Below, piece after piece: positions 1 to 64,000 of a stretch of 64,000 nt of DNA. This stretch comes from Gammaproteobacteria bacterium (GTDB lineage: Bacteria > Pseudomonadota > Gammaproteobacteria > HK1): assembly GCA_022826505.1 (NCBI GenBank), contig JAJDUQ010000177.1:1-64000 (forward strand), given 5' to 3'. The notes beneath the pieces are model-generated. The model did not search any database, was not told where the DNA came from, and was given only the letters and a program-made list of their open reading frames with translations. Positions within the stretch are counted from its first letter, which is position 1, and the number at the start of each line of letters is the position of its first letter. Made by a program: the position numbers and the translations under genes.

Positions 1-1
1 G

Positions 2-595
2 GCGCAGCAGTACTACAACACCGAGCTGCCGCAACGCGAGTACGACCCCGACAAGGCGAGGTTCCATCTCAAGAAGGCGGGGATGGAAGGCATCAAGCTG
101 GAGCTGCTCGCGTCCAAGGCGGCGCTCGAGGGCGCGGCCGACGCCGCGATTCTGCTCAAGGAATCCGCCGCCGCGGCCGGCATCGACATCACCGTCAAGC
201 GCGTGCCGGCGGACGGATTCTGGTCCAACGTGTGGAACAAGGCCGGAACGGGATTCGTGACCTCCTACTGGGGCGGCCGGCCGACCAACGACTGGATGTT
301 CACGACGTGCTGCGTGGCCGAGTCCAACTGGAACGATACGGCCTGGAAGGGCACCCCGGCGGCGGATCGCTTCAACGAGCTGATCGTCGCGGCGCGCTCC
401 GAGCTGGACAACGACAAGCGACGGGAGATGTACTGGGAGTGCCAGCGGCTGGTGCACGAGGACAGCGGCTCGCTCGTGTGGGGATTCACGAACTACCTGC
501 ACGGACTGCGCGACAACGTGCGGTATCCGGAGAAGGTGGCCGGCAACTGGACGCTCGACGGCGCCAAGAGCCCGGAACGCTGGTGGTTCGCATAG
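2..595 (+). CDS. ABC transporter solute-binding protein, family 5 (C-terminal part)
   Basis: The frame is open from the left edge of the window, so only the last 197 residues are present. The text resembles the C-terminal lobe of peptide/opine-type (SBP_bac_5) binding proteins: an early DPDKA segment followed by LLKKAG-type helices, and a late stretch in which the family describes the ligand-closing lobe. Such proteins capture peptides, opines or similar ligands in the periplasm for an ABC importer. The permease and ATPase genes are not in the window and probably lie to the left. The substrate cannot be read from this fragment. A GC-rich hairpin follows the stop codon. Confidence 0.8.
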   Translation, partial: AQQYYNTELPQREYDPDKARFHLKKAGMEGIKLELLASKAALEGAADAAILLKESAAAAGIDITVKRVPADGFWSNVWNKAGTGFVTSYWGGRPTNDWMFTTCCVAESNWNDTAWKGTPAADRFNELIVAARSELDNDKRREMYWECQRLVHEDSGSLVWGFTNYLHGLRDNVRYPEKVAGNWTLDGAKSPERWWFA

Positions 596-614
596 GCAGT
601 CGTGCGATGTGATT

Positions 615-645
615 CCTTGGCCGATGGCCCGCCCATCGGCCGAGG
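615..645 (+). terminator. Hairpin after the solute-binding protein gene
   Basis: A 13-bp stem (615-627 pairing with 633-645, one G-U wobble) closes a 5-nt loop, 20 nt after the stop codon at 595. No U-tract follows, so it may be a weak or Rho-assisted terminator or an mRNA-end stabiliser. Confidence 0.5.
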
Positions 646-781
646 ATCGAATCCGCTCCACCCGGCGGGCCGCCCGATGGGCGGCGCCGTCCCGGGTGGA
701 GCATCGGCCGGGGCGGGCTCGTCCGTGGGGCAGGCGCCCGCATGCTTTCCGCCCCCGGGCGTGTCAACCGAGAGTTCCGCC

Positions 782-1921
782 ATGAGCGCGATGCCGCCAT
801 TTCGCGAGTTCGAGAAGCCGCTGTCCGACGATGCCGGCAGCTCCTACACCATGCCCGCACGCTACTACACCGATCCGGACGTCTACGAGCGGGAGAAGGA
901 GGCGATCTTCGCGCGCACTTGGCACTACATCGGCCACGAGTCGCACGTGCGCAATCCCGGCGACTACCTGACCCTCGAGATCGCCGACGAAGCCGTGTTC
1001 GTGATGCGCGGCGACGACGGGCGGCTTCGCGGCTTCTTCAACGTGTGCCGGCATCGGGCGCACCGGTTGCTGTGCGGCGCCGGCAACGCCGCCACCATCG
1101 TGTGCCCCTACCACGCATGGTCCTACCACTGCGACGGGCGCCTGCGTCACGCCCGCTTCGCGGACCGGATGCAGGACTTCAACGAAGACGAGTTCCGGCT
1201 GCCCCGGGTGCGGGTCGAATCGCTGTGCGGACTGTTGTTCGTGAACCTGGACCCGCACGCGTCGCCGCTCGCGGAGGTCGCCGCAGGCATGGCCGAGGAC
1301 CTGCCGAGTCACGTGCCGCGTCTCGCCGATCTCGAGCCGGCGGAGAGCTTCGCGTTCGACGCGGGCGGCGCCTGGAAGGCCAACTGGAAGGTGGTGGTCG
1401 ACAACTACGTTGAGTGCTACCACTGTGCGAAGGCGCATCCGGCGCTCGCCGATCTCATGGTGATGACCGACTACCGCCACGAAGTGCACGAGTACTGGGC
1501 GCGGCAGCTCTCACCGCGGGTGCGGGCCGACAACAGCGCCTACCCGGTGGAGGCGGGCGACGACGTGCAGGTAGCCGCCTACTGGTATCTGTGGCCGACC
1601 ACCTCCATCTGGCTGGTGCCCGGTGCCGCCAACCTGTTCGTGCTCGCCATGATGCCGGGTGACCACGAGACCACCGTCTTCTCCGGGCACCGCTACGCAG
1701 CGGACGACGCGCCGGACCCGGCACGCACCAACTACCTGAACGAGACGCTCGGTCCCGAGGACCAGGGACTTTGCGAGTCGGTGCAGCGTGGCTTGCGGTC
1801 GCGCTCCTACGACCAGGGGCGCCTCATGGTCGACCCGGCGCGTTCCGGCACCGCCGAGCACGGGGTGCACCAATTCCACCGTCTCGTGACGCGGGCCCTG
1901 GATGACGCAATCGACCGATAG
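782..1921 (+). CDS. Rieske-type oxygenase alpha subunit (glycine betaine/choline monooxygenase-like)
   Basis: Encodes a 379-residue Rieske non-haem iron oxygenase. The Rieske [2Fe-2S] ligands are C89, H91, C108 and H111, with 16 residues between the pairs. The catalytic mononuclear iron site is read from E211-x2-H214-x4-H219, with D207 just upstream. The start at 782 was chosen because the open frame upstream is low-complexity Gly/Pro/Ala text, while residues from 782 match the family. The overall pattern is closest to the betaine/choline/carnitine monooxygenase group, which demethylates or hydroxylates quaternary amines using a separate reductase that is not seen here. The dimethylglycine-dehydrogenase-like gene at 21.5 kb fits such a pathway. 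Its stop overlaps the start of a truncated methyltransferase remnant. The exact substrate is inference. Confidence 0.88.
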   Translation: MSAMPPFREFEKPLSDDAGSSYTMPARYYTDPDVYEREKEAIFARTWHYIGHESHVRNPGDYLTLEIADEAVFVMRGDDGRLRGFFNVCRHRAHRLLCGAGNAATIVCPYHAWSYHCDGRLRHARFADRMQDFNEDEFRLPRVRVESLCGLLFVNLDPHASPLAEVAAGMAEDLPSHVPRLADLEPAESFAFDAGGAWKANWKVVVDNYVECYHCAKAHPALADLMVMTDYRHEVHEYWARQLSPRVRADNSAYPVEAGDDVQVAAYWYLWPTTSIWLVPGAANLFVLAMMPGDHETTVFSGHRYAADDAPDPARTNYLNETLGPEDQGLCESVQRGLRSRSYDQGRLMVDPARSGTAEHGVHQFHRLVTRALDDAIDR

Positions 1922-1933
1922 CCTCTCCAAACG

Positions 1934-2002
1934 CAAGGACGACTTCGGCCGGGTCTACGATCTGGAGGACCCGAGCCCCTGTTTCACCGCGCTGAGGCCG
2001 TC
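1934..2002 (+). repeat. Direct repeat, left copy
   Basis: These 69 bp match 4339-4407 with four mismatches. The first 42 bp are identical. It lies at the left edge of the ATPase/TOPRIM cassette. Confidence 0.9.
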
Positions 2003-2034
2003 GCGGATTCGCAGTCGGATCGCTGTCCTGGCGG

Positions 2035-2040
2035 TACAAT
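2035..2040 (+). promoter_or_regulatory. Possible -10 element of the ATPase/TOPRIM cassette
   Basis: TACAAT lies 66 nt upstream of the ATPase ATG, just inside the left boundary of the cassette. No convincing -35 element is seen. Confidence 0.35.
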
Positions 2041-2106
2041 TGCAATAGCGGGGCGCGATTGGAACTGGATTTCGAACACCACTGCGGCAGAGGCAGGCCA
2101 CGTGAA

Positions 2107-3525
2107 ATGTTGACGCGTCTTGAAGTCGATGGATTCAAGAACCTCATCGGATTTGCCGTTGACTTCGGTCCGTACACCTGCATTGCCGGACAGAACGGGA
2201 CTGGAAAATCGAATATCTTCGATGCCGTCCACTTTCTGTCTCTGCTGGCCGATCATTCGATTCTCGAAGCCGCAGTTCGCGTCCGGGCGCGGACCGAAGA
2301 TACCGCACGGCTGGATGATCTGTTCTTTCGCGCGGAGTCGACAAGCAGAGATTCATTCACACTCGCAGCCGAGATGCTGGTCGAGCAGGCCGTCACCGAC
2401 GACTTCGGCCGCCCGGGCAAGGCCACCTCGACTTTCCTGCGGTACGAGGTCGAAATTGGAAAGAAGTATTCGACTCCGGAAAAATCCTCCCGGTCGATAT
2501 TCGACATGGAGCTTCGCTCGGAGTCCTTGCACCATATTCGGCAGGGAGACGCAAGCAGGAAGCTTCGGTTTCCCCACAAGAAATCGGAATTCAGGGACAA
2601 GGCGGTTCGAAATCGGCGGTTTGCCAGGACCGGGTATATCTCGACGGAGCAGGGCACGGACGGTGCGGCAGAGATCATCGTGCATCAGGACGGGGGTTCG
2701 AGAGGTCCCGGTCAGAGAGCCCCGGCGCGCTCGGCGCCACGAACGATCGTAGGCACGACCAATACGGTTGCGACTCCGACAGTACTCGCCGCACGCAGAG
2801 AGATGCAGAAATGGCGGTTGCTTTCACTCGAACCGAGCGCCATGCGGCGACCCGATCGCTTCGCAAGGGATCCGACCGTCGTTTCCGACAGTGGAGCCCA
2901 TCTTGCCGCCGCTCTATATCGGTTGAAGCAGACGGAAGGTCCTGACGGCAGCGTCGTCGCGAGAATTTCGTCCAGGCTTGCAGAGCTCGTGCCGGTGACC
3001 ACCGTTGATGTCGAACGGGACGACGTACGCGAACTTCTGACGCTGTCGGTGACTGAAGCCGGCGGTCAGCAATTCGCGGCAAACGCGATTTCGGACGGCA
3101 CGTTGCGGTTCCTTGCGCTCTCGGTGCTGGCCGAAGATCCGGAAGCCACCGGTCTGATATGCATTGAAGAGCCGGAGAACGGCATTCATCCCGAAAGATT
3201 GCCGGCCATGGCGGAACTGATTCGGGATCTGGCCGTGGATGTCGACGGTCCGATTGATGCGGGAAACGTCATGCGTCAGGTAATCCTGGCAACTCATTCT
3301 CCCTATTTCTTGCAGCTTCAGAGTCCGGACGACGTATTGCTGGCACAAGAAGCCGTGATGCGATACGGCGAATCATCCGTGCGTGGTCTGCGGTGCTACC
3401 CGCTGGAGGGTAGTTGGCGGGCAGACGCCGAGGGCAGCGGTTCGGCTCTTGGACTGTCGATGATGCAGGACTACCTGCAGCCACCCGAAGGTGTGCAGCT
3501 TCGCCTGCCGTTCGGTTCGGCCTGA
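2107..3525 (+). CDS. AAA (SMC/OLD-like) ATPase of a two-gene putative defence cassette
   Basis: A 472-residue ABC/SMC-type ATPase of the AAA_21/AAA_15 group. The N-terminus has the usual beta-strand plus FKNL, Walker A is GQNGTGKS at residues 28-35, Walker B is ICIEEPENGIHP near residue 355, and the switch strand ILATHSPYFL follows near 395. The start at 2107 was chosen because MLTRLEVDGF begins exactly as family members do. A TOPRIM-like gene follows 5 nt after the stop. OLD-family ATPases paired with or fused to TOPRIM nucleases act in phage defence; that role here is inferred from the pairing. Base composition is visibly less GC-rich than in the flanking metabolic genes, which suggests transfer. 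Confidence 0.88.
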   Translation: MLTRLEVDGFKNLIGFAVDFGPYTCIAGQNGTGKSNIFDAVHFLSLLADHSILEAAVRVRARTEDTARLDDLFFRAESTSRDSFTLAAEMLVEQAVTDDFGRPGKATSTFLRYEVEIGKKYSTPEKSSRSIFDMELRSESLHHIRQGDASRKLRFPHKKSEFRDKAVRNRRFARTGYISTEQGTDGAAEIIVHQDGGSRGPGQRAPARSAPRTIVGTTNTVATPTVLAARREMQKWRLLSLEPSAMRRPDRFARDPTVVSDSGAHLAAALYRLKQTEGPDGSVVARISSRLAELVPVTTVDVERDDVRELLTLSVTEAGGQQFAANAISDGTLRFLALSVLAEDPEATGLICIEEPENGIHPERLPAMAELIRDLAVDVDGPIDAGNVMRQVILATHSPYFLQLQSPDDVLLAQEAVMRYGESSVRGLRCYPLEGSWRADAEGSGSALGLSMMQDYLQPPEGVQLRLPFGSA

Positions 3526-3530
3526 TTCCC

Positions 3531-4187
3531 GTGTACGACCGTGTGATTCGCTTTCTCCTTCTGTGCGAAGGGACTTCGGACCGGGCGCTGGTTCCACACC
3601 TCCGGCAGTTGTTGTCGCATTGCGGCGCGGCTGAGGTGGTGGGGACGGCGGTCGCGCTCGCCAACGTACGTGATCCCGGAGCAGGTGGAGCCTCGGTGCT
3701 GGAGAGGAAAATGCGGGTTGTACTCTCCACGGAATCCGAGTTCGACCTGCTCTTTGTCCACCGCGACGCGGACTCGGCCGGAGTCGAAGAACGATCCGGG
3801 GAAATTGCCGAGGCAGCGCGAAATGCGGAATTGGCGGCCGATCGGGTCAACGTCATTCCCGTCAGAACGACAGAGGCATGGATTCTGCTGGATGAGACTG
3901 CAATTCGCAGAGTTGCCGGAAATCCGAGAGGAAGACAGCCGCTGGACCTGCCGCGACCTTCAAGAGTCGAGCAGGCAAGAGATCCCAAGTCGATTCTGGA
4001 GGCTGCCCTCGCCGCGGCCAGCGGTTGCCAAGGACATCGTCTCAGAAAGTTCAGAAGGAAGTTTCGACAGCATCGGCGAATCTTGCTGGAGCAGCTACCG
4101 GTTGGAGGCGCTCTCGCTGAGGTACCCGCCTGGGTCCGGCTCAGGCAGGCGGTTTCGGACCTCGTTTCCCGGACAAACACCGCATGA
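3531..4187 (+). CDS. TOPRIM/DUF4276 (RloB-like) partner protein
   Basis: A 218-residue protein whose first strand carries LLLCEGTSD (E13), followed by LLFVHRDAD (D79 and D81) and TTEAWILLD near 118. This E...DxD layout is that of TOPRIM-type metal sites in DUF4276/RloB proteins, which accompany AAA ATPases in OLD-like or RloBC-like modules. The start is a GTG at 3531; a second GTG at 3543 is possible. It lies 5 nt after the ATPase gene and is almost certainly co-transcribed and translationally coupled. Nuclease activity is expected from the family but has not been shown for this protein. The C-terminal 60 residues are basic and could bind nucleic acid. Confidence 0.8.
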   Translation: MYDRVIRFLLLCEGTSDRALVPHLRQLLSHCGAAEVVGTAVALANVRDPGAGGASVLERKMRVVLSTESEFDLLFVHRDADSAGVEERSGEIAEAARNAELAADRVNVIPVRTTEAWILLDETAIRRVAGNPRGRQPLDLPRPSRVEQARDPKSILEAALAAASGCQGHRLRKFRRKFRQHRRILLEQLPVGGALAEVPAWVRLRQAVSDLVSRTNTA

Positions 4188-4214
4188 GGCCGCGATTGGC
4201 CGTGTCCGACTTCT

Positions 4215-4326
4215 GTCAGTGCGTCAGCACGAGTCCCGTCTCGGACGCTCCGGCATCGGGCACGATGGAGCCCACCAGTTGCGCCTTCGCTTGGTGCCAT
4301 TCCTGAATGACCGATTCGAACGATAG
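4215..4326 (+). pseudogene. 3' remnant of a second Rieske oxygenase gene
   Basis: Just before the intact methyltransferase-like gene, the frame ending at the TAG at 4324-4326 encodes a tail (RSGIGHDGAHQ...ALL-type helix ending FER) that aligns with the C-terminus of the Rieske protein at 1921 (RSGTAEHGVHQ...IDR). It overlaps the methyltransferase start as the complete Rieske gene overlaps the left remnant. No Rieske or iron-binding motifs lie upstream, so the gene body is missing. The left limit is approximate. Confidence 0.6.
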
Positions 4327-5185
4327 CCTTCCCAGGCACAAGGACGACTTCGGCCGGGTCTACGATCTGGAGGACCCGAGTCCCTACTTCACCGCACTGA
4401 GGCCGTCCGACTACCGCATGCCGGAGGTGCTGGCGCGCGCGCTGAAAGCGGTCCATGGCCCGGTAAGCGCCGCCCGCGGTGCGGGCGGCGGCTTGCGGGT
4501 GCTGGATTTCGCGTGCGGCTACGGAGCCATCGGGGCGCTGCTGCGTCACGACGTCTCCATGACCGACATCTATGCCCGGTACGCAGAACGGCAGTGGCGG
4601 CCGTCCGATGCCCGGCGGTACTGGTCCGCCGACGCCGCCTTCTTCGCCGCCCGGCGCGAGGCATGGGCAGATTTCGAGATCGGCGGCACCGACATTGCCG
4701 GGGTCGCCCTGGAGTACGCCGCGGCGCTCGGCTTCCTCGATCGGACCTTTCACGAGAACGTCGTCGAGGACGCGCCGAGCGGGGAGCTGAAGCGCTTCCT
4801 TCACGGCGTGGACCTGATCGTCGAGAGCGGCTCGCTGGGCGATCTCCTGCCGGGCGCCTTCGAGCGCATTCTCGACGGCAGCGGCGGTGCGGCCCCGCCG
4901 TGGTTCATCTACTGCCCCCGACCCGACGTGGACTGGGCGCCGCTGGCCACGTTGTGGGCCGAGCGCGGGTATCGCACCGAGAGCCTCGGCGCCGGGCCGA
5001 TCCGTTACCGCAAGGCGCTGGCGTCGGCGGAGCTGGCGGACATGCTCCGGGTTACCCGTGCACTCGGGAAGCCGGACGAGGCGGTCATGCGTGAGGGCTA
5101 CCTGCTCGTCGACATGACGCTGGCGCGGCCCGAGGCCGATGCCGGCAATCCGCCGATCGAGCGGTTGCGGGGCAGGTACGACTGA
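4307..5185 (+). CDS. SAM-dependent methyltransferase-like protein
   Basis: A 292-residue protein with the class I SAM-binding motif VLDFACGYGAIG at residues 65-76. The remainder resembles methyltransferase-fold proteins that lack a diagnostic catalytic motif, so the methyl acceptor is unknown. The N-terminus up to TALRPS duplicates the stump at 1902. Its start overlaps the end of a Rieske-like tail, as in the left copy, so Rieske plus methyltransferase appears to be a conserved two-gene unit. This supports a joint role in methylated-amine metabolism, but that is inference from context. Confidence 0.7.
   Translation: MTDSNDSLPRHKDDFGRVYDLEDPSPYFTALRPSDYRMPEVLARALKAVHGPVSAARGAGGGLRVLDFACGYGAIGALLRHDVSMTDIYARYAERQWRPSDARRYWSADAAFFAARREAWADFEIGGTDIAGVALEYAAALGFLDRTFHENVVEDAPSGELKRFLHGVDLIVESGSLGDLLPGAFERILDGSGGAAPPWFIYCPRPDVDWAPLATLWAERGYRTESLGAGPIRYRKALASAELADMLRVTRALGKPDEAVMREGYLLVDMTLARPEADAGNPPIERLRGRYD
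4339..4407 (+). repeat. Direct repeat, right copy
   Basis: Partner of 1934-2002 (four mismatches in 69 bp). It lies inside the 5' end of the intact methyltransferase-like gene, to the right of the ATPase/TOPRIM cassette. Confidence 0.9.
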
Positions 5186-5415
5186 GCGGGCGTGCCGGGT
5201 TGGGAGCCCCGGGCTCGGGGTTGTCGGCGGATGACGGCGGCAAGCTCGGCCAGCGGGTGCATCTCGGACATCGTCGTGGTCGACACTATCGCCAGATCGC
5301 AGATCTTGACCAACGATGCTCGATACGCTTTTGGCGGACCGCCACGTGATCATCATGCTGTAAAGTCCCGTAGGCTCTCTCGGCGTGAATCCACACCGAC
5401 CAGGACTAACCACGG

Positions 5416-5796
5416 ATGGAACGGCCTCACTACCATGGACACCGCACACGCCTTCGCGAGCGCTTTCTCAAGAGCGGCCTCGCAGGGTTCGCGGAGCACG
5501 AGGTCATCGAACTGCTGCTCACTCTGGCCATCCCTCGCGCAGACGTGAAGCCACCCGCCAAGGCGCTGCTGAAGCGCTTCGGCAGCCTGCGAGGGGTCCT
5601 GGACGCGCCGCTGTCCGAATTGCGCTCGGTCGCCGGTGTCGGCGAGGTCGCCGCCATCGCCCTGCACATCATCCGCGAATCGGCGACGCTCTACCTGCAG
5701 GAAACATCGATCTATCGGGAGTGCGATCTGCGAACGCTGTGCCAAGCCGAGGGTACCATCAACGAGATTGGCGATTCGGAGGCGCTGGCGGCATGA
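5416..5796 (+). CDS. RadC-type N-terminal helix-hairpin-helix protein lacking the MPN domain
   Basis: A 126-residue protein matching only the N-terminal part of RadC/UPF0758 proteins: GHRTRLRERFLKSGL, then EHEVIELLLTLAIPR, then a helix-hairpin-helix (SVAGVGEVAA near residues 71-80). Normal RadC proteins continue into a JAB/MPN metalloprotease domain with a HxHPSG-like motif; here translation stops after a short unrelated tail. The stop overlaps the next ATG (ATGA at 5793-5796), so it is coupled to the AlbA_2 gene. It may be a DNA-binding subunit of the three-gene operon or a truncated RadC. A function in repair should not be assumed. Confidence 0.7.
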   Translation: MERPHYHGHRTRLRERFLKSGLAGFAEHEVIELLLTLAIPRADVKPPAKALLKRFGSLRGVLDAPLSELRSVAGVGEVAAIALHIIRESATLYLQETSIYRECDLRTLCQAEGTINEIGDSEALAA

Positions 5797-7289
5797 CTCC
5801 CACCGACCTCGAAATCCTACTCCAGCGAGGCGAGGGCGCAACTCTGGAGCTCAAGGAGAGCTTCTCGCCCTCGTCGTTCGCGCGTGAGCTTGTGGCCCTG
5901 GCCAACACCATCGGAGGCAGAGTCCTTCTGGGGGTGCGCGATGACGGCACCGTGGCCGGGGTGAAGGACACCAACGTCCTGCGCGCCCGCGTCCAGGACA
6001 TCGCCCGCAACTGCGACCCTCCGGTGAAGATGCTGGCGGAGCCCGTGGGTGAGGTGTTCGTGGTCGAGGTCAGGGAGAGCGACGCCAAGCCGGTGCAGTG
6101 CGGCGACGGCTTCTTCTGGCGTCAGGGAGCAGTGACCCAGAAGCTCGGCTGTGACGAGATTCGCGACTTCTTCCGCACCGAGGGAGTGATCCGGTTCGAC
6201 CTCTCGCCCTGTCCCCGGTTCAGCTATCCGGAGGATTTCGACCGCGACAAGTTCGACGCCTGGCTCGGACAATCCGGCATCACCTCAGGCGCACCGGTGG
6301 AAGATGTGCTGGTCGATCTCGAAGTCGCCGAACGGACGGGCGACAAGCTACTTTTCCGAAACGCGGGAGTACTCTTCTTCGCCGGGAACGTGCGTCGTTT
6401 CCTCCCCGAGGCATACATCACCTGCCTGCTGGGGAAGGGTACGGACAAGGTTCGCATCCTGGATCGCAAGGATTTCGACGGCGGAATCGTGGCCGACATC
6501 GAAGACACCATGCGTTTCATCGAACGCAATACCCGCACCGCTTACCGGATCGAAGGCTTGAGGCGGGAGGATGTCCCGGAGTATCCGATGCAGGCCCTGC
6601 GCGAGGCCATCACGAACGCCGTGATGCACCGCGACTGGTTCTTCGACGGCGCCAACGTGTTCGTCGAGGTCTACACGGACCGAATCGAGGTGAGCAGCCC
6701 CGGCGGCCTGCCGAAGGGTCTGACCCTGGCCGACCTTGGACACCGGAGCATCCGGCGGAACGCCCTCATCGCCGACCTGCTGCATCGCATCGGCTTCATC
6801 GAGAAAGCGGGCACCGGCATCCGACGCATCCGGGACGAGGCAAGCGAGATGAACTGCCCGGAGCCGGAGTTCCGGGCCGACAGCTTCATGACCGTGACCT
6901 TCCGGCCGAACCCGGCGGTTCGGGCGGAAGGGGGCGAGCGGCTTGTCGGGGGAGTTGCCCCGGAAGTGACCCCGGAAGTCGCCCCGGAAGTTACCGGGGA
7001 AGTCGCCGGACAAACGACCGATCAAGTGACCGAGCAGGTCACCGGGGAAGTCACCGGGGAAGAAATCCGGCTACTACGGGCGATGTCGGGTGAAATGACC
7101 AGGCAGCGCATTCAGGAAGCCCTTGGCTTGAAACACGAAGATCATTTCCGTCACGCCTATCTGCTCCCTGCGTTGCGAGCCGGTCTGATCGAGATGACCA
7201 TCCCGGACAAGCCGCGCAGCAGCAAGCAGCGATACCGTCTGACGCCCGGGGGAAGCGAGTACCTGAAGCAGCTTCGGGAGGAACGGTAA
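5793..7289 (+). CDS. AlbA_2 (Schlafen-type) domain ATP-binding protein
   Basis: A 498-residue protein. Residues 1-120 form an AlbA_2/Schlafen domain (ELKESFSPSS, ANTIGGRVLLGVRDDG). The middle holds a GHKL-like ATP-binding region (REAITNAVMHRDW near 275, then SSPGGLPKG and GIRRI). A linker near residues 387-425 is made of short PEVT/GEVT repeats. The end is a winged-helix-like segment (LIEMTIPDKP...KYRLT type). Related proteins are annotated as ATP-binding transcriptional regulators, and Schlafen domains also occur in nucleases and defence proteins. It is coupled to the RadC-N gene upstream and followed directly by a PD-(D/E)XK gene. The operon's function is unknown. Confidence 0.85.
   Translation: MTPTDLEILLQRGEGATLELKESFSPSSFARELVALANTIGGRVLLGVRDDGTVAGVKDTNVLRARVQDIARNCDPPVKMLAEPVGEVFVVEVRESDAKPVQCGDGFFWRQGAVTQKLGCDEIRDFFRTEGVIRFDLSPCPRFSYPEDFDRDKFDAWLGQSGITSGAPVEDVLVDLEVAERTGDKLLFRNAGVLFFAGNVRRFLPEAYITCLLGKGTDKVRILDRKDFDGGIVADIEDTMRFIERNTRTAYRIEGLRREDVPEYPMQALREAITNAVMHRDWFFDGANVFVEVYTDRIEVSSPGGLPKGLTLADLGHRSIRRNALIADLLHRIGFIEKAGTGIRRIRDEASEMNCPEPEFRADSFMTVTFRPNPAVRAEGGERLVGGVAPEVTPEVAPEVTGEVAGQTTDQVTEQVTGEVTGEEIRLLRAMSGEMTRQRIQEALGLKHEDHFRHAYLLPALRAGLIEMTIPDKPRSSKQRYRLTPGGSEYLKQLREER
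6949..7062 (+). repeat. 12-nt-period coding repeats in the AlbA_2 gene
   Basis: The linker DNA repeats a unit of about 12 nt (variants of GTCACCCCGGAA), giving PEVT, GEVT and QVTE tetrapeptides. Such tracts can vary in copy number by slippage. Confidence 0.7.
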
Positions 7290-7829
7290 ATGCCGAAGAT
7301 CGACATCACGAAGACCGAGCTGGTCTCGCCGGGCAAGTACAACGAGGACGGTACGCTCTGCAACGACTTCGAACGGAGCTTCGCCGAGTTCCTGGACCGT
7401 GCCGGCGATGTCCTGCGCTTCGCGGCACTGGACACGGCGGAACAGGGCAGCTCCGGCACCTCCTTCCGCGTCGACTACCTGAAGGCAAGCGGCGCCATCG
7501 GCTTCTACTACCCGGACTGGATGGCCGTGCAGAAGGATCCGGAAGGCGCTGAAGTGAACTGGATCATCGAGACCAAGGGCCAAGTCCGGGAAGGCATCGA
7601 GGAGAAGGACGCCGCCATGCGGGAATGGTGCCGCCGGATCACCGAGGCGACCGGCATTTCGTGGCACTACATCCGGGTGAACCAGACAGATTTCCACCCG
7701 GACTTCGCCACCCTCCGCGAACTGGTGTTCAAGGTGACCGGCAACGCCATGTTCCTCGAACGTGCTCGGCGGAACACTACCATGTCTCGCAAGGAAGTCC
7801 GGCAGGCTCTCGACGAGGGCCGGGCCTGA
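7290..7829 (+). CDS. PD-(D/E)XK nuclease domain protein (type III restriction subunit C-terminus-like)
   Basis: A 179-residue protein resembling the endonuclease domain at the C-terminus of type III restriction Res subunits. The active-site signature is P75-D76 followed by E94-T-K96 (text YYPDW, then IIETKG), within a strand-rich core. The helicase part of a Res protein is absent, so it stands alone. It starts directly after the TAA of the AlbA_2 gene, with GGGAGGA as ribosome-binding site 10 nt upstream. Its stop overlaps an ATG that opens a cut-off PIN-domain gene. DNA cleavage is expected from the fold but its specificity is unknown. Confidence 0.75.
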   Translation: MPKIDITKTELVSPGKYNEDGTLCNDFERSFAEFLDRAGDVLRFAALDTAEQGSSGTSFRVDYLKASGAIGFYYPDWMAVQKDPEGAEVNWIIETKGQVREGIEEKDAAMREWCRRITEATGISWHYIRVNQTDFHPDFATLRELVFKVTGNAMFLERARRNTTMSRKEVRQALDEGRA

Positions 7830-7864
7830 TGGTCATCGTCATCGACGCTTCGGTAGCCATCGAT
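7829..7864 (+). pseudogene. 12-codon stub of a vapC/PIN gene
   Basis: The ATG overlaps the TGA of the nuclease gene and encodes MVIVIDASVAI, a typical first strand of a PIN-domain toxin with its first acidic residue. Beyond 7864 the sequence is the antisense of the neighbouring vapC, so the gene is cut here. It marks a recombination or deletion junction. Confidence 0.6.
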
Positions 7865-7866
7865 GC

Positions 7867-8256
7867 TCATCTGGCGAGGATGATCTCGACACCCACCGCT
7901 TCCGAGATGTCGGCCCACTTCCTGTCCACGGTGACGACGGGAACGCCTTCCGCGAGGCCGAGTGCGAGACAGGCCCGATCGCCGAGCGACAGGCCGCTCG
8001 ACCGTGTCGCCTCGCGCAAGGCACCGGCCATGTAGGCCAGCCTCTCGTCGAACGGGCGGATCGCCAGTCCGAGCCCTGAAAGAAGCTCCCGCGCCTTGAT
8101 GCCCGGCATCCCGCGGTCGGACAGCTTCGCGGCGACCTCGGAGAGGTTCACCGACGATACGATGCCCGCTTCGTAATGGGTCTCGACGACGCCTGCGCCG
8201 GGCTCGCGGAACAGCGCCGCCAGGATGGCCGACGCGTCAAGAACGGTCTTGCGCAT
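7867..8256 (-). CDS. vapC: PIN-domain toxin, VapC family
   Basis: A 129-residue PIN protein. The acidic metal-binding residues expected for VapC ribonucleases are visible: D7 in VLDASA, the E in NLSEVAAKL near 40, D98 in LSLGDRACLA, and the D in VTVDRKW near 116. VapC toxins cleave tRNA or rRNA and are neutralised by their cognate antitoxin. The AbrB-type gene just upstream on the same strand overlaps this gene's start by about 20 nt, the usual order of antitoxin first. Repression by the complex is expected. A stub of another PIN gene faces its 3' end. Confidence 0.88.
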   Translation of the reverse strand: MRKTVLDASAILAALFREPGAGVVETHYEAGIVSSVNLSEVAAKLSDRGMPGIKARELLSGLGLAIRPFDERLAYMAGALREATRSSGLSLGDRACLALGLAEGVPVVTVDRKWADISEAVGVEIILAR

Positions 8257-8530
8257 CGCCGGATTCCAGCCGCGCCGCCGTCGCGCGATCTTCGATCAGC
8301 TCCTCGGAGACCAGCTTCGTTCCCGCCGGCGCCAACCCGGCAAGCCGTGCCTGCGCTCGCCTGAGCGCCTGCATCTTGGTGGTGAGCGTCACTTCGTTGT
8401 CCTGAACACGGAAGAAGAGCTCTGCCCGTGTACCCTCGACGCCGAGCAGCCTGCGCAGATGTGCCGGTATGACCACGCGCCCATTTTCTGTCATTAGTGC
8501 CTTGAACTGCAGATCATGAAATTGTGTCAT
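8237..8530 (-). CDS. vapB: AbrB/SpoVT-type antitoxin
   Basis: A 97-residue protein with the swapped-hairpin AbrB core: NGRVVIPAHLRRLLGVEG, then LFFRV and VTLTT. The AbrB half binds operator DNA and the C-terminal helices bind the toxin. The start at 8530 (MTQFHDLQF) was chosen over a longer frame because it brings the AbrB strand close to the N-terminus; an internal ATG (MTENG) would also work. It overlaps vapC. An AT-rich stretch at 8535-8600 upstream is the likely promoter. Confidence 0.82.
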   Translation of the reverse strand: MTQFHDLQFKALMTENGRVVIPAHLRRLLGVEGTRAELFFRVQDNEVTLTTKMQALRRAQARLAGLAPAGTKLVSEELIEDRATAARLESGDAQDRS

Positions 8531-8552
8531 TACTCGCGATCCTGACCATTTT

Positions 8553-10355
8553 TCAAGATAAAGCACGCTGAGAGATTATTCTTATTCTTCGCCAATATCC
8601 ACACACGCAGCCTCGACGGTAGTGGTGGATCGGTTGCGAGTGGTCGGAGGGGAGCGAACCGGTCCGACCGAAGCTGATCGGCGCCGGCTCGGGCCGGCCC
8701 ATGGGCGAAGCCTGCAAGGACCCAAGCATCGCGGAGTCGCGCGGGACTCTCACCCACCGCGCCGGCAGCGTGCGTTGCAGGTGCGCAACGTCTTGTCCGG
8801 CTTGCAGCGCCACCGTGACGCCCCCGTTGCCTACCGGCAGGCCATGCGCTTCGTGCGCGCGGAGCCGCCTACATGCCCCACACATGGACCCGGACATCGC
8901 GGTCCGGTGCGCGGCGGTCTGGACGAGCCCCGCCTCGATGGTGCTCTCCAGGCCCTTGCGTGGATGCATCACCTTGCACTCGACCACCACCTTCTGTGCT
9001 GTCCGGCCCGGTGTCGTCGCCGGCCACACGATGAGCAGATCGGTACGCCCGCGGCCGAGGCCGCACTCGCGCTCGATGCGCCCGCCGCCGTTGACGATGC
9101 GATGCAGAAACGCCTGCAGCAGCAACTGCGGTCCCGCCTCCCGGTACTCGAACCGCTCCACCCAGTGCTCGGAGTGCTCGCGGAAGAAGGTCCGGAAGGC
9201 TTCGAGCAGCTTGACCACGTCGAGATCGCCGTCCGGGTCCATGTACCAGGTGGTCTCCTGCACCAGCCCCGCCTCGGTGGTGTAGGTGATCTCGCGGGGG
9301 ACGACTTCCGCGTAGATGGGGTTGGCGATGCGCAGCGGGTCGTCGCGGGCGATGAGACCGAGGTCGCGCACGTACTCGAGGTCGTCGGCGGAGAACGGGC
9401 GCTCGTCGCCGCCGCTCAGCAGCGGCTCGACGACGCGACGCACCCGCGCCTCCCGGAGCTTGTCCGCCAACTGGTCCAGATACGTCACCCGGCGCACGAC
9501 GAGCTGCTCCTGGGCTTCGAGGATGTCCTCGGCGGTGATGGCCCGGGCGCCGTCGTGCCCGGGCTCGTTGCGGAAGCACACCTCATGGGCCAGGGCGTTG
9601 ACCAGCCACGGCTGGCCTCGGGTCCGCGTCCACAGGCATTCCAGGGCGTCGGGCGCGAACGCCTGCCCGGTCTCCCCGGTGTGCTGGGCGAGCAGGGCCC
9701 GCATCTCGTCCTCGGAGAAGTCGCCCATGCGCAGCGACTCGGCCTTGATGTTGAAGGCGCTGCCGCCGGTGACAACATCTTTCTGCGAGTTTGCGCGGAT
9801 GCGATAGTCGCGCACGTCGCGTACCCCGCACAGGACGACGCTCTGCGGGAAGCTCTCGGGGCGCAGGTCGTACCCGGCGCGCAACTGGCGCAGCACCGCG
9901 ATCAGGGTGTCGATCTCGTCGAGCAGCAGCACCAGGGGCCTGGGGTCGGCCTCGGCCCAGCGGCTCAGCGCCTCGCCCAGGGCGGCACCCGGGCCGTACT
10001 TCTCCAGCAGGCCCGGTCACATGTCCTCCAGGGAGTCGTCGCCCAGCGTGCGCTGTGCCCGGGAGGCCAGTCCGCCCAGGATGCTGCGCATGGCCGCCTC
10101 CACGTCCTCTCGGGCCCACTGCCCGACCTCGATGTTGGCGTATACGCAACGGTACCCGCTGGTGGCGTCTGCGTTGAGCAGGTCGCGCAGTGCGAGCAGG
10201 GTGGAGGTCTTGCCGGTCTGGCGCGGCGCGTGGAGCACGAAGTACTTCTCGCGACGGATGAAGGTGAGGATCCGGTGGAGGTCGAGGCGCGCGAGCGGTG
10301 GCACGCAGTAGTGCTTGTCCGGGCGGACGGGGCCTTCGGTGTTGAAGAAGCGCAT
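8553..10355 (-). pseudogene. AAA-type ATPase with C-terminal nuclease-like domain, broken by an in-frame TGA
   Basis: The start at 10355 gives MRFFNTEGPV, followed by HAPRQTGKTS, the Walker A of AAA_10/AAA-like ATPases. After 112 codons a TGA lies at 10017-10019, and the same frame then continues without a break with PGLLEKYGPG, LVLLLDEIDTLI (Walker B) and much later GRGRTDLLIVWP and VVVECKV of a PD-(D/E)XK-like domain. No shift of frame is needed, and family members carry Trp around this point, so one TGG to TGA change explains it. The extreme C-terminus after about 8880 no longer looks like the family. A natural two-protein form or read-through cannot be excluded. Confidence 0.75.
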
Positions 10356-10558
10356 CGGGGCAGTATGGCACGCGGTCGCGGGTGCGATCAGGCTGCCCGG
10401 CAGCGACCCGGCAATTCCCGCTGTAAGTGCGATCCGCCATCGGCTACGGTCGCTCACCTGGTCGAGGTCCCCGAACCGGACGCCTTTCGGATGGGTGCGG
10501 AGCGAGTCGAGGATTGCCGGTGTTCCTTGGGAATCATTCACGACGACGGGGCAAGGAC

Positions 10559-11845
10559 GTGGCTTCGCCACGGACGGTCACCCCCGTCCCGCCTTCGCAG
10601 CGGATCGAGGCGCTCGACGTGCTGCGGGGCGTCGCCCTGCTCGGCATCCTGCTGCTCAACATCCTCGCCTTCGGCCTGCCCGGCGAGGCGTACTTCAGTC
10701 CCGCGGTGGACGGCGCCCTGAGCGGCGTGAACTTCGCGGCCTTCGCCACCGTCGAGGTGTGCTTCGAAGGCGTCATGCGCGCCCTGTTCTCGATGCTCTT
10801 CGGTGCCGGAGTGGTCATGCTCGCGGAAGGTCGAGGCGCGGGGCCATACTACCGGCGACAAGTGTTGCTGCTCGGCTTCGGCCTGCTGAACGCCTTCGCG
10901 CTGCTGTTCTCCGGCGACATCCTGGTCACCTACGCGCTCGCGGGCCTTGTGCTGTATCCGCTACGGAGCTGGCCGCCGCGCCGCCTGCTGATCGCCGCCG
11001 GGCTCGTCTTCGTCTGGCTCGGCATCGTCTACGGCAGCTTGTTCGCGGCCGTCGGCTCCCCGCCCGACAATGTCGTCCCGACGACGGCGGCGGCTGGAAC
11101 CGGCGCGCCTTCGTCGCCCGATCGACACGCGGCGCTGACGTTGCGGCAGGAGGTGGAACGCTACCTGGAGCCGTCGCGGGAAGACCTCGAACGCGACGCG
11201 CGGGCCCACACCGCGCCGTACCCCATTGCCTTCGCCGCCAACGCCGAGAACGTCGTCGAGACCTGGACGGGCGCGATGCCGTGGACGATGTTCTGGGACG
11301 CCCTCGGCTGCATGCTGCTGGGTATGGCGCTCTACCGCGCCGGGTGGCTGCAGGCGAAGCGCCCGGACCGCGATTACGCGGTGCTCGTCGCCTGCGGTCT
11401 CGTCGTCGGTCTCGGCGTCAACGGGACGGAGCTCGCCATGCGCCTCGCCACCGATCTCGGCATGCAATGGACGCCGGCGATCACGACGCCCACCTACGAC
11501 ATCGGCCGAGTCGCGACGGCGCTCGGCTATCTCGCCCTGGTCATGCTGGCCTGTCGCCGCGGCCTCGTTCCGCGCCTGCGGCGTGTGCTGGCGCCCGTGG
11601 GCCGCATGGCGCTCACCAACTACCTGATGCAGAGCACCATCTGCCTGATCGTGTTCCACGGCCTGGGCTTCGGGCTGTGGAACCGGCTCGACCGCGCCGA
11701 GCTCTACCTCGTCGTCACGGCCATCTGGGCCTTCCAGATCGCGTTCAGCCGGTGGTGGCTGCGCCGGCACCGATTCGGCCCCGCGGAGTGGCTGTGGCGC
11801 GCCCTCACCTACGGCCGGCTGCCGGTGTGGCGGTCCGGAGCCTGA
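10559..11845 (+). CDS. DUF418 family integral membrane protein
   Basis: A 428-residue membrane protein with the DUF418 signature: RIEALDVLRGVALLGILLLNI at the N-terminus, ALFSMLFGAG, then the C-terminal PVGRMALTNYLMQS and a final GPAEWLWRALTYG motif. About eight to ten hydrophobic segments are visible. The role of the family is unknown; related proteins are sometimes called YeiB. The start GTG at 10559 was chosen because it lies shortly before the conserved RIEALDVLRG; upstream codons look non-coding. Its 3' end overlaps the convergent ATPase gene by 37 nt. Confidence 0.85.
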   Translation: MASPRTVTPVPPSQRIEALDVLRGVALLGILLLNILAFGLPGEAYFSPAVDGALSGVNFAAFATVEVCFEGVMRALFSMLFGAGVVMLAEGRGAGPYYRRQVLLLGFGLLNAFALLFSGDILVTYALAGLVLYPLRSWPPRRLLIAAGLVFVWLGIVYGSLFAAVGSPPDNVVPTTAAAGTGAPSSPDRHAALTLRQEVERYLEPSREDLERDARAHTAPYPIAFAANAENVVETWTGAMPWTMFWDALGCMLLGMALYRAGWLQAKRPDRDYAVLVACGLVVGLGVNGTELAMRLATDLGMQWTPAITTPTYDIGRVATALGYLALVMLACRRGLVPRLRRVLAPVGRMALTNYLMQSTICLIVFHGLGFGLWNRLDRAELYLVVTAIWAFQIAFSRWWLRRHRFGPAEWLWRALTYGRLPVWRSGA

Positions 11846-13170
11846 TCCAGCATCCACTCATACGCCGTCTCCGCGACCACCCCGTCCGGCAACGCCCCCG
11901 GGAGGTTGTCCCGATCGAGGGTCAGCAGTCGTTTGCCGGCATCGGGGAACTGCTCTCCCGCCACTTCGAGCGCACGCAGCTCGCGGTCAAGGACGGTCGC
12001 ATCCGAAAGGTCCGCGCACACCTGGATGAGCTCCGGTCGCCGGCCCGGATCGCGGGCGAGGAAGTCCACCTCGAAACCCTGGGGCGTGCGAACGTAGGTG
12101 ACGTCGAGACGCCGCCTCTCGAGCTCGACGAAAACCGCGGTCTCCAGAGCGTGACCGAGATTCGCGCGGCCGGTGCTGTCGAACACCGCAATGAGCCCCG
12201 AATCGACGGGATACGCCTTGCGCGGGTTGACCATGCGCTGGCGTTCGGAGCCCGACTCCATCGACACCACGCGCACCAGGAAGCAGTCGTCCAGATGGGC
12301 GAGCAACTGATGCACGGTATCTCGTGCGATGGCGATGCCCTGGGACTTCAGCCGGCTGTGGAACTTCTCGACGCTGAACAGGCCGCCGGCATTGCCGAGA
12401 AGCTGCCGCGCCAGCCATCGCAGGCCGGTGACATTGGTTACACGATGCCGATCCACCACATCGCGCAGGATCGCGACATCGACGTAGTCCCGCAACAATT
12501 GATGTCTCGACGGCGCGTCCAGGCCCTGCGCCTCGGGGAAGCCGCCGGTGCGGAGCCAGTCCGCGAAGGCACGCTCCAGACGCATGCGGTCGCGACGCGG
12601 CAGGATGTCCCGGTGTTCCGGAATCGCGATTCCCCGATGGCGGCAGGCTTCCTCGAACGAGAACGGATGAATGAGCACCGGCCATGCCCTTCCGCGCAGC
12701 GACGATGCAATCTCGCGCGAAAGCAGCGCCGCCGAAGAGCCCGACACGATCACCTCGGTCCGCCGCTCATCGAGCAGCCGCCGAACGAAGCGCTCCCATC
12801 CCGTCACGAGCTGGATCTCGTCGAAGCACCATGTGACCGGCGCGTCGGCGGCCTCGGCCGGGAGCAGGCGGGCGTGCTCGTCGAGTACGAGACCGAGGTC
12901 GCTCGCCGCGAGATCGATCAATCTCTCGTCTTCGAACGACAGATAGGGTGTCAGTGTCAGGGAGCCGCCTCCGGCGATGACCTCACGGCGGATCTGATGC
13001 AGGAACGTGGTCTTCCCGGCACGTCGCATTCCGATGACGGCAGTAGCCTTGCCCGGAAACCGGATTCGACCCCGAACGCGGCGTGATGTATGCGGCGGCG
13101 GTGGAGTACGCAAGGACTCGGCAAGCTGTTCGCCGAGAGCCTTCCGGAATCTGGAGACAGGTGCTTCCAC
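11809..13170 (-). CDS. AAA_14/DUF4143 ATPase
   Basis: A 453-residue protein. The N-terminal AAA_14 domain has Walker A GMRRAGKT (near 47-54), Walker B TWCFDEIQ near 114, and sensor text EVIVSGSSAALLSREI. The C-terminal DUF4143 region includes FVELERRRLDVTYVRTPQGFEVDFLA, a PD-(D/E)XK-like fold in this family. The function is unknown; the family is abundant in accessory regions. The start codon is GTG at 13168-13170, with AAGGAG six bases upstream inside a palindrome. Three such palindromes precede it, so autoregulation or translational control is likely. Confidence 0.87.
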   Translation of the reverse strand: MEAPVSRFRKALGEQLAESLRTPPPPHTSRRVRGRIRFPGKATAVIGMRRAGKTTFLHQIRREVIAGGGSLTLTPYLSFEDERLIDLAASDLGLVLDEHARLLPAEAADAPVTWCFDEIQLVTGWERFVRRLLDERRTEVIVSGSSAALLSREIASSLRGRAWPVLIHPFSFEEACRHRGIAIPEHRDILPRRDRMRLERAFADWLRTGGFPEAQGLDAPSRHQLLRDYVDVAILRDVVDRHRVTNVTGLRWLARQLLGNAGGLFSVEKFHSRLKSQGIAIARDTVHQLLAHLDDCFLVRVVSMESGSERQRMVNPRKAYPVDSGLIAVFDSTGRANLGHALETAVFVELERRRLDVTYVRTPQGFEVDFLARDPGRRPELIQVCADLSDATVLDRELRALEVAGEQFPDAGKRLLTLDRDNLPGALPDGVVAETAYEWMLDQAPDRHTGSRP

Positions 13171-13173
13171 AGA

Positions 13174-13263
13174 ATTCTCCTTTTGAAAAGGAGAATATAT
13201 TTAAAATTCCTCCCTATGAAAAGGAGAATAGGCTACAAATTTCCCCGTTTGAAAAGGAGAAAT
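13174..13263 (-). promoter_or_regulatory. Three palindromic repeats, 33 bp apart, upstream of the AAA_14 gene
   Basis: A perfect 23-bp palindrome (13174-13196, 11-bp arms around G13185; right arm AAAAGGAGAAT) is followed by related copies centred at 13218 and 13251. The right arms are nearly identical; the left arms have diverged (4 of 11 and about 2 of 12 mismatches). Centre-to-centre spacing is exactly 33 bp. The copy next to the gene contains its ribosome-binding site. It could be an operator array or an mRNA hairpin. Confidence 0.75.
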
Positions 13264-13298
13264 AAGTGCAGCGGAGGAAGAGTCGCTTCAGGTGGGTT

Positions 13299-14609
13299 TC
13301 ATTGCACCAAGCCCGTCCGCGACACCGGTGCCGCAAACCGAGGCACGACGTAAGGCCCTTCCGGAATGACCGCCACCGCCGGATCGCCCGACGACTCGAC
13401 GGATCGGGTCACGGCGTCCTCGATGGAGTCGACGACGTTCACCCCCGTCAGCCCGCGGTCCCCGGGCGGCAGGCCCCGCGAGTAGAGGTGGATGCCGGCG
13501 ATGCGCATCGGTTTGAGCTGCATCTCGGTCTGCCACTCGTCGATGTCCGCGAGGGGCTTGTCGAGGATGCTCCGGAGAAACCCGTCCGGGCCGCTGGCGA
13601 CGAGCCGGCGCTGCGCCTCCCGGTACTGCGGCGAGCCGATCCCCTCGGAGCAGTCCGAGGCAACGACGAGACTGGCGCCCGGGGCGAGGATGTCGATGGG
13701 CGTGACCATGCCCTTCACGGTCTGGTAGTAGGTCCGGTCGAGCGGATAGCCGGCGGCGGAGGTGACGACGGTCGAGAACTTCCGCCCCACCGGTACCACG
13801 CAGGAGTCGTGCACGAACCGCACCGCCTCGAGGTGGCTTGCGGCGATCTCGCCGAAGTTCACGAAGCAAAGCGACCGGCGCTCGTCGATGACGGTGTTGA
13901 CGGCGTGGACCTCGCCGAGCATCCGCATGATCTCGAGCTGTTCCTCGTGTAGCGGATTGCCGTCGAGATTGCACTGGATAGCGGCCGGATCCTCCATGAA
14001 CCGCGCGTTGTGGAAGGTGCGGATGGTGTCCTCGTGCGCCACCCCCGGCGCCACGACCTTGCGTCCCCCCGACCAGCCGGCCATGAAGTGCGGCTCGACG
14101 AGCCCGGTCGCGATCCGGAGATCGGCATCGACGAACCGCCGGTCGAGCTTCACCGGGGTGCCCCGGGTCGCGGTGACGCCGAGGTCGACGTGGGCGGCGG
14201 CGTCGCGCGCGAAGTGGTTCTCCACCCGGACCGTGTCGAGCACCCACGGATCGCCGATGAGCTCGGCGAGCTCCTCGCCCTCGTTCGGTCGGTGCAGCCC
14301 GGTGGCGACCAGGACGGTAATGCACCGGGCGGGAATACCGCTGTCCAGCAGGGTCCGGATCATCGGTCCGAGGAACAGGCGGTTCGGCACCGGGCGGGTG
14401 ATGTCGCAGACGAGTATGCAGGCCGAGCGCCTGCCCTGCGCAAGGCTTGCCAGCGGCGGTACGCCGGCGGGCTCGGCGAACGTCCGTTCGACGGCGCCGG
14501 CCGTATCGTCGATGACCGGCAACGGCTTCTTGCGCAGCACCGTGACATCGCATCCGTCGGGGAGCCGCACCGGAATTCTTCCTCGACCGTACTCGAGCTC
14601 GACAATCAT
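13299..14609 (-). CDS. larA: Nickel-dependent lactate racemase family protein
   Basis: A 436-residue LarA homologue (DUF2088). It interconverts D- and L-lactate, or acts on a related 2-hydroxy acid, using the nickel-pincer nucleotide cofactor. Family motifs include DITRPVPN, VATGLHRP, VENHFARD, and VEPHFMAGWSGGRKVVAPG with the cofactor-linking lysine and metal-side histidines, then FHN. The ATG at 14609 has GAGGAGG nearby as ribosome-binding site; the longer open frame upstream is non-coding antisense. It is divergent from larC-larE-larB, so all components for cofactor synthesis are local. Many LarA homologues act on substrates other than lactate, so the substrate is uncertain. Confidence 0.9.
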   Translation of the reverse strand: MIVELEYGRGRIPVRLPDGCDVTVLRKKPLPVIDDTAGAVERTFAEPAGVPPLASLAQGRRSACILVCDITRPVPNRLFLGPMIRTLLDSGIPARCITVLVATGLHRPNEGEELAELIGDPWVLDTVRVENHFARDAAAHVDLGVTATRGTPVKLDRRFVDADLRIATGLVEPHFMAGWSGGRKVVAPGVAHEDTIRTFHNARFMEDPAAIQCNLDGNPLHEEQLEIMRMLGEVHAVNTVIDERRSLCFVNFGEIAASHLEAVRFVHDSCVVPVGRKFSTVVTSAAGYPLDRTYYQTVKGMVTPIDILAPGASLVVASDCSEGIGSPQYREAQRRLVASGPDGFLRSILDKPLADIDEWQTEMQLKPMRIAGIHLYSRGLPPGDRGLTGVNVVDSIEDAVTRSVESSGDPAVAVIPEGPYVVPRFAAPVSRTGLVQ

Positions 14610-14963
14610 CGCTGCCTCCTCGGAGTCAGTGGGTTCCTCGATGCGCCCTGCATGCTCCGACACGTCCGTGATCGCTCGACACCGCCGCACGCGTGAGTGT
14701 TCACGGGACCAGGGCGGTCGGCTTGCATGGCACATTCCGTCACCCGCTGACCGGCGGTTGACGATGGACCCCGGTGGAGCCGGCGCAGTCCGCTCTGCAC
14801 CCCACCGAGTCCGGATCGACTCCCCTGGGAGATGGGCGTCCCACCCGCAGCGGGCCGAAGGCCCACGGTCGTGCAAGCCGGCGGGACGCCCGGGCGAACG
14901 ACCGCACCGCAGCTCGACATCTCCCGAGTGTGCGGTGCGCGCACGGGACTTACAATATCGACC
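14610..14963. other. Intergenic region between larA and larC
   Basis: 354 bp that must hold both divergent promoters. Apart from the TACAAT element just before larC, I see no convincing -35/-10 pair, riboswitch or long inverted repeat. Confidence 0.6.
14951..14956 (+). promoter_or_regulatory. -10-like element close to larC
   Basis: TACAAT ends seven bases before the larC ATG. If used, transcription would begin at or next to the start codon, giving a leaderless message. The same element and spacing precede pqqB. Confidence 0.45.
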
Positions 14964-16229
14964 ATGCACGTCCAGCTCGATCCTGTCGGCGGAATCGCGG
15001 GCGACATGTTCGCCGCGGCGGTGCTCGACGCATGGCCCGAATTCGAGGCGCCCCTCGTCGCAGCCCTCGAACGCGCCGGGCTCGACTCGATTGCCACCGT
15101 CGCGCGCACCGACCACGCTGATCACGCGCTGACGGGATCGCGGTTCGCGGTGCACGAGACGAGCCGCCAGGATCACGCGCCGGCCATGCACGGAGGCAGC
15201 GCTCATGGTCATGGGGGTGGCCACGAATCCACGCAGGGACACGCTCACGAGCATCATCTCTACCGCGACATCCGCGCCCTGCTCGAAGGGTCGGACCTCG
15301 ACGCCGGCGTGCGGGCCCGGGCCCTCGACATGTTCGCGCGGCTCGCCGCGGCGGAGTCCGCGGTGCACGGCACGCCCGTCGATGACGTGAGCTTCCACGA
15401 GGTCGGGGCGTGGGACTCGATCGCGGACGTCGTCAGCGCGGCCTGGCTGATCGAGCGCCTCGGCGCCTCGTGGTCCTGCGGGCCGCTCCCCATCGGCCGG
15501 GGTCGAATCAAGACCTCGCACGGACGGCTGCCGGTCCCGGCGCCCGCGACGGTCGAGCTGCTGCGCGGGATGGTCGTCGACCAGGACACCCATCGCGGCG
15601 AGCGCATCACCCCGACCGGCGCCGCGATCGTCTCCCACCTCGCGCCGAGCTTCGAGCCGCTTCCCGGTCCGATGCGCCTCGATCGGGCCGGGACCGGTTT
15701 CGGCACCAGCCGCCTGCCCGGCACGAGCAACGTCCTGCGCCTGCTCGCGTTCGAGCCGCTCGGCACCCTCGACGCGTCGGTGCATCGCGAGCGCATCGCG
15801 GTGTGCGAGTTCGAAATCGACGACCAGACCGGCGAGGATCTGGCCCTCGCCCTCGACCGGCTCCGGAACCTCGACGGCGTGCTGGACGTGTCGAGCCACG
15901 CGGTGCACGGCAAGAAGGGCCGACTCGCCGTCCACGTGCGCCTTCTTGCCCGTATCGGTGCGGTCGAGTCGACGATCGATGCATGCTTTCGCGAGACGAC
16001 CACCCTGGGCGTGCGATGGCACGAGATGGGTCGGGCGGCGCTGGCCCGCACCTCCACGACGGTGATGGTGGAAGGCCGCCCGCTTCGGGTGAAGTCGGCG
16101 CAACGTCCCGGCGGCGGTCTCACCACGAAGGCGGAAATCGACGATCTGGCGTCGGTGGCCGGCGGCCGTGCGGCTCGGGAGAGGGTGCGTGCCTCGGGCG
16201 AGCGCACCGGCGGCGGAGAAATCGCATGA
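14964..16229 (+). CDS. larC: Nickel insertion protein for the nickel-pincer cofactor
   Basis: A 421-residue LarC. The N-terminus LDPVGGIAGDMFAAA is the family hallmark. A histidine-rich loop follows, with ten His between residues 64 and 98, as in LarC proteins where it is thought to bind nickel. The body includes VSFHEVGAWDSIADVV, GRIKTSHGRLPVPAPAT and ERITPTGAAI. LarC uses CTP to insert nickel into the pincer nucleotide. In Lactobacillus plantarum LarC is made by a ribosomal frameshift joining two frames; here it is one continuous frame. A spurious small frame overlaps its stop, and larE follows after 297 bp. Confidence 0.92.
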   Translation: MHVQLDPVGGIAGDMFAAAVLDAWPEFEAPLVAALERAGLDSIATVARTDHADHALTGSRFAVHETSRQDHAPAMHGGSAHGHGGGHESTQGHAHEHHLYRDIRALLEGSDLDAGVRARALDMFARLAAAESAVHGTPVDDVSFHEVGAWDSIADVVSAAWLIERLGASWSCGPLPIGRGRIKTSHGRLPVPAPATVELLRGMVVDQDTHRGERITPTGAAIVSHLAPSFEPLPGPMRLDRAGTGFGTSRLPGTSNVLRLLAFEPLGTLDASVHRERIAVCEFEIDDQTGEDLALALDRLRNLDGVLDVSSHAVHGKKGRLAVHVRLLARIGAVESTIDACFRETTTLGVRWHEMGRAALARTSTTVMVEGRPLRVKSAQRPGGGLTTKAEIDDLASVAGGRAARERVRASGERTGGGEIA

Positions 16230-16526
16230 GCCGGCGGAGGGAGGCACCGGTGTCCGGGTTCCGATCACGGCCCGATATTCCTGGGCCCGAGCTTCCGGGA
16301 CGCGGGAGAACGCACGCGCCGGCGAAACCGTCGGAGGCCGATGATGAAACGCCATGCGCGGGGTCCTGCCCCACGGCGCGCAGGCGGGAGAGTCGAGCGC
16401 TGAATGGGTGCAGCGAGTCTCCGGGCGTTCGGCCGAACCGCCGTCCGAATCGGTCGCGGCGTTTCGGCGCCCGGCTATCGAGCCCGATTCTTGTGGCGAT
16501 TCGCCACGATGCGTGGAGGAGGGCGG

Positions 16527-17357
16527 ATGGCTAGCTCCCATTCGGAATCCCGCATCGCCGCGCTCGAGCGCCTGCTCGACGGCATCGGCCGCGTTGCGGT
16601 GGCGGTGAGCGGAGGCGTCGACAGCATGACCCTCGCGGTGGTCGCGCACCGCACCCTCGGGCACGCATCGACGATGATCCACGCGGTCTCCGCCGCAGTG
16701 CCCGAGGATGCCACCGCCCGCGTCGAGCGCTACGCGCGTCGCGAGGGATGGCGGCTCCGGCGGATCGACGCGGGGGAGCTTCTGGATGCGCGCTACGTCG
16801 CCAACCCCGTCAACCGCTGTTACTTCTGCAAGACGAATCTGTACTCGACGATCGCACCACTGGCTGGCCCGGACACGACCATCGTCTCCGGCACCAACAC
16901 CGACGACCTGGGGGATTTCCGGCCGGGGCTCGCCGCCGCGTCCGAGCACGCGGTCCGCCACCCCTGGGTCGAGTGCGGGACCGACAAGTCCGCGGTGCGG
17001 GCAATTGCGGCCGGGCTCGGGCTCGACGACCTCGCCGAGCTTCCCGCCGCGCCGTGCCTGTCGAGCCGGGTGGAGACGGGCATCGCCATCGATCCGCGGG
17101 TGTTGCAGGCCATCGATGGGTGCGAGCGGCTCGTGCGCGAGGTGACCGGGGCGGCCACGGTGCGCTGCCGGGTGCGTCGGGACGCGGTGGTGGTGGAGCT
17201 CGATGACAAGGCGCTCGTCAGCCTCGATGCGCCGCGCCGCGTCGGACTCGCCCGCGAGGTGGAAGAACGCATGAGAGTGGCCGGAGTGTCGCGCGGGCTC
17301 CGGTTCGAGTCCTACCGCATGGGAAGCGCGTTTCTGAGGTCATACGAACGTGCCTGA
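16527..17357 (+). CDS. larE: ATP-dependent sulfur transferase for the nickel-pincer cofactor, three-cysteine type
   Basis: A 276-residue PP-loop protein with VAVSGGVDS at residues 25-33. It supplies the sulfurs of the pincer cofactor. Cysteines C98 and C101 (NRCYFCKTNLY) plus C177 (APCLSSR) match the three-cysteine LarE type known from Thermotoga, where they hold an iron-sulfur cluster and allow catalytic turnover. The single-cysteine Lactobacillus type instead sacrifices its cysteine. The ATG at 16527 has GGAGGAGGG as ribosome-binding site. larB follows after about 200 bp. Confidence 0.92.
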   Translation: MASSHSESRIAALERLLDGIGRVAVAVSGGVDSMTLAVVAHRTLGHASTMIHAVSAAVPEDATARVERYARREGWRLRRIDAGELLDARYVANPVNRCYFCKTNLYSTIAPLAGPDTTIVSGTNTDDLGDFRPGLAAASEHAVRHPWVECGTDKSAVRAIAAGLGLDDLAELPAAPCLSSRVETGIAIDPRVLQAIDGCERLVREVTGAATVRCRVRRDAVVVELDDKALVSLDAPRRVGLAREVEERMRVAGVSRGLRFESYRMGSAFLRSYERA

Positions 17358-17561
17358 TCGGTTCCTGTCCCTCGATGATGCCCGTGCGCTCGGCGCCGAT
17401 CTTCGTTCCGGCGCGGCCGGTCCCGGACGCGTTCGTACGTACGTCGTGCCCGACGCGCATGTCTGAGCGGACAACGAATTCGAAACGCGTCGGCTGGCCA
17501 CGCATTCGGCCCCGTCTCCGGGCGGGCGTGTGCCGATGCAGATCACGGAAGTCCGTCGGCC

Positions 17562-18218
17562 ATGCATGAACGGGAAGTGGTGCCGGACGATGCGCGTCGC
17601 GCCAGGATCGGCTTCGACGAATCGATCTACTGCGCCGGCAAGTCCGCTCCTCAGCTCGACGCGATCCTCGCTCGCAGCATCGCATCGGGCCATTCACGAC
17701 TCCTCACTCGGCTGGAGTCCGCGATGTTCGATGCGCTCGCCGGCGCCCATCGTGCCGCCCTCGACTACGATCCGGTGTCCCGCACCGCACTGCTGGGGCG
17801 GGGAGCGGAGTCTGGACCGGTGCGGGTCGCGGTGGTCACCGCGGGCACCTCGGACGTTCCGGTCGCGAAGGAGGCGGTGCGCACGCTGTCGTACTACGGC
17901 GAATCGTCCCTGGAGATCTACGACGTGGGCGTGGCCGGCCTGTGGCGACTGCTCGACCGGCTCGAGGAGATCCGCGCGATGCCCGTCGTGATCGTGGCCG
18001 CGGGCATGGAGGCCTCGCTGCCGAGCGTGGTCGGCGGACAGGTTCCCGGCCTCGTGGTGGCGGTGCCGACATCGAATGGATACGGCGTTTCCTCGGGGGG
18101 GCGCGTGGCGCTGGATGCGTCACTGTCGAGCTGCGCGCCCGGCCTTGCGGTCGTCAATATCGACAACGGCTACGGTGCGGCGTGTGTCGCGTTGCGGGCG
18201 TTGCGTCTCGCGGGATGA
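17562..18218 (+). CDS. larB: Nickel-pincer cofactor biosynthesis carboxylase
   Basis: A 218-residue protein with an AIR-carboxylase-like (PurE) C-terminal domain: VAVVTAGTSDVPVAKEA, IVAAGMEASLPSVVGGQV and VAVPTSNGYGVSSGG. LarB carboxylates nicotinic acid adenine dinucleotide and splits off AMP, the first step toward the cofactor. The N-terminal segment RIGFDESIYCAGKS is typical. The protein is somewhat shorter at the N-terminus than usual LarB, and no good ribosome-binding site precedes 17562; no in-frame start codon is visible farther upstream. Confidence 0.88.
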   Translation: MHEREVVPDDARRARIGFDESIYCAGKSAPQLDAILARSIASGHSRLLTRLESAMFDALAGAHRAALDYDPVSRTALLGRGAESGPVRVAVVTAGTSDVPVAKEAVRTLSYYGESSLEIYDVGVAGLWRLLDRLEEIRAMPVVIVAAGMEASLPSVVGGQVPGLVVAVPTSNGYGVSSGGRVALDASLSSCAPGLAVVNIDNGYGAACVALRALRLAG

Positions 18219-18270
18219 TTCAACCGCCCCGCCGGTTCGCGGGCCCGGCACCGGATAAGGAGAGCAATGG

Positions 18271-19773
18271 ATGGCGCGCATCGCAATCGGCGGATTTCAG
18301 CACGAGACAAATACCTTCGCTCCTTCACTGGCAACGCTTGCCGAGTTCGAGGCCGGCGACGAATGGCCGGAGCTGACCACCGGCGCCGGACTCCCCGACC
18401 GGGTGCGGGGCATGAACCTCCCCATCGCGGGGTTCATCGACGAGGCGGAGCGCTCGGGCCACCGCCTGGTACCGACGACCTGGGGCTCGGCCTCGCCGTC
18501 CTCCTGCGTCACCCGGCATGCCTTCGAGCACATCGCCGGGCTCATCCTCGCCGGGCTCGAGGCGGCACGGCCGTTCGATGCCGTTTACCTCTGCCTGCAC
18601 GGCGCGATGGTGGCCGAGCACCTCCAGGACGGAGAGGGCGAGCTGCTCGGCCGGGTGCGCTCGCTCGTCGGGGCCGACGTCCCCGTCGTCGCCTCGCTCG
18701 ACTTCCACTCCAACACGACGCCCGAGATGGTGGAACACGCGAATGCGCTCGTCGGCTACCGCACCTACCCGCACATCGACATGGCCGACACGGGACGCCG
18801 GGCCGCCCGGCACCTCGACGGGCTGCTGAACGGCTCGGGCGCGACGCACAAGGCGTTTCGCCAGATTCCGTTCCTGATCCCGCTCAACTGGCAGTGCACG
18901 ACGAGCGAGCCGATGCGCTCCATCATGGAGATGCGTGACGCGCTCGAAGGCGCGGAGGTAGCGAGTCTCAGCGTGGCGGCGGGCTTCCCGGCCGCGGATA
19001 TTCACCACTGTGGTCCGTCGCTGTTCGGGTACGGGCGCTCGCCGGAAGCGGTCGAGCGTGCCATCGACGAGATCGCGCGCGAAATCGAGCGGCGGGAAAG
19101 CGAGTTCGACGGCGAGCTCCATTCTCCGCACGACGGCGTGCGAAAGGCGATCGCGATCGCGGGCGCCGCATCCCGCCCGGTGGTGATCGCCGATACCCAG
19201 GACAACCCCGGCGCGGGCGGCGACTCCGATACCACCGGGATGCTGCGGGCGCTCGTGGACAACGACGCCCCGCGGGCCGCGCTCGGAATGATGGTCGACC
19301 CCGAGGCGGCGCTCGCGGCGCACCAGGCGGGAGTGGGATCCGCGATCAACATCGCGCTCGGCGGCAGGTCCCGCGTTCCGGGGGATGCACCCTTCGAGGC
19401 GGAGTTCAGGGTCGAGCGGGTCGGCGACGGGCAGTTCGCGGGCACGGGGCCGATGTACGGAGGCGCGCGCATGACGCTGGGGCCGATGGCGTCGCTCGGC
19501 ATCCGCGACATCCAGGTGCTCGTGGGGAGCCGCAAGGCCCAGCTCGCCGATCAGGCAATGTACCGGCACTGCGGCATCGAGCCCACCACCCGGAAGATCG
19601 TCGTGAACAAGAGCTCCGTGCACTTCAGGGCCGACTTCGAGCCCATCGCCTCCGAGGTGCTGGTCTGCGTGGCCCCGGGGCCGATGGTGGCGGATCCGGG
19701 CGCGCTGGCCTGGACCGGGCTCCGGCCGGGGATTCGCGTTTGCCCGAACGGCCCCGAGTTCGGTGGTGGCTGA
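18271..19773 (+). CDS. M81 family (MlrC-like) metallopeptidase
   Basis: A 500-residue MlrC-family protein. Recognisable parts are GGFQHETNTFAP at the N-terminus, LCLHGAMVAEHL, ASLDFHSNTTPEMV, a tract with YRTYPHIDMADTG, and VIADTQDNPGAGGDSDTTG. MlrC takes part in microcystin breakdown in sphingomonads, but most homologues occur in bacteria with no such toxin and their substrates are unknown. AAGGAGA lies eight bases upstream of the ATG at 18271, which favours it over the out-of-frame ATG at 18267. It follows larB closely and precedes a hydrolase, so it could be co-expressed with them. Confidence 0.88.
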   Translation: MARIAIGGFQHETNTFAPSLATLAEFEAGDEWPELTTGAGLPDRVRGMNLPIAGFIDEAERSGHRLVPTTWGSASPSSCVTRHAFEHIAGLILAGLEAARPFDAVYLCLHGAMVAEHLQDGEGELLGRVRSLVGADVPVVASLDFHSNTTPEMVEHANALVGYRTYPHIDMADTGRRAARHLDGLLNGSGATHKAFRQIPFLIPLNWQCTTSEPMRSIMEMRDALEGAEVASLSVAAGFPAADIHHCGPSLFGYGRSPEAVERAIDEIAREIERRESEFDGELHSPHDGVRKAIAIAGAASRPVVIADTQDNPGAGGDSDTTGMLRALVDNDAPRAALGMMVDPEAALAAHQAGVGSAINIALGGRSRVPGDAPFEAEFRVERVGDGQFAGTGPMYGGARMTLGPMASLGIRDIQVLVGSRKAQLADQAMYRHCGIEPTTRKIVVNKSSVHFRADFEPIASEVLVCVAPGPMVADPGALAWTGLRPGIRVCPNGPEFGGG

Positions 19774-19812
19774 TACCGACTCCTCCCCTCAGCCGAAGCG
19801 AGCTTCCCTCCA

Positions 19813-20586
19813 ATGAACGCAATCGAGGTCGGGTACACGGTCGAAGGGGAGGGGCCGCCTCTGTACATGGTGCATGGCATCGGGTCGCGGCGCGCGACGT
19901 GGGCGGGGCTCGTGCCGTCGCTGGCCGACGACTTCACCTGCGTGAGCTACGACCTGCGAGGCCACGGTGACAGTCCCGTGCCGCCCACGCCGTATTCGCT
20001 CGACGATCTGGTGGAGGATCTCGAAGCGCTGCGGGACAGGCTCGGACACGAGCGGATTCACGTCATCGGCCATTCCCTGGGGGGCATGATCGGCCCCGCG
20101 TACGCCCGTGCCCACCCCGACCGGGTGCGCACCGTCACCCTTCTCAGCACCGCGGCGGGCCGCACGGAGGAGGATGGCGCGAAGGTACGCGGCGTCCTCG
20201 CCGCGATGGAAACCGACGGCATCGAGACGAAGCTTGGCGCTCTGGTGGAGCGCTGGTATACGGACGCGTTCATCGCAGCGCGTCCCGACGCCATCGAGAC
20301 CCGCAAGCGCCAGGTGCTCGACACTCCCGCGCACGTTTTCCTGAGCGTCTTCCACATCTACGCGGAAACCGAGATGGCACCGTGGCTCCACGAGGTCGCC
20401 TGTCCCTGCCTCGTGCTCACCGGGGAGCTCGACGGCGGCTGCAATCCGCGGCTCAACCGGTTCATCGCGGACACGCTCCCCGACTCCGAGCTGGTCATCC
20501 TCGACGGGCTGAAGCACTCGATACTGATCGAGGCGCCGGAGCGCGTGGCGCCTCCGGTGCGCGAATTCCTCCTGCGGCACCGCTGA
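19813..20586 (+). CDS. Alpha/beta hydrolase
   Basis: A 257-residue alpha/beta-fold hydrolase. The oxyanion loop is HGIGS, the nucleophile elbow is GHSLGG (Ser near residue 86), the acid is likely Asp in GELDGGC near 216, and the His lies in LKHSIL near 237. The length and spacing resemble enol-lactonase/RutD-like enzymes. The substrate is unknown. It is 39 bp downstream of the M81 gene on the same strand. Confidence 0.85.
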   Translation: MNAIEVGYTVEGEGPPLYMVHGIGSRRATWAGLVPSLADDFTCVSYDLRGHGDSPVPPTPYSLDDLVEDLEALRDRLGHERIHVIGHSLGGMIGPAYARAHPDRVRTVTLLSTAAGRTEEDGAKVRGVLAAMETDGIETKLGALVERWYTDAFIAARPDAIETRKRQVLDTPAHVFLSVFHIYAETEMAPWLHEVACPCLVLTGELDGGCNPRLNRFIADTLPDSELVILDGLKHSILIEAPERVAPPVREFLLRHR

Positions 20587-20597
20587 GGCGTTCGCCG

Positions 20598-20819
20598 TTA
20601 CGCAAGCTGGTTCAACGCGGTGATGATGGCCACGACGGCCCCACCCTGAATCCACAGCGCGCCGTACATTCGTGCTTCGAGGACGGCCAGATCGGCCTTG
20701 GTGGTGTACTCGCCGGAGTGCCCGATGGCCGATGCGATGGCCTCGGCCTGCGAGCGTTCGACGCCGGCCGCTTCGAGAGCGCGGGCGGCGCTGAGGGCGT
20801 CGAAGAGTGGCGAGGGCAT
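20598..20819 (-). CDS. Small DUF1640-like membrane protein, short paralogue
   Basis: A 73-residue protein with an N-terminal helix (FDALSAARALEAAGVERSQAEAIASAI) and a C-terminal hydrophobic anchor (LWIQGGAVVAIITALN). It is a clear paralogue of the gene 43 bp upstream (20863-21150) but lacks most of the coiled-coil middle. DUF1640-like proteins have a coiled coil plus one membrane segment; their function in bacteria is unknown. No strong ribosome-binding site is seen, so coupling to the upstream gene is possible. Confidence 0.65.
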   Translation of the reverse strand: MPSPLFDALSAARALEAAGVERSQAEAIASAIGHSGEYTTKADLAVLEARMYGALWIQGGAVVAIITALNQLA

Positions 20820-20862
20820 GGCGCTTGCTTCGTGGCGATTGGTTGCGATGGCCCCGGTTCCG

Positions 20863-21150
20863 CTACGCCAGCAGATTCAGGGCGGTGATGATGCCCACGA
20901 TGGCCCCGCCCTGAATCCACAGCGCGCGGTACATGCGAGCTTCGAGGCGGGCTTCGAGGCTCGAAAATCGGGCGTCCATGCGCAATTCGAGATTGGAAAT
21001 GTCCGCCTTGAGAGCGGCGATATCGTGCTTCGTGGCAATGTCGCCGTTGATCGCGATGGCCGAAGCAATCGTCTCGGCCTGAGTGCGATCGACGCCGGCC
21101 GCTTCCAGAGCGCGGGCGGCGCTGAACGTGTCGAAGGACGGCGAAGCCAT
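20863..21150 (-). CDS. DUF1640-like coiled-coil membrane protein
   Basis: A 95-residue protein with the same N-terminal helix as its downstream paralogue (FDTFSAARALEAAGVDRTQ), a central coiled coil (LKADISNLELRMDARFSSLE), and a C-terminal transmembrane anchor near residues 77-93. AGGAGG stands before the ATG at 21150. The two genes look like a tandem duplication followed by loss of the coiled coil in one copy. Function unknown. Confidence 0.75.
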   Translation of the reverse strand: MASPSFDTFSAARALEAAGVDRTQAETIASAIAINGDIATKHDIAALKADISNLELRMDARFSSLEARLEARMYRALWIQGGAIVGIITALNLLA

Positions 21151-21516
21151 GATGCGTGCCTCCTGACGGTCGGCCCGGCAGGCCGAACGAGTGTATGTCA
21201 CCCGGCAAACTCCCGATAGTCCGCCACTGCCGGTGCGAATCCGCAACGAAATTCGGATGAGCGGATCGTGGAGCGGCCTTGCCCGCGGCGCAGTGGAATC
21301 GGGTCGCACGAGTCGTAGGCGCACGGAGCGTGCGATGCAGGCCTGAGCGCCATACCGGGACGCAGCCCGGAGCGGGACGCGCAGCGGCCGGCGCGGGCTC
21401 CGATCGGCGCCGCTCGAGATGTCGATTTCGCCCCCCGATGTTGCATAGCGCACTCGCCTGAATTCAAATCCCCCGAACGTTGCCGGACCGGCCCGGCCGC
21501 ATCGCTGGAGAGCGCC
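21151..21516. other. Intergenic region before the flavoprotein gene
   Basis: 366 bp between the DUF1640-like pair and the dimethylglycine-dehydrogenase-like gene. It must hold divergent promoters, but no strong element is visible. Short GC-rich stretches occur around 21350-21420 without a convincing stem. Confidence 0.5.
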
Positions 21517-23943
21517 ATGCAGACACATGCGAGAGTCGTCGTCATCGGTGGTGGAATGATGGGGGTGGGTCTGCTCTACCACCTTGCCGAGGAGGGATGG
21601 ACCGACATCCTGCTGCTGGAGAAGGGGGAGCTCACCTCGGGCTCGACGTGGCATGCGGCGGGCCAGTGTCCGAGCTTCATCGCCGACTACAACATGGCGA
21701 AGATCCACGACTACGGGGTCCGCCTCTACCCGAAGCTCGAGGAGATGACCGGGCAGTACGTGAGCTGGCACGGGTGCGGCGGCATCCGGTTCGCGATGAA
21801 GCCGGCCGAGGTGGAGTGGTTCCACCACGTGGCGAGCGTCGCCAAGCTCATCGGCTTCCACTGCGAGATCATCGACCCCGAGAAGATCAGGCAGATCAAC
21901 CCGTTCGTGAATGTCGACGGGGTGCTGGCCGGCGCCTGGACGGCCGAGGACGGCCACGTGGACCCCGCCGGCTGCTGCAACGCGCTCGCGAAGGGCGCAC
22001 GCGACATGGGCGCCACCATCGTGCGCCGCGCCATGGTGACGGACGTGAAGCAGCGCCCGAACGGCGAGTGGGAGGTGGTCACCGATCAGGGCAACGTCGT
22101 GTGCGAGATGGCGGTGAACGCGGCCGGGTGCTACGCGCGCCAGGTGAGCCGGATGGCGGGCACCGACGTGCCGATCACCAACATGGAGCACACCTATCTC
22201 GTCACCGAGCCGATCAGGGAGTTCCTGGAGCGCGACGAGGAGATGGTGGTGGTGCGCGACCCCTACACGTCGGGGTACCTGCGCCAGGAGCAGAAGGCGG
22301 GGCTCATCGGCATCTACGAGACCGCGGACTCGGCCGAGTGCTGGACCCACCGCGGTGGCTGGCCGGAGTGGGACTCGGAGAACGAGCTGTTCGAGGCGAA
22401 CCTCGACCGGCTCGCGCCCTATGTCGAGAAGGCGCTCGAACGGATCCCGATGTGGCGCGACGCCGGCATCAAGCGCATCGTGTGCGGCGCGATTCCGCAC
22501 ACGCCGGACGCGAACCCGCTGCTCGGCCCGGCCGCGGGCCTGCGCAATTTCTGGCAGTGCTGCGGTGCGTCCATCGGTATCGCCTCCGGCGCCGGCTGCG
22601 GCAAGTACCTCGCGCAGTGGATGGTGCACGGCGACAGCGAGATCAACATGGCCGGCCTCGACCCGCGCCGGTTCGGCGGCTACGCGCCGGGTGAGTACAC
22701 CAAGGCCAAGTCCCACCAGGACTACGAGCACATGTACGCCCTGCACCTGCCCGGAGAGGAGCGCCCCGCATCGCGCGGGGAGCGGGTCACGCCGCTGCAC
22801 GACAAGCTCGCTGCCAAGGGGTGTGTCTACACCGAGGCCAACGGCTGGGAGCGCCCGAAGTGGTTCTCGCTCGACGGCCGCGAGGAGAACGTGGGCTTCC
22901 GGCACAACAACGTGTTCGAGGTCGTCGCGGCGGAGTGCCGGGCGGTGCGCGAGCGGGTCGGGGTGATGGACTTCTCGAGCTTCGCGAAGTTCGACGTGAC
23001 GGGGGAGGGTGCCGAGGCGTACCTGAACATGATCACGGCCAACCGAATGCCGCGGCGGCTCGGTGGCATCGTGCTTGCACATTACCTGTCACCGGAGGGT
23101 CGCATTCTCGGCGAGTCGACGATCACCAAGCTCGCTCCGGACCGATTCTACGTGCTGTCGGGCGCCGGGGCCGAGGACCGCGACATGGACAGCCTCGTCC
23201 AGGGGCCGCGCGACGGTCTCGACGTCACGGTGACCAACGTCACCGACGACTGGGGGATGCTCGTGCTCGCGGGGCCGCGCTCGCGCGAGGTGCTCGCGAA
23301 GCTGACGGACACGGAGCTCGGCAACGGAACCTTCCGCTGGTTGACGGGACGGGAGATCGAGGCCGCCGGGATCCCGATTCGGGCGCTTCGTGTGAACTAC
23401 GTCGGCGAACTCGGCTGGGAGCTGCACTGCCCGATGGTGCGGCTCGGCGATCTGTACGACGCGGTGTGGTCGGCGGGGGAGGAGTTCGGCATCGCGGACT
23501 TCGGCGTATACGCGGTCGACTCCCTGCGCATGGAGAAGGCATACCGGGGCTGGGGGGCGGAGCTCACCAACGAGATCACCCTGGTCGAGGCGGACATGGA
23601 GCGCTTCGCCGCCCTCGAGAAGAATGACTTCGTGGGCAGGACCGCGACGCAGCGCGTCAAGCAGGCGGGAGTCGTGACGCAGCTTGTCTACGTGGAGGTG
23701 GAGCCCGGGGACTGCGACGTGCACGGCGGGGAGCCGGTGCTCGCGCACGGCAGGGTGATCGGGGTCACGACCTCGGGCGCTTTCGGCCACTGCACGGGGA
23801 AGAGCCTCGGTTTTGCCTACGTGGAACCGCAGCTCGCGGCGCCGGGATCGACGTTCTCCATCGACGTCCTGGGCGCGCCGCGCGCGGCCACGGTGCTCGC
23901 CGAGCCCGCCTGGGATCCGGGCAACGAACGGCTGCGGGCCTGA
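21517..23943 (+). CDS. FAD-dependent dimethylglycine/sarcosine dehydrogenase-like protein with GcvT domain
   Basis: An 808-residue two-domain flavoprotein. The N-terminal DAO-type FAD domain begins with VVVIGGGMMGVGLLYHLAEEG (GxGxxG) and has GSTWHAAGQ, where related enzymes attach FAD covalently through His. The C-terminal half, from about residue 435, is a GcvT/aminomethyltransferase-like folate-binding domain (KFDVTGEGAEAYLN, RVNYVGELGWELH, FGVYAVDSLRMEKAYRGWG). Such enzymes oxidatively demethylate dimethylglycine or sarcosine and may pass formaldehyde-level carbon to folate. GGAGAG lies upstream of the ATG. With the Rieske gene at 782 it fits betaine demethylation, although the two genes are 20 kb apart. 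The exact substrate is not settled. Confidence 0.9.
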   Translation: MQTHARVVVIGGGMMGVGLLYHLAEEGWTDILLLEKGELTSGSTWHAAGQCPSFIADYNMAKIHDYGVRLYPKLEEMTGQYVSWHGCGGIRFAMKPAEVEWFHHVASVAKLIGFHCEIIDPEKIRQINPFVNVDGVLAGAWTAEDGHVDPAGCCNALAKGARDMGATIVRRAMVTDVKQRPNGEWEVVTDQGNVVCEMAVNAAGCYARQVSRMAGTDVPITNMEHTYLVTEPIREFLERDEEMVVVRDPYTSGYLRQEQKAGLIGIYETADSAECWTHRGGWPEWDSENELFEANLDRLAPYVEKALERIPMWRDAGIKRIVCGAIPHTPDANPLLGPAAGLRNFWQCCGASIGIASGAGCGKYLAQWMVHGDSEINMAGLDPRRFGGYAPGEYTKAKSHQDYEHMYALHLPGEERPASRGERVTPLHDKLAAKGCVYTEANGWERPKWFSLDGREENVGFRHNNVFEVVAAECRAVRERVGVMDFSSFAKFDVTGEGAEAYLNMITANRMPRRLGGIVLAHYLSPEGRILGESTITKLAPDRFYVLSGAGAEDRDMDSLVQGPRDGLDVTVTNVTDDWGMLVLAGPRSREVLAKLTDTELGNGTFRWLTGREIEAAGIPIRALRVNYVGELGWELHCPMVRLGDLYDAVWSAGEEFGIADFGVYAVDSLRMEKAYRGWGAELTNEITLVEADMERFAALEKNDFVGRTATQRVKQAGVVTQLVYVEVEPGDCDVHGGEPVLAHGRVIGVTTSGAFGHCTGKSLGFAYVEPQLAAPGSTFSIDVLGAPRAATVLAEPAWDPGNERLRA

Positions 23944-24024
23944 CGGCGGCGAGGCGAACGCAACGCGTCGAGCGAGGGATTCGTCCGACCGGTGCGCGGT
24001 CGTGTTTCGGAACGGAGAATTCGG

Positions 24025-24396
24025 ATGATCAGTCACATCGACCATCTGGTCCTCACCGTCGGCGACATCGAGGCATCGGTCGCCTTCTACCGGCGGGCGT
24101 TGCTCGTGACGGACTCCACGTTCGCGAACGGACGCAGGGCACTTCATTTCGGCAACCAGAAGATCAACCTGCAGGTGCTCGGCATGGAGAAGCGGAATCG
24201 CGCCGGCGTCGGATCCGGGGATCTGTGTCTGATCACCACGTGGCCGCTCTCCGACGTCGTCGCGCATCTTCGCGGCGAGGGCATCGAGATCATCGAAGGG
24301 CCGGTCGCCAAGACCGGCGCCATCGGTCCGATGACATCGGTCTACTTCAACGATCCCGACGGAAACCTCATCGAAATCAGCAGTTACGGCGCATGA
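24025..24396 (+). CDS. VOC (glyoxalase/dioxygenase fold) protein
   Basis: A 123-residue vicinal-oxygen-chelate protein. ISHIDHLVLTVGDIEASVAFY is the typical first motif, and FNDPDGNLIEIS the last; H5 or H7 and E116 are likely metal ligands. The layout resembles the YwbC/virulence-associated group. The reaction cannot be assigned. It lies 81 bp after the flavoprotein gene on the same strand and may belong to that operon. Confidence 0.85.
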   Translation: MISHIDHLVLTVGDIEASVAFYRRALLVTDSTFANGRRALHFGNQKINLQVLGMEKRNRAGVGSGDLCLITTWPLSDVVAHLRGEGIEIIEGPVAKTGAIGPMTSVYFNDPDGNLIEISSYGA

Positions 24397-24472
24397 GGCC
24401 GATGCGAGCCGGGTCGATGAGGGTCGGCGTTCGGGGTGACGCTGGTGCGGACATCGCCAGGGAGACTTCGAG

Positions 24473-24946
24473 ATGTGGATCGGCATCCTTCTGTTGATCG
24501 CGATCACGGCGCTCTACGCCGGATACAACCTGCTCGTGAAGGTGTCGAGCAATCATGTTCCCGAATCGGCCACTTCGACGGTGCTGGCGACGATCTGCCT
24601 GCAGGTCGCCGCTCTCGCCGCATCCTGCACGTTCGCGATGCTGCTGTTGGCCCGCGGTGGTCACGTCCTGAAGCTCTCGCCGGCGGCGTACGCATGGGCC
24701 GCCGGAGCGGGGCTGTGCATCGGACTCGCGGAAATCGGCTACTTCTACCTGTTTCGCGGCGTCGGCGGGAGCGGTCCGGTGGCGGCGAGCGTCGCGATTC
24801 CGGCCATCGTGACCGGGACCGTCGTGCTCACGATGCTCATTTCGTTCTTCGCGTTGAAGGAGTCGCTCGGTGCGACGCAGGTCGCGGGAACGGTGGTCGT
24901 GATCATCGGCATCGCGATGATTTTCTCCGGTGGATTCCGGTCCTGA
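24473..24946 (+). CDS. Small EamA/DMT-type membrane transporter
   Basis: A 157-residue protein with about five transmembrane segments, equal to one half of a normal ten-segment EamA transporter. The ends match the family (ALYAGYNLLVKVSS at the start, and FALKESLGATQVAGTVVVIIGIAMI at the end). Such half-size proteins probably dimerise. Substrate unknown. GGAGACTTCGAG precedes the ATG. Confidence 0.8.
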   Translation: MWIGILLLIAITALYAGYNLLVKVSSNHVPESATSTVLATICLQVAALAASCTFAMLLLARGGHVLKLSPAAYAWAAGAGLCIGLAEIGYFYLFRGVGGSGPVAASVAIPAIVTGTVVLTMLISFFALKESLGATQVAGTVVVIIGIAMIFSGGFRS

Positions 24947-25136
24947 GCGCAGTGGAGCTGCGCCTGTGCGCGGCCTCCGGTATCGCGGCCGGGCTTTGCC
25001 CATCGTGTCGAGTCGACATGCCGCCCGAGGCGCACCGAGTCGATCCAGCGGTTGACCGCGGGCGCACGGACGAGGGCGGTGGTACGCGGCAGGGCACATG
25101 CGAACGAAACGTGCCGGTCCGTGCCCCGATGGTGCC

Positions 25137-25628
25137 ATGAAGCGCGATATCGTCGGATTTCACCTCGACGAACTGGGCGACTGGGTCGCGGATCTCGACT
25201 GCGGTCACGGCCAGCACGTGCGCCACCGGCCGCCGTTCGTGAACCGGCCATGGGTCGTGAGCGACGCCGGGCGCGAAGGAATGCTGGGCGAGCCACTCGA
25301 CTGCGTGCGCTGCGATCGGATGGAGTGGCCCGACGGGTTCGTTGCGTACCGTCGAACGCCGGAATTCGACGAGACGTCGACTCCGGCCGGACTGCGCCGC
25401 GAGCACGCCACCAAGCGTGGTACGTGGGCCCGGATCCATGTGATCGCCGGGGCGCTTCGGTATCGAATTGGCGCCCCAATCCACCGATCATTCCTCGTCG
25501 AACCGTCGTCGAGCGTGGTCATCCTGCCCGAGGTTCCGCATCGTGTGGACCCCGACGGTCCGGTGCGGTTCTTTGTCGAGTTCTGGCGAAGGGAGCGATC
25601 CGGCGACGATTCCCGGACGCCGGAATGA
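25137..25628 (+). CDS. DUF3565/DUF1971 fusion protein
   Basis: A 163-residue protein. Residues 1-65 are DUF3565 (IVGFHLDELGDWVADLDCGHGQHVRHRPPF, then CVRCDRMEWP), which carries conserved Cys/His that may bind a metal. Residues 75-155 resemble the small TehB-associated cupin-like DUF1971 (TKRGTWARIHVIAG, VILPEVPHRV). The fusion is known, but its function is not. It is a separate unit between the transporter and pqqB. Confidence 0.78.
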   Translation: MKRDIVGFHLDELGDWVADLDCGHGQHVRHRPPFVNRPWVVSDAGREGMLGEPLDCVRCDRMEWPDGFVAYRRTPEFDETSTPAGLRREHATKRGTWARIHVIAGALRYRIGAPIHRSFLVEPSSSVVILPEVPHRVDPDGPVRFFVEFWRRERSGDDSRTPE

Positions 25629-25803
25629 ACGGCGACGAGCGTCGCGTGCGGCGGCGTTCCCCGTGTTCCGAATCTCCCGCCGTCGCACCTCGATCCGACG
25701 TCGCCGCGATCGGCGGACGGTCGAGCCCGCGTCTCGGCTCGTCGATCACGCCGGAGTGCCGTGCGGGGCCCCGAGGGTCTCAAGTGACCCGCCGCCAACA
25801 GGC

Positions 25804-25809
25804 TACAAT
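25804..25809 (+). promoter_or_regulatory. -10-like element close to pqqB
   Basis: TACAAT ends seven bases before the pqqB ATG at 25817. A weak GTGACC lies 15 bp farther upstream. The spacing suggests a leaderless transcript, as for larC. Confidence 0.45.
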
Positions 25810-25816
25810 CGTTTCC

Positions 25817-26746
25817 ATGAAGATTCGAATACTGGGGTCCGGCGCGGGTGGCGGCTATCCCCAATGGAACTGCAACCATCCCAACAGCCGCCGGGCTCGT
25901 GACGGCGATCCGTCCGCGAAACCGAGGACGCAGTCCTCCATCGCGCTGAGTGCGGACGGTGTCGACTGGGTGCTGTTCAACGCTTCTCCGGACCTCCGTC
26001 AGCAGATTGGCGAGAACCCGTTCCTGCACCCCGGCGAAGGGTTGCGGCACAGCCCGATCAAGGCCGTGGTGCTGACCAACGCCGACGTCGATCACATCGC
26101 GGGGCTGCTCAACCTGCGCGAATCGCAGCCGCTGCGGCTCTATGCGACCGAGCGTGTCCTGTCGGTGCTCGCGGCGAACTCCGTGTTCAACGTGCTCAAC
26201 CCGGCGTTCGTTACCCGCGAGTCGATGCGCCTCGACGAACCGCTGTCGCTCGCCACGCCCGACGGCTCGCCGAGCGGAGTGGTCGTGGTGCCCTTTGCGG
26301 TGCCCGGCAAGGTCGCACTGTGGCTCGAGGACGAAAGCAGGGGACCGGACTTCGGCTCCGTCGAGGAAGACACGATAGCGCTCGAAGTGAGGGACGCCGG
26401 CGGCGCGACGAGGCTGTTCTACGTACCCGCCTGCGCCCGCATGACCGACGCACTGGCGACGCGTCTCGCCGGCGCCGAGGTCGTTCTGTTCGACGGCACC
26501 CTGTGGACCGACGACGAGATGATCCGCTCCGGTGTCGGCGTCAAGTCGGGGCGTCGGATGGGACACATGAGCATTTCGGGCCACGACGGCACGATGGCGG
26601 CATTCGCACCGCTCGGGGTCCGGCGCAAGGTCTTCATCCACATCAACACCACCAATCCGGTCTTGCTCGATGACAGCGAGGAACGACGAGCAGTGGCCGA
26701 ACAGGGCTGGGAAGTGGCGTACGACGGAATGGTGCTCGACGCATGA
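25817..26746 (+). CDS. pqqB: PQQ biosynthesis protein PqqB
   Basis: A 309-residue metallo-beta-lactamase-fold protein. It starts with MKIRILGSGAGGGYPQWNC, the family hallmark, and contains LTNADVDHIAGLLNLRE, where the Asp/His pair stands for the metal motif, and GRRMGHMSISGHDG. PqqB is thought to hydroxylate the tyrosine part of the PQQ precursor. It is separated from other pqq genes in orientation and converges on pqqE with only 72 bp between the stops. Its start appears to be used without a ribosome-binding site. Confidence 0.96.
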   Translation: MKIRILGSGAGGGYPQWNCNHPNSRRARDGDPSAKPRTQSSIALSADGVDWVLFNASPDLRQQIGENPFLHPGEGLRHSPIKAVVLTNADVDHIAGLLNLRESQPLRLYATERVLSVLAANSVFNVLNPAFVTRESMRLDEPLSLATPDGSPSGVVVVPFAVPGKVALWLEDESRGPDFGSVEEDTIALEVRDAGGATRLFYVPACARMTDALATRLAGAEVVLFDGTLWTDDEMIRSGVGVKSGRRMGHMSISGHDGTMAAFAPLGVRRKVFIHINTTNPVLLDDSEERRAVAEQGWEVAYDGMVLDA

Positions 26747-26818
26747 CCGCCGGCGCCGGCGCATGGAACGAGAACCCGCCGCGGTCCTCGCGCCGGTCGA
26801 TGCCGCGACCTTCAGGCG

Positions 26819-28003
26819 TCAGGAATGGATCGCCTTCGAGTTGCGGGGGTTGCGGAACAGCATCACCGGAATCTCGCCGCCCGCCGTACCGGGGGCGTCG
26901 TTGACCTCCGCCACGAGGTCGTCGATTCGGCCACGATCGGGGGAGAGGGCGCACACGGGGTCCGCGCTGTCCGGATCGCCGGTGACGAGCCAGGCCTGAC
27001 AGCGACAGCCACCAAAGTCCCGGTCGCGTTCCGGGCAGCTCCGGCAGGGCTCCTTCATCCACTCCGTGCCTCGGAACCGGTTGAATGCGGGGGATTCGTT
27101 CCAGATCCAGGCGATTGGATGGTCCGTCACCTTCGGAAAGTCCAGGCCGGGAAGCATTCGCGCCCCCTGGCAGGGCAGGGCGGTTCCGTCAGGCGCAACG
27201 CTCAGGAAGACGCGTCCCCAGCCGTTCATGCAGGGCTTGGGGCGATCGGCATAGTAATCCGGGATGACGTAGAGAATCCGCATGCGGTCGCCGTGCGTTT
27301 CCTTGTATCGGTTCGCGGTCTCCTCCGAGCGCCGGAGCTGGTCGCGAGTGGGAAGGAGCTCGCGGCGGTTGTGAAATGCCCATCCGTAGTACTGCGTGTT
27401 GGCGAGTTCCACGTAGTCCGCCCCCAGGCCCAGCGCCATGTCGAGGATTGCGTCCGTGCGGTCGATGTTGTGCCGGTGGAGCACGACGTTGAGGACCATG
27501 GGATACCCGTTCTCCTTCACCGCGCGCGCCATCTCGACCTTGTGGGCGAAGGCGTCGGTCCCCGCGAAGTGATTGGCGAGTTCCGCGTCGCTCGCCTGAA
27601 AGCTGATCTGGATGTGGTCGAGGCCCGCTTCCCGGAGCCGAACCACGCGAGCCGCGTCCATGCCGATGGCGGAGGTGATGAGGTTGGTGTAGTAGCCGAG
27701 CCCCCGCGCCTCGGCGACCAGCTCCTCCAGGTCTCGGCGCACGAGCGGTTCGCCGCCCGAGAAGCCGAGCTGTGCGGCGCCGAGCTGTCTCGCCTCACGC
27801 AGGACGTCGACCCACTGCCCGGTGGTCAGTTCGCGTTTCGTGCGAGCGAAGTCGAGGGGATTCGAGCAGTAGGGGCATTGGAGCGGACACGCGTACGTCA
27901 GCTCTGCCAGCAGCCACAGCGGCCTGGGCTGATTGTCGGGCAAGGTGCTGCCCCCGGTTCGGTCAGCGGGAGAAACGGCCCCGCGACTGGGGAACGGCTC
28001 CAC
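26819..28003 (-). CDS. pqqE: PQQ biosynthesis radical SAM enzyme PqqE
   Basis: A radical SAM/SPASM protein of 394 residues. The SAM cluster motif is C-PLQ-C-PY-C in AELTYACPLQCPYCSN, and the SPASM cysteines lie in LPCQGARML and CRSCPERDRDFGGCRC. PqqE, together with PqqD, links the Glu and Tyr of PqqA. The GTG at 28003 gives an unusual N-terminal extension; a TTG at 27943, preceded by GGGGG at good distance, would give LPDNQPRPLWLLAELTY, which is closer to the family. It follows pqqA by about 70 nt and is probably in the same transcript. Confidence 0.95.
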   Translation of the reverse strand: MEPFPSRGAVSPADRTGGSTLPDNQPRPLWLLAELTYACPLQCPYCSNPLDFARTKRELTTGQWVDVLREARQLGAAQLGFSGGEPLVRRDLEELVAEARGLGYYTNLITSAIGMDAARVVRLREAGLDHIQISFQASDAELANHFAGTDAFAHKVEMARAVKENGYPMVLNVVLHRHNIDRTDAILDMALGLGADYVELANTQYYGWAFHNRRELLPTRDQLRRSEETANRYKETHGDRMRILYVIPDYYADRPKPCMNGWGRVFLSVAPDGTALPCQGARMLPGLDFPKVTDHPIAWIWNESPAFNRFRGTEWMKEPCRSCPERDRDFGGCRCQAWLVTGDPDSADPVCALSPDRGRIDDLVAEVNDAPGTAGGEIPVMLFRNPRNSKAIHS

Positions 28004-28071
28004 CGCACGGACTGCGGTGGAGCCCGGGGCGCAGGGAGGACCCCGTCACGCCCCAAGTCGCATCGTCAGTC

Positions 28072-28143
28072 TCAACGATTGCCGATGTACATCGTGATTT
28101 CGAAACCGAAACGCATTTCGGTGAAATCGGGCTTGGTCCACAT
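28072..28143 (-). CDS. pqqA: PQQ precursor peptide PqqA
   Basis: A 23-codon gene encoding a peptide that begins MWTKPDFTEMRFGF and ends EITMYIGNR. The Glu and Tyr that become PQQ are in the EITMY motif (E15 and Y19). The length and order match other PqqA peptides; the residue after Ile is Gly where many have Cys or Ala. GGAGGAAAGG lies just upstream of the ATG at 28143. pqqE is downstream on the same strand. A sigma-54-like promoter lies about 75 bp upstream. Confidence 0.97.
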   Translation of the reverse strand: MWTKPDFTEMRFGFEITMYIGNR

Positions 28144-28208
28144 GGTCCTTTCCTCCAGGACAATTGTTGAATCCAACTCATCTGTCGGCGCAGGATGCGT
28201 CGACGCCG

Positions 28209-28224
28209 GAATTGTGTGCAATTC
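28209..28224. promoter_or_regulatory. Inverted repeat overlapping the pqqA -12 region
   Basis: GAATTG-TGTG-CAATTC is a perfect 6-bp inverted repeat covering the -12 part of the predicted pqqA sigma-54 promoter. It could be an operator. Confidence 0.45.
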
Positions 28225-28233
28225 GTGCGCCAA
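28217..28233 (-). promoter_or_regulatory. Sigma-54-like promoter of pqqA-pqqE
   Basis: Read on the minus strand, TTGGCGCACGAATTGCA has the invariant GG and GC separated by exactly ten bases, matching the -24/-12 consensus with TTGC intact. Transcription would start near 28206, leaving about 60 nt of leader before pqqA. Confidence 0.65.
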
Positions 28234-28246
28234 CTCGGGAACGTGG

Positions 28247-28263
28247 TTGGCACGACATTTTCT
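28247..28263 (+). promoter_or_regulatory. Sigma-54-like promoter facing the kinase-regulator operon
   Basis: TTGGCACGACATTTTCT on the plus strand matches the sigma-54 consensus except for one base, the -12 G (T here). It is back to back with the pqqA promoter. The lost -12 G makes it weaker evidence. Confidence 0.45.
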
Positions 28264-28360
28264 CGGACAAGATTTTCAACAAGTTACGACGCCGTGAGCG
28301 CTTGTCCATCCGCCACCACCTGCCGATCCCGCCCCGGAACTGCTGAAATCGACCAAGTCG

Positions 28361-28380
28361 GCTGGTTGATATGAACCAGC
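28361..28380. promoter_or_regulatory. Inverted repeat placed like an NtrC-type enhancer
   Basis: GCTGGTT and AACCAGC are perfect 7-bp arms with a 6-bp spacer. The site lies about 155-175 bp upstream of the predicted pqqA transcription start, the usual distance for binding sites of sigma-54 activators. Confidence 0.55.
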
Positions 28381-28414
28381 ACCGCCCGAATCAGCGCCCA
28401 GTCCGCTTCGGCGC

Positions 28415-28420
28415 TACACT
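28415..28420 (+). promoter_or_regulatory. Possible -10 element of the kinase gene
   Basis: TACACT lies 37 bp upstream of the kinase ATG at 28458. No clear -35 element is visible. Confidence 0.35.
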
Positions 28421-28457
28421 GGGCGATGGCACTCGTTCACGGTCGTCATTGTCGCCG

Positions 28458-29927
28458 ATGCGCCGGATACTTCCGAAATCCCTGCAGGGGTTGCTTCTCC
28501 TCAACGAGTCCGCGCTGCTCGCGCTGGTCGTGGCGACGGCGACTCTGACCGGACTCTGGGCCCTGTTCTGGACCCAGTCCTCGCAGGAGGCGGCTCGCAT
28601 CGAAACCCTCGCGCGCCTTGCCGAACGTGTGCGGGGAGACATGTACCGCCAGGTTCAGGAGGTCATCCACGCCCGCCTCACGGAGGATCCCGCCGTACTG
28701 CGGGTGTACGCGGACTATCGACGCCAGATCACGGAACGCTTCGCGGAGTTGCACGAGCTCGTTCGAGACGAGAACGAACGCGCTGCCGTCGAGTATCTCC
28801 AGGATGCCTACACGGTGGTGCTCCACGACATGGAGAAGGTGTTCGCCGATCCGAACGAGATCTCGCAGGCCGCGCGCATGAAGCTTCTCGACCCTGCCTA
28901 CGAGGAATGGATGCTGAGCGAGCTGGAGAGTGCATTGCGGGTCATCGACGCGATCGTCGAGAGTCGCCGGCAGTCACTCGACGCCACGAGATCGGGCTGG
29001 ACGCGGTGGACTCCGATCGTGGTGCCGCTGTCGGTGGTGCTCGCGGTCGCGCTCCTGCTGTTCTCGCGGCGCAGCCTCCAGATGCGATTCGTCAAGCCGC
29101 TGCGAAATCTCGTCGACGGCACCATCGAGGTCAGCCGTGGCAATCTGGAGCACCGGATCCGCGCCGAGGGCGCCGAGGAGGTCAGGCACCTCGCCTCCAC
29201 GTTCGGCGAGATGACCCGCAAGCTCGCCGAGAGCCAGCGTACCCTGGTCGAGTCGGAGCGTCAGGCAGCCCTTGGCGCGCTGGTCCCGGTGGTCGCGCAC
29301 AACATCCGCAATCCGCTCGCCAGCATCCGGGCCACCGCCCAGATGATGGAAGGCTCGGAAACGGGCGAGGACCTGGAGGAGAGCCGACGGGCGATCATCG
29401 ACACCGTCGACCGTCTGGAACGATGGGTGACCGCGCTGCTGTCGTACCTGGTCCCGCTGGAGCCGCGCCGGCGCGAATGCCGACTCGGCGATGTCGTCGA
29501 GGGTGCCCTGGCGCCGCTCGAGCCGAAGCTGGAGCGCAAGGCGTTGCGGGTCGTGCGCGAGGGCTGGGAGCACGACGCGCCGCTTTCGGTCGACCCCGAC
29601 CTCCTGGAGCAGGCGATCCACGCGCTGCTCGGCAATGCGGTGGATGCATCGCCGGCACGCGCCGCGATCAGACTCGAGCTCGCTCGTTCCGGGCATGCTC
29701 TGGAGCTCCGGATCGACGACGAGGGCCCCGGAATTGCCTTCGAGCCCGACCCGCGAGAGCTCTCGCCGGGTCCCAGCACCAAGAGGGGGGGCTACGGGCT
29801 CGGGATTCCCGTGGCCTGGAAAATCTGCCACGCGCACGGCGGCAGGGTCGACGTTCGGCGCAGGACACAGGGCGGCACGCGAGCGACCGTTTCACTTCCG
29901 CTCCCGACGCCACCAGCCGGAGCGTGA
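28458..29927 (+). CDS. Sensor histidine kinase
   Basis: A 489-residue membrane sensor kinase. A first transmembrane helix lies near residues 13-35 and a second near 186-206, with a roughly 150-residue helical periplasmic sensor between them, then a HAMP domain. The phosphoacceptor is His in VVAHNIRNPLASIR. The ATPase boxes are GNAVDASP (N), DDEGPGI (G1) and GGYGLGIPVA (G2). It is of the NtrB/GlnL-like catalytic type paired with sigma-54 activators. The ATG at 28458 was chosen because the upstream codons look non-coding. It is directly followed by an NtrC-type regulator. Its place inside the pqq region suggests it senses methanol oxidation state or the cofactor supply; the signal is unknown. 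Confidence 0.9.
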   Translation: MRRILPKSLQGLLLLNESALLALVVATATLTGLWALFWTQSSQEAARIETLARLAERVRGDMYRQVQEVIHARLTEDPAVLRVYADYRRQITERFAELHELVRDENERAAVEYLQDAYTVVLHDMEKVFADPNEISQAARMKLLDPAYEEWMLSELESALRVIDAIVESRRQSLDATRSGWTRWTPIVVPLSVVLAVALLLFSRRSLQMRFVKPLRNLVDGTIEVSRGNLEHRIRAEGAEEVRHLASTFGEMTRKLAESQRTLVESERQAALGALVPVVAHNIRNPLASIRATAQMMEGSETGEDLEESRRAIIDTVDRLERWVTALLSYLVPLEPRRRECRLGDVVEGALAPLEPKLERKALRVVREGWEHDAPLSVDPDLLEQAIHALLGNAVDASPARAAIRLELARSGHALELRIDDEGPGIAFEPDPRELSPGPSTKRGGYGLGIPVAWKICHAHGGRVDVRRRTQGGTRATVSLPLPTPPAGA

Positions 29928-30011
29928 GGGTCGGTCGAGCGTGTGCCTACGGTTCCGACTCCGCAGACCGCCCGCCCGCGCGCTGCCGGTACCAATCTGA
30001 ACGAGGCGTTC

Positions 30012-31445
30012 ATGACGAATCGGCGATCCGAGGAATGCAGACAGCCGGAACGAACGCGGACCACGGTCCTCGTCGTCGACGACGAGGACGTGTTCGCGCG
30101 CGCGGTGGGCAGGAAGCTCGGCCGCAGCGGCGTGGCGAGCGTGCTGGCTCCGGATCTGGCGCAGGCGCGCAGCCAGCTTGCCCGCCGCAGGCCCGACCTC
30201 GTGCTGCTCGACATGCGCCTGCCGGACGGGTCGGGGCTCGATTTCCTGCGCGAGCTGCGTGCCGGTGACGATGCCGACGTTCCGGTACTGGTGCTGACCG
30301 CTTTCGGTGGGCTGCAGGATGCGGTCGCGGCGATGAAGGAGCGCGCTGACGACTATCTGACCAAGCCGGTCGACCTCGACGAGCTGATGGTCAAGATCGA
30401 GCGCGCTCTGGGCCAGGCGGAGCTGACCCGGAGGCTCGAGCTCTCGCGCCAGCGCGAGCTGCGGCCACACCAGGATGTCTCGCTGGTAGGGACGAGTGCC
30501 GCGACGAATGCGCTCAGATCGCAGATCGCCCGCATCCAGCAGCTCGCGGGTCAGGCTGGCGAAGCGCCGCCGACGGTGCTGATTCAGGGGGAGACCGGCA
30601 CCGGAAAGGACCTCGCGGCCCGTGCGCTCCACGACGGCAGCGACCGGGCCCGCCGCCCGTTCGTGCACCTCGACTGCGCGGCGCTGCCCAAGGACCTGAT
30701 CGAGGCGGAGCTGTTCGGACACGAGAAGGGTGCGTTCACCGATGCGCACACGGCGCGGACCGGACTCGTGGAGGCGGCCGAGGACGGCACCGTGTATCTG
30801 GACGAGATCGGAGAGCTGCCCCCGGGCCTCCAATCACGGCTGCTTGCAGTGCTCGAACGTCGCGAGGTGCGCCGCATAGGCAGCACCGAGCCCCGTCCTG
30901 TCGCGGCATGGTTCATCGCTGCGACCAACCGGGATCTGGACGAATTGGTGTCCGCGGGCGTCTTTCGTTCGGACCTTTACTTCCGGCTGAAGGTGCTCTC
31001 GCTGCACATCGTGCCGCTGCGCGAGCGCCTCGACGACCTGGAGCCGCTGTTCGAGCACTTCGCGTCCGTGACCGCGAGGCGCTACGGCATGCCGGCACCG
31101 ACGTTCTCGCCCGAGAGCCTGGAGACGGCTCGCCGCTACGGCTGGCCGGGCAACGTGCGGGAGCTCGCGCACATGGTCGAGCGCACGGTCCTGCTCGGTG
31201 CCGATCGCGTGCTCGACGCGTCGACGCTCGGGCTCGATGCGTCATCGTCCACCCCCTCCGATCCCGGAAAAGCCCTGGCCGGACTCACACTGGACGAGGC
31301 GGAGCGCCTGCTCATCGTGAACGCCTTGCGCGAAACGGGTGGCAATGTCTCCGAGTCCGCCAGACGGCTCGGCGTGACCCGCATGGTGCTGCGCTACCGC
31401 ATCCAGAAGCTCGGGCTCGACCCCAGGCACACGCGGCCCGACTAG
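30012..31445 (+). CDS. NtrC-family sigma-54-dependent response regulator
   Basis: A 477-residue regulator with three domains. The receiver has DDED and the phospho-acceptor Asp in LLDMRLPDGSG, plus TKPVD. The central AAA+ domain has Walker A GETGTGKD, the sigma-54 contact loop GAFTDA, and YLDEIGELP. The C-terminal helix-turn-helix is SESARRLGVTRMVLRYRIQ, a Fis type. It lies downstream of its kinase. A GTG start at 29943 is possible and would add 23 residues. It is the obvious candidate to act at the sigma-54-like promoters between pqqA and the kinase, and the M16 peptidase follows within 30 bp. Confidence 0.93.
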   Translation: MTNRRSEECRQPERTRTTVLVVDDEDVFARAVGRKLGRSGVASVLAPDLAQARSQLARRRPDLVLLDMRLPDGSGLDFLRELRAGDDADVPVLVLTAFGGLQDAVAAMKERADDYLTKPVDLDELMVKIERALGQAELTRRLELSRQRELRPHQDVSLVGTSAATNALRSQIARIQQLAGQAGEAPPTVLIQGETGTGKDLAARALHDGSDRARRPFVHLDCAALPKDLIEAELFGHEKGAFTDAHTARTGLVEAAEDGTVYLDEIGELPPGLQSRLLAVLERREVRRIGSTEPRPVAAWFIAATNRDLDELVSAGVFRSDLYFRLKVLSLHIVPLRERLDDLEPLFEHFASVTARRYGMPAPTFSPESLETARRYGWPGNVRELAHMVERTVLLGADRVLDASTLGLDASSSTPSDPGKALAGLTLDEAERLLIVNALRETGGNVSESARRLGVTRMVLRYRIQKLGLDPRHTRPD

Positions 31446-31471
31446 CCTTCGCTCCGAGGATGCCGATATCC

Positions 31472-34400
31472 ATGTCCGCCCGCCCGCCGCCCGCCCCACC
31501 GCGCTTCGAACGACAACAACGCGTGCAAATTGCCGCGGTCGACGGGGAGTTCACGCAGCACCTCCACTATCCGACCGGCGCGAGGCACATTCACCTCGAG
31601 GCACCGTTCGAGGACAGCGCCTTCCTGATGGCGTTCCTCACCCCGGCTCCCGATTCACGTGGCCTCACCCATGTCCTCGAGCATCTGGTGATGTGCGGCA
31701 GCGAGCGGTTTCCCTGCCGGCGCGCGTTCTTCGCGATGCTCGGTCGCACGCTGAGCACGACCATGAACGCGGTGACCACGCAAGACTGCACGACGTTCCA
31801 CTTCGCCACCAGGAATCTCGCCGACTACGAGAACCTGCTCTCGGTCTACGTCGACGCTGCCTTCTTTCCGCGCCTCGAACGGCTCGACTTCGACCAGGAA
31901 GGATGGCGTGTCGAGATCGCCTCCGAGGACGGGGAAGGGACGGTGCCGGTGCGGCGCGGCGTGGTGCTGAGCGAGATGCGGGGCCTGATGAGCGACCCCG
32001 AACGCCAGCTCGGACAGGCGTTGAATCGCTGTCTGTTTCCGTCTGCTCCGTATCGGTTCAATGCCGGAGGTGATCCCCGGGCGATTCCGGATCTCGATCA
32101 CGAGACGCTGAAGGCCTACCACCGCAACCACTACCACCCCGCCAATGTGGTGTTCCTGAGCGCCGGACCTCTGCGCCCCGAGTGGCTGCACGCGCGATTG
32201 CAGGACCTCGCGCTGACACCGTGGTCGTCCCGGGTCCCCGGTGCCGTGCCTCGTGCGCAGTGGTTGGAACCGCCACCGCTCGAGGCGCCGACCCGATCCG
32301 TCGTTCGTTACCCGGTGCTCGGTACCCGCGACCGGGCGCTTTCGCACGCGGGCGTGGCGATGGGGTGGCGGCTCGGGGGGGCCTCGCAGCCGATGGAGGT
32401 CGCACGCGCGCACTTTCTTGCGCGCTGCCTGCTGGCGCAGGACGATGCGCCGATTCGCCGGGCGTTGCTGGAGGCGTCCGGCGGCTCGGCGCCGGCGTTC
32501 GAGTTGGACGCGGTGCAGGCGACCCACCCGCAGTTGGTGTTTCGGTGCGGGGTCCAGGGGTGCGATCCCGAACGCGCAGAGGAGATCGAGGGACGGGTGA
32601 CTGCCGCAATCGACGCGGTGGTGCGTGACGGAATCGCCCCGTCGATCGTGGACGGCGCGTTCGCCCACATCGAGCGCGAGCAGCGCGAGCGCCACGATCC
32701 ACGCTTCCCGTTTCCGCTCAAGCTCCTCACCCGCATGCTCCCCGCCGCGCTCTACGGTGGAGCGCCGGCGAGCGCACTCGACGCCCCGGCCGCACTCGCC
32801 GCGCTGCACGAGGACCTCCGTTCGCGTGGCGGGGTTGCGGAGCTCGTGCGGTGGTGCCTGCGCGACAATCCGAATCGGGTTCTCGTGACTGCGGTGCCGG
32901 ACCCCGCGGCCGGCCGTCGCTTCGATTCCGAAGACCGCGAATCGCTCGTGCACGCCTACGGACCGGCGCATCCGGAGGCGCGCCGGCGAGTCGTGGAACG
33001 CTCTCGCGCGTTGCGCCGCCGCCAGGGATCCTCCGCCGGGGAGGAGTCGTTGCCGTGGCTCGGTATCGACGAGGTCGGACCCGCGCGCGATCGCCCGGAG
33101 CTCGTCGCACTGTCCGTTGGCGGTGCGTCCTCGCCGGCTCGCGTTCGGCAAACGGTGACGGCGACGGCCGGGACCGGGTCACCACCCGGCAACGGGAAGC
33201 GCCGACGCGTACAAGCGGGTGGCGACGAGTCGGCACCGGAGAGCGCATCGTTCGCCGGGGCGGTGGGCGGCCCGCACGTCTGGCTCAGTCGTGGCCCTGT
33301 GGGAGGGTTGGTCTACGCACGTCTGGCCATCGACATTCCCGATTTCGATATCGGGCAACTCGACGACGTCGGGCTGTTGGCAGAGCTGCTGCCGCAGTAT
33401 GGCCACGGCCGTCTTCGGCCCGACGAGACCAGGGCGCGCCTCGCGCGGTACTGCGATCGCCTCGCGGTCGAACCCTGGATGCTGGCTCGCGCCATTTCCG
33501 GACCGGATGCACGCGGTGGGGGAGATCCCCGTCCCGTGCTGCTGCTCTCGGCAAGGACGCAGGCGGTCGACGAGGATGTGCTGCTGAAGGTGCTGGCGGA
33601 CGCACGTGCCGGCTCCCGATTCGATGAAAGCGCACGCACGGCTGCCGCGAAGGCCCGCGCGCGACGCCTGGGCGATCTGGTGCGCTACGGTCATCTCCAA
33701 GCCGAGCGGGTCGCCGCGGCGCGACTCGATGCCTGGGCGGCGGTTGCCGATCGATGGCACGGTCCGAGCGCGCTGGCGGTGCTGGCGCGGGCGGCCGAGG
33801 ACGCGACCGAAGGAGAGGGGCTCGCCGAACGTCTGCTGCGGGTGCACCAGGCACTCGCGAGCGCGCCGTACCAGGTCCAGATAGTCCGTGATCGCGAGGA
33901 GCGTTCCAACGCGGAGTCGGGCCGTACGCGATCCGGCGCAGTTGGGCGTCATCCGGCCCCGGCCATTCGTGGCGGGCCTTGCGCATGGAGTGCGGTGCAT
34001 GGGGTCGCGCCCGAAAGCCACGGCTCCCCGCCTCCCGCGCGTATCGCGCCGTGCCGTGCCTCGGCAACTGCGGCGTGGGTCGTGGAGGGGCCGGTCAACT
34101 ACTGCGCCATGGTCTTCCCCGCCGTGGATGCGGAGCATCCGGACGCGGGGCCCCTTGCGGTACTCGCCGCGTTTCTGGGAGGCGAACTCCTGCAACGCAC
34201 GGTACGAGAGCACGGCGGCGCCTACGGGGCGGGGGCGCGTTACTGCGAGCGGTCCTGCACGGTGCGGATGTTCTCCTACCGTGACCCGCGTCTGGCGGAG
34301 ACGCTCGGAGATTTCCACGGCGCGCTGGAGGCGTTGCGCCGGCAACCGCCGGAGGGTCGGAGACTCGAGAATGCCGTCCTGCGAACGATTCGCGAGATCG

Positions 34401-34636
34401 ACCGGGCGAAGGCATTCCAGGTCCATGCCCTGGAGCGGTTTCTCGACGAGCTGCAGGGCCGGGGTCGCACCGGAGAGCCGTCGCTGCGAACCTCGGTGCT
34501 TGGAGTCGACCCCGAGCGGCTGCGCGATGTCGCGGGACGTTACCTGTCACCCGAACAGGGAGCCGTCGGCGTCCTCGCCGGGACCGGGAGCGAGGCGGAG
34601 CTGGAGCGGCTCGAACTGCCCTGGCGTCGCCCATGA
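31472..34636 (+). CDS. M16 zinc metallopeptidase, candidate PqqA-processing protease
   Basis: A 1054-residue M16 protein of the PreP/M16C type. The inverted zinc motif is HVLEH in GLTHVLEHLVMCGS near residue 55-59, with the distal Glu expected near SEMRGL. An M16 C-terminal domain follows (LGGASQPME, AYHRNHYHPANVVF). Several low-complexity linkers occur around 33.2 and 33.9 kb. In other bacteria PqqA is cut by M16 proteases (PqqF, or PqqF/PqqG), so its place between pqqA and pqqD makes a PqqF role likely. The start at 31472 was chosen because GAGGA lies 11 nt upstream; an ATG at 31460 is too close to that site. It is on the transcript of the two-component system. Confidence 0.82.
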   Translation: MSARPPPAPPRFERQQRVQIAAVDGEFTQHLHYPTGARHIHLEAPFEDSAFLMAFLTPAPDSRGLTHVLEHLVMCGSERFPCRRAFFAMLGRTLSTTMNAVTTQDCTTFHFATRNLADYENLLSVYVDAAFFPRLERLDFDQEGWRVEIASEDGEGTVPVRRGVVLSEMRGLMSDPERQLGQALNRCLFPSAPYRFNAGGDPRAIPDLDHETLKAYHRNHYHPANVVFLSAGPLRPEWLHARLQDLALTPWSSRVPGAVPRAQWLEPPPLEAPTRSVVRYPVLGTRDRALSHAGVAMGWRLGGASQPMEVARAHFLARCLLAQDDAPIRRALLEASGGSAPAFELDAVQATHPQLVFRCGVQGCDPERAEEIEGRVTAAIDAVVRDGIAPSIVDGAFAHIEREQRERHDPRFPFPLKLLTRMLPAALYGGAPASALDAPAALAALHEDLRSRGGVAELVRWCLRDNPNRVLVTAVPDPAAGRRFDSEDRESLVHAYGPAHPEARRRVVERSRALRRRQGSSAGEESLPWLGIDEVGPARDRPELVALSVGGASSPARVRQTVTATAGTGSPPGNGKRRRVQAGGDESAPESASFAGAVGGPHVWLSRGPVGGLVYARLAIDIPDFDIGQLDDVGLLAELLPQYGHGRLRPDETRARLARYCDRLAVEPWMLARAISGPDARGGGDPRPVLLLSARTQAVDEDVLLKVLADARAGSRFDESARTAAAKARARRLGDLVRYGHLQAERVAAARLDAWAAVADRWHGPSALAVLARAAEDATEGEGLAERLLRVHQALASAPYQVQIVRDREERSNAESGRTRSGAVGRHPAPAIRGGPCAWSAVHGVAPESHGSPPPARIAPCRASATAAWVVEGPVNYCAMVFPAVDAEHPDAGPLAVLAAFLGGELLQRTVREHGGAYGAGARYCERSCTVRMFSYRDPRLAETLGDFHGALEALRRQPPEGRRLENAVLRTIREIDRAKAFQVHALERFLDELQGRGRTGEPSLRTSVLGVDPERLRDVAGRYLSPEQGAVGVLAGTGSEAELERLELPWRRP

Positions 34637-34675
34637 ACTGCGCGGTTCGCGACCGGGCTGCCCTGGGGCCGGCTC

Positions 34676-34691
34676 CGAACCGCGCGGTTCG
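34676..34691. repeat. 16-bp palindrome between convergent genes
   Basis: CGAACCGC-GCGGTTCG is a perfect palindrome between the M16 gene and pqqD. A related half (GCGCGGTTCGCG) lies 35 bp to the left. It may end transcription from both sides. Confidence 0.5.
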
Positions 34692-34743
34692 CGCTCGGGC
34701 CACCGGCCGGACCGCAGTGACGTGGCCCGCAAGACGCCGGCGC

Positions 34744-35028
34744 TCAGTGACGACCGTATTCGATCCAGCCCTTTTCGAGGGCGATGGTCAGGAATTCGAC
34801 GACGTCGGCATCGAGGTCGGCTCCCGGGAACGCCTCCCGAAGCGAATCGAGGACTCCATCGAGGGTGCGCTCGCCGTCGCAACGGCTCAGAATCGCCCCG
34901 GCGCTCTCACTGAGGCGGACCATGCCTTCGGGGTAGAGAAGAACGTGCGCATTCTGCGCGTCTTCCCACTGGAGTCGGAAGCCGCGTGCGATCGCGATTG
35001 GCCGATCACGGGCCAGCTCCGCGCTCAT
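34744..35028 (-). CDS. pqqD: PQQ biosynthesis protein PqqD
   Basis: A 94-residue PqqD with YPEGMVRLSESAGAILSRCDGERTL, the family pattern. PqqD holds the PqqA peptide for PqqE as a RRE-type chaperone. The start at 35028 gives the usual length; an ATG 24 bp upstream exists. It is on the opposite strand from the M16 gene and is apart from pqqA-pqqE, so the pqq genes do not form one operon here. Confidence 0.93.
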   Translation of the reverse strand: MSAELARDRPIAIARGFRLQWEDAQNAHVLLYPEGMVRLSESAGAILSRCDGERTLDGVLDSLREAFPGADLDADVVEFLTIALEKGWIEYGRH

Positions 35029-35183
35029 TCGCCATCCTTCGCCGCAGGACACGGCCGCGTCGCGTTCATGTAAAGTGCTCCGGGCATTCGGTGCGATCCT
35101 TCGGAGGGCTCATGACGACCCACGCTGCGACCAGATTCGCCAACGGCGGCAGCCTCGATGATGTGCCCGCGAGTGTCAACCTG

Positions 35184-35720
35184 ATGCGTCATGGTCACGG
35201 ACGCGGCAATCGGGGGCGTCATGGGACCCGGGTGCTCTCCGCGTGCGTCCTCGCGCTCGTTGCGGTGGTTGCGGGCGCAGAGGAACTGCTGGTCGGCACG
35301 ATGCCCGACGGCAACGGATCGCGGGTCGCATTCGGGTTGAAGGGGGAGAGTCGCAAGGATGTGGTCGGAGGTCGCGTCGTCATCGGGGAGACCGAGTACG
35401 AGATTTCCCGGGTCAGCCGGCTCGGCCTGATCGGCGCGCGCCGTTTCGTGAACAGCGGCGACGCGCAGGAACCCTACGCGGAGTTCCTGGTGCTCTCTTC
35501 GTCGTTCAACGAGCAGACGGCGGTCGGCAAGCCCTGGCCGGCTGCCCGCGAGTCGTACGGCTGCGGGGAGCCGTACAACACCTTCGTCGCCCACTATCGG
35601 GTTGTGGGCGATGCCGAAGTGAAAGCGCTCGGACCCATCCCGTACCCGAAGCTCGTGGAGGACTCCGCTCTCTCGCATGCCTCGCGAGTGATCTGCTTCG
35701 ACGCGCGCCCACCGGGCTGA
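35184..35720 (+). CDS. Exported protein of unknown function
   Basis: A protein of 178 residues with a signal peptide (SACVLALVAVVAGAEE) whose hydrophobic core starts near residue 18 from the ATG at 35184. An ATG at 35112 would add 24 residues before the signal, so 35184 is preferred. Cys occurs in SYGCGEP and VICFD. I do not recognise a family. It sits between pqqD and pqqC, pointing the other way from both, and may be linked to the dehydrogenase system by position only. Confidence 0.65.
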   Translation: MRHGHGRGNRGRHGTRVLSACVLALVAVVAGAEELLVGTMPDGNGSRVAFGLKGESRKDVVGGRVVIGETEYEISRVSRLGLIGARRFVNSGDAQEPYAEFLVLSSSFNEQTAVGKPWPAARESYGCGEPYNTFVAHYRVVGDAEVKALGPIPYPKLVEDSALSHASRVICFDARPPG

Positions 35721-35832
35721 GGCCGGCGGGTCACGAATTCGGCTTCATCCGGCCGACGATTCGATTCCGCCGTGGCCTGTCCGCTCGAAGCGCTTCCGTC
35801 GGCCGTCACCGGCGTGGCGGGCGTCGTCGTCC

Positions 35833-36624
35833 TCAGTCGGGCACGAACGCGCCGGGCGGCGTGATGCGCGGATCGACGTATGCGAAGTGGAGCGCGTCGA
35901 GCTGCGCCCACAGCACGTCGGTCTTGAACACGAGCGCCTTGCAGACCGTCTCGCGCAGCTCCGGGCTGGTCGCGTGGCGCTTCACGTAGTCGAGCGCGAA
36001 GTCCGCGTCGCGCGGCGCCTGGGTGAGGCGGGCGGTGAAGTAGGCGAGGGTGTCTTCGTCCACGAATTCGTAGCGGGCGAGCATCGCGCTGGTGCGCTCG
36101 CCGATGATCGCGGGTGCGAACAGCTCCGTGAGCGAGGACGCGATGGCTTCCAGCAGCGGGCGGTCGCGCACGAAGTGGACGTAGGCGTCGACCGCGAACC
36201 GGGTGGCCGGGAGCACCCCGTCCTCGGCCAGAACCCGCTCGCGCGGCAGTCCGAGCCGCTCGCACAGGTGCAGCCACTTCGCGAGGCCACCCCGTCCCTC
36301 CCGGGTGCCGTCGTGGTCGATGACCCGTTGCGACCATTCGCGGCGCAGATCCGCATCGACGATACGCGACATCAGCGCGGAGTCCTTGATGGGGATCCGG
36401 CTCTGGTAATAGAAGCGATTGAGCGCCCACGCCTGGAGCTGTCCGCGCGTGAGGACACCGTCGCGCATGAGCTTGTGGAAGGGATGGTTGTCGTGGTAGC
36501 GCTCGGCCCCGATCACGCGAAGCCGTGCCTCCAGCTCCTCGCCGGAGCCCAGCCCGGCGAACCTCCCGGTCCGGATGACGGAGGGCGTGCCGGACTCGCG
36601 GTCGGCTGGGGCTCTGACTTCCAT
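35833..36624 (-). CDS. pqqC: PQQ synthase PqqC
   Basis: A 263-residue PqqC, the oxidase that closes the rings in the last step of PQQ synthesis. It has YHDNHPFHKLMRDG, QAWALNRFYYQSRIPIKDSALM and DHDGTREGRGGLAKW, which carry the conserved active-site residues of this heme-oxygenase-like fold. The C-terminal region includes LYVDPR-like FAYVDPRITPPG. It is transcribed away from the downstream ABC importer; the shared 131-bp region holds both promoters. Confidence 0.96.
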   Translation of the reverse strand: MEVRAPADRESGTPSVIRTGRFAGLGSGEELEARLRVIGAERYHDNHPFHKLMRDGVLTRGQLQAWALNRFYYQSRIPIKDSALMSRIVDADLRREWSQRVIDHDGTREGRGGLAKWLHLCERLGLPRERVLAEDGVLPATRFAVDAYVHFVRDRPLLEAIASSLTELFAPAIIGERTSAMLARYEFVDEDTLAYFTARLTQAPRDADFALDYVKRHATSPELRETVCKALVFKTDVLWAQLDALHFAYVDPRITPPGAFVPD

Positions 36625-36755
36625 TGTCGTGGCGCTCCGTTGCGTGGCAAGTGTCGGCGCGAAACGCTATCACACCATCAGTCTCGTCCGCGAAACGGTC
36701 CGGGTACGGCATTTGGACTATCATCGAATCTCGAAGTACAGGAGGGGGGCTTGTC

Positions 36756-37757
36756 ATGAACATCAGCCATCCATTGCGCCTGAGGACGTTCGCAGCCGCC
36801 GTGGCGATGCTCGCCGCGACCTCCGTCGTTGGCTCCGGCCACGATGTCCGGGTCGGGGTGCTGAAGTTCGGGACCGTGCACTGGGAGCTCGATGTCATCC
36901 AGACCCACAAGCTTGCCGAGAAGCAGGGCATCAATCTGGAGGTCGTGACGTTGGGGTCGAAGCGGGCCACTTCGGTGGCGCTTCAGGGTGGTGGCGCCGA
37001 CGTCATCGTCACCGACTGGATCTGGGTCTCGCGGCAACGGGCGGAAGGCAGGGACTACGCGTTCGCGCCCTATTCGCTTTCGGTCGGCGGGCTCATGGTG
37101 CGGCCCGATGCCGGCATCGCGGAGCTGGCCGATCTGGCGGGCAGGAAGGTCGGGATCGCGGGGGGGCCGGTCGACAAGAGCTGGCTTCTGCTCCAGGCCT
37201 ACGCCAGGCGCGGGGGGCTGGACCTCGCGGCCGAGGTGGAGTCGACCTTCGGCGCTCCGCCGCTGCTGAACGAGCTCATGCTGCGCGGCGATCTGCCCGC
37301 GGTGCTCAACTTCTGGCATTACAACGCGCGGCTCAAGGCAGCCGGGATGACCGAGCTCCTCTCCGCGGCCGAGACGCTGCCCGCGCTCGGTGTCGACCGT
37401 CCGATCCCGCTGCTCGGGTGGGTATTCAACCGCGCCTGGGCGAACGAGAATCGCGATACGGTGGCAGGATTCCTGCGTGCGTCGTACTCCGCCAAGCACC
37501 TGCTTCTGGAGTCCGACGAGGAGTGGAAACGGCTGGAGCCGAAGATGAAGGTGTCGGACGCCGCGACCGCGGCGGCGCTGCGCGACGCATACCGGCTCGG
37601 CATCCCGCGCCGGTTCGGCGAAGCGGACAGGGAGGCCGCCGCCCGTGCCTTCGCGATTCTCGCCGCCGAGGGTGGTGAGAAGCTCGTGGGCGCGAGCGAC
37701 ACCCTCGATGCCGGGACGTTCTGGACCGAGTTCGACCCGGCGCGGTGGCGGGAGTAG
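36756..37757 (+). CDS. NMT1/SsuA-type ABC substrate-binding protein
   Basis: A 333-residue exported binding protein. A signal peptide (FAAAVAMLAATSVVGSG) is followed by VGVLKFGTVHWELDVI, and the pattern KRATSVALQGGGADVIVTDWIWV is typical of the taurine/nitrate/thiamine-precursor binding group. AGGAGGGGG precedes the ATG at 36756. It heads a three-gene importer (binding protein, permease, ATPase) adjoining pqqC. The substrate is unknown; nothing in the sequence shows whether it is an amine, a sulfonate, a cofactor or a metal-binding compound. Confidence 0.85.
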   Translation: MNISHPLRLRTFAAAVAMLAATSVVGSGHDVRVGVLKFGTVHWELDVIQTHKLAEKQGINLEVVTLGSKRATSVALQGGGADVIVTDWIWVSRQRAEGRDYAFAPYSLSVGGLMVRPDAGIAELADLAGRKVGIAGGPVDKSWLLLQAYARRGGLDLAAEVESTFGAPPLLNELMLRGDLPAVLNFWHYNARLKAAGMTELLSAAETLPALGVDRPIPLLGWVFNRAWANENRDTVAGFLRASYSAKHLLLESDEEWKRLEPKMKVSDAATAAALRDAYRLGIPRRFGEADREAAARAFAILAAEGGEKLVGASDTLDAGTFWTEFDPARWRE

Positions 37758-38506
37758 CGCCGAGGGGTGCGGCGATATGGCTGCGAAGCCTGTCGCTGCT
37801 GGGCTTCGTGGTCGTCTGGCAGATCGCCGCCGCGGTGGCGGCGAGCGACCTGCTGCCGTCCCCGGCGGCGGTGATGGAGCTCCTCTGGAAGCACACCGAG
37901 AGCGGCGAGCTCGGCCATCACCTCCTGATCACGCTGGCCCGGGTCGCAATCGCCTTCGCCATCGCCATGGCGGTCGGGACCGCTGTCGGAATTCTCATGG
38001 GCCGCTCGCAGCGCGTCGACATGACGCTCGACGGTCTCCTCGTCCTCGGGCTCAATATCCCCGCTCTGGTCACCATCATCCTCTGCTACATCTGGTTCGG
38101 CCTCACGGAGGTCGCGGCGGTGCTCGCAGTGGCGGTGAACAAGATTCCGACGGTGGTGGTGACGGTGCGCGAGGGCGCGAAGGCGGTCGACCGGGACCTG
38201 ATGGATGTCGCGAAGGTGTACCGGGTGGGGAGGCTCGCCACGCTCTTCGGTGTGTACCTGCCGCAGCTCTATCCCTACCTCATGGCGGCGGCGCGCTCCG
38301 GGCTCGCGCTCATCTGGAAGATCGTTCTCGTGGTGGAGCTTCTCGGGCGCAGCAACGGGGTGGGCTTCCAGCTCAACATCTTCTTCCAGTTCTTCGACAT
38401 CGGCAGCATCCTCGCCTACACGCTGGCCTTCGCAGCGGTGATCCTGCTGGTGGAGGCGCTCGGCATGCGGCCGCTGGAGCGAAGGATCACGCGCTGGCGG
38501 CACTGA
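37745..38506 (+). CDS. ABC importer permease
   Basis: A 253-residue permease of the SsuC/TauC/NrtB group, with about six transmembrane segments and the EAA loop near VYRVGRLATLFGVYLPQLYP. The GTG at 37745 overlaps the stop of the binding-protein gene by 13 nt, so the two are translated together. The next gene is the matching ATPase. Confidence 0.9.
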   Translation: MAGVAPRGAAIWLRSLSLLGFVVVWQIAAAVAASDLLPSPAAVMELLWKHTESGELGHHLLITLARVAIAFAIAMAVGTAVGILMGRSQRVDMTLDGLLVLGLNIPALVTIILCYIWFGLTEVAAVLAVAVNKIPTVVVTVREGAKAVDRDLMDVAKVYRVGRLATLFGVYLPQLYPYLMAAARSGLALIWKIVLVVELLGRSNGVGFQLNIFFQFFDIGSILAYTLAFAAVILLVEALGMRPLERRITRWRH

Positions 38507-38609
38507 AGCGGGGCTGCCCGGCACACGGCGTTCCGGCTCCGGGCACCTCGGCGCTGCGGCATGGCGGTTATGATCGATGCGGTGACGACACGTCACGGAT
38601 GGGGCAGAA

Positions 38610-39446
38610 GTGGTGAGAACAGGGAGCCGCGGGGCGTCGGGAAGCGGAATTCGGATTGCCATCGAGCGCAAGGCATTCGAAAGTCCGCCGGCGGTCGCGC
38701 TCGAAGGGATGGAACTCACCGTCGAGCCGGGGGAGTTCGTGGCCGTCATCGGTCCGTCGGGGGCCGGCAAGACCACGTTGCTCAACATCGTGGCCGGGCT
38801 CGATCAACGCTTCGAAGGCGACGTGGTCCACACCGCCGGCACAAACGGGACCCTGGATGCGCGGGTCGCCTACGTGTTTCAGGCTCCGCGCCTGATGCCC
38901 TGGCTGACCGCGCTCGACAACGTGCGGCTCGTGCTGCCGCAGGAGGACAGCAGCGTCGAAGTGGCGCGCGAGATCCTCGCCGAGGTCGGACTCCAGGGTT
39001 TCGAGGACGCGTTTCCCGGACAGCTCTCCGGAGGCATGCAGCGCCGGGTGGCGCTCGCGCGCGCCTTCGGCGTCAAGCCGTTGCTGCTGCTCATGGACGA
39101 GCCCTTCGCCTCCCTCGACGAGCCGCTCGCGTGGCGCCTGCGCGGCGGGCTCCACGAGCTGTGGAGCCATCATCGTCCGACCGTGCTGTTCGTGACCCAT
39201 GACCTCACCGAAGCGCTCTCGCTCGCCGATCGGGTGTTGTTCCTGTCGCCACGCCCCGGTCGCGTGGTGTGGGAGCAGCCTGTCGATCTGCCGCGACCGC
39301 GCGGACGTGACGACCCGGGGGTGGAGCGGTTGCGTGCGGAGCTGCTCGCGCGGCATCCGGACCTTCTTGCCGGCCGCACCGATGAATGGGCAGGCGGTGG
39401 AGAAGGAGAGGCAGGGGCTGCGACCGGCGGGACGATCCTGCGATGA
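38610..39446 (+). CDS. ABC importer ATPase
   Basis: A 278-residue ATPase with Walker A GPSGAGKTT, signature LSGGMQRR, Walker B LLLMDEPFAS and switch FVTHD. It matches the SsuB/TauB group. A GTG start at 38610 is assumed; 38613 is equally possible. Its stop overlaps the start of the next ATPase gene (ATGA at 39443-39446), so the importer is coupled to the PQQ-system ABC genes. Confidence 0.9.
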   Translation: MVRTGSRGASGSGIRIAIERKAFESPPAVALEGMELTVEPGEFVAVIGPSGAGKTTLLNIVAGLDQRFEGDVVHTAGTNGTLDARVAYVFQAPRLMPWLTALDNVRLVLPQEDSSVEVAREILAEVGLQGFEDAFPGQLSGGMQRRVALARAFGVKPLLLLMDEPFASLDEPLAWRLRGGLHELWSHHRPTVLFVTHDLTEALSLADRVLFLSPRPGRVVWEQPVDLPRPRGRDDPGVERLRAELLARHPDLLAGRTDEWAGGGEGEAGAATGGTILR

Positions 39447-40210
39447 ACGGGAGCGGGACGAAGACTCCGGCACTGGAGGTGCAGGGACTCGTCAAGTCCT
39501 ACGGTTCCCTGAAGGCGCTCGACGACGTGAGTCTCGCCGTTGCCGGAGGCGAGTTCGTCGGACTCCTCGGACCCAATGGGGCTGGCAAGACCACCCTGTT
39601 TCAGATCCTGAGCGGGCTGTTCGTGGCCGATGGTGGCTCGGTCCACGTGCTGGGACACGACATCCGGCACTCGGCGACGGCGGCGCTCGCGGGTATCGGA
39701 GTGGTGTTCCAGCAGCCGACCCTCGACCTCGATCTCTCCGTGCTTGCCAATCTGCGCTTCAGCGCGCGGATGCACGGCATGCCCGGCACGCGGCGCCGCG
39801 AACGCATCGAAGCCGAGCTTCTGCGACTCGGACTCGACGAGGTCGCGAACGCTCCCGCGCGAACGCTGAGTGGCGGCAACCGGCGCCGGGTGGAGCTCGC
39901 CCGCGCTCTGGTCCACGAGCCGAGCGTCCTTCTCATGGACGAGGCCACGGTGGGGCTCGACCCCGCCTCGCGCCGTCAGCTTCTCGACTATGTGCTGGAT
40001 CTGCGACGCGAGCGTTCGGTCGGAGTGCTGTGGGCCACGCACCTGGTGGACGAGGTCGAGCGCGCCGACCGCGTGGTCATTCTCCACCGGGGCCGAGTCC
40101 TCGATGTCGGTTCCCCCGGCGAGATCGTCGCCCGTGCCGGGGCGGCGGGCATCGGGGAAGCCTTCCTGTCGATGACCGGCAGGCCTTCGAGCCGCGATGC
40201 GGACGGCTGA
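39443..40210 (+). CDS. ABC ATPase of the PQQ-dependent dehydrogenase system
   Basis: A 255-residue ATPase with Walker A GPNGAGKTT, signature LSGGNRRR and Walker B LLMDEATVGLDP. It belongs to the ABC ATPase family that travels with PQQ-dependent alcohol dehydrogenases, with the ABC-2 type permease (42899), a binding-type protein (41634) and a beta-propeller (40505). What this set transports is unknown. The gene overlaps the importer ATPase gene, so the two ABC systems may be transcribed together. Confidence 0.88.
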   Translation: MNGSGTKTPALEVQGLVKSYGSLKALDDVSLAVAGGEFVGLLGPNGAGKTTLFQILSGLFVADGGSVHVLGHDIRHSATAALAGIGVVFQQPTLDLDLSVLANLRFSARMHGMPGTRRRERIEAELLRLGLDEVANAPARTLSGGNRRRVELARALVHEPSVLLMDEATVGLDPASRRQLLDYVLDLRRERSVGVLWATHLVDEVERADRVVILHRGRVLDVGSPGEIVARAGAAGIGEAFLSMTGRPSSRDADG

Positions 40211-40504
40211 GATTGGCGCAACTTTCGTGTAATTTGCTGCGCAGCATCATCGAATGCGTCTCGAGGGGACAGGAAGCCGCAGGAACACCCGGTGTCACTG
40301 CGTGAGGACGCACGGGGAGGATGCGTCAACGGGGACTGCGGCCCGGCCGGCGGAAAACGGCCCTCGCGGGGAGGCCGATCCGAACGTGGATTCGCACCTC
40401 GCGCCGGAGTGCCCTGGCCCGGTCCGCCCCACCTCTCGCTCGGCGTTCACGAGCGTGCCCGGCGGCAGAGGGCGAGCACGCAAGCAACCGTGGAGGAGAA
40501 CCGC
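40211..40504. other. Intergenic region before the beta-propeller gene
   Basis: 294 bp. It holds a short palindrome GCTGCGCAGC (40231-40240). TTGGCGCAACTTTCG near 40212 recalls a -24 element, but its -12 GC is absent. GGAGGAG is the ribosome-binding site at the right end. Confidence 0.45.
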
Positions 40505-41641
40505 ATGAAGAACACGAACATCTCGTTCCTGGCCGCCGCGGCCGTGGGCATGCTGGCCATGGCGTCCGCAACCCAGGCCGCCGGCACCGGCTACCTGTTC
40601 GTCAGCAGCGAGAAGGACCATGCGATCACCGTGCTCGACGGCAAGACGTACCAGGTGGTCAAGCAAATCCGGACCGCCGCGCGTCCTCGCCACCTCGCGT
40701 TCAACCCCGACCGCAGCCGGCTCTACGCCGCGTGCGGCGAGGGGAACGCGATCGACATCATCGACGTCGCCGCGCTCGAGCTGGTCGACCGCATCGGTCC
40801 CATCGAGGACCCGGAGGCGTTCGACTTCAGCCCCGACGGCGAGACCATGTACATCTCGCTCGAGGACGACGCGCAGCTCGGAATATTGAACCTGCGCACC
40901 TACTTCGAGGGCCGGGAAGAGAAGCCGGAGCTGACCGTGGCGGAGGTCTCCGCAACCGACGACGATGATGATGATGACGACGAGGAGGAGGAGGAAGAGG
41001 ACGAGGAGGAAGGCGACGACGAAGAGGGCGAGGACGACAACGGCGAGACCATTCCCGGAATGAGCACGGTCGACGTCGGCGAGGAGCCCGAGGGAATTCT
41101 GGTGAACCGCGACGGATCGTTGGTGTTCGTGACCTCCGAGGTCGCCAACATGGTCCACGTCATCGATACCGCCACCTCCGAGATCCGCGCCAACATCGTG
41201 GCCGGCAACCGCCCGCGCCGCTTTGCCGTCCCTGCCGGCGGAAACACGCTATGGGTGACCAACGAGCTCTCCGGCTCGGTGAGCCTCATCGACCTCGGTA
41301 CGATGGAGGTGAGCGGCACCGTCGAGTTCAAGCCGAAAGGCTTTCGTCCCGAGGAGGTGACACCGGTCGGCATCACCACGACCGGCGACGGCAAGACCGC
41401 GTTCGTGGCAATGGGGCGCGCCAACCACGTGGCGGTGGTGGACGTCGCGTCGCTCGACGTGGAGGACTACATCCTGGTCGGCAGCCGCGCCTGGAACACC
41501 ACGCTCAACCGTGACGAGTCGCTGCTGTTCGTGGCCAACGGCCTGAGCGACGACGTTTCGGTAATCGACGTGGCGAAGCGACGGGTCATCAAGTCGGTGC
41601 CGGTGGGACGCGTGCCCTATGCGGTGCTCATCGATGATTGA
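40505..41641 (+). CDS. PQQ-dehydrogenase-associated beta-propeller protein with acidic insertion
   Basis: A 378-residue exported seven-bladed propeller of the YVTN type, in the PQQ-dependent-catabolism beta-propeller family. A signal peptide (FLAAAAVGMLAMASATQAA) leads the protein. Repeated blade ends such as RDESLLFVANGLSDDVSVIDV are clear. Between blades, residues about 152-177 form an almost uninterrupted run of Asp and Glu (about 24 of 26). I do not recall a run of this length in the family and regard it as an oddity. The next gene overlaps by 8 nt. The role of the propeller is unknown, but it is part of the periplasmic quinoprotein apparatus. Confidence 0.9.
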   Translation: MKNTNISFLAAAAVGMLAMASATQAAGTGYLFVSSEKDHAITVLDGKTYQVVKQIRTAARPRHLAFNPDRSRLYAACGEGNAIDIIDVAALELVDRIGPIEDPEAFDFSPDGETMYISLEDDAQLGILNLRTYFEGREEKPELTVAEVSATDDDDDDDDEEEEEEDEEEGDDEEGEDDNGETIPGMSTVDVGEEPEGILVNRDGSLVFVTSEVANMVHVIDTATSEIRANIVAGNRPRRFAVPAGGNTLWVTNELSGSVSLIDLGTMEVSGTVEFKPKGFRPEEVTPVGITTTGDGKTAFVAMGRANHVAVVDVASLDVEDYILVGSRAWNTTLNRDESLLFVANGLSDDVSVIDVAKRRVIKSVPVGRVPYAVLIDD

Positions 41642-42833
41642 GGGCGCGGTGCGCCACGGGCTGATATCCGCGCTCGTCTTCGCTGTCGTTCTGGGCGCCT
41701 GTGCACCCTCGTCGGAGGCGGCGCCGAAGGAGCTGGTCATCGGCTACGTCGCGCTCAAGAAGGATCCGCGATACGCCACCAAGCGAACGTTTGCGCGCTA
41801 CCTCACGGAGGCACTGGGGTCTCCCTATCCGGGAGCCAGGGTCGCGATCGACGAGTCGCGATTCGCGGGCTCGACCGTCGGAGTCGAGTTCAAGCTCAAG
41901 CGACGCCGGGCGAAGAGCCCGGCGAGGCTGCCCAGGTCCGCGCTCGCGTTCGCCGATGCCGGCGTGAACTACCTGCTCGTCGATGCGCCGGCGGAGCTCG
42001 TGGACGAGGTGGCCCGCGCCACGAAGGGCCGGGACGTCCTGGTGTTCAACGTTTCGGCACGCGACGACGTGCTGCGCCAGGAACAGTGCCAGTCCCATTT
42101 GCTGCACGTCATTCCGAGCCACGCGATGATGGCGGACGCACTGGCCCAGTACCTGATCTCGAAGAAGTGGCGTGAGGCGCTGGTGCTGACCGGCCCCGAA
42201 TCCGAGGACGAGCAGCTCGCCGCGGCGTTCGGTCGGTCCGCGAAGCGATTCGGCATCAGGATAGTCGAGCAGCGTCCGTTCGTGCTCAGCAACGATCCGC
42301 GAGAGCGGGAAAAGAACAACGTGGCGTTGCTGACGGCGGGTGCCGACTACGACGTCGTGTTCGTCGCCGATACCGATGGCGAGTTCGCCCGCGACGTCCC
42401 TTTTCAGACGGTACAGCCGCGGCCCGTGGTCGGTTCGGAGGGCCTGGCCGCCGCCGCCTGGCACTGGGCGTGGGAGCGCCACGGTGCCCCACAGCTCGAG
42501 AAGCGCTTCCAGAAGAGGGCCAAGCGTCCCATGCGCGATCAGGACTGGGCGGCGTGGATGGCGGTGAAGGGTGTGGTCGAGGCGGTGCTGCGCACCGAGG
42601 GCGGAGACTTCGCGGCCGTGCGCGACTATCTCCTGGGCGACGAGGTCGTGCTGGACGGATTCAAGGGCAACCGACTGAACTTCAGGCCGTGGAACCGGCA
42701 GTTGCGTCAGCCCGTCCTGCTCGTCACCCACAACTGGGTGGTGGATCGCGCGCCGTTGCGCGGATACCTGCACGCGACGAACAACCTGGACACGCTCGGT
42801 TTCGACGAACGGGACACCCGGTGCGAGTTGTGA
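41634..42833 (+). CDS. PQQ-dehydrogenase-system ABC binding-type protein (lipoprotein)
   Basis: A 399-residue protein of the periplasmic-binding-fold family linked to PQQ-dependent alcohol dehydrogenases. The N-terminus has a lipobox (VVLGAC at residues about 19-24), so it is probably membrane-anchored. Domain text such as FNVSARDDVLRQEQCQSHLLHVIPSH and a Leu-Ile-Val-binding-like layout (AWMAVKGVVEAVLRT) are typical. Its ATG overlaps the propeller stop. It presumably works with the ATPase at 39443 and the permease at 42899. Confidence 0.88.
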   Translation: MIEGAVRHGLISALVFAVVLGACAPSSEAAPKELVIGYVALKKDPRYATKRTFARYLTEALGSPYPGARVAIDESRFAGSTVGVEFKLKRRRAKSPARLPRSALAFADAGVNYLLVDAPAELVDEVARATKGRDVLVFNVSARDDVLRQEQCQSHLLHVIPSHAMMADALAQYLISKKWREALVLTGPESEDEQLAAAFGRSAKRFGIRIVEQRPFVLSNDPREREKNNVALLTAGADYDVVFVADTDGEFARDVPFQTVQPRPVVGSEGLAAAAWHWAWERHGAPQLEKRFQKRAKRPMRDQDWAAWMAVKGVVEAVLRTEGGDFAAVRDYLLGDEVVLDGFKGNRLNFRPWNRQLRQPVLLVTHNWVVDRAPLRGYLHATNNLDTLGFDERDTRCEL

Positions 42834-42898
42834 GTGCAGTGCAGGTTCCGGCGGTGGGTCCGACGGTCGTCCGCCGTCGTCCCTGAAGTGGCATCGAG

Positions 42899-43708
42899 AT
42901 GACGCCTTCTCACGCCGCCCGTGCCCTGGTCGCCGTGAGCGGGCGCGAGATGTTCAAGTTCTGGCGCCAGCGCGGGCGACTGTTCTCCGCCCTGGTCCGC
43001 CCCACGCTGTGGCTCGTGGTGTTCGCGGTGGGGTTCCAGAACGTCTTCGGGGTCTCGATCATCCCTCCCTACGAGACCTACATCGAGTACCAGGAGTACA
43101 TCGTGCCGGGACTGGTCAGCATGGTGCTGCTCTTCAACGGGATGCAGTCCTCGCTGGCGATGGTCTATGACCGCGAGATGGGAATGATGCGGCTGTTGCT
43201 CACCGCACCGCTGCCGCGCTGGTACCTGCTCTTCAGCAAGCTGGTGGCGGGCACGGTGCTCTCGGTGCTTCAGGTGTACGCCTTTCTGATCGTCACCGTG
43301 CTGTTCGGCGTGCACGTCCCGCTGCTCGGCTGGCTCTATGCGCTGCCGGCCATCGCGCTCGGAGGGATGATGCTCGGCGCCACGGGCCTGCTTCTGTCGG
43401 TCTACATCAAGCAGCTCGAAAACTTCGCGGGGACGATGAACTTCGTCATCTTTCCCATGTTCTTCATCTCCTCCGCCCTGTATCCGCTGTGGAAGCTGCG
43501 CGAGGCGGGGGCGGAGGCGGTGTTCCAGGCCGCTCGGTTCAACCCGTTCACCTACGTGGTGGAGTCGGTGCGGTTCTCGCTCTACGGGGAGCCCAACCTG
43601 CTCGCGTTCGGTGTCGTGGCGGCGACGCTTGCGGTGGTGTTCGTGCTCGCGGTGATCGGATACGACCCGCAACGAGGGCTGGTGAGGAGGATGCGGCGAC
43701 CCGGTTGA
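42899..43708 (+). CDS. ABC-2 type permease of the PQQ-dehydrogenase system
   Basis: A 269-residue ABC-2 permease (MLVSR/CcmB-like type), with six hydrophobic segments, YIVPGLVSMVLLFNGMQSSLAMVYDREMG and the C-terminal FNPFTYVVESVRF. This is the permease usually found with the dehydrogenase-linked ATPase and binding-type protein. An exporter or maturation role is expected from the fold, but the cargo is unknown. Confidence 0.9.
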   Translation: MTPSHAARALVAVSGREMFKFWRQRGRLFSALVRPTLWLVVFAVGFQNVFGVSIIPPYETYIEYQEYIVPGLVSMVLLFNGMQSSLAMVYDREMGMMRLLLTAPLPRWYLLFSKLVAGTVLSVLQVYAFLIVTVLFGVHVPLLGWLYALPAIALGGMMLGATGLLLSVYIKQLENFAGTMNFVIFPMFFISSALYPLWKLREAGAEAVFQAARFNPFTYVVESVRFSLYGEPNLLAFGVVAATLAVVFVLAVIGYDPQRGLVRRMRRPG

Positions 43709-43719
43709 TGCGGCGGGGA

Positions 43720-43734
43720 AGCCGCTTCGCGGCT
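43720..43734. terminator. Small hairpin between convergent genes
   Basis: AGCCGC-TTC-GCGGCT forms a perfect 6-bp stem between the permease stop and the SoxYZ-like stop. There is no U-tract on either side, so termination is only possible. Confidence 0.4.
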
Positions 43735-44560
43735 ATCCGTCGTTCCCCGCATCCGCGAGCAACCGCTTCCCCTGCATTTCCCAGGCCCGGCTGAACACCA
43801 GCTCCTTGCTGTCGGTCACCGTCACCGAGAGCTCCGCGGACTCCCGGGGCGTGTAGTAGAAGTGGATGCTCGGGTCCTCGCTCAGTGAAATGTCGGACTC
43901 GACGGTCAGCACCGGCTCGTCACCGTAGCGGACCTCGATGTTGTTCACGAAATAGGCCGGCACGTAGTGGCGCGTCACCTGGTCCATCTGCATCCCGGTG
44001 TGGTTCGGGTGGCTGACCAGGAGATGGGCCAGATTCGGTTCACCCAGAACGAGCGCGTCGGACTGGCGCAGCTTCATCTTGCCGAGCCGGGCCAGCGCCG
44101 CGTCGGGATCCTTGCCTGCCGGTGCGGAGCACCCGCCCGAAGCCTTCACGAAGCGCTTGGCCATGTGAAGCTCGCCGTCGTTCGTTTCGGCGATCGCGCG
44201 AATGTTGGTGTATGCGTTGACGCGCACGCGGGTGCTGAATGCGGCGCGTCCGCTGGCCGGAGTGAAGTGGAACCGGCCCGCCAACGGCAGGGGATTCTCG
44301 TCGATGAGCAGCGTGACGGACTTGATGTAGCGTTCCTCGGTCTGAGAAAACGCCGGCTCGACACTGATGGGAACGACCGCCGCGTCGTGGGCGCGGTAGG
44401 GGGCATCCAGCGTCAGAACATCGGCGGCGTCGTGAATCGGCCGGTCCTGGAACAGCATCTCGCGGAGCGCGTTCCAGCGGCTCTCGTCCTCGCCGGCGGC
44501 CCATGCGGGAGCGGCGAGAGAGAGTGCAAGCAGCGTGGTGAGAACGGGGGCGACTCTCAT
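43733..44560 (-). CDS. Quinoprotein-associated SoxYZ-like carrier protein
   Basis: A 275-residue exported protein with a signal peptide ending at about AWAAG. The first part resembles SoxY and the second SoxZ, fused, as in the SoxYZ-like carriers linked to quinoprotein dehydrogenases. A Cys in KASGGCSAP, in the place where SoxY carries its swinging cysteine, is visible near residue 145. In the Sox system such proteins carry sulfur intermediates; the role in methanol-type clusters is unknown. It lies beside a metallohydrolase, which is its usual partner. Confidence 0.85.
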   Translation of the reverse strand: MRVAPVLTTLLALSLAAPAWAAGEDESRWNALREMLFQDRPIHDAADVLTLDAPYRAHDAAVVPISVEPAFSQTEERYIKSVTLLIDENPLPLAGRFHFTPASGRAAFSTRVRVNAYTNIRAIAETNDGELHMAKRFVKASGGCSAPAGKDPDAALARLGKMKLRQSDALVLGEPNLAHLLVSHPNHTGMQMDQVTRHYVPAYFVNNIEVRYGDEPVLTVESDISLSEDPSIHFYYTPRESAELSVTVTDSKELVFSRAWEMQGKRLLADAGNDG

Positions 44561-44642
44561 GAGCTGGTCCTCTGCAAGCAGACAGCCAACTCTATCACGA
44601 GACGCGCGAATGTCGCGCGGGAGCGATGCCGCCGCCTCTCCC

Positions 44643-45656
44643 TCACTCCCATTCCAGCTCGGTGAAGCTCGCGATGACGTTGCGCGGGTGGTTCTCGTCG
44701 AACGCGATCCATCGGTCGCGTTCCTCCGGAGCCACTCGTCCAATCGCCGATTCGATGCGGCCTCCGCCGGCGATCTCCCGCCTCACGTCGCGCAGCAGCG
44801 CTCGGAGGTATCGCTCCTGAGAGTCGAGCGCCCCGGGCCAGGGAACGGACGCCGGACCGTGACCGGGCACCACGTGCGACGCCGGTAGCCGGCGCAGCTC
44901 GGAAATCACTTCGAGCCAGCCCTTGAGGCTGCCGTCCACGACAGGCAGTCGGTCGACGAACACGAGGTCGCCGGCGAACAGGGTCCCGGTGCGAACGTCG
45001 AGGACCGTCAGGTCGTTGTCGGTGTGGGCGGTCCGCCACGCGGTCAGCACCAGCGCGCGGTCGCCGAGATCGATGCGGGTCTCTGCCGAGACCTCCATGG
45101 AAGGTGCAATGACCCGGGCACCATCGAAAGCCGGACCGACGAGGCGCTTGAAGGCGTCGAGGTAGAACGGACTCCGCGTCGCCAGCGCACGAGCGAGCTT
45201 CCGGTGCCCGACGAACGAGATGCCGTCTTCGTCGAACGCCGAGCTGCCGAAGACGTGGTCGGGGTGCGCGTGGGTGATGATCACCCAGGCGACGGGGAGA
45301 TCGGTGAGCGCGGCGATGCTCGCGCGCAACCTCCTTCCGAATTCCGGGCTGCCGCCGGTGTCGATGACCGCGACGGAATCCCGCCCAATCACCACGCCCG
45401 CGTTTCCGATCGCGCCGAGGTTCCCGGGAGTCGCGTCTTCGTGCGGACCGGTGTAGACGTGCACACCCTCGACAACTTCCTCGAGTCGCAGCGGTTCCGT
45501 GGCCGCGACCGTCGTGCAGACCACCAGGAACGCCATCAGCGCGAGGTAACGGTGACGTCCGGTCCGGATACCGATTGACGTCAAACGCCGGGCCGACTCG
45601 ACACGGACGCAGACCGTTTTCGTACAGCGGTTCGGTGGTTCGAGACGAGTGCGCAT
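44643..45656 (-). CDS. Quinoprotein relay metallo-beta-lactamase-fold hydrolase
   Basis: A 337-residue MBL-fold protein with the zinc motif H129-x-H131-x-D133-H134, preceded by an apparent transmembrane or signal stretch (YLALMAFLVVCTTVAA). Metallohydrolases of this kind are named quinoprotein relay system hydrolases and are found with PQQ dehydrogenases and SoxYZ-like carriers. GGGAGG precedes the ATG at 45656. It follows the SoxYZ-like gene's strand, upstream of it by about 80 bp, so the two are likely co-transcribed. Confidence 0.85.
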   Translation of the reverse strand: MRTRLEPPNRCTKTVCVRVESARRLTSIGIRTGRHRYLALMAFLVVCTTVAATEPLRLEEVVEGVHVYTGPHEDATPGNLGAIGNAGVVIGRDSVAVIDTGGSPEFGRRLRASIAALTDLPVAWVIITHAHPDHVFGSSAFDEDGISFVGHRKLARALATRSPFYLDAFKRLVGPAFDGARVIAPSMEVSAETRIDLGDRALVLTAWRTAHTDNDLTVLDVRTGTLFAGDLVFVDRLPVVDGSLKGWLEVISELRRLPASHVVPGHGPASVPWPGALDSQERYLRALLRDVRREIAGGGRIESAIGRVAPEERDRWIAFDENHPRNVIASFTELEWE

Positions 45657-45908
45657 TTTGCCTCCCTTCGGGTTGCACCGGTATCCAGAGTGCGACGGCA
45701 GAGTGCATGGACAGCCGTGCAGCGTCTGGCGGCAGGCGTGCCGAGTTGCAACCGGCTCGTTCCGCATGGTAGCCGACGTGCATTTCGGCACGGAACCCGA
45801 TCGGCACGGCAGGCTCGTGGCGGCGCGCATTCTCGGCTGCCCGGCGTGTCCTCTGGCGCGTTACCATGCCTGCTCGGTCTGCGCCTTTGCACCTCCAAGG
45901 GACATGAA

Positions 45909-46508
45909 GTGATCGATCCGTGGACAGCCTCCGGCAAGGTGGGCCGCCGTCTTGCGATTGCGGGCGCGCTGTGGGCTGTGTGTCTGTCCGGCACGGGTTC
46001 CGCCGCTGAGGAATGCGTTCCGAAAGAACCTTCCGACTACCGGATGGCCGACTTCCGTGCTCCGGTCCCCTGTACCCTGGCTGGCGCGACCGTGGTGTCC
46101 GCCGAGGCGTTGCGGCTGCGGATCGAACGCGAGTCGCCGCTGCTCGTCGACGTGCTCCCCTCCCCGCGACGGCCGCAGGGGCTGCCCGCGGGCACGCCGT
46201 GGCTTGCGCCGGTGCGGCTCAACATCCCCGGGACCGTGTGGCTCCCCAACACCGGCTTCGGTGAGTTGCCGGTCGAGGAGGAGAATTACCTGCGCGCGAA
46301 CCTCGAGCGGCTGACGCGAGGCGATCGGTCGCGTTCCATCGTCTTCTACTGCCTGGCGGATTGCTGGATGTCCTGGAACGCCGCGCGTCGGGCCTTGGCG
46401 TGGGGCTACACCTCGGTGATCTGGTATCCGGACGGCACCGACGCCTGGGAGGCGGCAGGTCTGCCACTGGAGGAGTCGTTTCCCACACCGAGAAGCAAGG
46501 GAGAGTAG
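45909..46508 (+). CDS. PQQ-dependent-catabolism-associated rhodanese-like protein
   Basis: A 199-residue exported protein. A signal peptide (LAIAGALWAVCLSGTGSAA) precedes a rhodanese-like domain ending in YCLADCWMSWNAARR, where C148 and C152 precede W153. This is the family described with PQQ-dependent catabolism. The start is taken as GTG at 45909 because the ATG at 45904 runs into a stop at once. It may handle thiol or sulfur chemistry needed for dehydrogenase maturation; that is inference. Confidence 0.85.
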   Translation: MIDPWTASGKVGRRLAIAGALWAVCLSGTGSAAEECVPKEPSDYRMADFRAPVPCTLAGATVVSAEALRLRIERESPLLVDVLPSPRRPQGLPAGTPWLAPVRLNIPGTVWLPNTGFGELPVEEENYLRANLERLTRGDRSRSIVFYCLADCWMSWNAARRALAWGYTSVIWYPDGTDAWEAAGLPLEESFPTPRSKGE

Positions 46509-46521
46509 GCATTCTCGCAAC

Positions 46522-47217
46522 CTATCTGCGCCGGGCCAGCCGTTCCACCAGGATGTTGTCGAGCAGGTAGGTCGTCGCACGGCTCCAGGATCGGTCCGTG
46601 TTGCCGCGCAGGTCGACGAACGCGCGAGCGACCGGCACGCCGGTCTCGACGTCGATGACCATCATGTTGAGATTGAGAATCAGGTAGCTCACGAACTGAA
46701 TCCACCCGATCGCCACCCAGTCGGCTTCCAGGCTGCGGGCGATATGTCGCTCGCAGCCGTTGCAGGAATGCAGATACTGACCGGGGTCCGCGGCATGGAT
46801 TGCGGCCCTGGTCCGAGCGGCGGGAACGGTGTCGTAGCCTTCGGCCCGCAGCCGGTTGCGGACGAGTTGCGCGACCATGTCCAGGCGGCGGCGCTCCTCG
46901 GGCATGATGCGGTCGGCGTTCGGGAGGTAGTCCGCCTTCAGCAGCTCGATGTCCAGCACCGCTACTCTGGGTCCCGCCTCGGCGAACCGGGCGGGCGCCA
47001 TCTGCAGGACCGCGAGGATCAACGCCATCAGCAGCAACGCCGGTCCCGTCCGCCGCCCGCCGCAGGCCCCGGGCGAGGGCCACCCGCCGACGGCGATGTG
47101 TCCCGGCGCGGCAGACCGGCCGGACCCGAAGGCTCGGGTGACTCGGGTACGGGCCGACGAGCCCGACAGGCCGGTGCCCTGACAATCGGATGAACGTCCG
47201 ATACCATCCCGCGCCAT
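46522..47217 (-). CDS. DUF3280/DUF2380 exported protein of the methanol-oxidation cluster
   Basis: A protein of about 231 residues (start at 47217 assumed). A hydrophobic signal (LLLMALILAVLQMAPARFAEAG) is followed by VAVLDIELLKADY and LEADWVAIGWIQFVSYLILNLNMMVIDV, the DUF3280-like pattern that also recalls TolB/curli-like N-terminal domains. The N-terminal 60 residues before the signal are odd and the true start may be nearer the signal. Such proteins occur in xoxF-type clusters. Function unknown. Confidence 0.65.
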   Translation of the reverse strand: MARDGIGRSSDCQGTGLSGSSARTRVTRAFGSGRSAAPGHIAVGGWPSPGACGGRRTGPALLLMALILAVLQMAPARFAEAGPRVAVLDIELLKADYLPNADRIMPEERRRLDMVAQLVRNRLRAEGYDTVPAARTRAAIHAADPGQYLHSCNGCERHIARSLEADWVAIGWIQFVSYLILNLNMMVIDVETGVPVARAFVDLRGNTDRSWSRATTYLLDNILVERLARRR

Positions 47218-47241
47218 GAAATCCAACGTGGTCTTCATGTC

Positions 47242-47622
47242 ATGAAACAACCTGTCTCGGTACTGGCCGTGGCCGCACTTGCCTCATTGTCCGTCATCAC
47301 GAGCGCGGTGGCGAACGACTTCCCGACCCAGGCGCGCGTCGAGTTCGTGCTGAGCTGCATGGACGAGCGCGGTGGCCAGAGCTACAACTCCTTCTATCCG
47401 TGCATCTGCGCCATCGACAAGATTGCGTCGAAGATGCCGTACCGCGAGTACACGGCAGCGGAGACACTGAGCTTCCTGTACGGCACCCCGGGCGAACGGG
47501 GAGGTTTCTTTCGCGATGCGGCGCCCCGCTCCAGAAAGCGCATCAAGGCGTTTCAGGCCCTGCGGGCGGAAGCGGAGGCGGCGTGTTTCGTGCCCGGCGT
47601 GGCCAGCGTTCGGACGCAATGA
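47242..47622 (+). CDS. Small exported cysteine-containing protein of the xox cluster
   Basis: A 126-residue protein with a signal peptide (VLAVAALASLSVITSAVA). Mature text has FVLSCMDERGGQSYNSFYPCICAIDKIA, with three cysteines that could form disulfides, and a late ACF. Similar small proteins sit upstream of xoxF in several methylotrophs, but I know of no assigned role. It is divergent from the DUF3280-like gene; the gap of only 24 bp means promoters lie inside neighbouring sequence. Confidence 0.75.
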   Translation: MKQPVSVLAVAALASLSVITSAVANDFPTQARVEFVLSCMDERGGQSYNSFYPCICAIDKIASKMPYREYTAAETLSFLYGTPGERGGFFRDAAPRSRKRIKAFQALRAEAEAACFVPGVASVRTQ

Positions 47623-47754
47623 GGCGAACGCCGAATCGCGAGCCGACGCTCGGTGATTGCGATGCGGCACATCAGGCGATCTCCTGCTGATTTCCAACGC
47701 CGATTGCGCTGGTTCGGCAGAGATTGGCGGGGGTGGACACATGAGGGAAGTTCA

Positions 47755-47783
47755 TTGGCAACATGAGGAAATTGTGATGAAAT
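47755..47783 (+). promoter_or_regulatory. Predicted xoxF promoter
   Basis: TTGGCA, 17 bp, then TGAAAT (4 of 6 to the -10 consensus). Transcription would start near 47790, leaving about 200 nt of leader before xoxF. Confidence 0.5.
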
Positions 47784-47791
47784 CGGGCCGA

Positions 47792-47810
47792 GGAGGCTTT
47801 GGGAGCCTCC
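47792..47810 (+). promoter_or_regulatory. Hairpin at the 5' end of the xoxF leader
   Basis: GGAGGCT and AGCCTCC pair perfectly around a 5-nt loop. It sits at the predicted 5' end of the message and could stabilise it. Confidence 0.5.
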
Positions 47811-47882
47811 GACGGAGCGTAGCGCATGGGTATGCCATTGGATCCGGCCGTGTCGCAAGCTCCATTGACGTCCACTGAGGAA

Positions 47883-47908
47883 TCTCCCGAGGCGGGGGAA
47901 TCGTTCCC
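47883..47908 (+). promoter_or_regulatory. Two overlapping, mutually exclusive stems in the xoxF leader
   Basis: TCTCCC (47883-47888) can pair with GGGGGA (47894-47899), or GGGAA (47896-47900) can pair with TTCCC (47904-47908). The shared Gs make the two stems alternatives. Confidence 0.35.
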
Positions 47909-47993
47909 AGGCCGCGAGTGCATCTGAAATCTCGAACCGGTACTGCTCGATTCAACGCCCCGCGCACTGAAATCACAGCAAGGAGGGCAACAA

Positions 47994-49811
47994 ATGACAC
48001 CAAGAAAACTGCTGATGTTCATAGCTTCCATGACGCTGGGCGCGGCAGTGGCGGTGCCGGGCGTCGTCTCCGGCAACAGCGAAGTGATGGCGCTGTCGCA
48101 GAATGCCGACAACTGGGTCATGTGGGGCAGGACCTACGACGGACAGCGCTACAGCCCGCTCAATGAAATCAACAAGGACAACGTCGGGAATTTGCAGGTC
48201 GCGTGGACCTTCTCGACCGGTGTCCTGCGCGGACACGAGGGCGGGCCGCTGGTCATCGGCGACACCATGTGGATACACACCCCGTTCCCGAACAAGGTGT
48301 TCTCCATCAACCTCGCCGACCAGAGCATCAACTGGAGCTACGTGCCGAAGCAGGATGCGGCAGCCACGGTGCCGGTGATGTGCTGCGACACCGTCTACCG
48401 CGGCCTGGCCTACGCCGACGGAAAGATCTTCCTGCAGCAGGCGGATACGACGCTGGTGGCGCTCGACGCGAATACCGGCGAGAAGCTCTGGTCGACGGTG
48501 AACGGCGATCCCACGAAGGGTTCGACCAACACGAACGCGCCCATCGTGGTCGGCGACAAGGTCTACACCGGTATCAGCGGTGGCGAGTTCGGTGTCCGCG
48601 GGTTCCTGGCCGCCTACAACATCAACGACGGCAGCCTGGTGTGGAAGGCCTACAGCACCGGTCCCGACGACGAGATGCTGGTCGATCCCGAGAACACCAT
48701 GTCGATGGGCAAGCCGGTCGGCAAGGACTCGAGCCTCAACACCTGGAAGGGCGACCAGTGGAAGATCGGCGGCGGAACCACCTGGGGCTGGTACACCTAC
48801 GATCCGGAGCTGAACCTGATCTATTACGGCACCGGCAATCCCAGCACCTGGAATCCTGTCGTTCGTCCGGGTGACAACAAGTGGTCGATGACCCTCTTCG
48901 CGCGCGATGCGGACACCGGAATGGCCAAGTGGGCCTACCAGATGACGCCGCACGACGAGTGGGACTATGACGGCATCAACGAGAACATCCTTGCCGATAT
49001 CGAGGTCAACGGCGAGATGCGCAAGGTTCTGGTTCACTTCGACCGCAACGGCTTCGGTTACACGCTGGATCGCGTGACCGGCGAGCTGCTGGTGGCGGAG
49101 AAGTACGACCCGGCGACCAACTGGGCGACCCACGTCGACATGGAGACCGGACGGCCGTCCGTGGTGGCGCGATACAGCACCCGCTGGCACGGCGAGGACG
49201 TCAACACCACGAACGTGTGTCCGGCGGCTCTAGGCAGCAAGGATCAGCAGCCTGCCGCGTTCTCGCCCGACACCGGGCTGTTCTACGTGCCCACCAACCA
49301 CGTGTGCATGGACTACGAGCCGTTCTACGTGGAGTACGTGGCGGGCCAGCCCTACGTGGGTGCCACCCTGAGCATGTTCCCGGCCGGGCGCGTGTTGGGT
49401 GACGGCACCGACAACCTGGGCAACTTCATCGCCTGGGACGCGGCGAAGGGCGAGATCGTGTGGTCGATTCCCGAGCCGTTCTCGGTGTGGAGCGGTGCGC
49501 TGGCGACCGGCGGTGGCGTGGTGTTCTACGGCACCCTCGAGGGTTACCTCGTGGCGGTGGATGCCAACACCGGCGATGAGCTGTACAGGTTCAAGACCCC
49601 GTCCGGCATCATCGGCAACGTGAACACCTGGATGCACGACGGCAAGCAGTACATCGGAATCCTGTCCGGCATCGGCGGCTGGGCCGGCATCGGTATGGCC
49701 GCGGGCCTCGAAGGCGACACGGACGGCCTTGGTGCCGTGGGTGCGTACAGGGGCCTGAGCAAGCACACTCAGCTCGGCGGCGTTCTGACCATCTTCGCCC
49801 TGCCGGGCTGA
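47994..49811 (+). CDS. xoxF: Lanthanide-dependent PQQ methanol dehydrogenase
   Basis: A 605-residue quinoprotein with a signal peptide to about residue 26 and eight-bladed propeller text throughout. PQQ-linked vicinal cysteines are C130-C131. The catalytic Asp is D324 in HDEWDYDG, and D326 two residues later is the extra Asp that marks XoxF; calcium MxaF enzymes have Ala there. The predicted reaction is methanol to formaldehyde or formate, with electrons to XoxG. AGGAGGG is an excellent ribosome-binding site. A strong terminator follows. No mxaF or mxaI is present in the window. Confidence 0.97.
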
Positions 49812-49867
49812 ATGCTCGACCGGCAACCCGGGGCCGCTCCGGCCACCGGGAGCCGGATACATTTCTG

Positions 49868-49906
49868 ACCGGCTGCGGCGCTTCCGTGCCGTAGCCGGTT
49901 TCTTGT
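49868..49906 (+). terminator. Intrinsic terminator after xoxF
   Basis: A 12-bp stem (49868-49879 with 49888-49899, one G-U) with an 8-nt loop is followed by TTTCTTGT. It lies 57 bp after the xoxF stop and 80 bp before xoxG, so it would lower read-through into xoxG and xoxJ. Confidence 0.85.
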
Positions 49907-49985
49907 ATGGCGTGCGTCCGGGGACGGATGTCCGGCGCGACGGTCCGCATCTCCTCAACGTCGTTCCAAGGAGGACCTTCCCAAA

Positions 49986-50435
49986 GTGCACCGGAAAATT
50001 CAGACAACACTCGCGAGGTGGACCGTGGCCGCCGTCGTCTGCGCCTTCGGCGGACTCGCGGCGCCCGCCGTCGTGGCCGAGGAGCCGTACGATGGCCATA
50101 TCCAATGCGAGACGGAGGGTGATCCGAAGACCTGCAGGATCGACCTCTGGTTGACTCGGGGCTACCGGGCATTCAGCCAGTGTCAGGTCTGCCATGGGCT
50201 CGACGGAACCGGCAGCACCATCGGTCCGAGCCTCCTCGAGAAGCTCGGAGGCGAAATCGGCCGGGCGCGGTTCATGGAAGTCGTCGCCAATGGCTACCAG
50301 GGTCAGATCGGGGTCATGCCTCCCTGGAAGGAGAATCCCAACGTCATGAGGTATGTCGATCAGCTATACGCCTACCTGAAGGCCCGGGCGGACAAGGTGC
50401 TGCCCGCGGGCAAGATCAAGCGGTACGATCGATGA
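49986..50435 (+). CDS. xoxG: Cytochrome c electron acceptor of XoxF
   Basis: A 149-residue exported cytochrome c. The signal peptide ends near VVAEE, the haem site is C66-QV-C69-H70, and the axial Met is likely M111 in VMPPWKENP. The location between xoxF and xoxJ, and the size, fit XoxG, which takes electrons from XoxF. Two further cysteines (C41 and C50) may form a disulfide. The start is a GTG at 49986, preceded by AAGGAGG-like sequence. Confidence 0.88.
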   Translation: MHRKIQTTLARWTVAAVVCAFGGLAAPAVVAEEPYDGHIQCETEGDPKTCRIDLWLTRGYRAFSQCQVCHGLDGTGSTIGPSLLEKLGGEIGRARFMEVVANGYQGQIGVMPPWKENPNVMRYVDQLYAYLKARADKVLPAGKIKRYDR

Positions 50436-50466
50436 ACCGCCCGACACCTTCGATGGAGGTTGGCCT

Positions 50467-51315
50467 ATGACTGCCGCGAGACAGCTCGGAGTCGCCCTTG
50501 CAGCGGTGGCCGCCATCGCCGTGTCCGCAGGTGCCGTCGCGGCCGAGCGCACCGCCTTCAAGGTCTGCGCCGATCCTCACTACCTTCCGTGGTCCAACCA
50601 GGCGGGCGAAGGATACGAGAATCGAATCGCTGCGGTTCTGGCCGACGCACTGAATCTTCCGGTCGAATACACTTGGTTCCCGCAGCGCATGGGCTTCATT
50701 CGCAATACCCTCCGGTCCCGGGGGCCCGACGGCGAGTACAAGTGCGACGTGGTCATGGGACTGCCGACCGGATTCGAGCTGGCAATCACGACGGAACCCT
50801 ACTACCACTCGACCTACTCCCTGGTGTACGTCAAGGGACGTGGATTGGACGACGTTCAGTCGGCCGAGGACCTCGTGGCCCTCGATCCCACGCGGCGCGA
50901 CAAGATCCGGTTTGGCATCGCCGAGCGCAACCCCGGCACTGTCTGGCTGGCCAAGCACGGGATGCTCGACCAGATCGAGATTGCGTACGCGTCGCAACAC
51001 GGAAACCCGGAGGTGCAACCAGGTCAGCTCGAACAGGAAGATCTCCTCGCGGACAAGATCGACGCCACTGTCATGTGGGGTCCCATTGCCGGTTATTTCG
51101 CCCGCAGCAACCCCGACGTCCCGGTCGCGGTCGTCCCGATGGCCTCGGAGCCGGGTGTTCGCTTGCACTTCGGGATTTCCGCCGGGGTCCGGTTCGGACA
51201 GAAGGAACAGAAGGAGGAACTCCAGAAGTTGCTGGACGAGCACGCGGAATCAATCGTCGCCATCCTGCGCGAACATGGGGTTCCTCTCGTGAATGCGGAC
51301 GGCGCCCTGCCCTGA
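50467..51315 (+). CDS. xoxJ: Periplasmic binding-protein-like XoxJ
   Basis: A 282-residue exported protein of the MxaJ/XoxJ group, with FKVCADPHYLPWSNQAGEGYENRIA and MGLPTGFELAITTEPYYHSTYSLVYV. XoxJ is thought to help activate or assemble XoxF. TGGAGGTTGG lies before the ATG. It is 31 bp after xoxG and convergent with mxaL. Confidence 0.93.
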   Translation: MTAARQLGVALAAVAAIAVSAGAVAAERTAFKVCADPHYLPWSNQAGEGYENRIAAVLADALNLPVEYTWFPQRMGFIRNTLRSRGPDGEYKCDVVMGLPTGFELAITTEPYYHSTYSLVYVKGRGLDDVQSAEDLVALDPTRRDKIRFGIAERNPGTVWLAKHGMLDQIEIAYASQHGNPEVQPGQLEQEDLLADKIDATVMWGPIAGYFARSNPDVPVAVVPMASEPGVRLHFGISAGVRFGQKEQKEELQKLLDEHAESIVAILREHGVPLVNADGALP

Positions 51316-51517
51316 CCGATCCGACGTCCGCCGCACGAATGCCAGGACGTCGAGTTCGAGGCGAACGAGCGCCGAGCCGGAAGGCGCGTCCAGGCCTCCA
51401 CGCACTCGTTATCGATCCGGAAGAAGTCCACGCAATCCCTCGAATTTCACCGATCTCCGGCTGCGCATCTGCCGGCATCACCACGCCCTCGCGTCGCGAA
51501 TCGGCGAAATACTCGCG

Positions 51518-52513
51518 TCAGAGCCGGTGCGCCCGGCGTCCACGCCGCGTTCTCGCGGACACCAGATAGCTTCCCGCGACCAGCAGCGCCGCAACCCCGC
51601 CCAGCAGCGGGCGCAGATCGGTCATCGATTCACGTTCGTTCGCGAATTCGGGGTTCCGAAGTGCGGATCGCAGGTCGTCTGCATGCTCCACGCGCCGATA
51701 GCGAATCCGCAGTCCGTCGGCGAGCGAGCGGAGATACGATTCCCGCAGCGCCGACAAGTGCTCGGTGCCCGAATCGATGCGGGCTTGAATGCCGCCGGCG
51801 TCGGTCCCCGCATAGCCTTCCGAAACGCTCGTCCCTCGCCCGAGTGACAGCTCGTCGACCTGCAGGACATCCTCGGCTCCCCAGTACCCGAGATTCTGCC
51901 CCTGGGGGTCCAGCTTGGGGATGGGAAGTGGGACAGGGCCGCCCACGCCGGCGAGCAGTCCCCTGACCGAACCGGGCTCTCCCCCGTATCCGGGTCTGAG
52001 CTCGGGGTGGAGCGGGGGTGCCTCGTGCCCGTCGGTCATGAAGACGAGGACGGTGTGCGGACCGAGGGCTTCGGCGATCCTGAGCCCCGAGTGCACTCCC
52101 TTGGAAATCTCGCTTCGCGCCGCCCACGCCATGCGCCAGTCCACCGCGTGCACCGTAGCGGCGATATCCGGATAGCTCTCGCAAATCTCGACCGGTGCGA
52201 GCAGAAGGAATGTCCGGTGACCGGTGAACAGACCCAGACCGAGTTCGGAGCCGCACGGGAGCGCGGTTGCCGCTTCCAGCACGGTTGCCTTGGCATGCTC
52301 GAGCCGCGTGAGGGAGTCGTCCCCGGAAACGGCGTCACCCACGTTCATGCTCTGGGTGATGTCGAACACCACCAGGTGCCGGAAGACGTCGGAAGGCAGC
52401 GGCAGCATCGGCCTGCCGAGTCCAGTCGCCGCGAGAACGAGCGCCGTCGTCAGCATCGCGAGGCGGGCACCCGAACGGGAGGCACGGCGCTCGCTGCGGG
52501 TATTCGGAGTCAC
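51518..52513 (-). CDS. mxaL: MxaL-like VWA protein
   Basis: A 331-residue protein with a transmembrane helix near the N-terminus (LAMLTTALVLAATGLG), a VWA domain (LVVFDITQSMNVGD holds the MIDAS Asp and Ser; VLVFMTDGHEAP holds a later Asp), and a C-terminal membrane helix. MxaL belongs to the MxaACKL group needed for metal insertion into methanol dehydrogenase. The start is GTG at 52513, overlapping the mxaK stop as GTGA. It is last in the mxaRS-ACKL operon on this strand. Confidence 0.88.
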   Translation of the reverse strand: MTPNTRSERRASRSGARLAMLTTALVLAATGLGRPMLPLPSDVFRHLVVFDITQSMNVGDAVSGDDSLTRLEHAKATVLEAATALPCGSELGLGLFTGHRTFLLLAPVEICESYPDIAATVHAVDWRMAWAARSEISKGVHSGLRIAEALGPHTVLVFMTDGHEAPPLHPELRPGYGGEPGSVRGLLAGVGGPVPLPIPKLDPQGQNLGYWGAEDVLQVDELSLGRGTSVSEGYAGTDAGGIQARIDSGTEHLSALRESYLRSLADGLRIRYRRVEHADDLRSALRNPEFANERESMTDLRPLLGGVAALLVAGSYLVSARTRRGRRAHRL

Positions 52514-53106
52514 GGGAGGCCTTCGTAGGTACGCGCCGCGCGCGGTGCCTGGGGACTGCGTTCCGGGTTGCGCTCGTTCTCGTAGTCCACCGCCGCGATG
52601 TCGGGGAGCATCTCGAGCGCTCGCGACAGGTTGTGCCGGGAGTCCCAGTGGGCTGGGTCCGCGACGAGGATCTCGCGGTAGTTCTGCTTCGCGAGTTCGA
52701 CCAACGACATGGCTGGTTGCATCTGCTCCGAGCGTTCGAGTTCTGCCGCACGCTCCAGATAGAGGTTGGCCAGATTGAAGTGCCGCACCCTGTGCAACTC
52801 CGGCTCCGACTCCGTCGCGATGGCGCCGTAGGCCGCGATTGCCTCCTGAAGCTCCCCGCTTGCGTGCAATCCGTAGGCGCTCGCGAGCTGGCCGCGCAGC
52901 GTGTCTCGTTCCGCCAGGAGGGCAATGTCGCCTCGATCCAGCATCGCGTTGATCCGCCTCTGATCGAGCAACAGGAACGTGTCGACGACGAGGACCGCCA
53001 GCACCGGGACAAGCGCGTAGACGGGCCAGCGGGTACGGAATCCGGATCCGAGCGAGTCGCCGCCGACGCGTCCGAGTCGGGAATCCCGGCGCCGTCGCGC
53101 TACCAC
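52510..53106 (-). CDS. mxaK: MxaK-like protein
   Basis: A 198-residue protein with one N-terminal membrane helix (VYALVPVLAVLVVDTFLLL), then a helical, TPR-like body (FNLANLYLERAAELERSEQ). It matches MxaK in size, position and text. MxaK works with MxaA, MxaC and MxaL. It overlaps mxaL by 4 bp and mxaC by 7 bp, and its start is taken as a GTG. Confidence 0.85.
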   Translation of the reverse strand: MVARRRRDSRLGRVGGDSLGSGFRTRWPVYALVPVLAVLVVDTFLLLDQRRINAMLDRGDIALLAERDTLRGQLASAYGLHASGELQEAIAAYGAIATESEPELHRVRHFNLANLYLERAAELERSEQMQPAMSLVELAKQNYREILVADPAHWDSRHNLSRALEMLPDIAAVDYENERNPERSPQAPRAARTYEGLP

Positions 53107-54104
53107 GACGAGCGCTCCAGGAGCTTCGCGGCGACCAGCAGCGAGAGGGCCGCAAACGCAACGGTGAGACAGATGGCGGAGAGATCGCGCCGCCCGATCG
53201 TTTCGCTGTAGCGCACCGGCAGGTTCTGCAAACGGTTCACGTCGGCAATCGCCCGCTCCAGATCTTCCGGGCTCTCCGCGGTATAGGCCTGGTAGGCGCT
53301 GCCCATCTGCGAGAAGAATGCGTGAAGGGCGAGTTCGGGAGTCATCTCCGTCGCCGCGGCGCTGCCGCCGGAGTCGGTCGAGTCGAAAATCACGGGACCC
53401 CGTGCGGACCGGATGTAGATCCAGTACAGCGACACCCGCAGTCGTTGCATCCGGTGCGCGATGCGCAGCCTCGGAGTCTGGCTGATCTCGCCCGCACCGT
53501 CGGATACGAGCACGACGATCCGTGCCCCGGTGTACGGCTGGCCCTCGAAGTACTCCAGCGCCTGCTCCAGCCCGGCGCCGATGTTGGTCTCGGCGAGTCC
53601 GCGCCCCGCGTCGCCGGCCGCGATCGACGCATGCACCACTTCATGATGGTCGGTGGGCCGCAGCACGGGAATGGGGAAGGTGCTGAACACGACCATTCCG
53701 AACCGGTCGTTGCGCCGTTCGGCGACGAACTTCGAGAGGAGCTCGCGTGCAACTTCTCCCTTTGACCGGCGCGTGCTCAAGGCAGCGGCGCCGACGACCT
53801 TCCTGACCGCAAAGGGCCGATCCATGCTGGTGCTGCGGTCGACCAGCAGCACCATGTGCGCTCCGTGCCCGATTCGTTCGACTTCGAACGCCGGCCGGTG
53901 CAGGCCGCTGGCCGCGAGTACCAGTGACAGAATGGCGAGCACGCCGATCGCGCGAAGAGCGCGGTCGAGCCACTGCGAGAACGGATCCGCGGTGACGAGC
54001 CCGATCCAGGAGAACGGGATTGCCGCCGGCAGCGGCCGCAGCAAGGGCAGCGCCGCCAGCGGGAGTAGTACCAGCATCCATCCGTGTGCCACGTCGAGGG
54101 TCAT
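53100..54104 (-). CDS. mxaC: MxaC-like VWA membrane protein
   Basis: A 334-residue protein. An N-terminal membrane part (LVLLPLAALPLLRPL) leads to a VWA domain with the MIDAS motif DRSTSMDR and later VVLVSDGAGE, then a C-terminal membrane helix near ICLTVAFAALSLLVAAKLLE. BatA/MxaC-type. The ATG at 54104 is preferred; a GTG at 54152 would overlap mxaA by 37 nt. It is part of the metal-insertion set. Confidence 0.88.
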   Translation of the reverse strand: MTLDVAHGWMLVLLPLAALPLLRPLPAAIPFSWIGLVTADPFSQWLDRALRAIGVLAILSLVLAASGLHRPAFEVERIGHGAHMVLLVDRSTSMDRPFAVRKVVGAAALSTRRSKGEVARELLSKFVAERRNDRFGMVVFSTFPIPVLRPTDHHEVVHASIAAGDAGRGLAETNIGAGLEQALEYFEGQPYTGARIVVLVSDGAGEISQTPRLRIAHRMQRLRVSLYWIYIRSARGPVIFDSTDSGGSAAATEMTPELALHAFFSQMGSAYQAYTAESPEDLERAIADVNRLQNLPVRYSETIGRRDLSAICLTVAFAALSLLVAAKLLERSSW

Positions 54105-54115
54105 CCCGAGCAAGC

Positions 54116-55045
54116 TCACCGGCGCCGCTCCAGGACTCGGCACGTTCGGCACAGGTCGCGCAGGCGACCGAGGTGAGGGACGTTGGCGGGAGCGTCTCCG
54201 TCGGCTCCGTAGAGCAGCCTCCCGGACTCCGCGAAGAACTCCTCGATGCCCGTCCGTGCGGATTCGAAGCGGGGGTGCTCGGCGAAAAAGCGCGCCAGGT
54301 CATGTTCGAATACCGCACGTCCCGCGGTCGCATTGAACGCGGCGTGCACTTCGACCAGGGCCGCCGCGAAGGCGTCGGCCGGATTGCGTCCACTCGAGCC
54401 GCGTTGCAGACGGCGATACGCACGATCGAAGTGTCGCTCGGAGCGGGTCGCGAACCGCCCGGCCAGTCGCTCCCGCACGACCAGCACAACCAGCGCGAGT
54501 GCGAGAAGTCCGAATGCCGCGACTCGAACGGTGCGCATGTCGGTGTCGAATGGAGTCGGGAGGAGGGCCGGGCGCAGATTGGGCGGGTGGCCCACGGTAC
54601 GATTCTCGGGAGTCACCACCGGTCCGAAGGTGAAGCTCCAGGCCGGAACGACAACCGGGAAGTCCCCATCGGGTCCGATGATTCGCAGACTCAACGGCGG
54701 GGTGCCGGCGCCGATGACGCTCGTCGCCGCATTCACGATCTGGTAGCGAAGACGAATCGAATGACGTGTCGTGCCGTTTCGCTCGTCGCTCTTCAGCACC
54801 GACTCGTTCAGGGTCAGCCAGCGACCGGCGCGCCCGGGCTTCGGGAGGGAATCGGGGTCGAGACCGAACCCGGCGTCGAGAACGAGCGAGATGTCGTGCT
54901 CGATCGTGTCCCCGATGACGTATCCGAACGGTCGCGGGGCCGTCATCCCGAGCTGTTCGACCGCCGCTTCCGCGACCTCAACCATGCTCGCGGAGGCAAC
55001 GAGCAACGCGCCTGCCAGGCCTTGCCGCAAGTACCCCCTCGTCAT
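54116..55045 (-). CDS. mxaA: MxaA-like protein
   Basis: A 309-residue protein with a signal peptide (GLAGALLVASASMVEVAEA), a periplasmic beta-rich part (FGYVIGDTIEHDISLVLD), one membrane helix near VRVAAFGLLALALVVLVV, and a helical cytoplasmic tail. MxaA is required for calcium insertion in MxaF-type methanol dehydrogenase. Here it accompanies a XoxF enzyme, and no MxaF is in the window. Confidence 0.9.
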   Translation of the reverse strand: MTRGYLRQGLAGALLVASASMVEVAEAAVEQLGMTAPRPFGYVIGDTIEHDISLVLDAGFGLDPDSLPKPGRAGRWLTLNESVLKSDERNGTTRHSIRLRYQIVNAATSVIGAGTPPLSLRIIGPDGDFPVVVPAWSFTFGPVVTPENRTVGHPPNLRPALLPTPFDTDMRTVRVAAFGLLALALVVLVVRERLAGRFATRSERHFDRAYRRLQRGSSGRNPADAFAAALVEVHAAFNATAGRAVFEHDLARFFAEHPRFESARTGIEEFFAESGRLLYGADGDAPANVPHLGRLRDLCRTCRVLERRR

Positions 55046-55074
55046 GGGCGAGGCTTGCCGATGAACGACGCGCT

Positions 55075-55491
55075 TCAGGCGGTAGTGTGTCGCGCCTTGA
55101 CGGCGCGCTCGATGGCCGAGGCAACGAGGGGGTCAACTCCCAGGCGATCACGCAGTATCTGGAGAAGCCGCACCTCTTCGCGCTGAACCTTCAGGTCGGC
55201 GGCGGCAATCTCGCAGGCCAGCGCGTAGCCGGTCTCCGAGAGGTTGTCCGGCAGCGAGCCCACGATGACGTCCAGGAAGCGATCGAGACCGCCCTCGCGG
55301 CCCAGGTGGGAGGCGCACTCTTCCGCGCTGGGGACGAGCTCGTTCTCGTCGAAATCGACGAATGCCGGCAGGTTGCGGACCTGGTCGCCGATGCGCTTCA
55401 GCTCGCGGTCCGTCATCTCCCGATCCGCGGCCGCCATCACCACCATGATGTAGATCAACGCCCGTTGCGGGCTCAGTATGTCGTCGGTCAT
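55075..55491 (-). CDS. TerB-like protein inside the mxa operon
   Basis: A 138-residue all-helical protein resembling TerB/DjlA-type metal-linked domains, with LIYIMVVMAAADREMTDRELKRI and acidic pairs such as DFDENEL. TerB-type domains bind divalent metals in other bacteria. It replaces the usual direct mxaS-mxaA junction. The ATG at 55491 has GGAG upstream. A metal-handling role in methanol dehydrogenase maturation is a reasonable guess only. Confidence 0.75.
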   Translation of the reverse strand: MTDDILSPQRALIYIMVVMAAADREMTDRELKRIGDQVRNLPAFVDFDENELVPSAEECASHLGREGGLDRFLDVIVGSLPDNLSETGYALACEIAAADLKVQREEVRLLQILRDRLGVDPLVASAIERAVKARHTTA

Positions 55492-55636
55492 CGTTCGCTC
55501 CGGAGAAGACCGCGGGACGATAAGGGAGCGCCTGGCCGCCTGCAAGCACGCCGCCGGTCGTCGAATCGCGGGCGCGATGGCGGTCGCGTCCGGCAAGGTA
55601 GCCGGCCGGGGTGCAGTGCCGGTGCGCGATCGCTCG

Positions 55637-56530
55637 CTACCGACGGAAGTAGTCGTTCATGCGATCGGCATCGAACCGATCCACGAGCTCGATCGAATCC
55701 ACGCCGTGTGCCGCGAAACACCCGAAGAGCGCTTCTCGCCGCCGCCTGGTCTCCAATCGGAGGCGTCGCCGCAGAGCGGGGCGCATCAGGAGCGTGCGTT
55801 CTTCGCCGGATTCCGCGTCCGCGACTCGTACGAACCCGATACCGGGCGCGGGTTCGAATTCACCGCTGTCGGCGAGCACCACCGGTACGACCTGGTGGCG
55901 CGAGAGCCCGGTGAGCAGTTCGTCCAGCAGACCGAGAGGAAAATGGAAGTCCGAAGCGAGGAACACCATCGAGCGCTGACCACCGATCATCGGCAGTGCT
56001 TCAATCAGACCTTCCGATCCCTTCCCGTTTGGCGTGAATGCCTCGAGTCGTGCCGCGATTTCGATCCACGCGCCGGTCACCCTCGTCGGCGGAAGCACGA
56101 ATTCGTCGCGCACGCCCTCGTCGCACCCGATGAACGCGAAGGCATCACCGGCACGTCCGGCGGAGTATCCAAGTGCCGACACGAGGTGGGCCAGAGTCTC
56201 GATTCGATCTCCTCGCCCGCGGAACCCGATCGAGGCGGACAAGTCCGCGAGGACATGGAGCCGAATCGAGGCGCGCTGTCGGTATCGTCGCACCAGAAGC
56301 CTTCGGAGCGGGTCTCGCAGGCTTGCCAGCAGGTCCAGGCGCCGGGTGTCGCTGCCCTCCAGCAGCGTTGCGTGCCGCAGCGGCTCGAGTCCGCCTCCCG
56401 CCTCGATGCCGGGATGCATGCCCGGGTGAATCCCGCTCGCCCGACGGTCGAGCCGATAGCCGATCTCGACCGGAGTGGATGTCGACCCGAACGGAACTGG
56501 AGGCGGAGAGGAGGTCCGGAAGTCGGTCAC
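55637..56530 (-). CDS. mxaS: MxaS-like DUF58 protein
   Basis: A 297-residue DUF58 protein with RRASGIHPGMHPGIEAGGG at the start, then LHVLADLSASIGFRGRGDRI, the VWA-like core. DUF58 proteins work with MoxR ATPases. Its GTG at 56530 overlaps the mxaR stop as GTGA. The tail, ending in RMNDYFRR, is typical. Confidence 0.9.
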   Translation of the reverse strand: MTDFRTSSPPPVPFGSTSTPVEIGYRLDRRASGIHPGMHPGIEAGGGLEPLRHATLLEGSDTRRLDLLASLRDPLRRLLVRRYRQRASIRLHVLADLSASIGFRGRGDRIETLAHLVSALGYSAGRAGDAFAFIGCDEGVRDEFVLPPTRVTGAWIEIAARLEAFTPNGKGSEGLIEALPMIGGQRSMVFLASDFHFPLGLLDELLTGLSRHQVVPVVLADSGEFEPAPGIGFVRVADAESGEERTLLMRPALRRRLRLETRRRREALFGCFAAHGVDSIELVDRFDADRMNDYFRR

Positions 56531-57537
56531 GGCGATGCGACCGTCTCCAGAATCCTCGCGATGAGACGCCCGGCAATCTCGGGACGACGCATCTCGTGGA
56601 TCGGAGTGAAGAAGATGCGGTGAGCGACCGCCGGCTCGAATACAGCGTGAATGTCCTCGGGGACGACTTCGGTTCGTCCTGCCAGCCACGCCGCGACTCG
56701 CGCCGCCCGCAGCAGCATGCTCATGCCGCGCGGACTCGCCCCGGACTGCACGAGCCGAGTCACGTCCACACCCTCGATTTCGATACCGGACTCGGCCGGA
56801 TTTCGGGTTGCGGCCCAGAGGTCGAGGGCATAACGCTGCAGCGTCTCGGTGGTTCCCACCGAGGCCTGGATGCGTGCGGCGGCATCGTTGAGCTCGCGGA
56901 ACGGCACGGTGCCCGACTCCATCTCGGCCACCAGCGCCGCGGCATCGTGAAAGCGGGTGTCGGTCATGAGCGCGTGCAGCAGTGGCGGTTCGGTCGGCAT
57001 CTCCACGGTGATTTCCATGAAGAAGCGGTCCCGCACCGCGGCGGGAATCTCGAACGTCTCCTCGCGCTCGATCCGATTGCGATCGGCGTACACCTGGAGG
57101 TGTGGAAAGCGGTGCTCGGCGTTGAACGCACTGACGCTTCGTTCGGCCATCGCCCGCAGCATCAGTGAGTGGACCTGGGGTCGGGCGCGGTTGATTTCGT
57201 TGAAGAAGAATATCGAAAGTTCGGCGCCGTGCCGGAGCAGCGGCCCGGCCTCCACGCGCGGCTGACCGTCCCGGGTGAGGTAGGTATAGTAGAGAAGGTC
57301 GCTCGGCATGAGATCGACGGTGCCTTCGATGCGCTCGAACGCACCTCCGATACCTCGCGCGAGCGTCTGGAGGAGGGTGGTCTTGCCCACCCCCACGTCC
57401 CCCTCGAGCAGGACGTGCCCGCGCGCGAAGGTGGCGATGAGCAACAGACGAACGGCCCGTTCCTGACCGACCATGATCCGGTTGGCACTCGCTTCGAGCC
57501 GCAGCGCCCGCTCGCGCCACGCTTCAAGTTCGTTCAT
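56527..57537 (-). CDS. mxaR: MoxR-type AAA ATPase of the mxa operon
   Basis: A 336-residue MoxR ATPase with Walker A GDVGVGKTT, Walker B ELSIFFFNEINRA, and the lid region RGMSMLLRAARVAAWL. MoxR ATPases act as chaperones for metalloenzyme assembly together with DUF58 and VWA proteins. It is the first gene of the seven-gene minus-strand operon mxaR-mxaS-terB-like-mxaA-mxaC-mxaK-mxaL. The start at 57537 was chosen as MNELEAWRERALRLEA. Confidence 0.92.
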   Translation of the reverse strand: MNELEAWRERALRLEASANRIMVGQERAVRLLLIATFARGHVLLEGDVGVGKTTLLQTLARGIGGAFERIEGTVDLMPSDLLYYTYLTRDGQPRVEAGPLLRHGAELSIFFFNEINRARPQVHSLMLRAMAERSVSAFNAEHRFPHLQVYADRNRIEREETFEIPAAVRDRFFMEITVEMPTEPPLLHALMTDTRFHDAAALVAEMESGTVPFRELNDAAARIQASVGTTETLQRYALDLWAATRNPAESGIEIEGVDVTRLVQSGASPRGMSMLLRAARVAAWLAGRTEVVPEDIHAVFEPAVAHRIFFTPIHEMRRPEIAGRLIARILETVASP

Positions 57538-57718
57538 CGCTCCAGTCGCCGGTTCGGACGGAGGGTGCGGCCGCGCGCCGGGTGCAGCACGACCCCGAAT
57601 CGAGGACTGCGGCCGCCGTGGACGCGCGAACGATAGCGGCTCGGTCCGGCAACTGAAAGCGCCTGTACGGGCGCCGTGGACGGTCGCCGAGGCATCCGGA
57701 CGCTTGTTCCCGGCCCGT

Positions 57719-58714
57719 GTGCCAACTGCGCGATCGGTACTTCGCCCCGAATCTCGTCCGTCCGAGTGGATTTCAGGGTTTGCGCTGGCGGGCTTGACGG
57801 TGGTCGCACTGTCCGGCTTTGCGCCCGTCACGTCGGCCGCCGCACCCGAGGCCGAATCTCCCCCCGGCATGCTGGTCGGCGTCGGGCTCCATCGACTGCA
57901 CATCCACTGCACGGGAAGGGGGTCCCCGTCGGTCGTCTTCGAATCGGGCCTTGGCGGCACCTCGCTCGACTGGGTCAGGGTTCAACCCGAGGTCGCGCGG
58001 TTCACCCGGGCGTGCAGCTACGATCGGGCGGGCTACGGCTGGAGCGAACGCGGTCCCGAGCCCCGCCACGCGGACCGAATCACCGGGGAGCTGGAGAGAC
58101 TTCTCCTGCATGCGGACATTCCTTCTCCCTACCTGCTGGTCGGACACTCCTTCGGGGGGCTCGCCGTCCGTCTGTTCGCGGCGCGCAACGCACCACGGTC
58201 GGTGGCGGGGCTGGTGCTGGTCGATGCGACCCACGAGCACCAGTTCCAGCGGATGGAGTCGGCGGGGGTGCGGCTACCGATGGCGCCGACCGGTCGGCGA
58301 TTCGTCATCTCGAATCACGGACTCGTGCCCGATGCACTGCCCGAAAGCCTGAAACCCCTGGCGCAACGCCTCGCGCTGGCACGCAAGGCAATTCGGACGC
58401 TCTACGGCGAGCTCGGATCGCTGCGGCACAGCGCCCGGCAGGTGGGCGCAATCCGCCGGGTACCGGACGCGCCCGTCATCGTCCTGGCGCGCGGCCCGCC
58501 ACGGGACGCGGGATCCGGTCACCATCGTCTCGAGGGGACGTGGCACGATCTCCAGCGCGAGCTGGCGGAATCGATGAAAGACGGCACATACCGGATGGTG
58601 GCCGGAAGCGGACACTACATTCATCTCGAGCGCCCGGAATCGGTTGTCGGGGCGATTCGGGCAATCGTCGACCGGTACCGAACCGTCCGGGCCCCTGGCA
58701 CCGATGTTCCTTGA
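57719..58714 (+). CDS. Exported alpha/beta hydrolase
   Basis: A 331-residue alpha/beta hydrolase with an N-terminal signal-like segment (GFALAGLTVVALSGFAP). The oxyanion region is SGLGGTSLDW, the nucleophile elbow is GHSFGG, and the His is in GSGHYIHLE near the end. The start is the GTG at 57719, chosen because it places the signal at the N-terminus; other starts are possible. It lies between the mxa and the H4MPT genes and has no proven link to either. Substrate unknown. Confidence 0.78.
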   Translation: MPTARSVLRPESRPSEWISGFALAGLTVVALSGFAPVTSAAAPEAESPPGMLVGVGLHRLHIHCTGRGSPSVVFESGLGGTSLDWVRVQPEVARFTRACSYDRAGYGWSERGPEPRHADRITGELERLLLHADIPSPYLLVGHSFGGLAVRLFAARNAPRSVAGLVLVDATHEHQFQRMESAGVRLPMAPTGRRFVISNHGLVPDALPESLKPLAQRLALARKAIRTLYGELGSLRHSARQVGAIRRVPDAPVIVLARGPPRDAGSGHHRLEGTWHDLQRELAESMKDGTYRMVAGSGHYIHLERPESVVGAIRAIVDRYRTVRAPGTDVP

Positions 58715-58730
58715 GTGTACCTCGAATGGA

Positions 58731-58747
58731 TTGGCGTACTCGTAGCC
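58731..58747 (+). promoter_or_regulatory. Weak sigma-54-like site before fhcD
   Basis: TTGGCGTACTCGTAGCC keeps GG and GC ten bases apart, but -12 reads TAGC. It is 59 bp upstream of the fhcD ATG. A second poorer match lies at 58695-58711. Confidence 0.3.
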
Positions 58748-58805
58748 ATGGAGGTATCGTCCCGGTGGCGTCGTCCTGCCGGGCGCGCAGAAAGTGAGGG
58801 ATCCC

Positions 58806-59708
58806 ATGTCGGAACTCGCGGTCAACGGCGTCCCCATCCAGGACGACTATTCCGAAACCTTCAGCGGACGGCTCGCACGAATTCTCGTGACGAGCGTCAA
58901 CCGAAAATGGGCGCTGGAGGCGGCCATGGAAACCAAGGGCCTCGGCCGCTCGGCCACGTCGCCTCCCTGCGAGGCGACTCTGGAGCGCGAGGTCGGGCCG
59001 GAAGAGACCCCTGACGGCCGTCCGGGGTTCGTCATCCAGATGATGGACCGGAAGCTCGAACAACTCGCCCGGTGCATGGTCCTGCGCATTCGAAAGGGAG
59101 CCATCCCGAACCCCAAGACCAGCGTGTTCGACGCCCTGCCGGACGAACTCGCCGAGGAGTCGATCGATATCGAGGGCACCATCATCCAGCGCTTCGGAGA
59201 CGGCTACGAGGAGGCGATCGAAGCGTTCGGCCGCGAGCTCTATCGCGTACCGAAAATGGACGGCGCATTCCACGTCGAGCGCAGCTTCGGGGTCGTGAGC
59301 CAGGCCGTGACCGGAGGCATGTTCCTCATCCTCGCCGAGTCCGACGAGACCGCGCTCGCCGCGGCGGAGGCGGCGCTGGACGCGGCGTCGAAGATCCCGC
59401 TGGTAGTGGTCAAGAACGCGGCGAGCGGCTCCAAGGTGGGCGCCAGGAACTACCGCGACATGGTCGCCACCACCAATCATCACTACTGTCCGATGCTTGC
59501 CGGCGATTCCGAAAGCGCCCTCCCGGAGTCGGTCCGGTGCGTCTACGAAATCATCGTGAGCGCGCCCGGTCTGGAGGAAGTCCGCCGAGGCATGCGGGTC
59601 GGCATCGAGGCGGCCACGTCGATTGACGGCGTGAAGCAGATCCACACCGCCAACTACGGCGGCAAGCTGGGCAAGGGCAAGATCTACCTGCACAGCCTGT
59701 TCGAGTAG
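58806..59708 (+). CDS. fhcD: Formylmethanofuran:H4MPT formyltransferase
   Basis: A 300-residue protein. Conserved text includes NGVPIQDDYSETF, RKWALEAAM, EETPDGRPG, RFGDGYEEAI, RVPKMDGAF, SGSKVGARNY and NYGGKLGKGKIYLH, the Ftr/FhcD signature. FhcD moves the formyl group between methanofuran and H4MPT in the C1 pathway. Usually it sits with fhcA, fhcB and fhcC; those are not in the window. The ATG at 58806 gives the normal N-terminus. It starts a six-gene plus-strand run of C1 genes. Confidence 0.95.
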   Translation: MSELAVNGVPIQDDYSETFSGRLARILVTSVNRKWALEAAMETKGLGRSATSPPCEATLEREVGPEETPDGRPGFVIQMMDRKLEQLARCMVLRIRKGAIPNPKTSVFDALPDELAEESIDIEGTIIQRFGDGYEEAIEAFGRELYRVPKMDGAFHVERSFGVVSQAVTGGMFLILAESDETALAAAEAALDAASKIPLVVVKNAASGSKVGARNYRDMVATTNHHYCPMLAGDSESALPESVRCVYEIIVSAPGLEEVRRGMRVGIEAATSIDGVKQIHTANYGGKLGKGKIYLHSLFE

Positions 59709-59725
59709 ACCGGTTCGGCGTTCGC

Positions 59726-60703
59726 ATGCCGAGTCGCTCAGTGCACCGTGTGTCCGTCCGGGCGCCCGCCAGGCTGCACATGGGATTCGTGGATCTCCAC
59801 GGCGGCGCAGGTCGCCGATACGGGAGTCTCGGACTCGCCCTGGAGGGACCGTTCACCCGCCTGCGTCTGAGAGCGGACGCCGAAGTCGTGGCCGAAGGGC
59901 CTGACGCGGCGCGAGCGGCCCGCTACGCCACTGCCCTGGCGGAGCGCTTCCATCTCCCCGAAGGTGTCCGGATCGATGTGGACGAGGCCATCCCGCCACA
60001 TGCCGGGCTGGGTTCCGGGACGCAGCTCGCCCTGGCAGTTGGCGCGGGCATGGCGAAGCTCTTCGATCTGGACGTGCGCACAGTGGACCTCGCGGCCGCC
60101 CTCGATCGCGGGACCCGTTCCGGTCTCGGCATCGGACTGTTCGACCACGGTGGGTTCGTGGTCGATGGCGGATCGGCGGGTGACGGCATCCCGCCGCCGG
60201 TCATTGCCAGGCAGCCGTTCCCTGGTGCGTGGTGCCTGCTGCTGGTGTTTGACCGCAGCCGCCAGGGGCCATACGGGGAGGCCGAACTCGAGAAATTCGC
60301 CGCCCTCCTCGAGTTTCCCGAAGCCGACGCAGCCGAACTCTGCCGCCTGGTGTTGTTGTGCGCGCTGCCTGGAGTGGTGCAGGCCGACCTGAACGCCTTC
60401 GGAGAGGCAGTCGGTCGGATTCAGGCACGGGTCGGCGACCATTTCGCGGGCGTGCAGGGCGGGCGTTTCGCGAGTCCGGGGGTAAGCCGCGTCCTGGATT
60501 GGCTGGGATCGCGCGGCCTGAATGCGGTCGGGCAGAGCTCCTGGGGTCCCACCGGCTTCGCGGTCTGTCCGAGCGACGCGACGGCGATTCACCTGAAGGC
60601 GGAGGCGGAGGCCCGATTCGGGCGGGAGTTCGGGTTAGACTTTGCCGTCACCCGCGCACGCAACCAGGGCGCCGATGTCGAGAGCGCTCTCGCTCCGCAC
60701 TGA
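59726..60703 (+). CDS. Beta-ribofuranosylaminobenzene 5'-phosphate synthase
   Basis: A 325-residue GHMP-kinase-fold protein with VRAPARLHMGFVDL at the start, and PPHAGLGSGTQLALAVGAG, the phosphate-binding loop. RFAP synthase makes the first committed intermediate of methanopterin. SRSGLGIGLFDHGGFVVDGG is another recognisable motif. It is 17 bp after fhcD and belongs to the same operon. Confidence 0.93.
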   Translation: MPSRSVHRVSVRAPARLHMGFVDLHGGAGRRYGSLGLALEGPFTRLRLRADAEVVAEGPDAARAARYATALAERFHLPEGVRIDVDEAIPPHAGLGSGTQLALAVGAGMAKLFDLDVRTVDLAAALDRGTRSGLGIGLFDHGGFVVDGGSAGDGIPPPVIARQPFPGAWCLLLVFDRSRQGPYGEAELEKFAALLEFPEADAAELCRLVLLCALPGVVQADLNAFGEAVGRIQARVGDHFAGVQGGRFASPGVSRVLDWLGSRGLNAVGQSSWGPTGFAVCPSDATAIHLKAEAEARFGREFGLDFAVTRARNQGADVESALAPH

Positions 60704-60719
60704 CGAGGCAACGACCGCC

Positions 60720-61616
60720 ATGGCAAAGCCCAGGATTCTTCACATGCTGGACCCCCGCGCCAACGTCAGCCCGTTCGACGTCAACATGGCTGCGGACGCG
60801 GGCTACGAGGTCGTCATGCCGTACTCGGGCGCCGCCCTCGACGACGTCACCGGGCTCGTCCAGGACGCCATCTTCTCCAGACCTCCAGGGCGCTACAACG
60901 ACACCGGCGTATTCATCGGCGGGCACGACGTCAATCTGGCCGCCGACATGCTGGAACGCGCGAGGAGCGCAATGGTGGGGCCGTTCGAAGTTGCGGTGAT
61001 GGCCGATCCGAACGGTGCCTACACCACGTCAGCCGCGCTCGTGGCGCTCATCGAAAAGCTCCTGCGTGCGAGGGGCGGCGCGGGACTGGAGAGTCGCAGC
61101 GTGCAGATCCTCGGCGGCGGGCCGGTGGGATTGTGCACCGCGGTGCTGGTGGCGCAATCGGGTGGGCATCCGAGGCTGATACGCCTCACGGAGATGACGC
61201 CGGCCAGGGCGGAGCCGGTCGAGCGCTTTGCGAGCCGGTACGAGGTCGAGCTGCCTTGGGTCACCGGAAGGGACGACGCGGAAAAGTCCGCCGCGCTCGA
61301 GAACGCGGAGGTCGCGGTATGCTGCGCGAAAGCGGGCGTCCAGGTCCTGTCCGCCGATCTGATGTCGCGATGCGACATGCTCTCGGTTGCGGCCGACGTC
61401 AACGCGGTGCCGCCTTCGGGCATCGAGGGGCTCTCGGTGACCGACGACGGCGCGGAGTTGTCCTCCGGCGCGCTCGGTCTCGGTGCTCTCGCAATCGGAA
61501 GCATCAAGTACAAGGTCCAGCGGGGGTTGCTGGAGCGCATGATGAGCGCGGACCGCGCCGTGGTCCTCGATTTCCCCGACGCGTTCGAGTTCGCTCGAGA
61601 AGTCGTCGCCTCCTGA
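60720..61616 (+). CDS. mtdB: NAD(P)-dependent methylene-H4MPT dehydrogenase
   Basis: A 298-residue protein with RILHMLDPRANVSPFDVNMAADAGY at the start, the Rossmann motif ILGGGPVGLCTAVLVA, and VAADVNAVPPSGIEG. It oxidises methylene-H4MPT to methenyl-H4MPT. The ATG at 60720 lies 17 bp after the preceding stop. Followed immediately by mch. Confidence 0.95.
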   Translation: MAKPRILHMLDPRANVSPFDVNMAADAGYEVVMPYSGAALDDVTGLVQDAIFSRPPGRYNDTGVFIGGHDVNLAADMLERARSAMVGPFEVAVMADPNGAYTTSAALVALIEKLLRARGGAGLESRSVQILGGGPVGLCTAVLVAQSGGHPRLIRLTEMTPARAEPVERFASRYEVELPWVTGRDDAEKSAALENAEVAVCCAKAGVQVLSADLMSRCDMLSVAADVNAVPPSGIEGLSVTDDGAELSSGALGLGALAIGSIKYKVQRGLLERMMSADRAVVLDFPDAFEFAREVVAS

Positions 61617-61628
61617 GTCGTGGCGCGC

Positions 61629-62600
61629 ATGAGCATGCTGCCCAGCGTGAACGCGGAGGCGGCCCCACTGGTCGCCGAGCTCAAGGAGCGTGCTGCTGCG
61701 TTGCGCGTCGGCGTTTCCTGCATGCAGGACGGAACCTGCGTCATCGATGCGGGCATCGACCACCATGGCGGCATCGAAGCGGGGCTGCTCGTCGCCCGAA
61801 TCTGCATGGGTGGCCTCGGCCACGCGGTGCTGCGCTCGAATCCGGTGTTTCCCGACTGGCCGTGGCAGGTGGAGGTGCGGACCAGCCAGCCGGTGCTCGC
61901 CTGTCTCGGCGCCCAGTACGCGGGCTGGAGTCTGAGCTTCAAGGCTCCCCAGAAGTTCAGTGCGCTCGGCTCCGGGCCGGCGCGGGCGCTCGCGGCCCGC
62001 GAACCCTTGTTTGACGAACTCGGCTACCGGGACCGCTCCGACAGTGCCTGTCTCGTCCTGGAGACCGATCGCCATCCGCCCGCGGCGCTCGCGGAGAAGG
62101 TCTCGGCGAATTGCGGCGTGGATCCGGAGCGATTGACGCTCGTGCTCACCCCCACCGGCAGTGTCGCCGGCGTGGTGCAGATCGCGGCCCGGGTCGTCGA
62201 GGTGGCGTTGCACAAGGCGCACGAAATCGGTTTTCCGCTCGATGCGATTGTCGATGGAGCGGGCAGCGCTCCGTTGCCGCCCCCGATCGACGACGCATTG
62301 ACCGCAATGGGACGGACCAACGACACCATCCTGTTCGGCGGTCAGGTCCAGCTCTTCGTGTCGTGCGACCACGAACAGGCTGAAGATCTCGCGCGCCGGC
62401 TTCCCAGCAGCAGCTCGAAGGACTACGGCAGGCCTTTTGCAGAGGTGTTCCGGGACTACGGCTACGATTTTTTCCGGATCGATCCGATGCTGTTCAGTCC
62501 GGCAAAGGTGGCGGTGACGGTACTCGGCAGCGGACGGACATTTCGCGCAGGCCGTCTCGACGGCGAGCTGCTGGAGCGGTCGTTTGGCGGTGGAGCCTGA
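61629..62600 (+). CDS. mch: Methenyl-H4MPT cyclohydrolase
   Basis: A 323-residue protein with SVNAEAAPLV at the start, HHGGIEAGLLVARICMGGLG, and IVDGAGSAPLPPP. It hydrolyses methenyl-H4MPT to formyl-H4MPT. The ATG at 61629 was preferred over a GTG at 61620. The next gene overlaps its end by 11 bp. Confidence 0.95.
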   Translation: MSMLPSVNAEAAPLVAELKERAAALRVGVSCMQDGTCVIDAGIDHHGGIEAGLLVARICMGGLGHAVLRSNPVFPDWPWQVEVRTSQPVLACLGAQYAGWSLSFKAPQKFSALGSGPARALAAREPLFDELGYRDRSDSACLVLETDRHPPAALAEKVSANCGVDPERLTLVLTPTGSVAGVVQIAARVVEVALHKAHEIGFPLDAIVDGAGSAPLPPPIDDALTAMGRTNDTILFGGQVQLFVSCDHEQAEDLARRLPSSSSKDYGRPFAEVFRDYGYDFFRIDPMLFSPAKVAVTVLGSGRTFRAGRLDGELLERSFGGGA

Positions 62601-63510
62601 GGCACGTCCCGCATACGAGGCGCCCAACCCGGTGGCCGCGGCGGTGTGGCGCGCCTGCATCGAAGAACTCGAGGCTCCGAAACCCGGAAATGTGAGCTTC
62701 GCCTCCCCCGGGCACGGAATGACGGCCGCTGAATTCGTGGCCAGCGCACGCTGCACGGCGGACGTGCTTGGCACCCCCGGTCTGTCGCTGGGCGAGAGGG
62801 TACTGCGGAGCATCGAGGCCACCCATGCGGCGACAGGGTGCAACACGAACCTCGGAATCGTGCTGCTGTGCGCCCCACTCGCGCACACTGCGCTTCACGG
62901 GAATCGGAAGGGTCCGCTGCGTGCCGGGCTTGCCCGCGTGCTCGACGAGGCCGGTGTCGCGGACACCGACAAGGTGTTTCGGGCCATCCGCCTGGCCGAA
63001 CCGGCGGGACTCGGCCGGAGCGAGCGTCACGATGTCCGGGGCCTCGCCGCGGCCCCCCTGCGAAAAGTGATGCGCGAGGCCGAGAATCGCGATCGGGTGG
63101 CGCGTCAGTACGCTCGCTGCTACGAGGACATTTTCGACACCGGTCTGCCGGTGCTTGCCGCAAGCCGCAGGCGCTGGCCGGGTCCACAGGCGGTGGTGGC
63201 GCTCTACCTCGAGTTTCTTGCCCGCTTCAAGGACTCACACATAGAGCGTAAACTCGGGACCGTCGCCGCGCAGCGGGTTCGGCTCGAAGCTCAGCGGCTC
63301 GTCGAGAACCTCGATGTCTCCGGTTCGTCCGAAATGAACTTCGAGGACTTGATGAGGTTCGACCGCCTTCTGAAGAGGCGGCGCATCAACCCCGGTACGA
63401 GCGCCGACATGACGGTGGCTACACTGCTTGCCGGCAATCTCCTCCGCGAGGAGGGAAATCGCGTCGCGGCCCGACCAGCGCGGGACGCGGCTGGAATTGG
63501 AACTACGTAG
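62590..63510 (+). CDS. CitG-family protein of the H4MPT cluster
   Basis: A 306-residue triphosphoribosyl-dephospho-CoA-synthase-like protein. [18 protein letters not shown] and [18 protein letters not shown] carry the family's conserved loops, and [18 protein letters not shown] follows. Similar genes (often called orf5) sit with mch and fae in methylotrophs and are thought to help make H4MPT or its analogue. GTG at 62590 is preferred; a TTG six bases upstream is possible. Confidence 0.85.
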
Positions 63511-63521
63511 AGGAGTTAGCG

Positions 63522-64000
63522 ATGGCTATCACAAATGTTCGTGTGGGCGAATCCCTGGTTGGCGATGGCAACGAGATTGCCCACATCGACCTGATCCTGG
63601 GCCCGCGCGGGTCCGCAGCGGAGACCGCGTTCTGCAACGGCCTGGTCAACAACAAGGACGGCTTCACCAGCCTGCTCGCTGTCGTGTCGCCCAACGTGCC
63701 CGCAAAGCCCAACACCATGATGTTCAACAAGGTCACCATGAAGGGTGCGAAGCAGGCGGTGCAGATGTTCGGTCCCGCCCAGCGTGCGGTTGCCCGCGCC
63801 GTCATGGAGGCGGTGGCCGAGGGAACGATCCCTGCCGCGGAGGCCGACGATCTGTACCTCTGCGTCGGCGTATTCATTCACTGGGAGGCGGAGGACGACG
63901 CCAAGATCGAGCAGTACAACTACGAAGCCACCAAGGAGGCCATCGAGCGCGCCGTTGCCGGCAAGCCGACGGTCGACGAGGTGCTGGCCCAGAAGAACGC
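63522..64000 (+). CDS. fae: Formaldehyde-activating enzyme (3' end outside window)
   Basis: The first 159 residues of Fae are present; the frame is still open at the right edge, and complete Fae is about 170 residues. It begins [16 protein letters not shown], followed by [11 protein letters not shown], where the catalytic His lies. [12 protein letters not shown] and [13 protein letters not shown] are also typical. Fae joins formaldehyde to H4MPT. AGAGGAG precedes the ATG by seven bases. It ends the run fhcD-RFAP synthase-mtdB-mch-citG-like-fae. Confidence 0.95.

Follow-up and report, generated by a model that had tools for sequence, protein, structure and literature searches.

A tandem enhancer and -24/-12 site conserved between pqqA and an NtrC-type two-component system: a putative dedicated switch for PQQ synthesis in gammaproteobacteria

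Systems of the NtrC family combine a membrane kinase with a -24/-12 promoter that has a tandem palindromic enhancer upstream, and at glnA/glnL a single set of NtrC sites serves both to activate a sigma-54 promoter and to influence a sigma-70 promoter belonging to the gene cluster of the regulator itself. To our knowledge, how the decision to synthesise PQQ is taken is poorly understood except in Pseudomonas and a handful of methylotrophs. In the ped system of Pseudomonas, the regulators AgmR and PedS2-PedR2 tie PQQ synthesis to alcohol oxidation, AgmR being an activator of pqqFABCDE; the sections of the source cited here list CbrB as a sigma-54-dependent response regulator and describe no sigma-54 promoter of pqq (PMC12997753). 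In the CbrAB/Crc system of P. aeruginosa, CbrB affects pqqA transcripts, which rise in the cbrB mutant, an effect that the authors judge to be mostly indirect (PMC3480352). In Burkholderia, an insect-associated region brings together PQQ genes, a histidine kinase, a response regulator and a Fis-family regulator that depends on sigma-54; we liken it to the present locus by description only, as the cited part of that account gives no promoter or control of pqqA and calls pqqA a fragment (PMC9088363). In the literature searched, we found no description of the pqqA control system considered below.

The window analysed here is a stretch of 64,000 nucleotides from a Gammaproteobacteria bacterium (contig JAJDUQ010000177.1, positions 1 to 64,000). 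In it, pqqA (28072-28143, minus strand) encodes the 23-aa PQQ precursor peptide (PF08042, E 2.1e-12; TIGR02107, 47.2 bits against a cut-off of 20) and is preceded by GGAGGAAAGG (28147-28156, minus), its ribosome-binding site as judged from the consensus. The pqqE gene lies directly downstream (26819-28003, minus; TIGR02109, 540 bits, cut-off 381), and pqqB (25820-26746, plus; TIGR02108, 398 bits) converges on pqqE, so that the pqq genes do not form a single operon but are split. Divergent from pqqA are the genes of a sensor histidine kinase (28458-29927, plus) and a response regulator (30012-31445, plus). We consider it very probable, from comparison of sequences, that the intergenic region between pqqA and the kinase gene acts as the regulatory region of a dedicated PQQ switch, consisting of the kinase, the regulator, a tandem enhancer, a sigma-54 promoter and pqqA. 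Behind the regulator, at about 31450-34636 (plus), is an M16/PreP-like peptidase gene; M16 proteases are used in PQQ maturation, and the peptidase may thus belong to the system.

Pfam assigns HAMP, HisKA and HATPase domains to the kinase, whose hydrophobic segments, judged by eye, flank a periplasmic four-helix bundle (pLDDT of the sensor model 84). Bundles of this type are very common, and the sensor therefore gives no pointer to the signal. As homology of the kinase begins at about 28458, within an open reading frame readable from 28371, the inverted repeat discussed below is taken to lie outside the kinase gene. In the regulator (Pfam applied to the frame 29943-31445), the receiver (PF00072), the sigma-54 AAA+ domain (PF00158) and the Fis-type HTH (PF02954) all score over their cut-offs; by its domains it is a sigma-54 enhancer-binding response regulator of the NtrC type, belonging to an ordinary NtrC-family system. 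It shares these three domains with the regulators of NtrBC, AtoSC and ZraSR, and the locus as a whole shares with those systems the membrane kinase and the tandem palindromic enhancer upstream of a -24/-12 site. It differs from them in its target, pqqA, in its sigma-54 contact loop, and in reaching no NCBIfam equivalog cut-off among the best 25 of 107 matches (AtoC 359.8 bits against 714, NtrC 351.1 against 558.6, ZraR 318.7 against 760). The loop reads GAFTDA, as the first-pass annotation had pointed out, and not GAFTGA. Beside the kinases of relatives at 80 loci, 67 loop motifs were found (GAFTNA 33, GAFTSA 23, GAFTHA 7, GAFTTA 2, GAFTDA 1 and GAFTGA 1); 66 of the 67 are thus of the form GAFT(N/S/H/T/D)A, with GAFTNA, GAFTSA and GAFTHA making up 63, and at the remaining 13 of the 80 loci, some of them incomplete, no loop motif was found. 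The genome encodes rpoN.

Reading from the kinase toward pqqA, the order of elements is a TGGTTN6AACCA palindrome, a second copy of it, a -24/-12 site and the ATG. The first copy, UAS1 (core TGGTTGATATGAACCA, 28363-28378, no strand), lies within the perfect 7-6-7 repeat GCTGGTT-GATATG-AACCAGC at 28361-28380; it is one of four perfect sites in the 6.2-Mb assembly (none in the reversed control) and its matrix score, 26.3, exceeds those of all 51 others. UAS2 (28340-28355, minus), a degenerate second copy with the sequence TGGTCGATTTCAGCAG, stands 23 bp from UAS1 and was missed by the first-pass annotation; it scores 6.7 with a matrix built from other loci, which themselves range from 4.0 to 22.5, and is better than chance at +22/23 (P 0.0006, single-base shuffling). 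The site facing pqqA, TTGGCGCACGAATTGCA (28217-28233, minus), has GG and GC ten bases apart and begins 122 bp from UAS2, in the 122-123 range at which relatives cluster; with a score of 11.0 it is among the weakest, below 49 of 50 others.

Taken alone, the window's elements are weak evidence. Of 20,000 shuffled versions of the 320-bp region that keep its dinucleotides, 3% contain some 7-6-7 repeat, 38% a 7-bp repeat with a spacer of 0-20, and 3% a GG+GC site facing pqqA at up to three mismatches; the specific TGGTTN6AACCA appears in 0.005%, its consensus having been learned from the window and its relatives. The whole window has six -24/-12 matches at up to two mismatches against 4.1 expected, which is near chance, so likeness to a promoter proves nothing by itself and conservation has to decide.

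With the window's own genome counted, 5 of 55 relatives and 31 of the 369 genomes examined from the class have the kinase, and a further set was made of 80 kinase loci, the best 80 of 220. In 36 of these 80, pqqA is divergent from the kinase within 600 bp, as it is at 13 of 31 loci of a separately examined set that includes the window; of the 44 loci where no pqqA lies nearby, four (L056, L074, L095, L108) have less than 600 bp upstream of the kinase, so a pqqA there may have been cut off. Two of the records, L080 and L100, hold the kinase locus under the title of a Klebsiella pneumoniae MAG, and these labels look wrong. The listed kinases are 36-48% identical to that of the window, the exceptions being a same-genus relative (80%) and a fragment (58%), and at such distances neutral intergenic DNA should be randomised. 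At 37 non-redundant linked loci (collapsed at 75% identity across the final 150 nt) the repeat is present at up to one mismatch in 35, the pqqA-facing site, with its GG and at most three mismatches, in 31, both together at 80-200 bp in 29, and the pair of repeats in 29; the corresponding fractions in shuffles that keep dinucleotides are 0.015, 0.035, 0 and 0. The window and L003-L006 supplied the consensus of the repeat, and four of the 37 loci (L003, L007, L014, L022) represent that discovery set. The conserved form of the promoter-like site is YTGGCAYG...TGC, 39-122 bp from the ATG; the same-genus relative has GTGGCACGGTAATTGCT at the equivalent place, and the site is found there in others too.

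The spacing of the elements is regular. Leaving out L125, L126, L127 and L130, the pair stands at 21-23 bp in 51 of 56 regions (22 bp in 39, 23 in 10 and 21 in 2), the matrix being made without the window and L003; the distance from the start of the second copy to the -24/-12 site is 78-137 bp in 49 of 50 regions measured, with one outlier at 260. Such paired palindromes at helical spacing upstream of the -24/-12 site are the arrangement expected of an enhancer.

These elements also accompany pqqA where the kinase lies elsewhere, which the first-pass annotation had not noticed. Thirty-one genomes have a kinase that is not beside pqqA, and pqqA was found in 28 of them; across the 30 loci examined, 23 of the 28 genomes have the repeat, at up to one mismatch, upstream of their pqqA. 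A cultured example is Methylohalomonas lacus HMT 1, which has the kinase (L037), the regulator and, at its pqqA (L120), the motif. After redundancy removal, 25 such regions have the repeat in 21, the promoter-like site in 18, both at the proper spacing in 18 and the pair in 18, against fractions of 0.011, 0.075, 0.0004 and 0 in dinucleotide-preserving shuffles. The five misses (L125, L126, L127, L129, L130) belong to Methylobacillus (two), Pseudomethylobacillus, Methylotenera and one uncultured proteobacterium, and beside their kinases no regulator motif was found. When 26 genomes were searched with a strict tandem pattern, it occurred at seven distinct places in six genomes, all of them, by their coordinates, about 170-220 bp from a pqqA match, with none in the reversed control; at five of the seven, pqqA was translated in place on the searched strand, and the coordinates put the other two on the opposite strand. 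The window has no strict match because the pattern is too strict for its degenerate UAS2. At 19 additional pqqA loci from kinase-positive genomes the repeat is present in 14, the misses being L183 (two mismatches), L177 (from genome G136) and L185-L187 (from G175). Several genomes carry many copies of pqqA (seven in G409, six in G406, five in G410 and nine in G175), of which some were examined; those few copies are without the repeat.

The kinase and pqqA occur together. Across the 369 genomes pqqA is found in 51, namely in 30 of 31 that are kinase-positive and 21 of 338 that are kinase-negative (Fisher P 3e-29), and the single kinase-positive genome without it is 78% complete. Within the window's genus, G002 has both the kinase and pqqA, and G001, G003 and G004 have neither. 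A genome was taken as kinase-positive at E <=1e-80 on the basis of four scored candidates each, a rule that may have misclassified G346 and G293, both of them congeners of positive genomes. The first of these is the one genome among the 21 kinase-negative ones that has the repeat, at up to one mismatch, at pqqA; G009, a further, same-family kinase-negative genome, has a pqqA-like gene without it.

A real pair of sites and a real sigma-54 promoter could also be served by a different enhancer-binding protein, the two-component system being linked to pqqA for other reasons. In keeping with this, some kinase-negative genomes, among them G041, G317 and G356 (loci L155, L170 and L172), lack the repeat at pqqA but show a -24/-12-like site there, so that other sigma-54 activators of pqqA may exist. 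The repeat nevertheless tracks the kinase, being seen in 1 of 21 kinase-negative genomes, whereas kinase-positive cases have it in 23 of 28 when unlinked and in 35 of 37 when linked; linkage is kept among kinases that are mostly 38-48% identical to that of the window; and a copy of the repeat stands beside kinase genes unlinked to pqqA (L037, L066, L072, L079, L082), as well as beside the L062 kinase, in whose assembly pqqA was not found. We therefore regard another activator as very improbable, and the neighbouring NtrC-type system, which had been put forward from the window's sequence, as the likely activator on the grounds of conservation and co-occurrence.

The kinase side of the region is organised differently. 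It had been proposed that a second sigma-54 promoter, TTGGCACGACATTTTCT (28247-28263, plus), faces the kinase, and if so the system would switch on pqqA and its own operon together. This look-alike has one mismatch, its -12 GC having become TC, and a matrix score (11.1) as high as that of the pqqA-facing site; matches of this quality, with GG and at most one mismatch on either strand, arise in 0.13% of dinucleotide shuffles, and such a site in 0.1-1% of shuffles overall. We rejected it as a conserved promoter: the -12 G is lost, it is absent from the same-genus L003, and kinase-facing matches at up to three mismatches are present at 5 of 37 loci, window included, against about 1 expected, while the pqqA-facing site is present at 31. 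What recurs on the kinase side is a sigma-70-type -10 box, TATA(A/C)T, 21-34 nt from the start of UAS1 at 22 of 35 loci (0.4 expected), and the same box stands beside the unlinked kinases listed above, that of L062 among them; shuffles for the kinase side, the matrix and the -10 box keep base composition only. A pair of divergent sigma-54 promoters is accordingly very unlikely.

In the window the candidate -10 of the kinase operon is TACACT (28415-28420, plus), a weak box that is also present in L003 and lies further from the repeat than in relatives. In many of those relatives, UAS1 covers the place of the kinase -35 box, which makes it probable that the regulator acts on its own operon as well; we infer that the kinase operon has a sigma-70 promoter under the control of the regulator itself, which probably represses it. 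This is reminiscent of NtrC autoregulation at glnA/glnL, where one set of sites likewise bears on promoters of both sigma classes, with the difference that here the sigma-70 promoter would be divergent and would drive the kinase, the overlap being seen in relatives and the window's -10 lying further away. The position of UAS1 also suits a reading in which pqqA is repressed by the regulator, or in which autoregulation of the kinase operon is all that the sites are for, with pqqA expressed from an unnoticed sigma-70 promoter. Two observations make this very unlikely: the -24/-12 site recurs at a regular distance from the pair, and the motifs go with pqqA even where the kinase gene lies elsewhere.

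Our preferred reading, a PQQ switch acting through sigma-54, would work as follows. The membrane kinase would phosphorylate the regulator, which would bind the tandem palindromic sites at 28363-28378 and 28340-28355, loop over about 120 bp and remodel sigma-54 RNA polymerase at 28217-28233, which would turn on transcription of pqqA and, probably, of pqqE; transcription of the kinase operon would run the opposite way from its sigma-70-type promoter. Several observations weigh against this reading: the low score of the window's -24/-12 site, matched by that of the kinase-facing look-alike; the degenerate UAS2; the loop, which is GAFTDA rather than GAFTGA; the six of 37 linked loci that lack a -24/-12 site at the threshold and the two that lack the repeat; and the kinase homologues of the five unlinked misses, of G136 and of G175, in whose genomes the pqqA copies examined lack the repeat. 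Whereas the conservation and spacing of the elements, their co-occurrence with the kinase and their association with pqqA can be read off the genomes compared, regulator binding, phosphotransfer, activation and autoregulation are what we would predict from them. To this extent the first-pass proposals of a sigma-54-like promoter facing pqqA, and of an enhancer-like repeat at the right distance from it, each found at the positions given above, are borne out by their conservation at linked and unlinked loci alike.

The contig also carries a methylotrophy/PQQ island (35833-36624, 40292-43708, 47994-51315, 58794-60703 and 63522-64000), with a TENA/PQQC-family gene, a PQQ-associated beta-propeller gene (TIGR03866) followed by periplasmic-binding-like and ABC-2 genes, a methanol/ethanol-family PQQ dehydrogenase with a DYD motif, which we take to be a lanthanide-type signature, and MoxJ-like, FhcD-like, beta-RFAP synthase and Fae genes. 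Of these, the PQQ alcohol dehydrogenase, the MoxJ-like protein, beta-RFAP synthase and Fae score over their cut-offs, and the FhcD-like gene and a methanol-related cytochrome fall below theirs. With the PQQ dehydrogenase and C1 genes on the contig, methanol, lanthanide or PQQ demand would each be a plausible signal at most, and the PQQ switch may report on methanol oxidation.

We rate the whole as a further system of the known NtrC type with a new probable target, pqqA. More speculatively, and with considerable doubt, it might represent an undescribed regulon whose main or only detectable target is pqqA, keyed to PQQ-dependent alcohol oxidation through methanol, lanthanide or PQQ status, in which one palindrome would be both enhancer of pqqA and operator over the regulator's own sigma-70 -35 box, giving a built-in negative feedback, and in which the loop would have been altered to GAFTxA family-wide. 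The putative switch offers a regulator, a DNA site and a promoter through which control of PQQ synthesis could be tested, and its motif would mark PQQ control in the genomes of many uncultured gammaproteobacteria.
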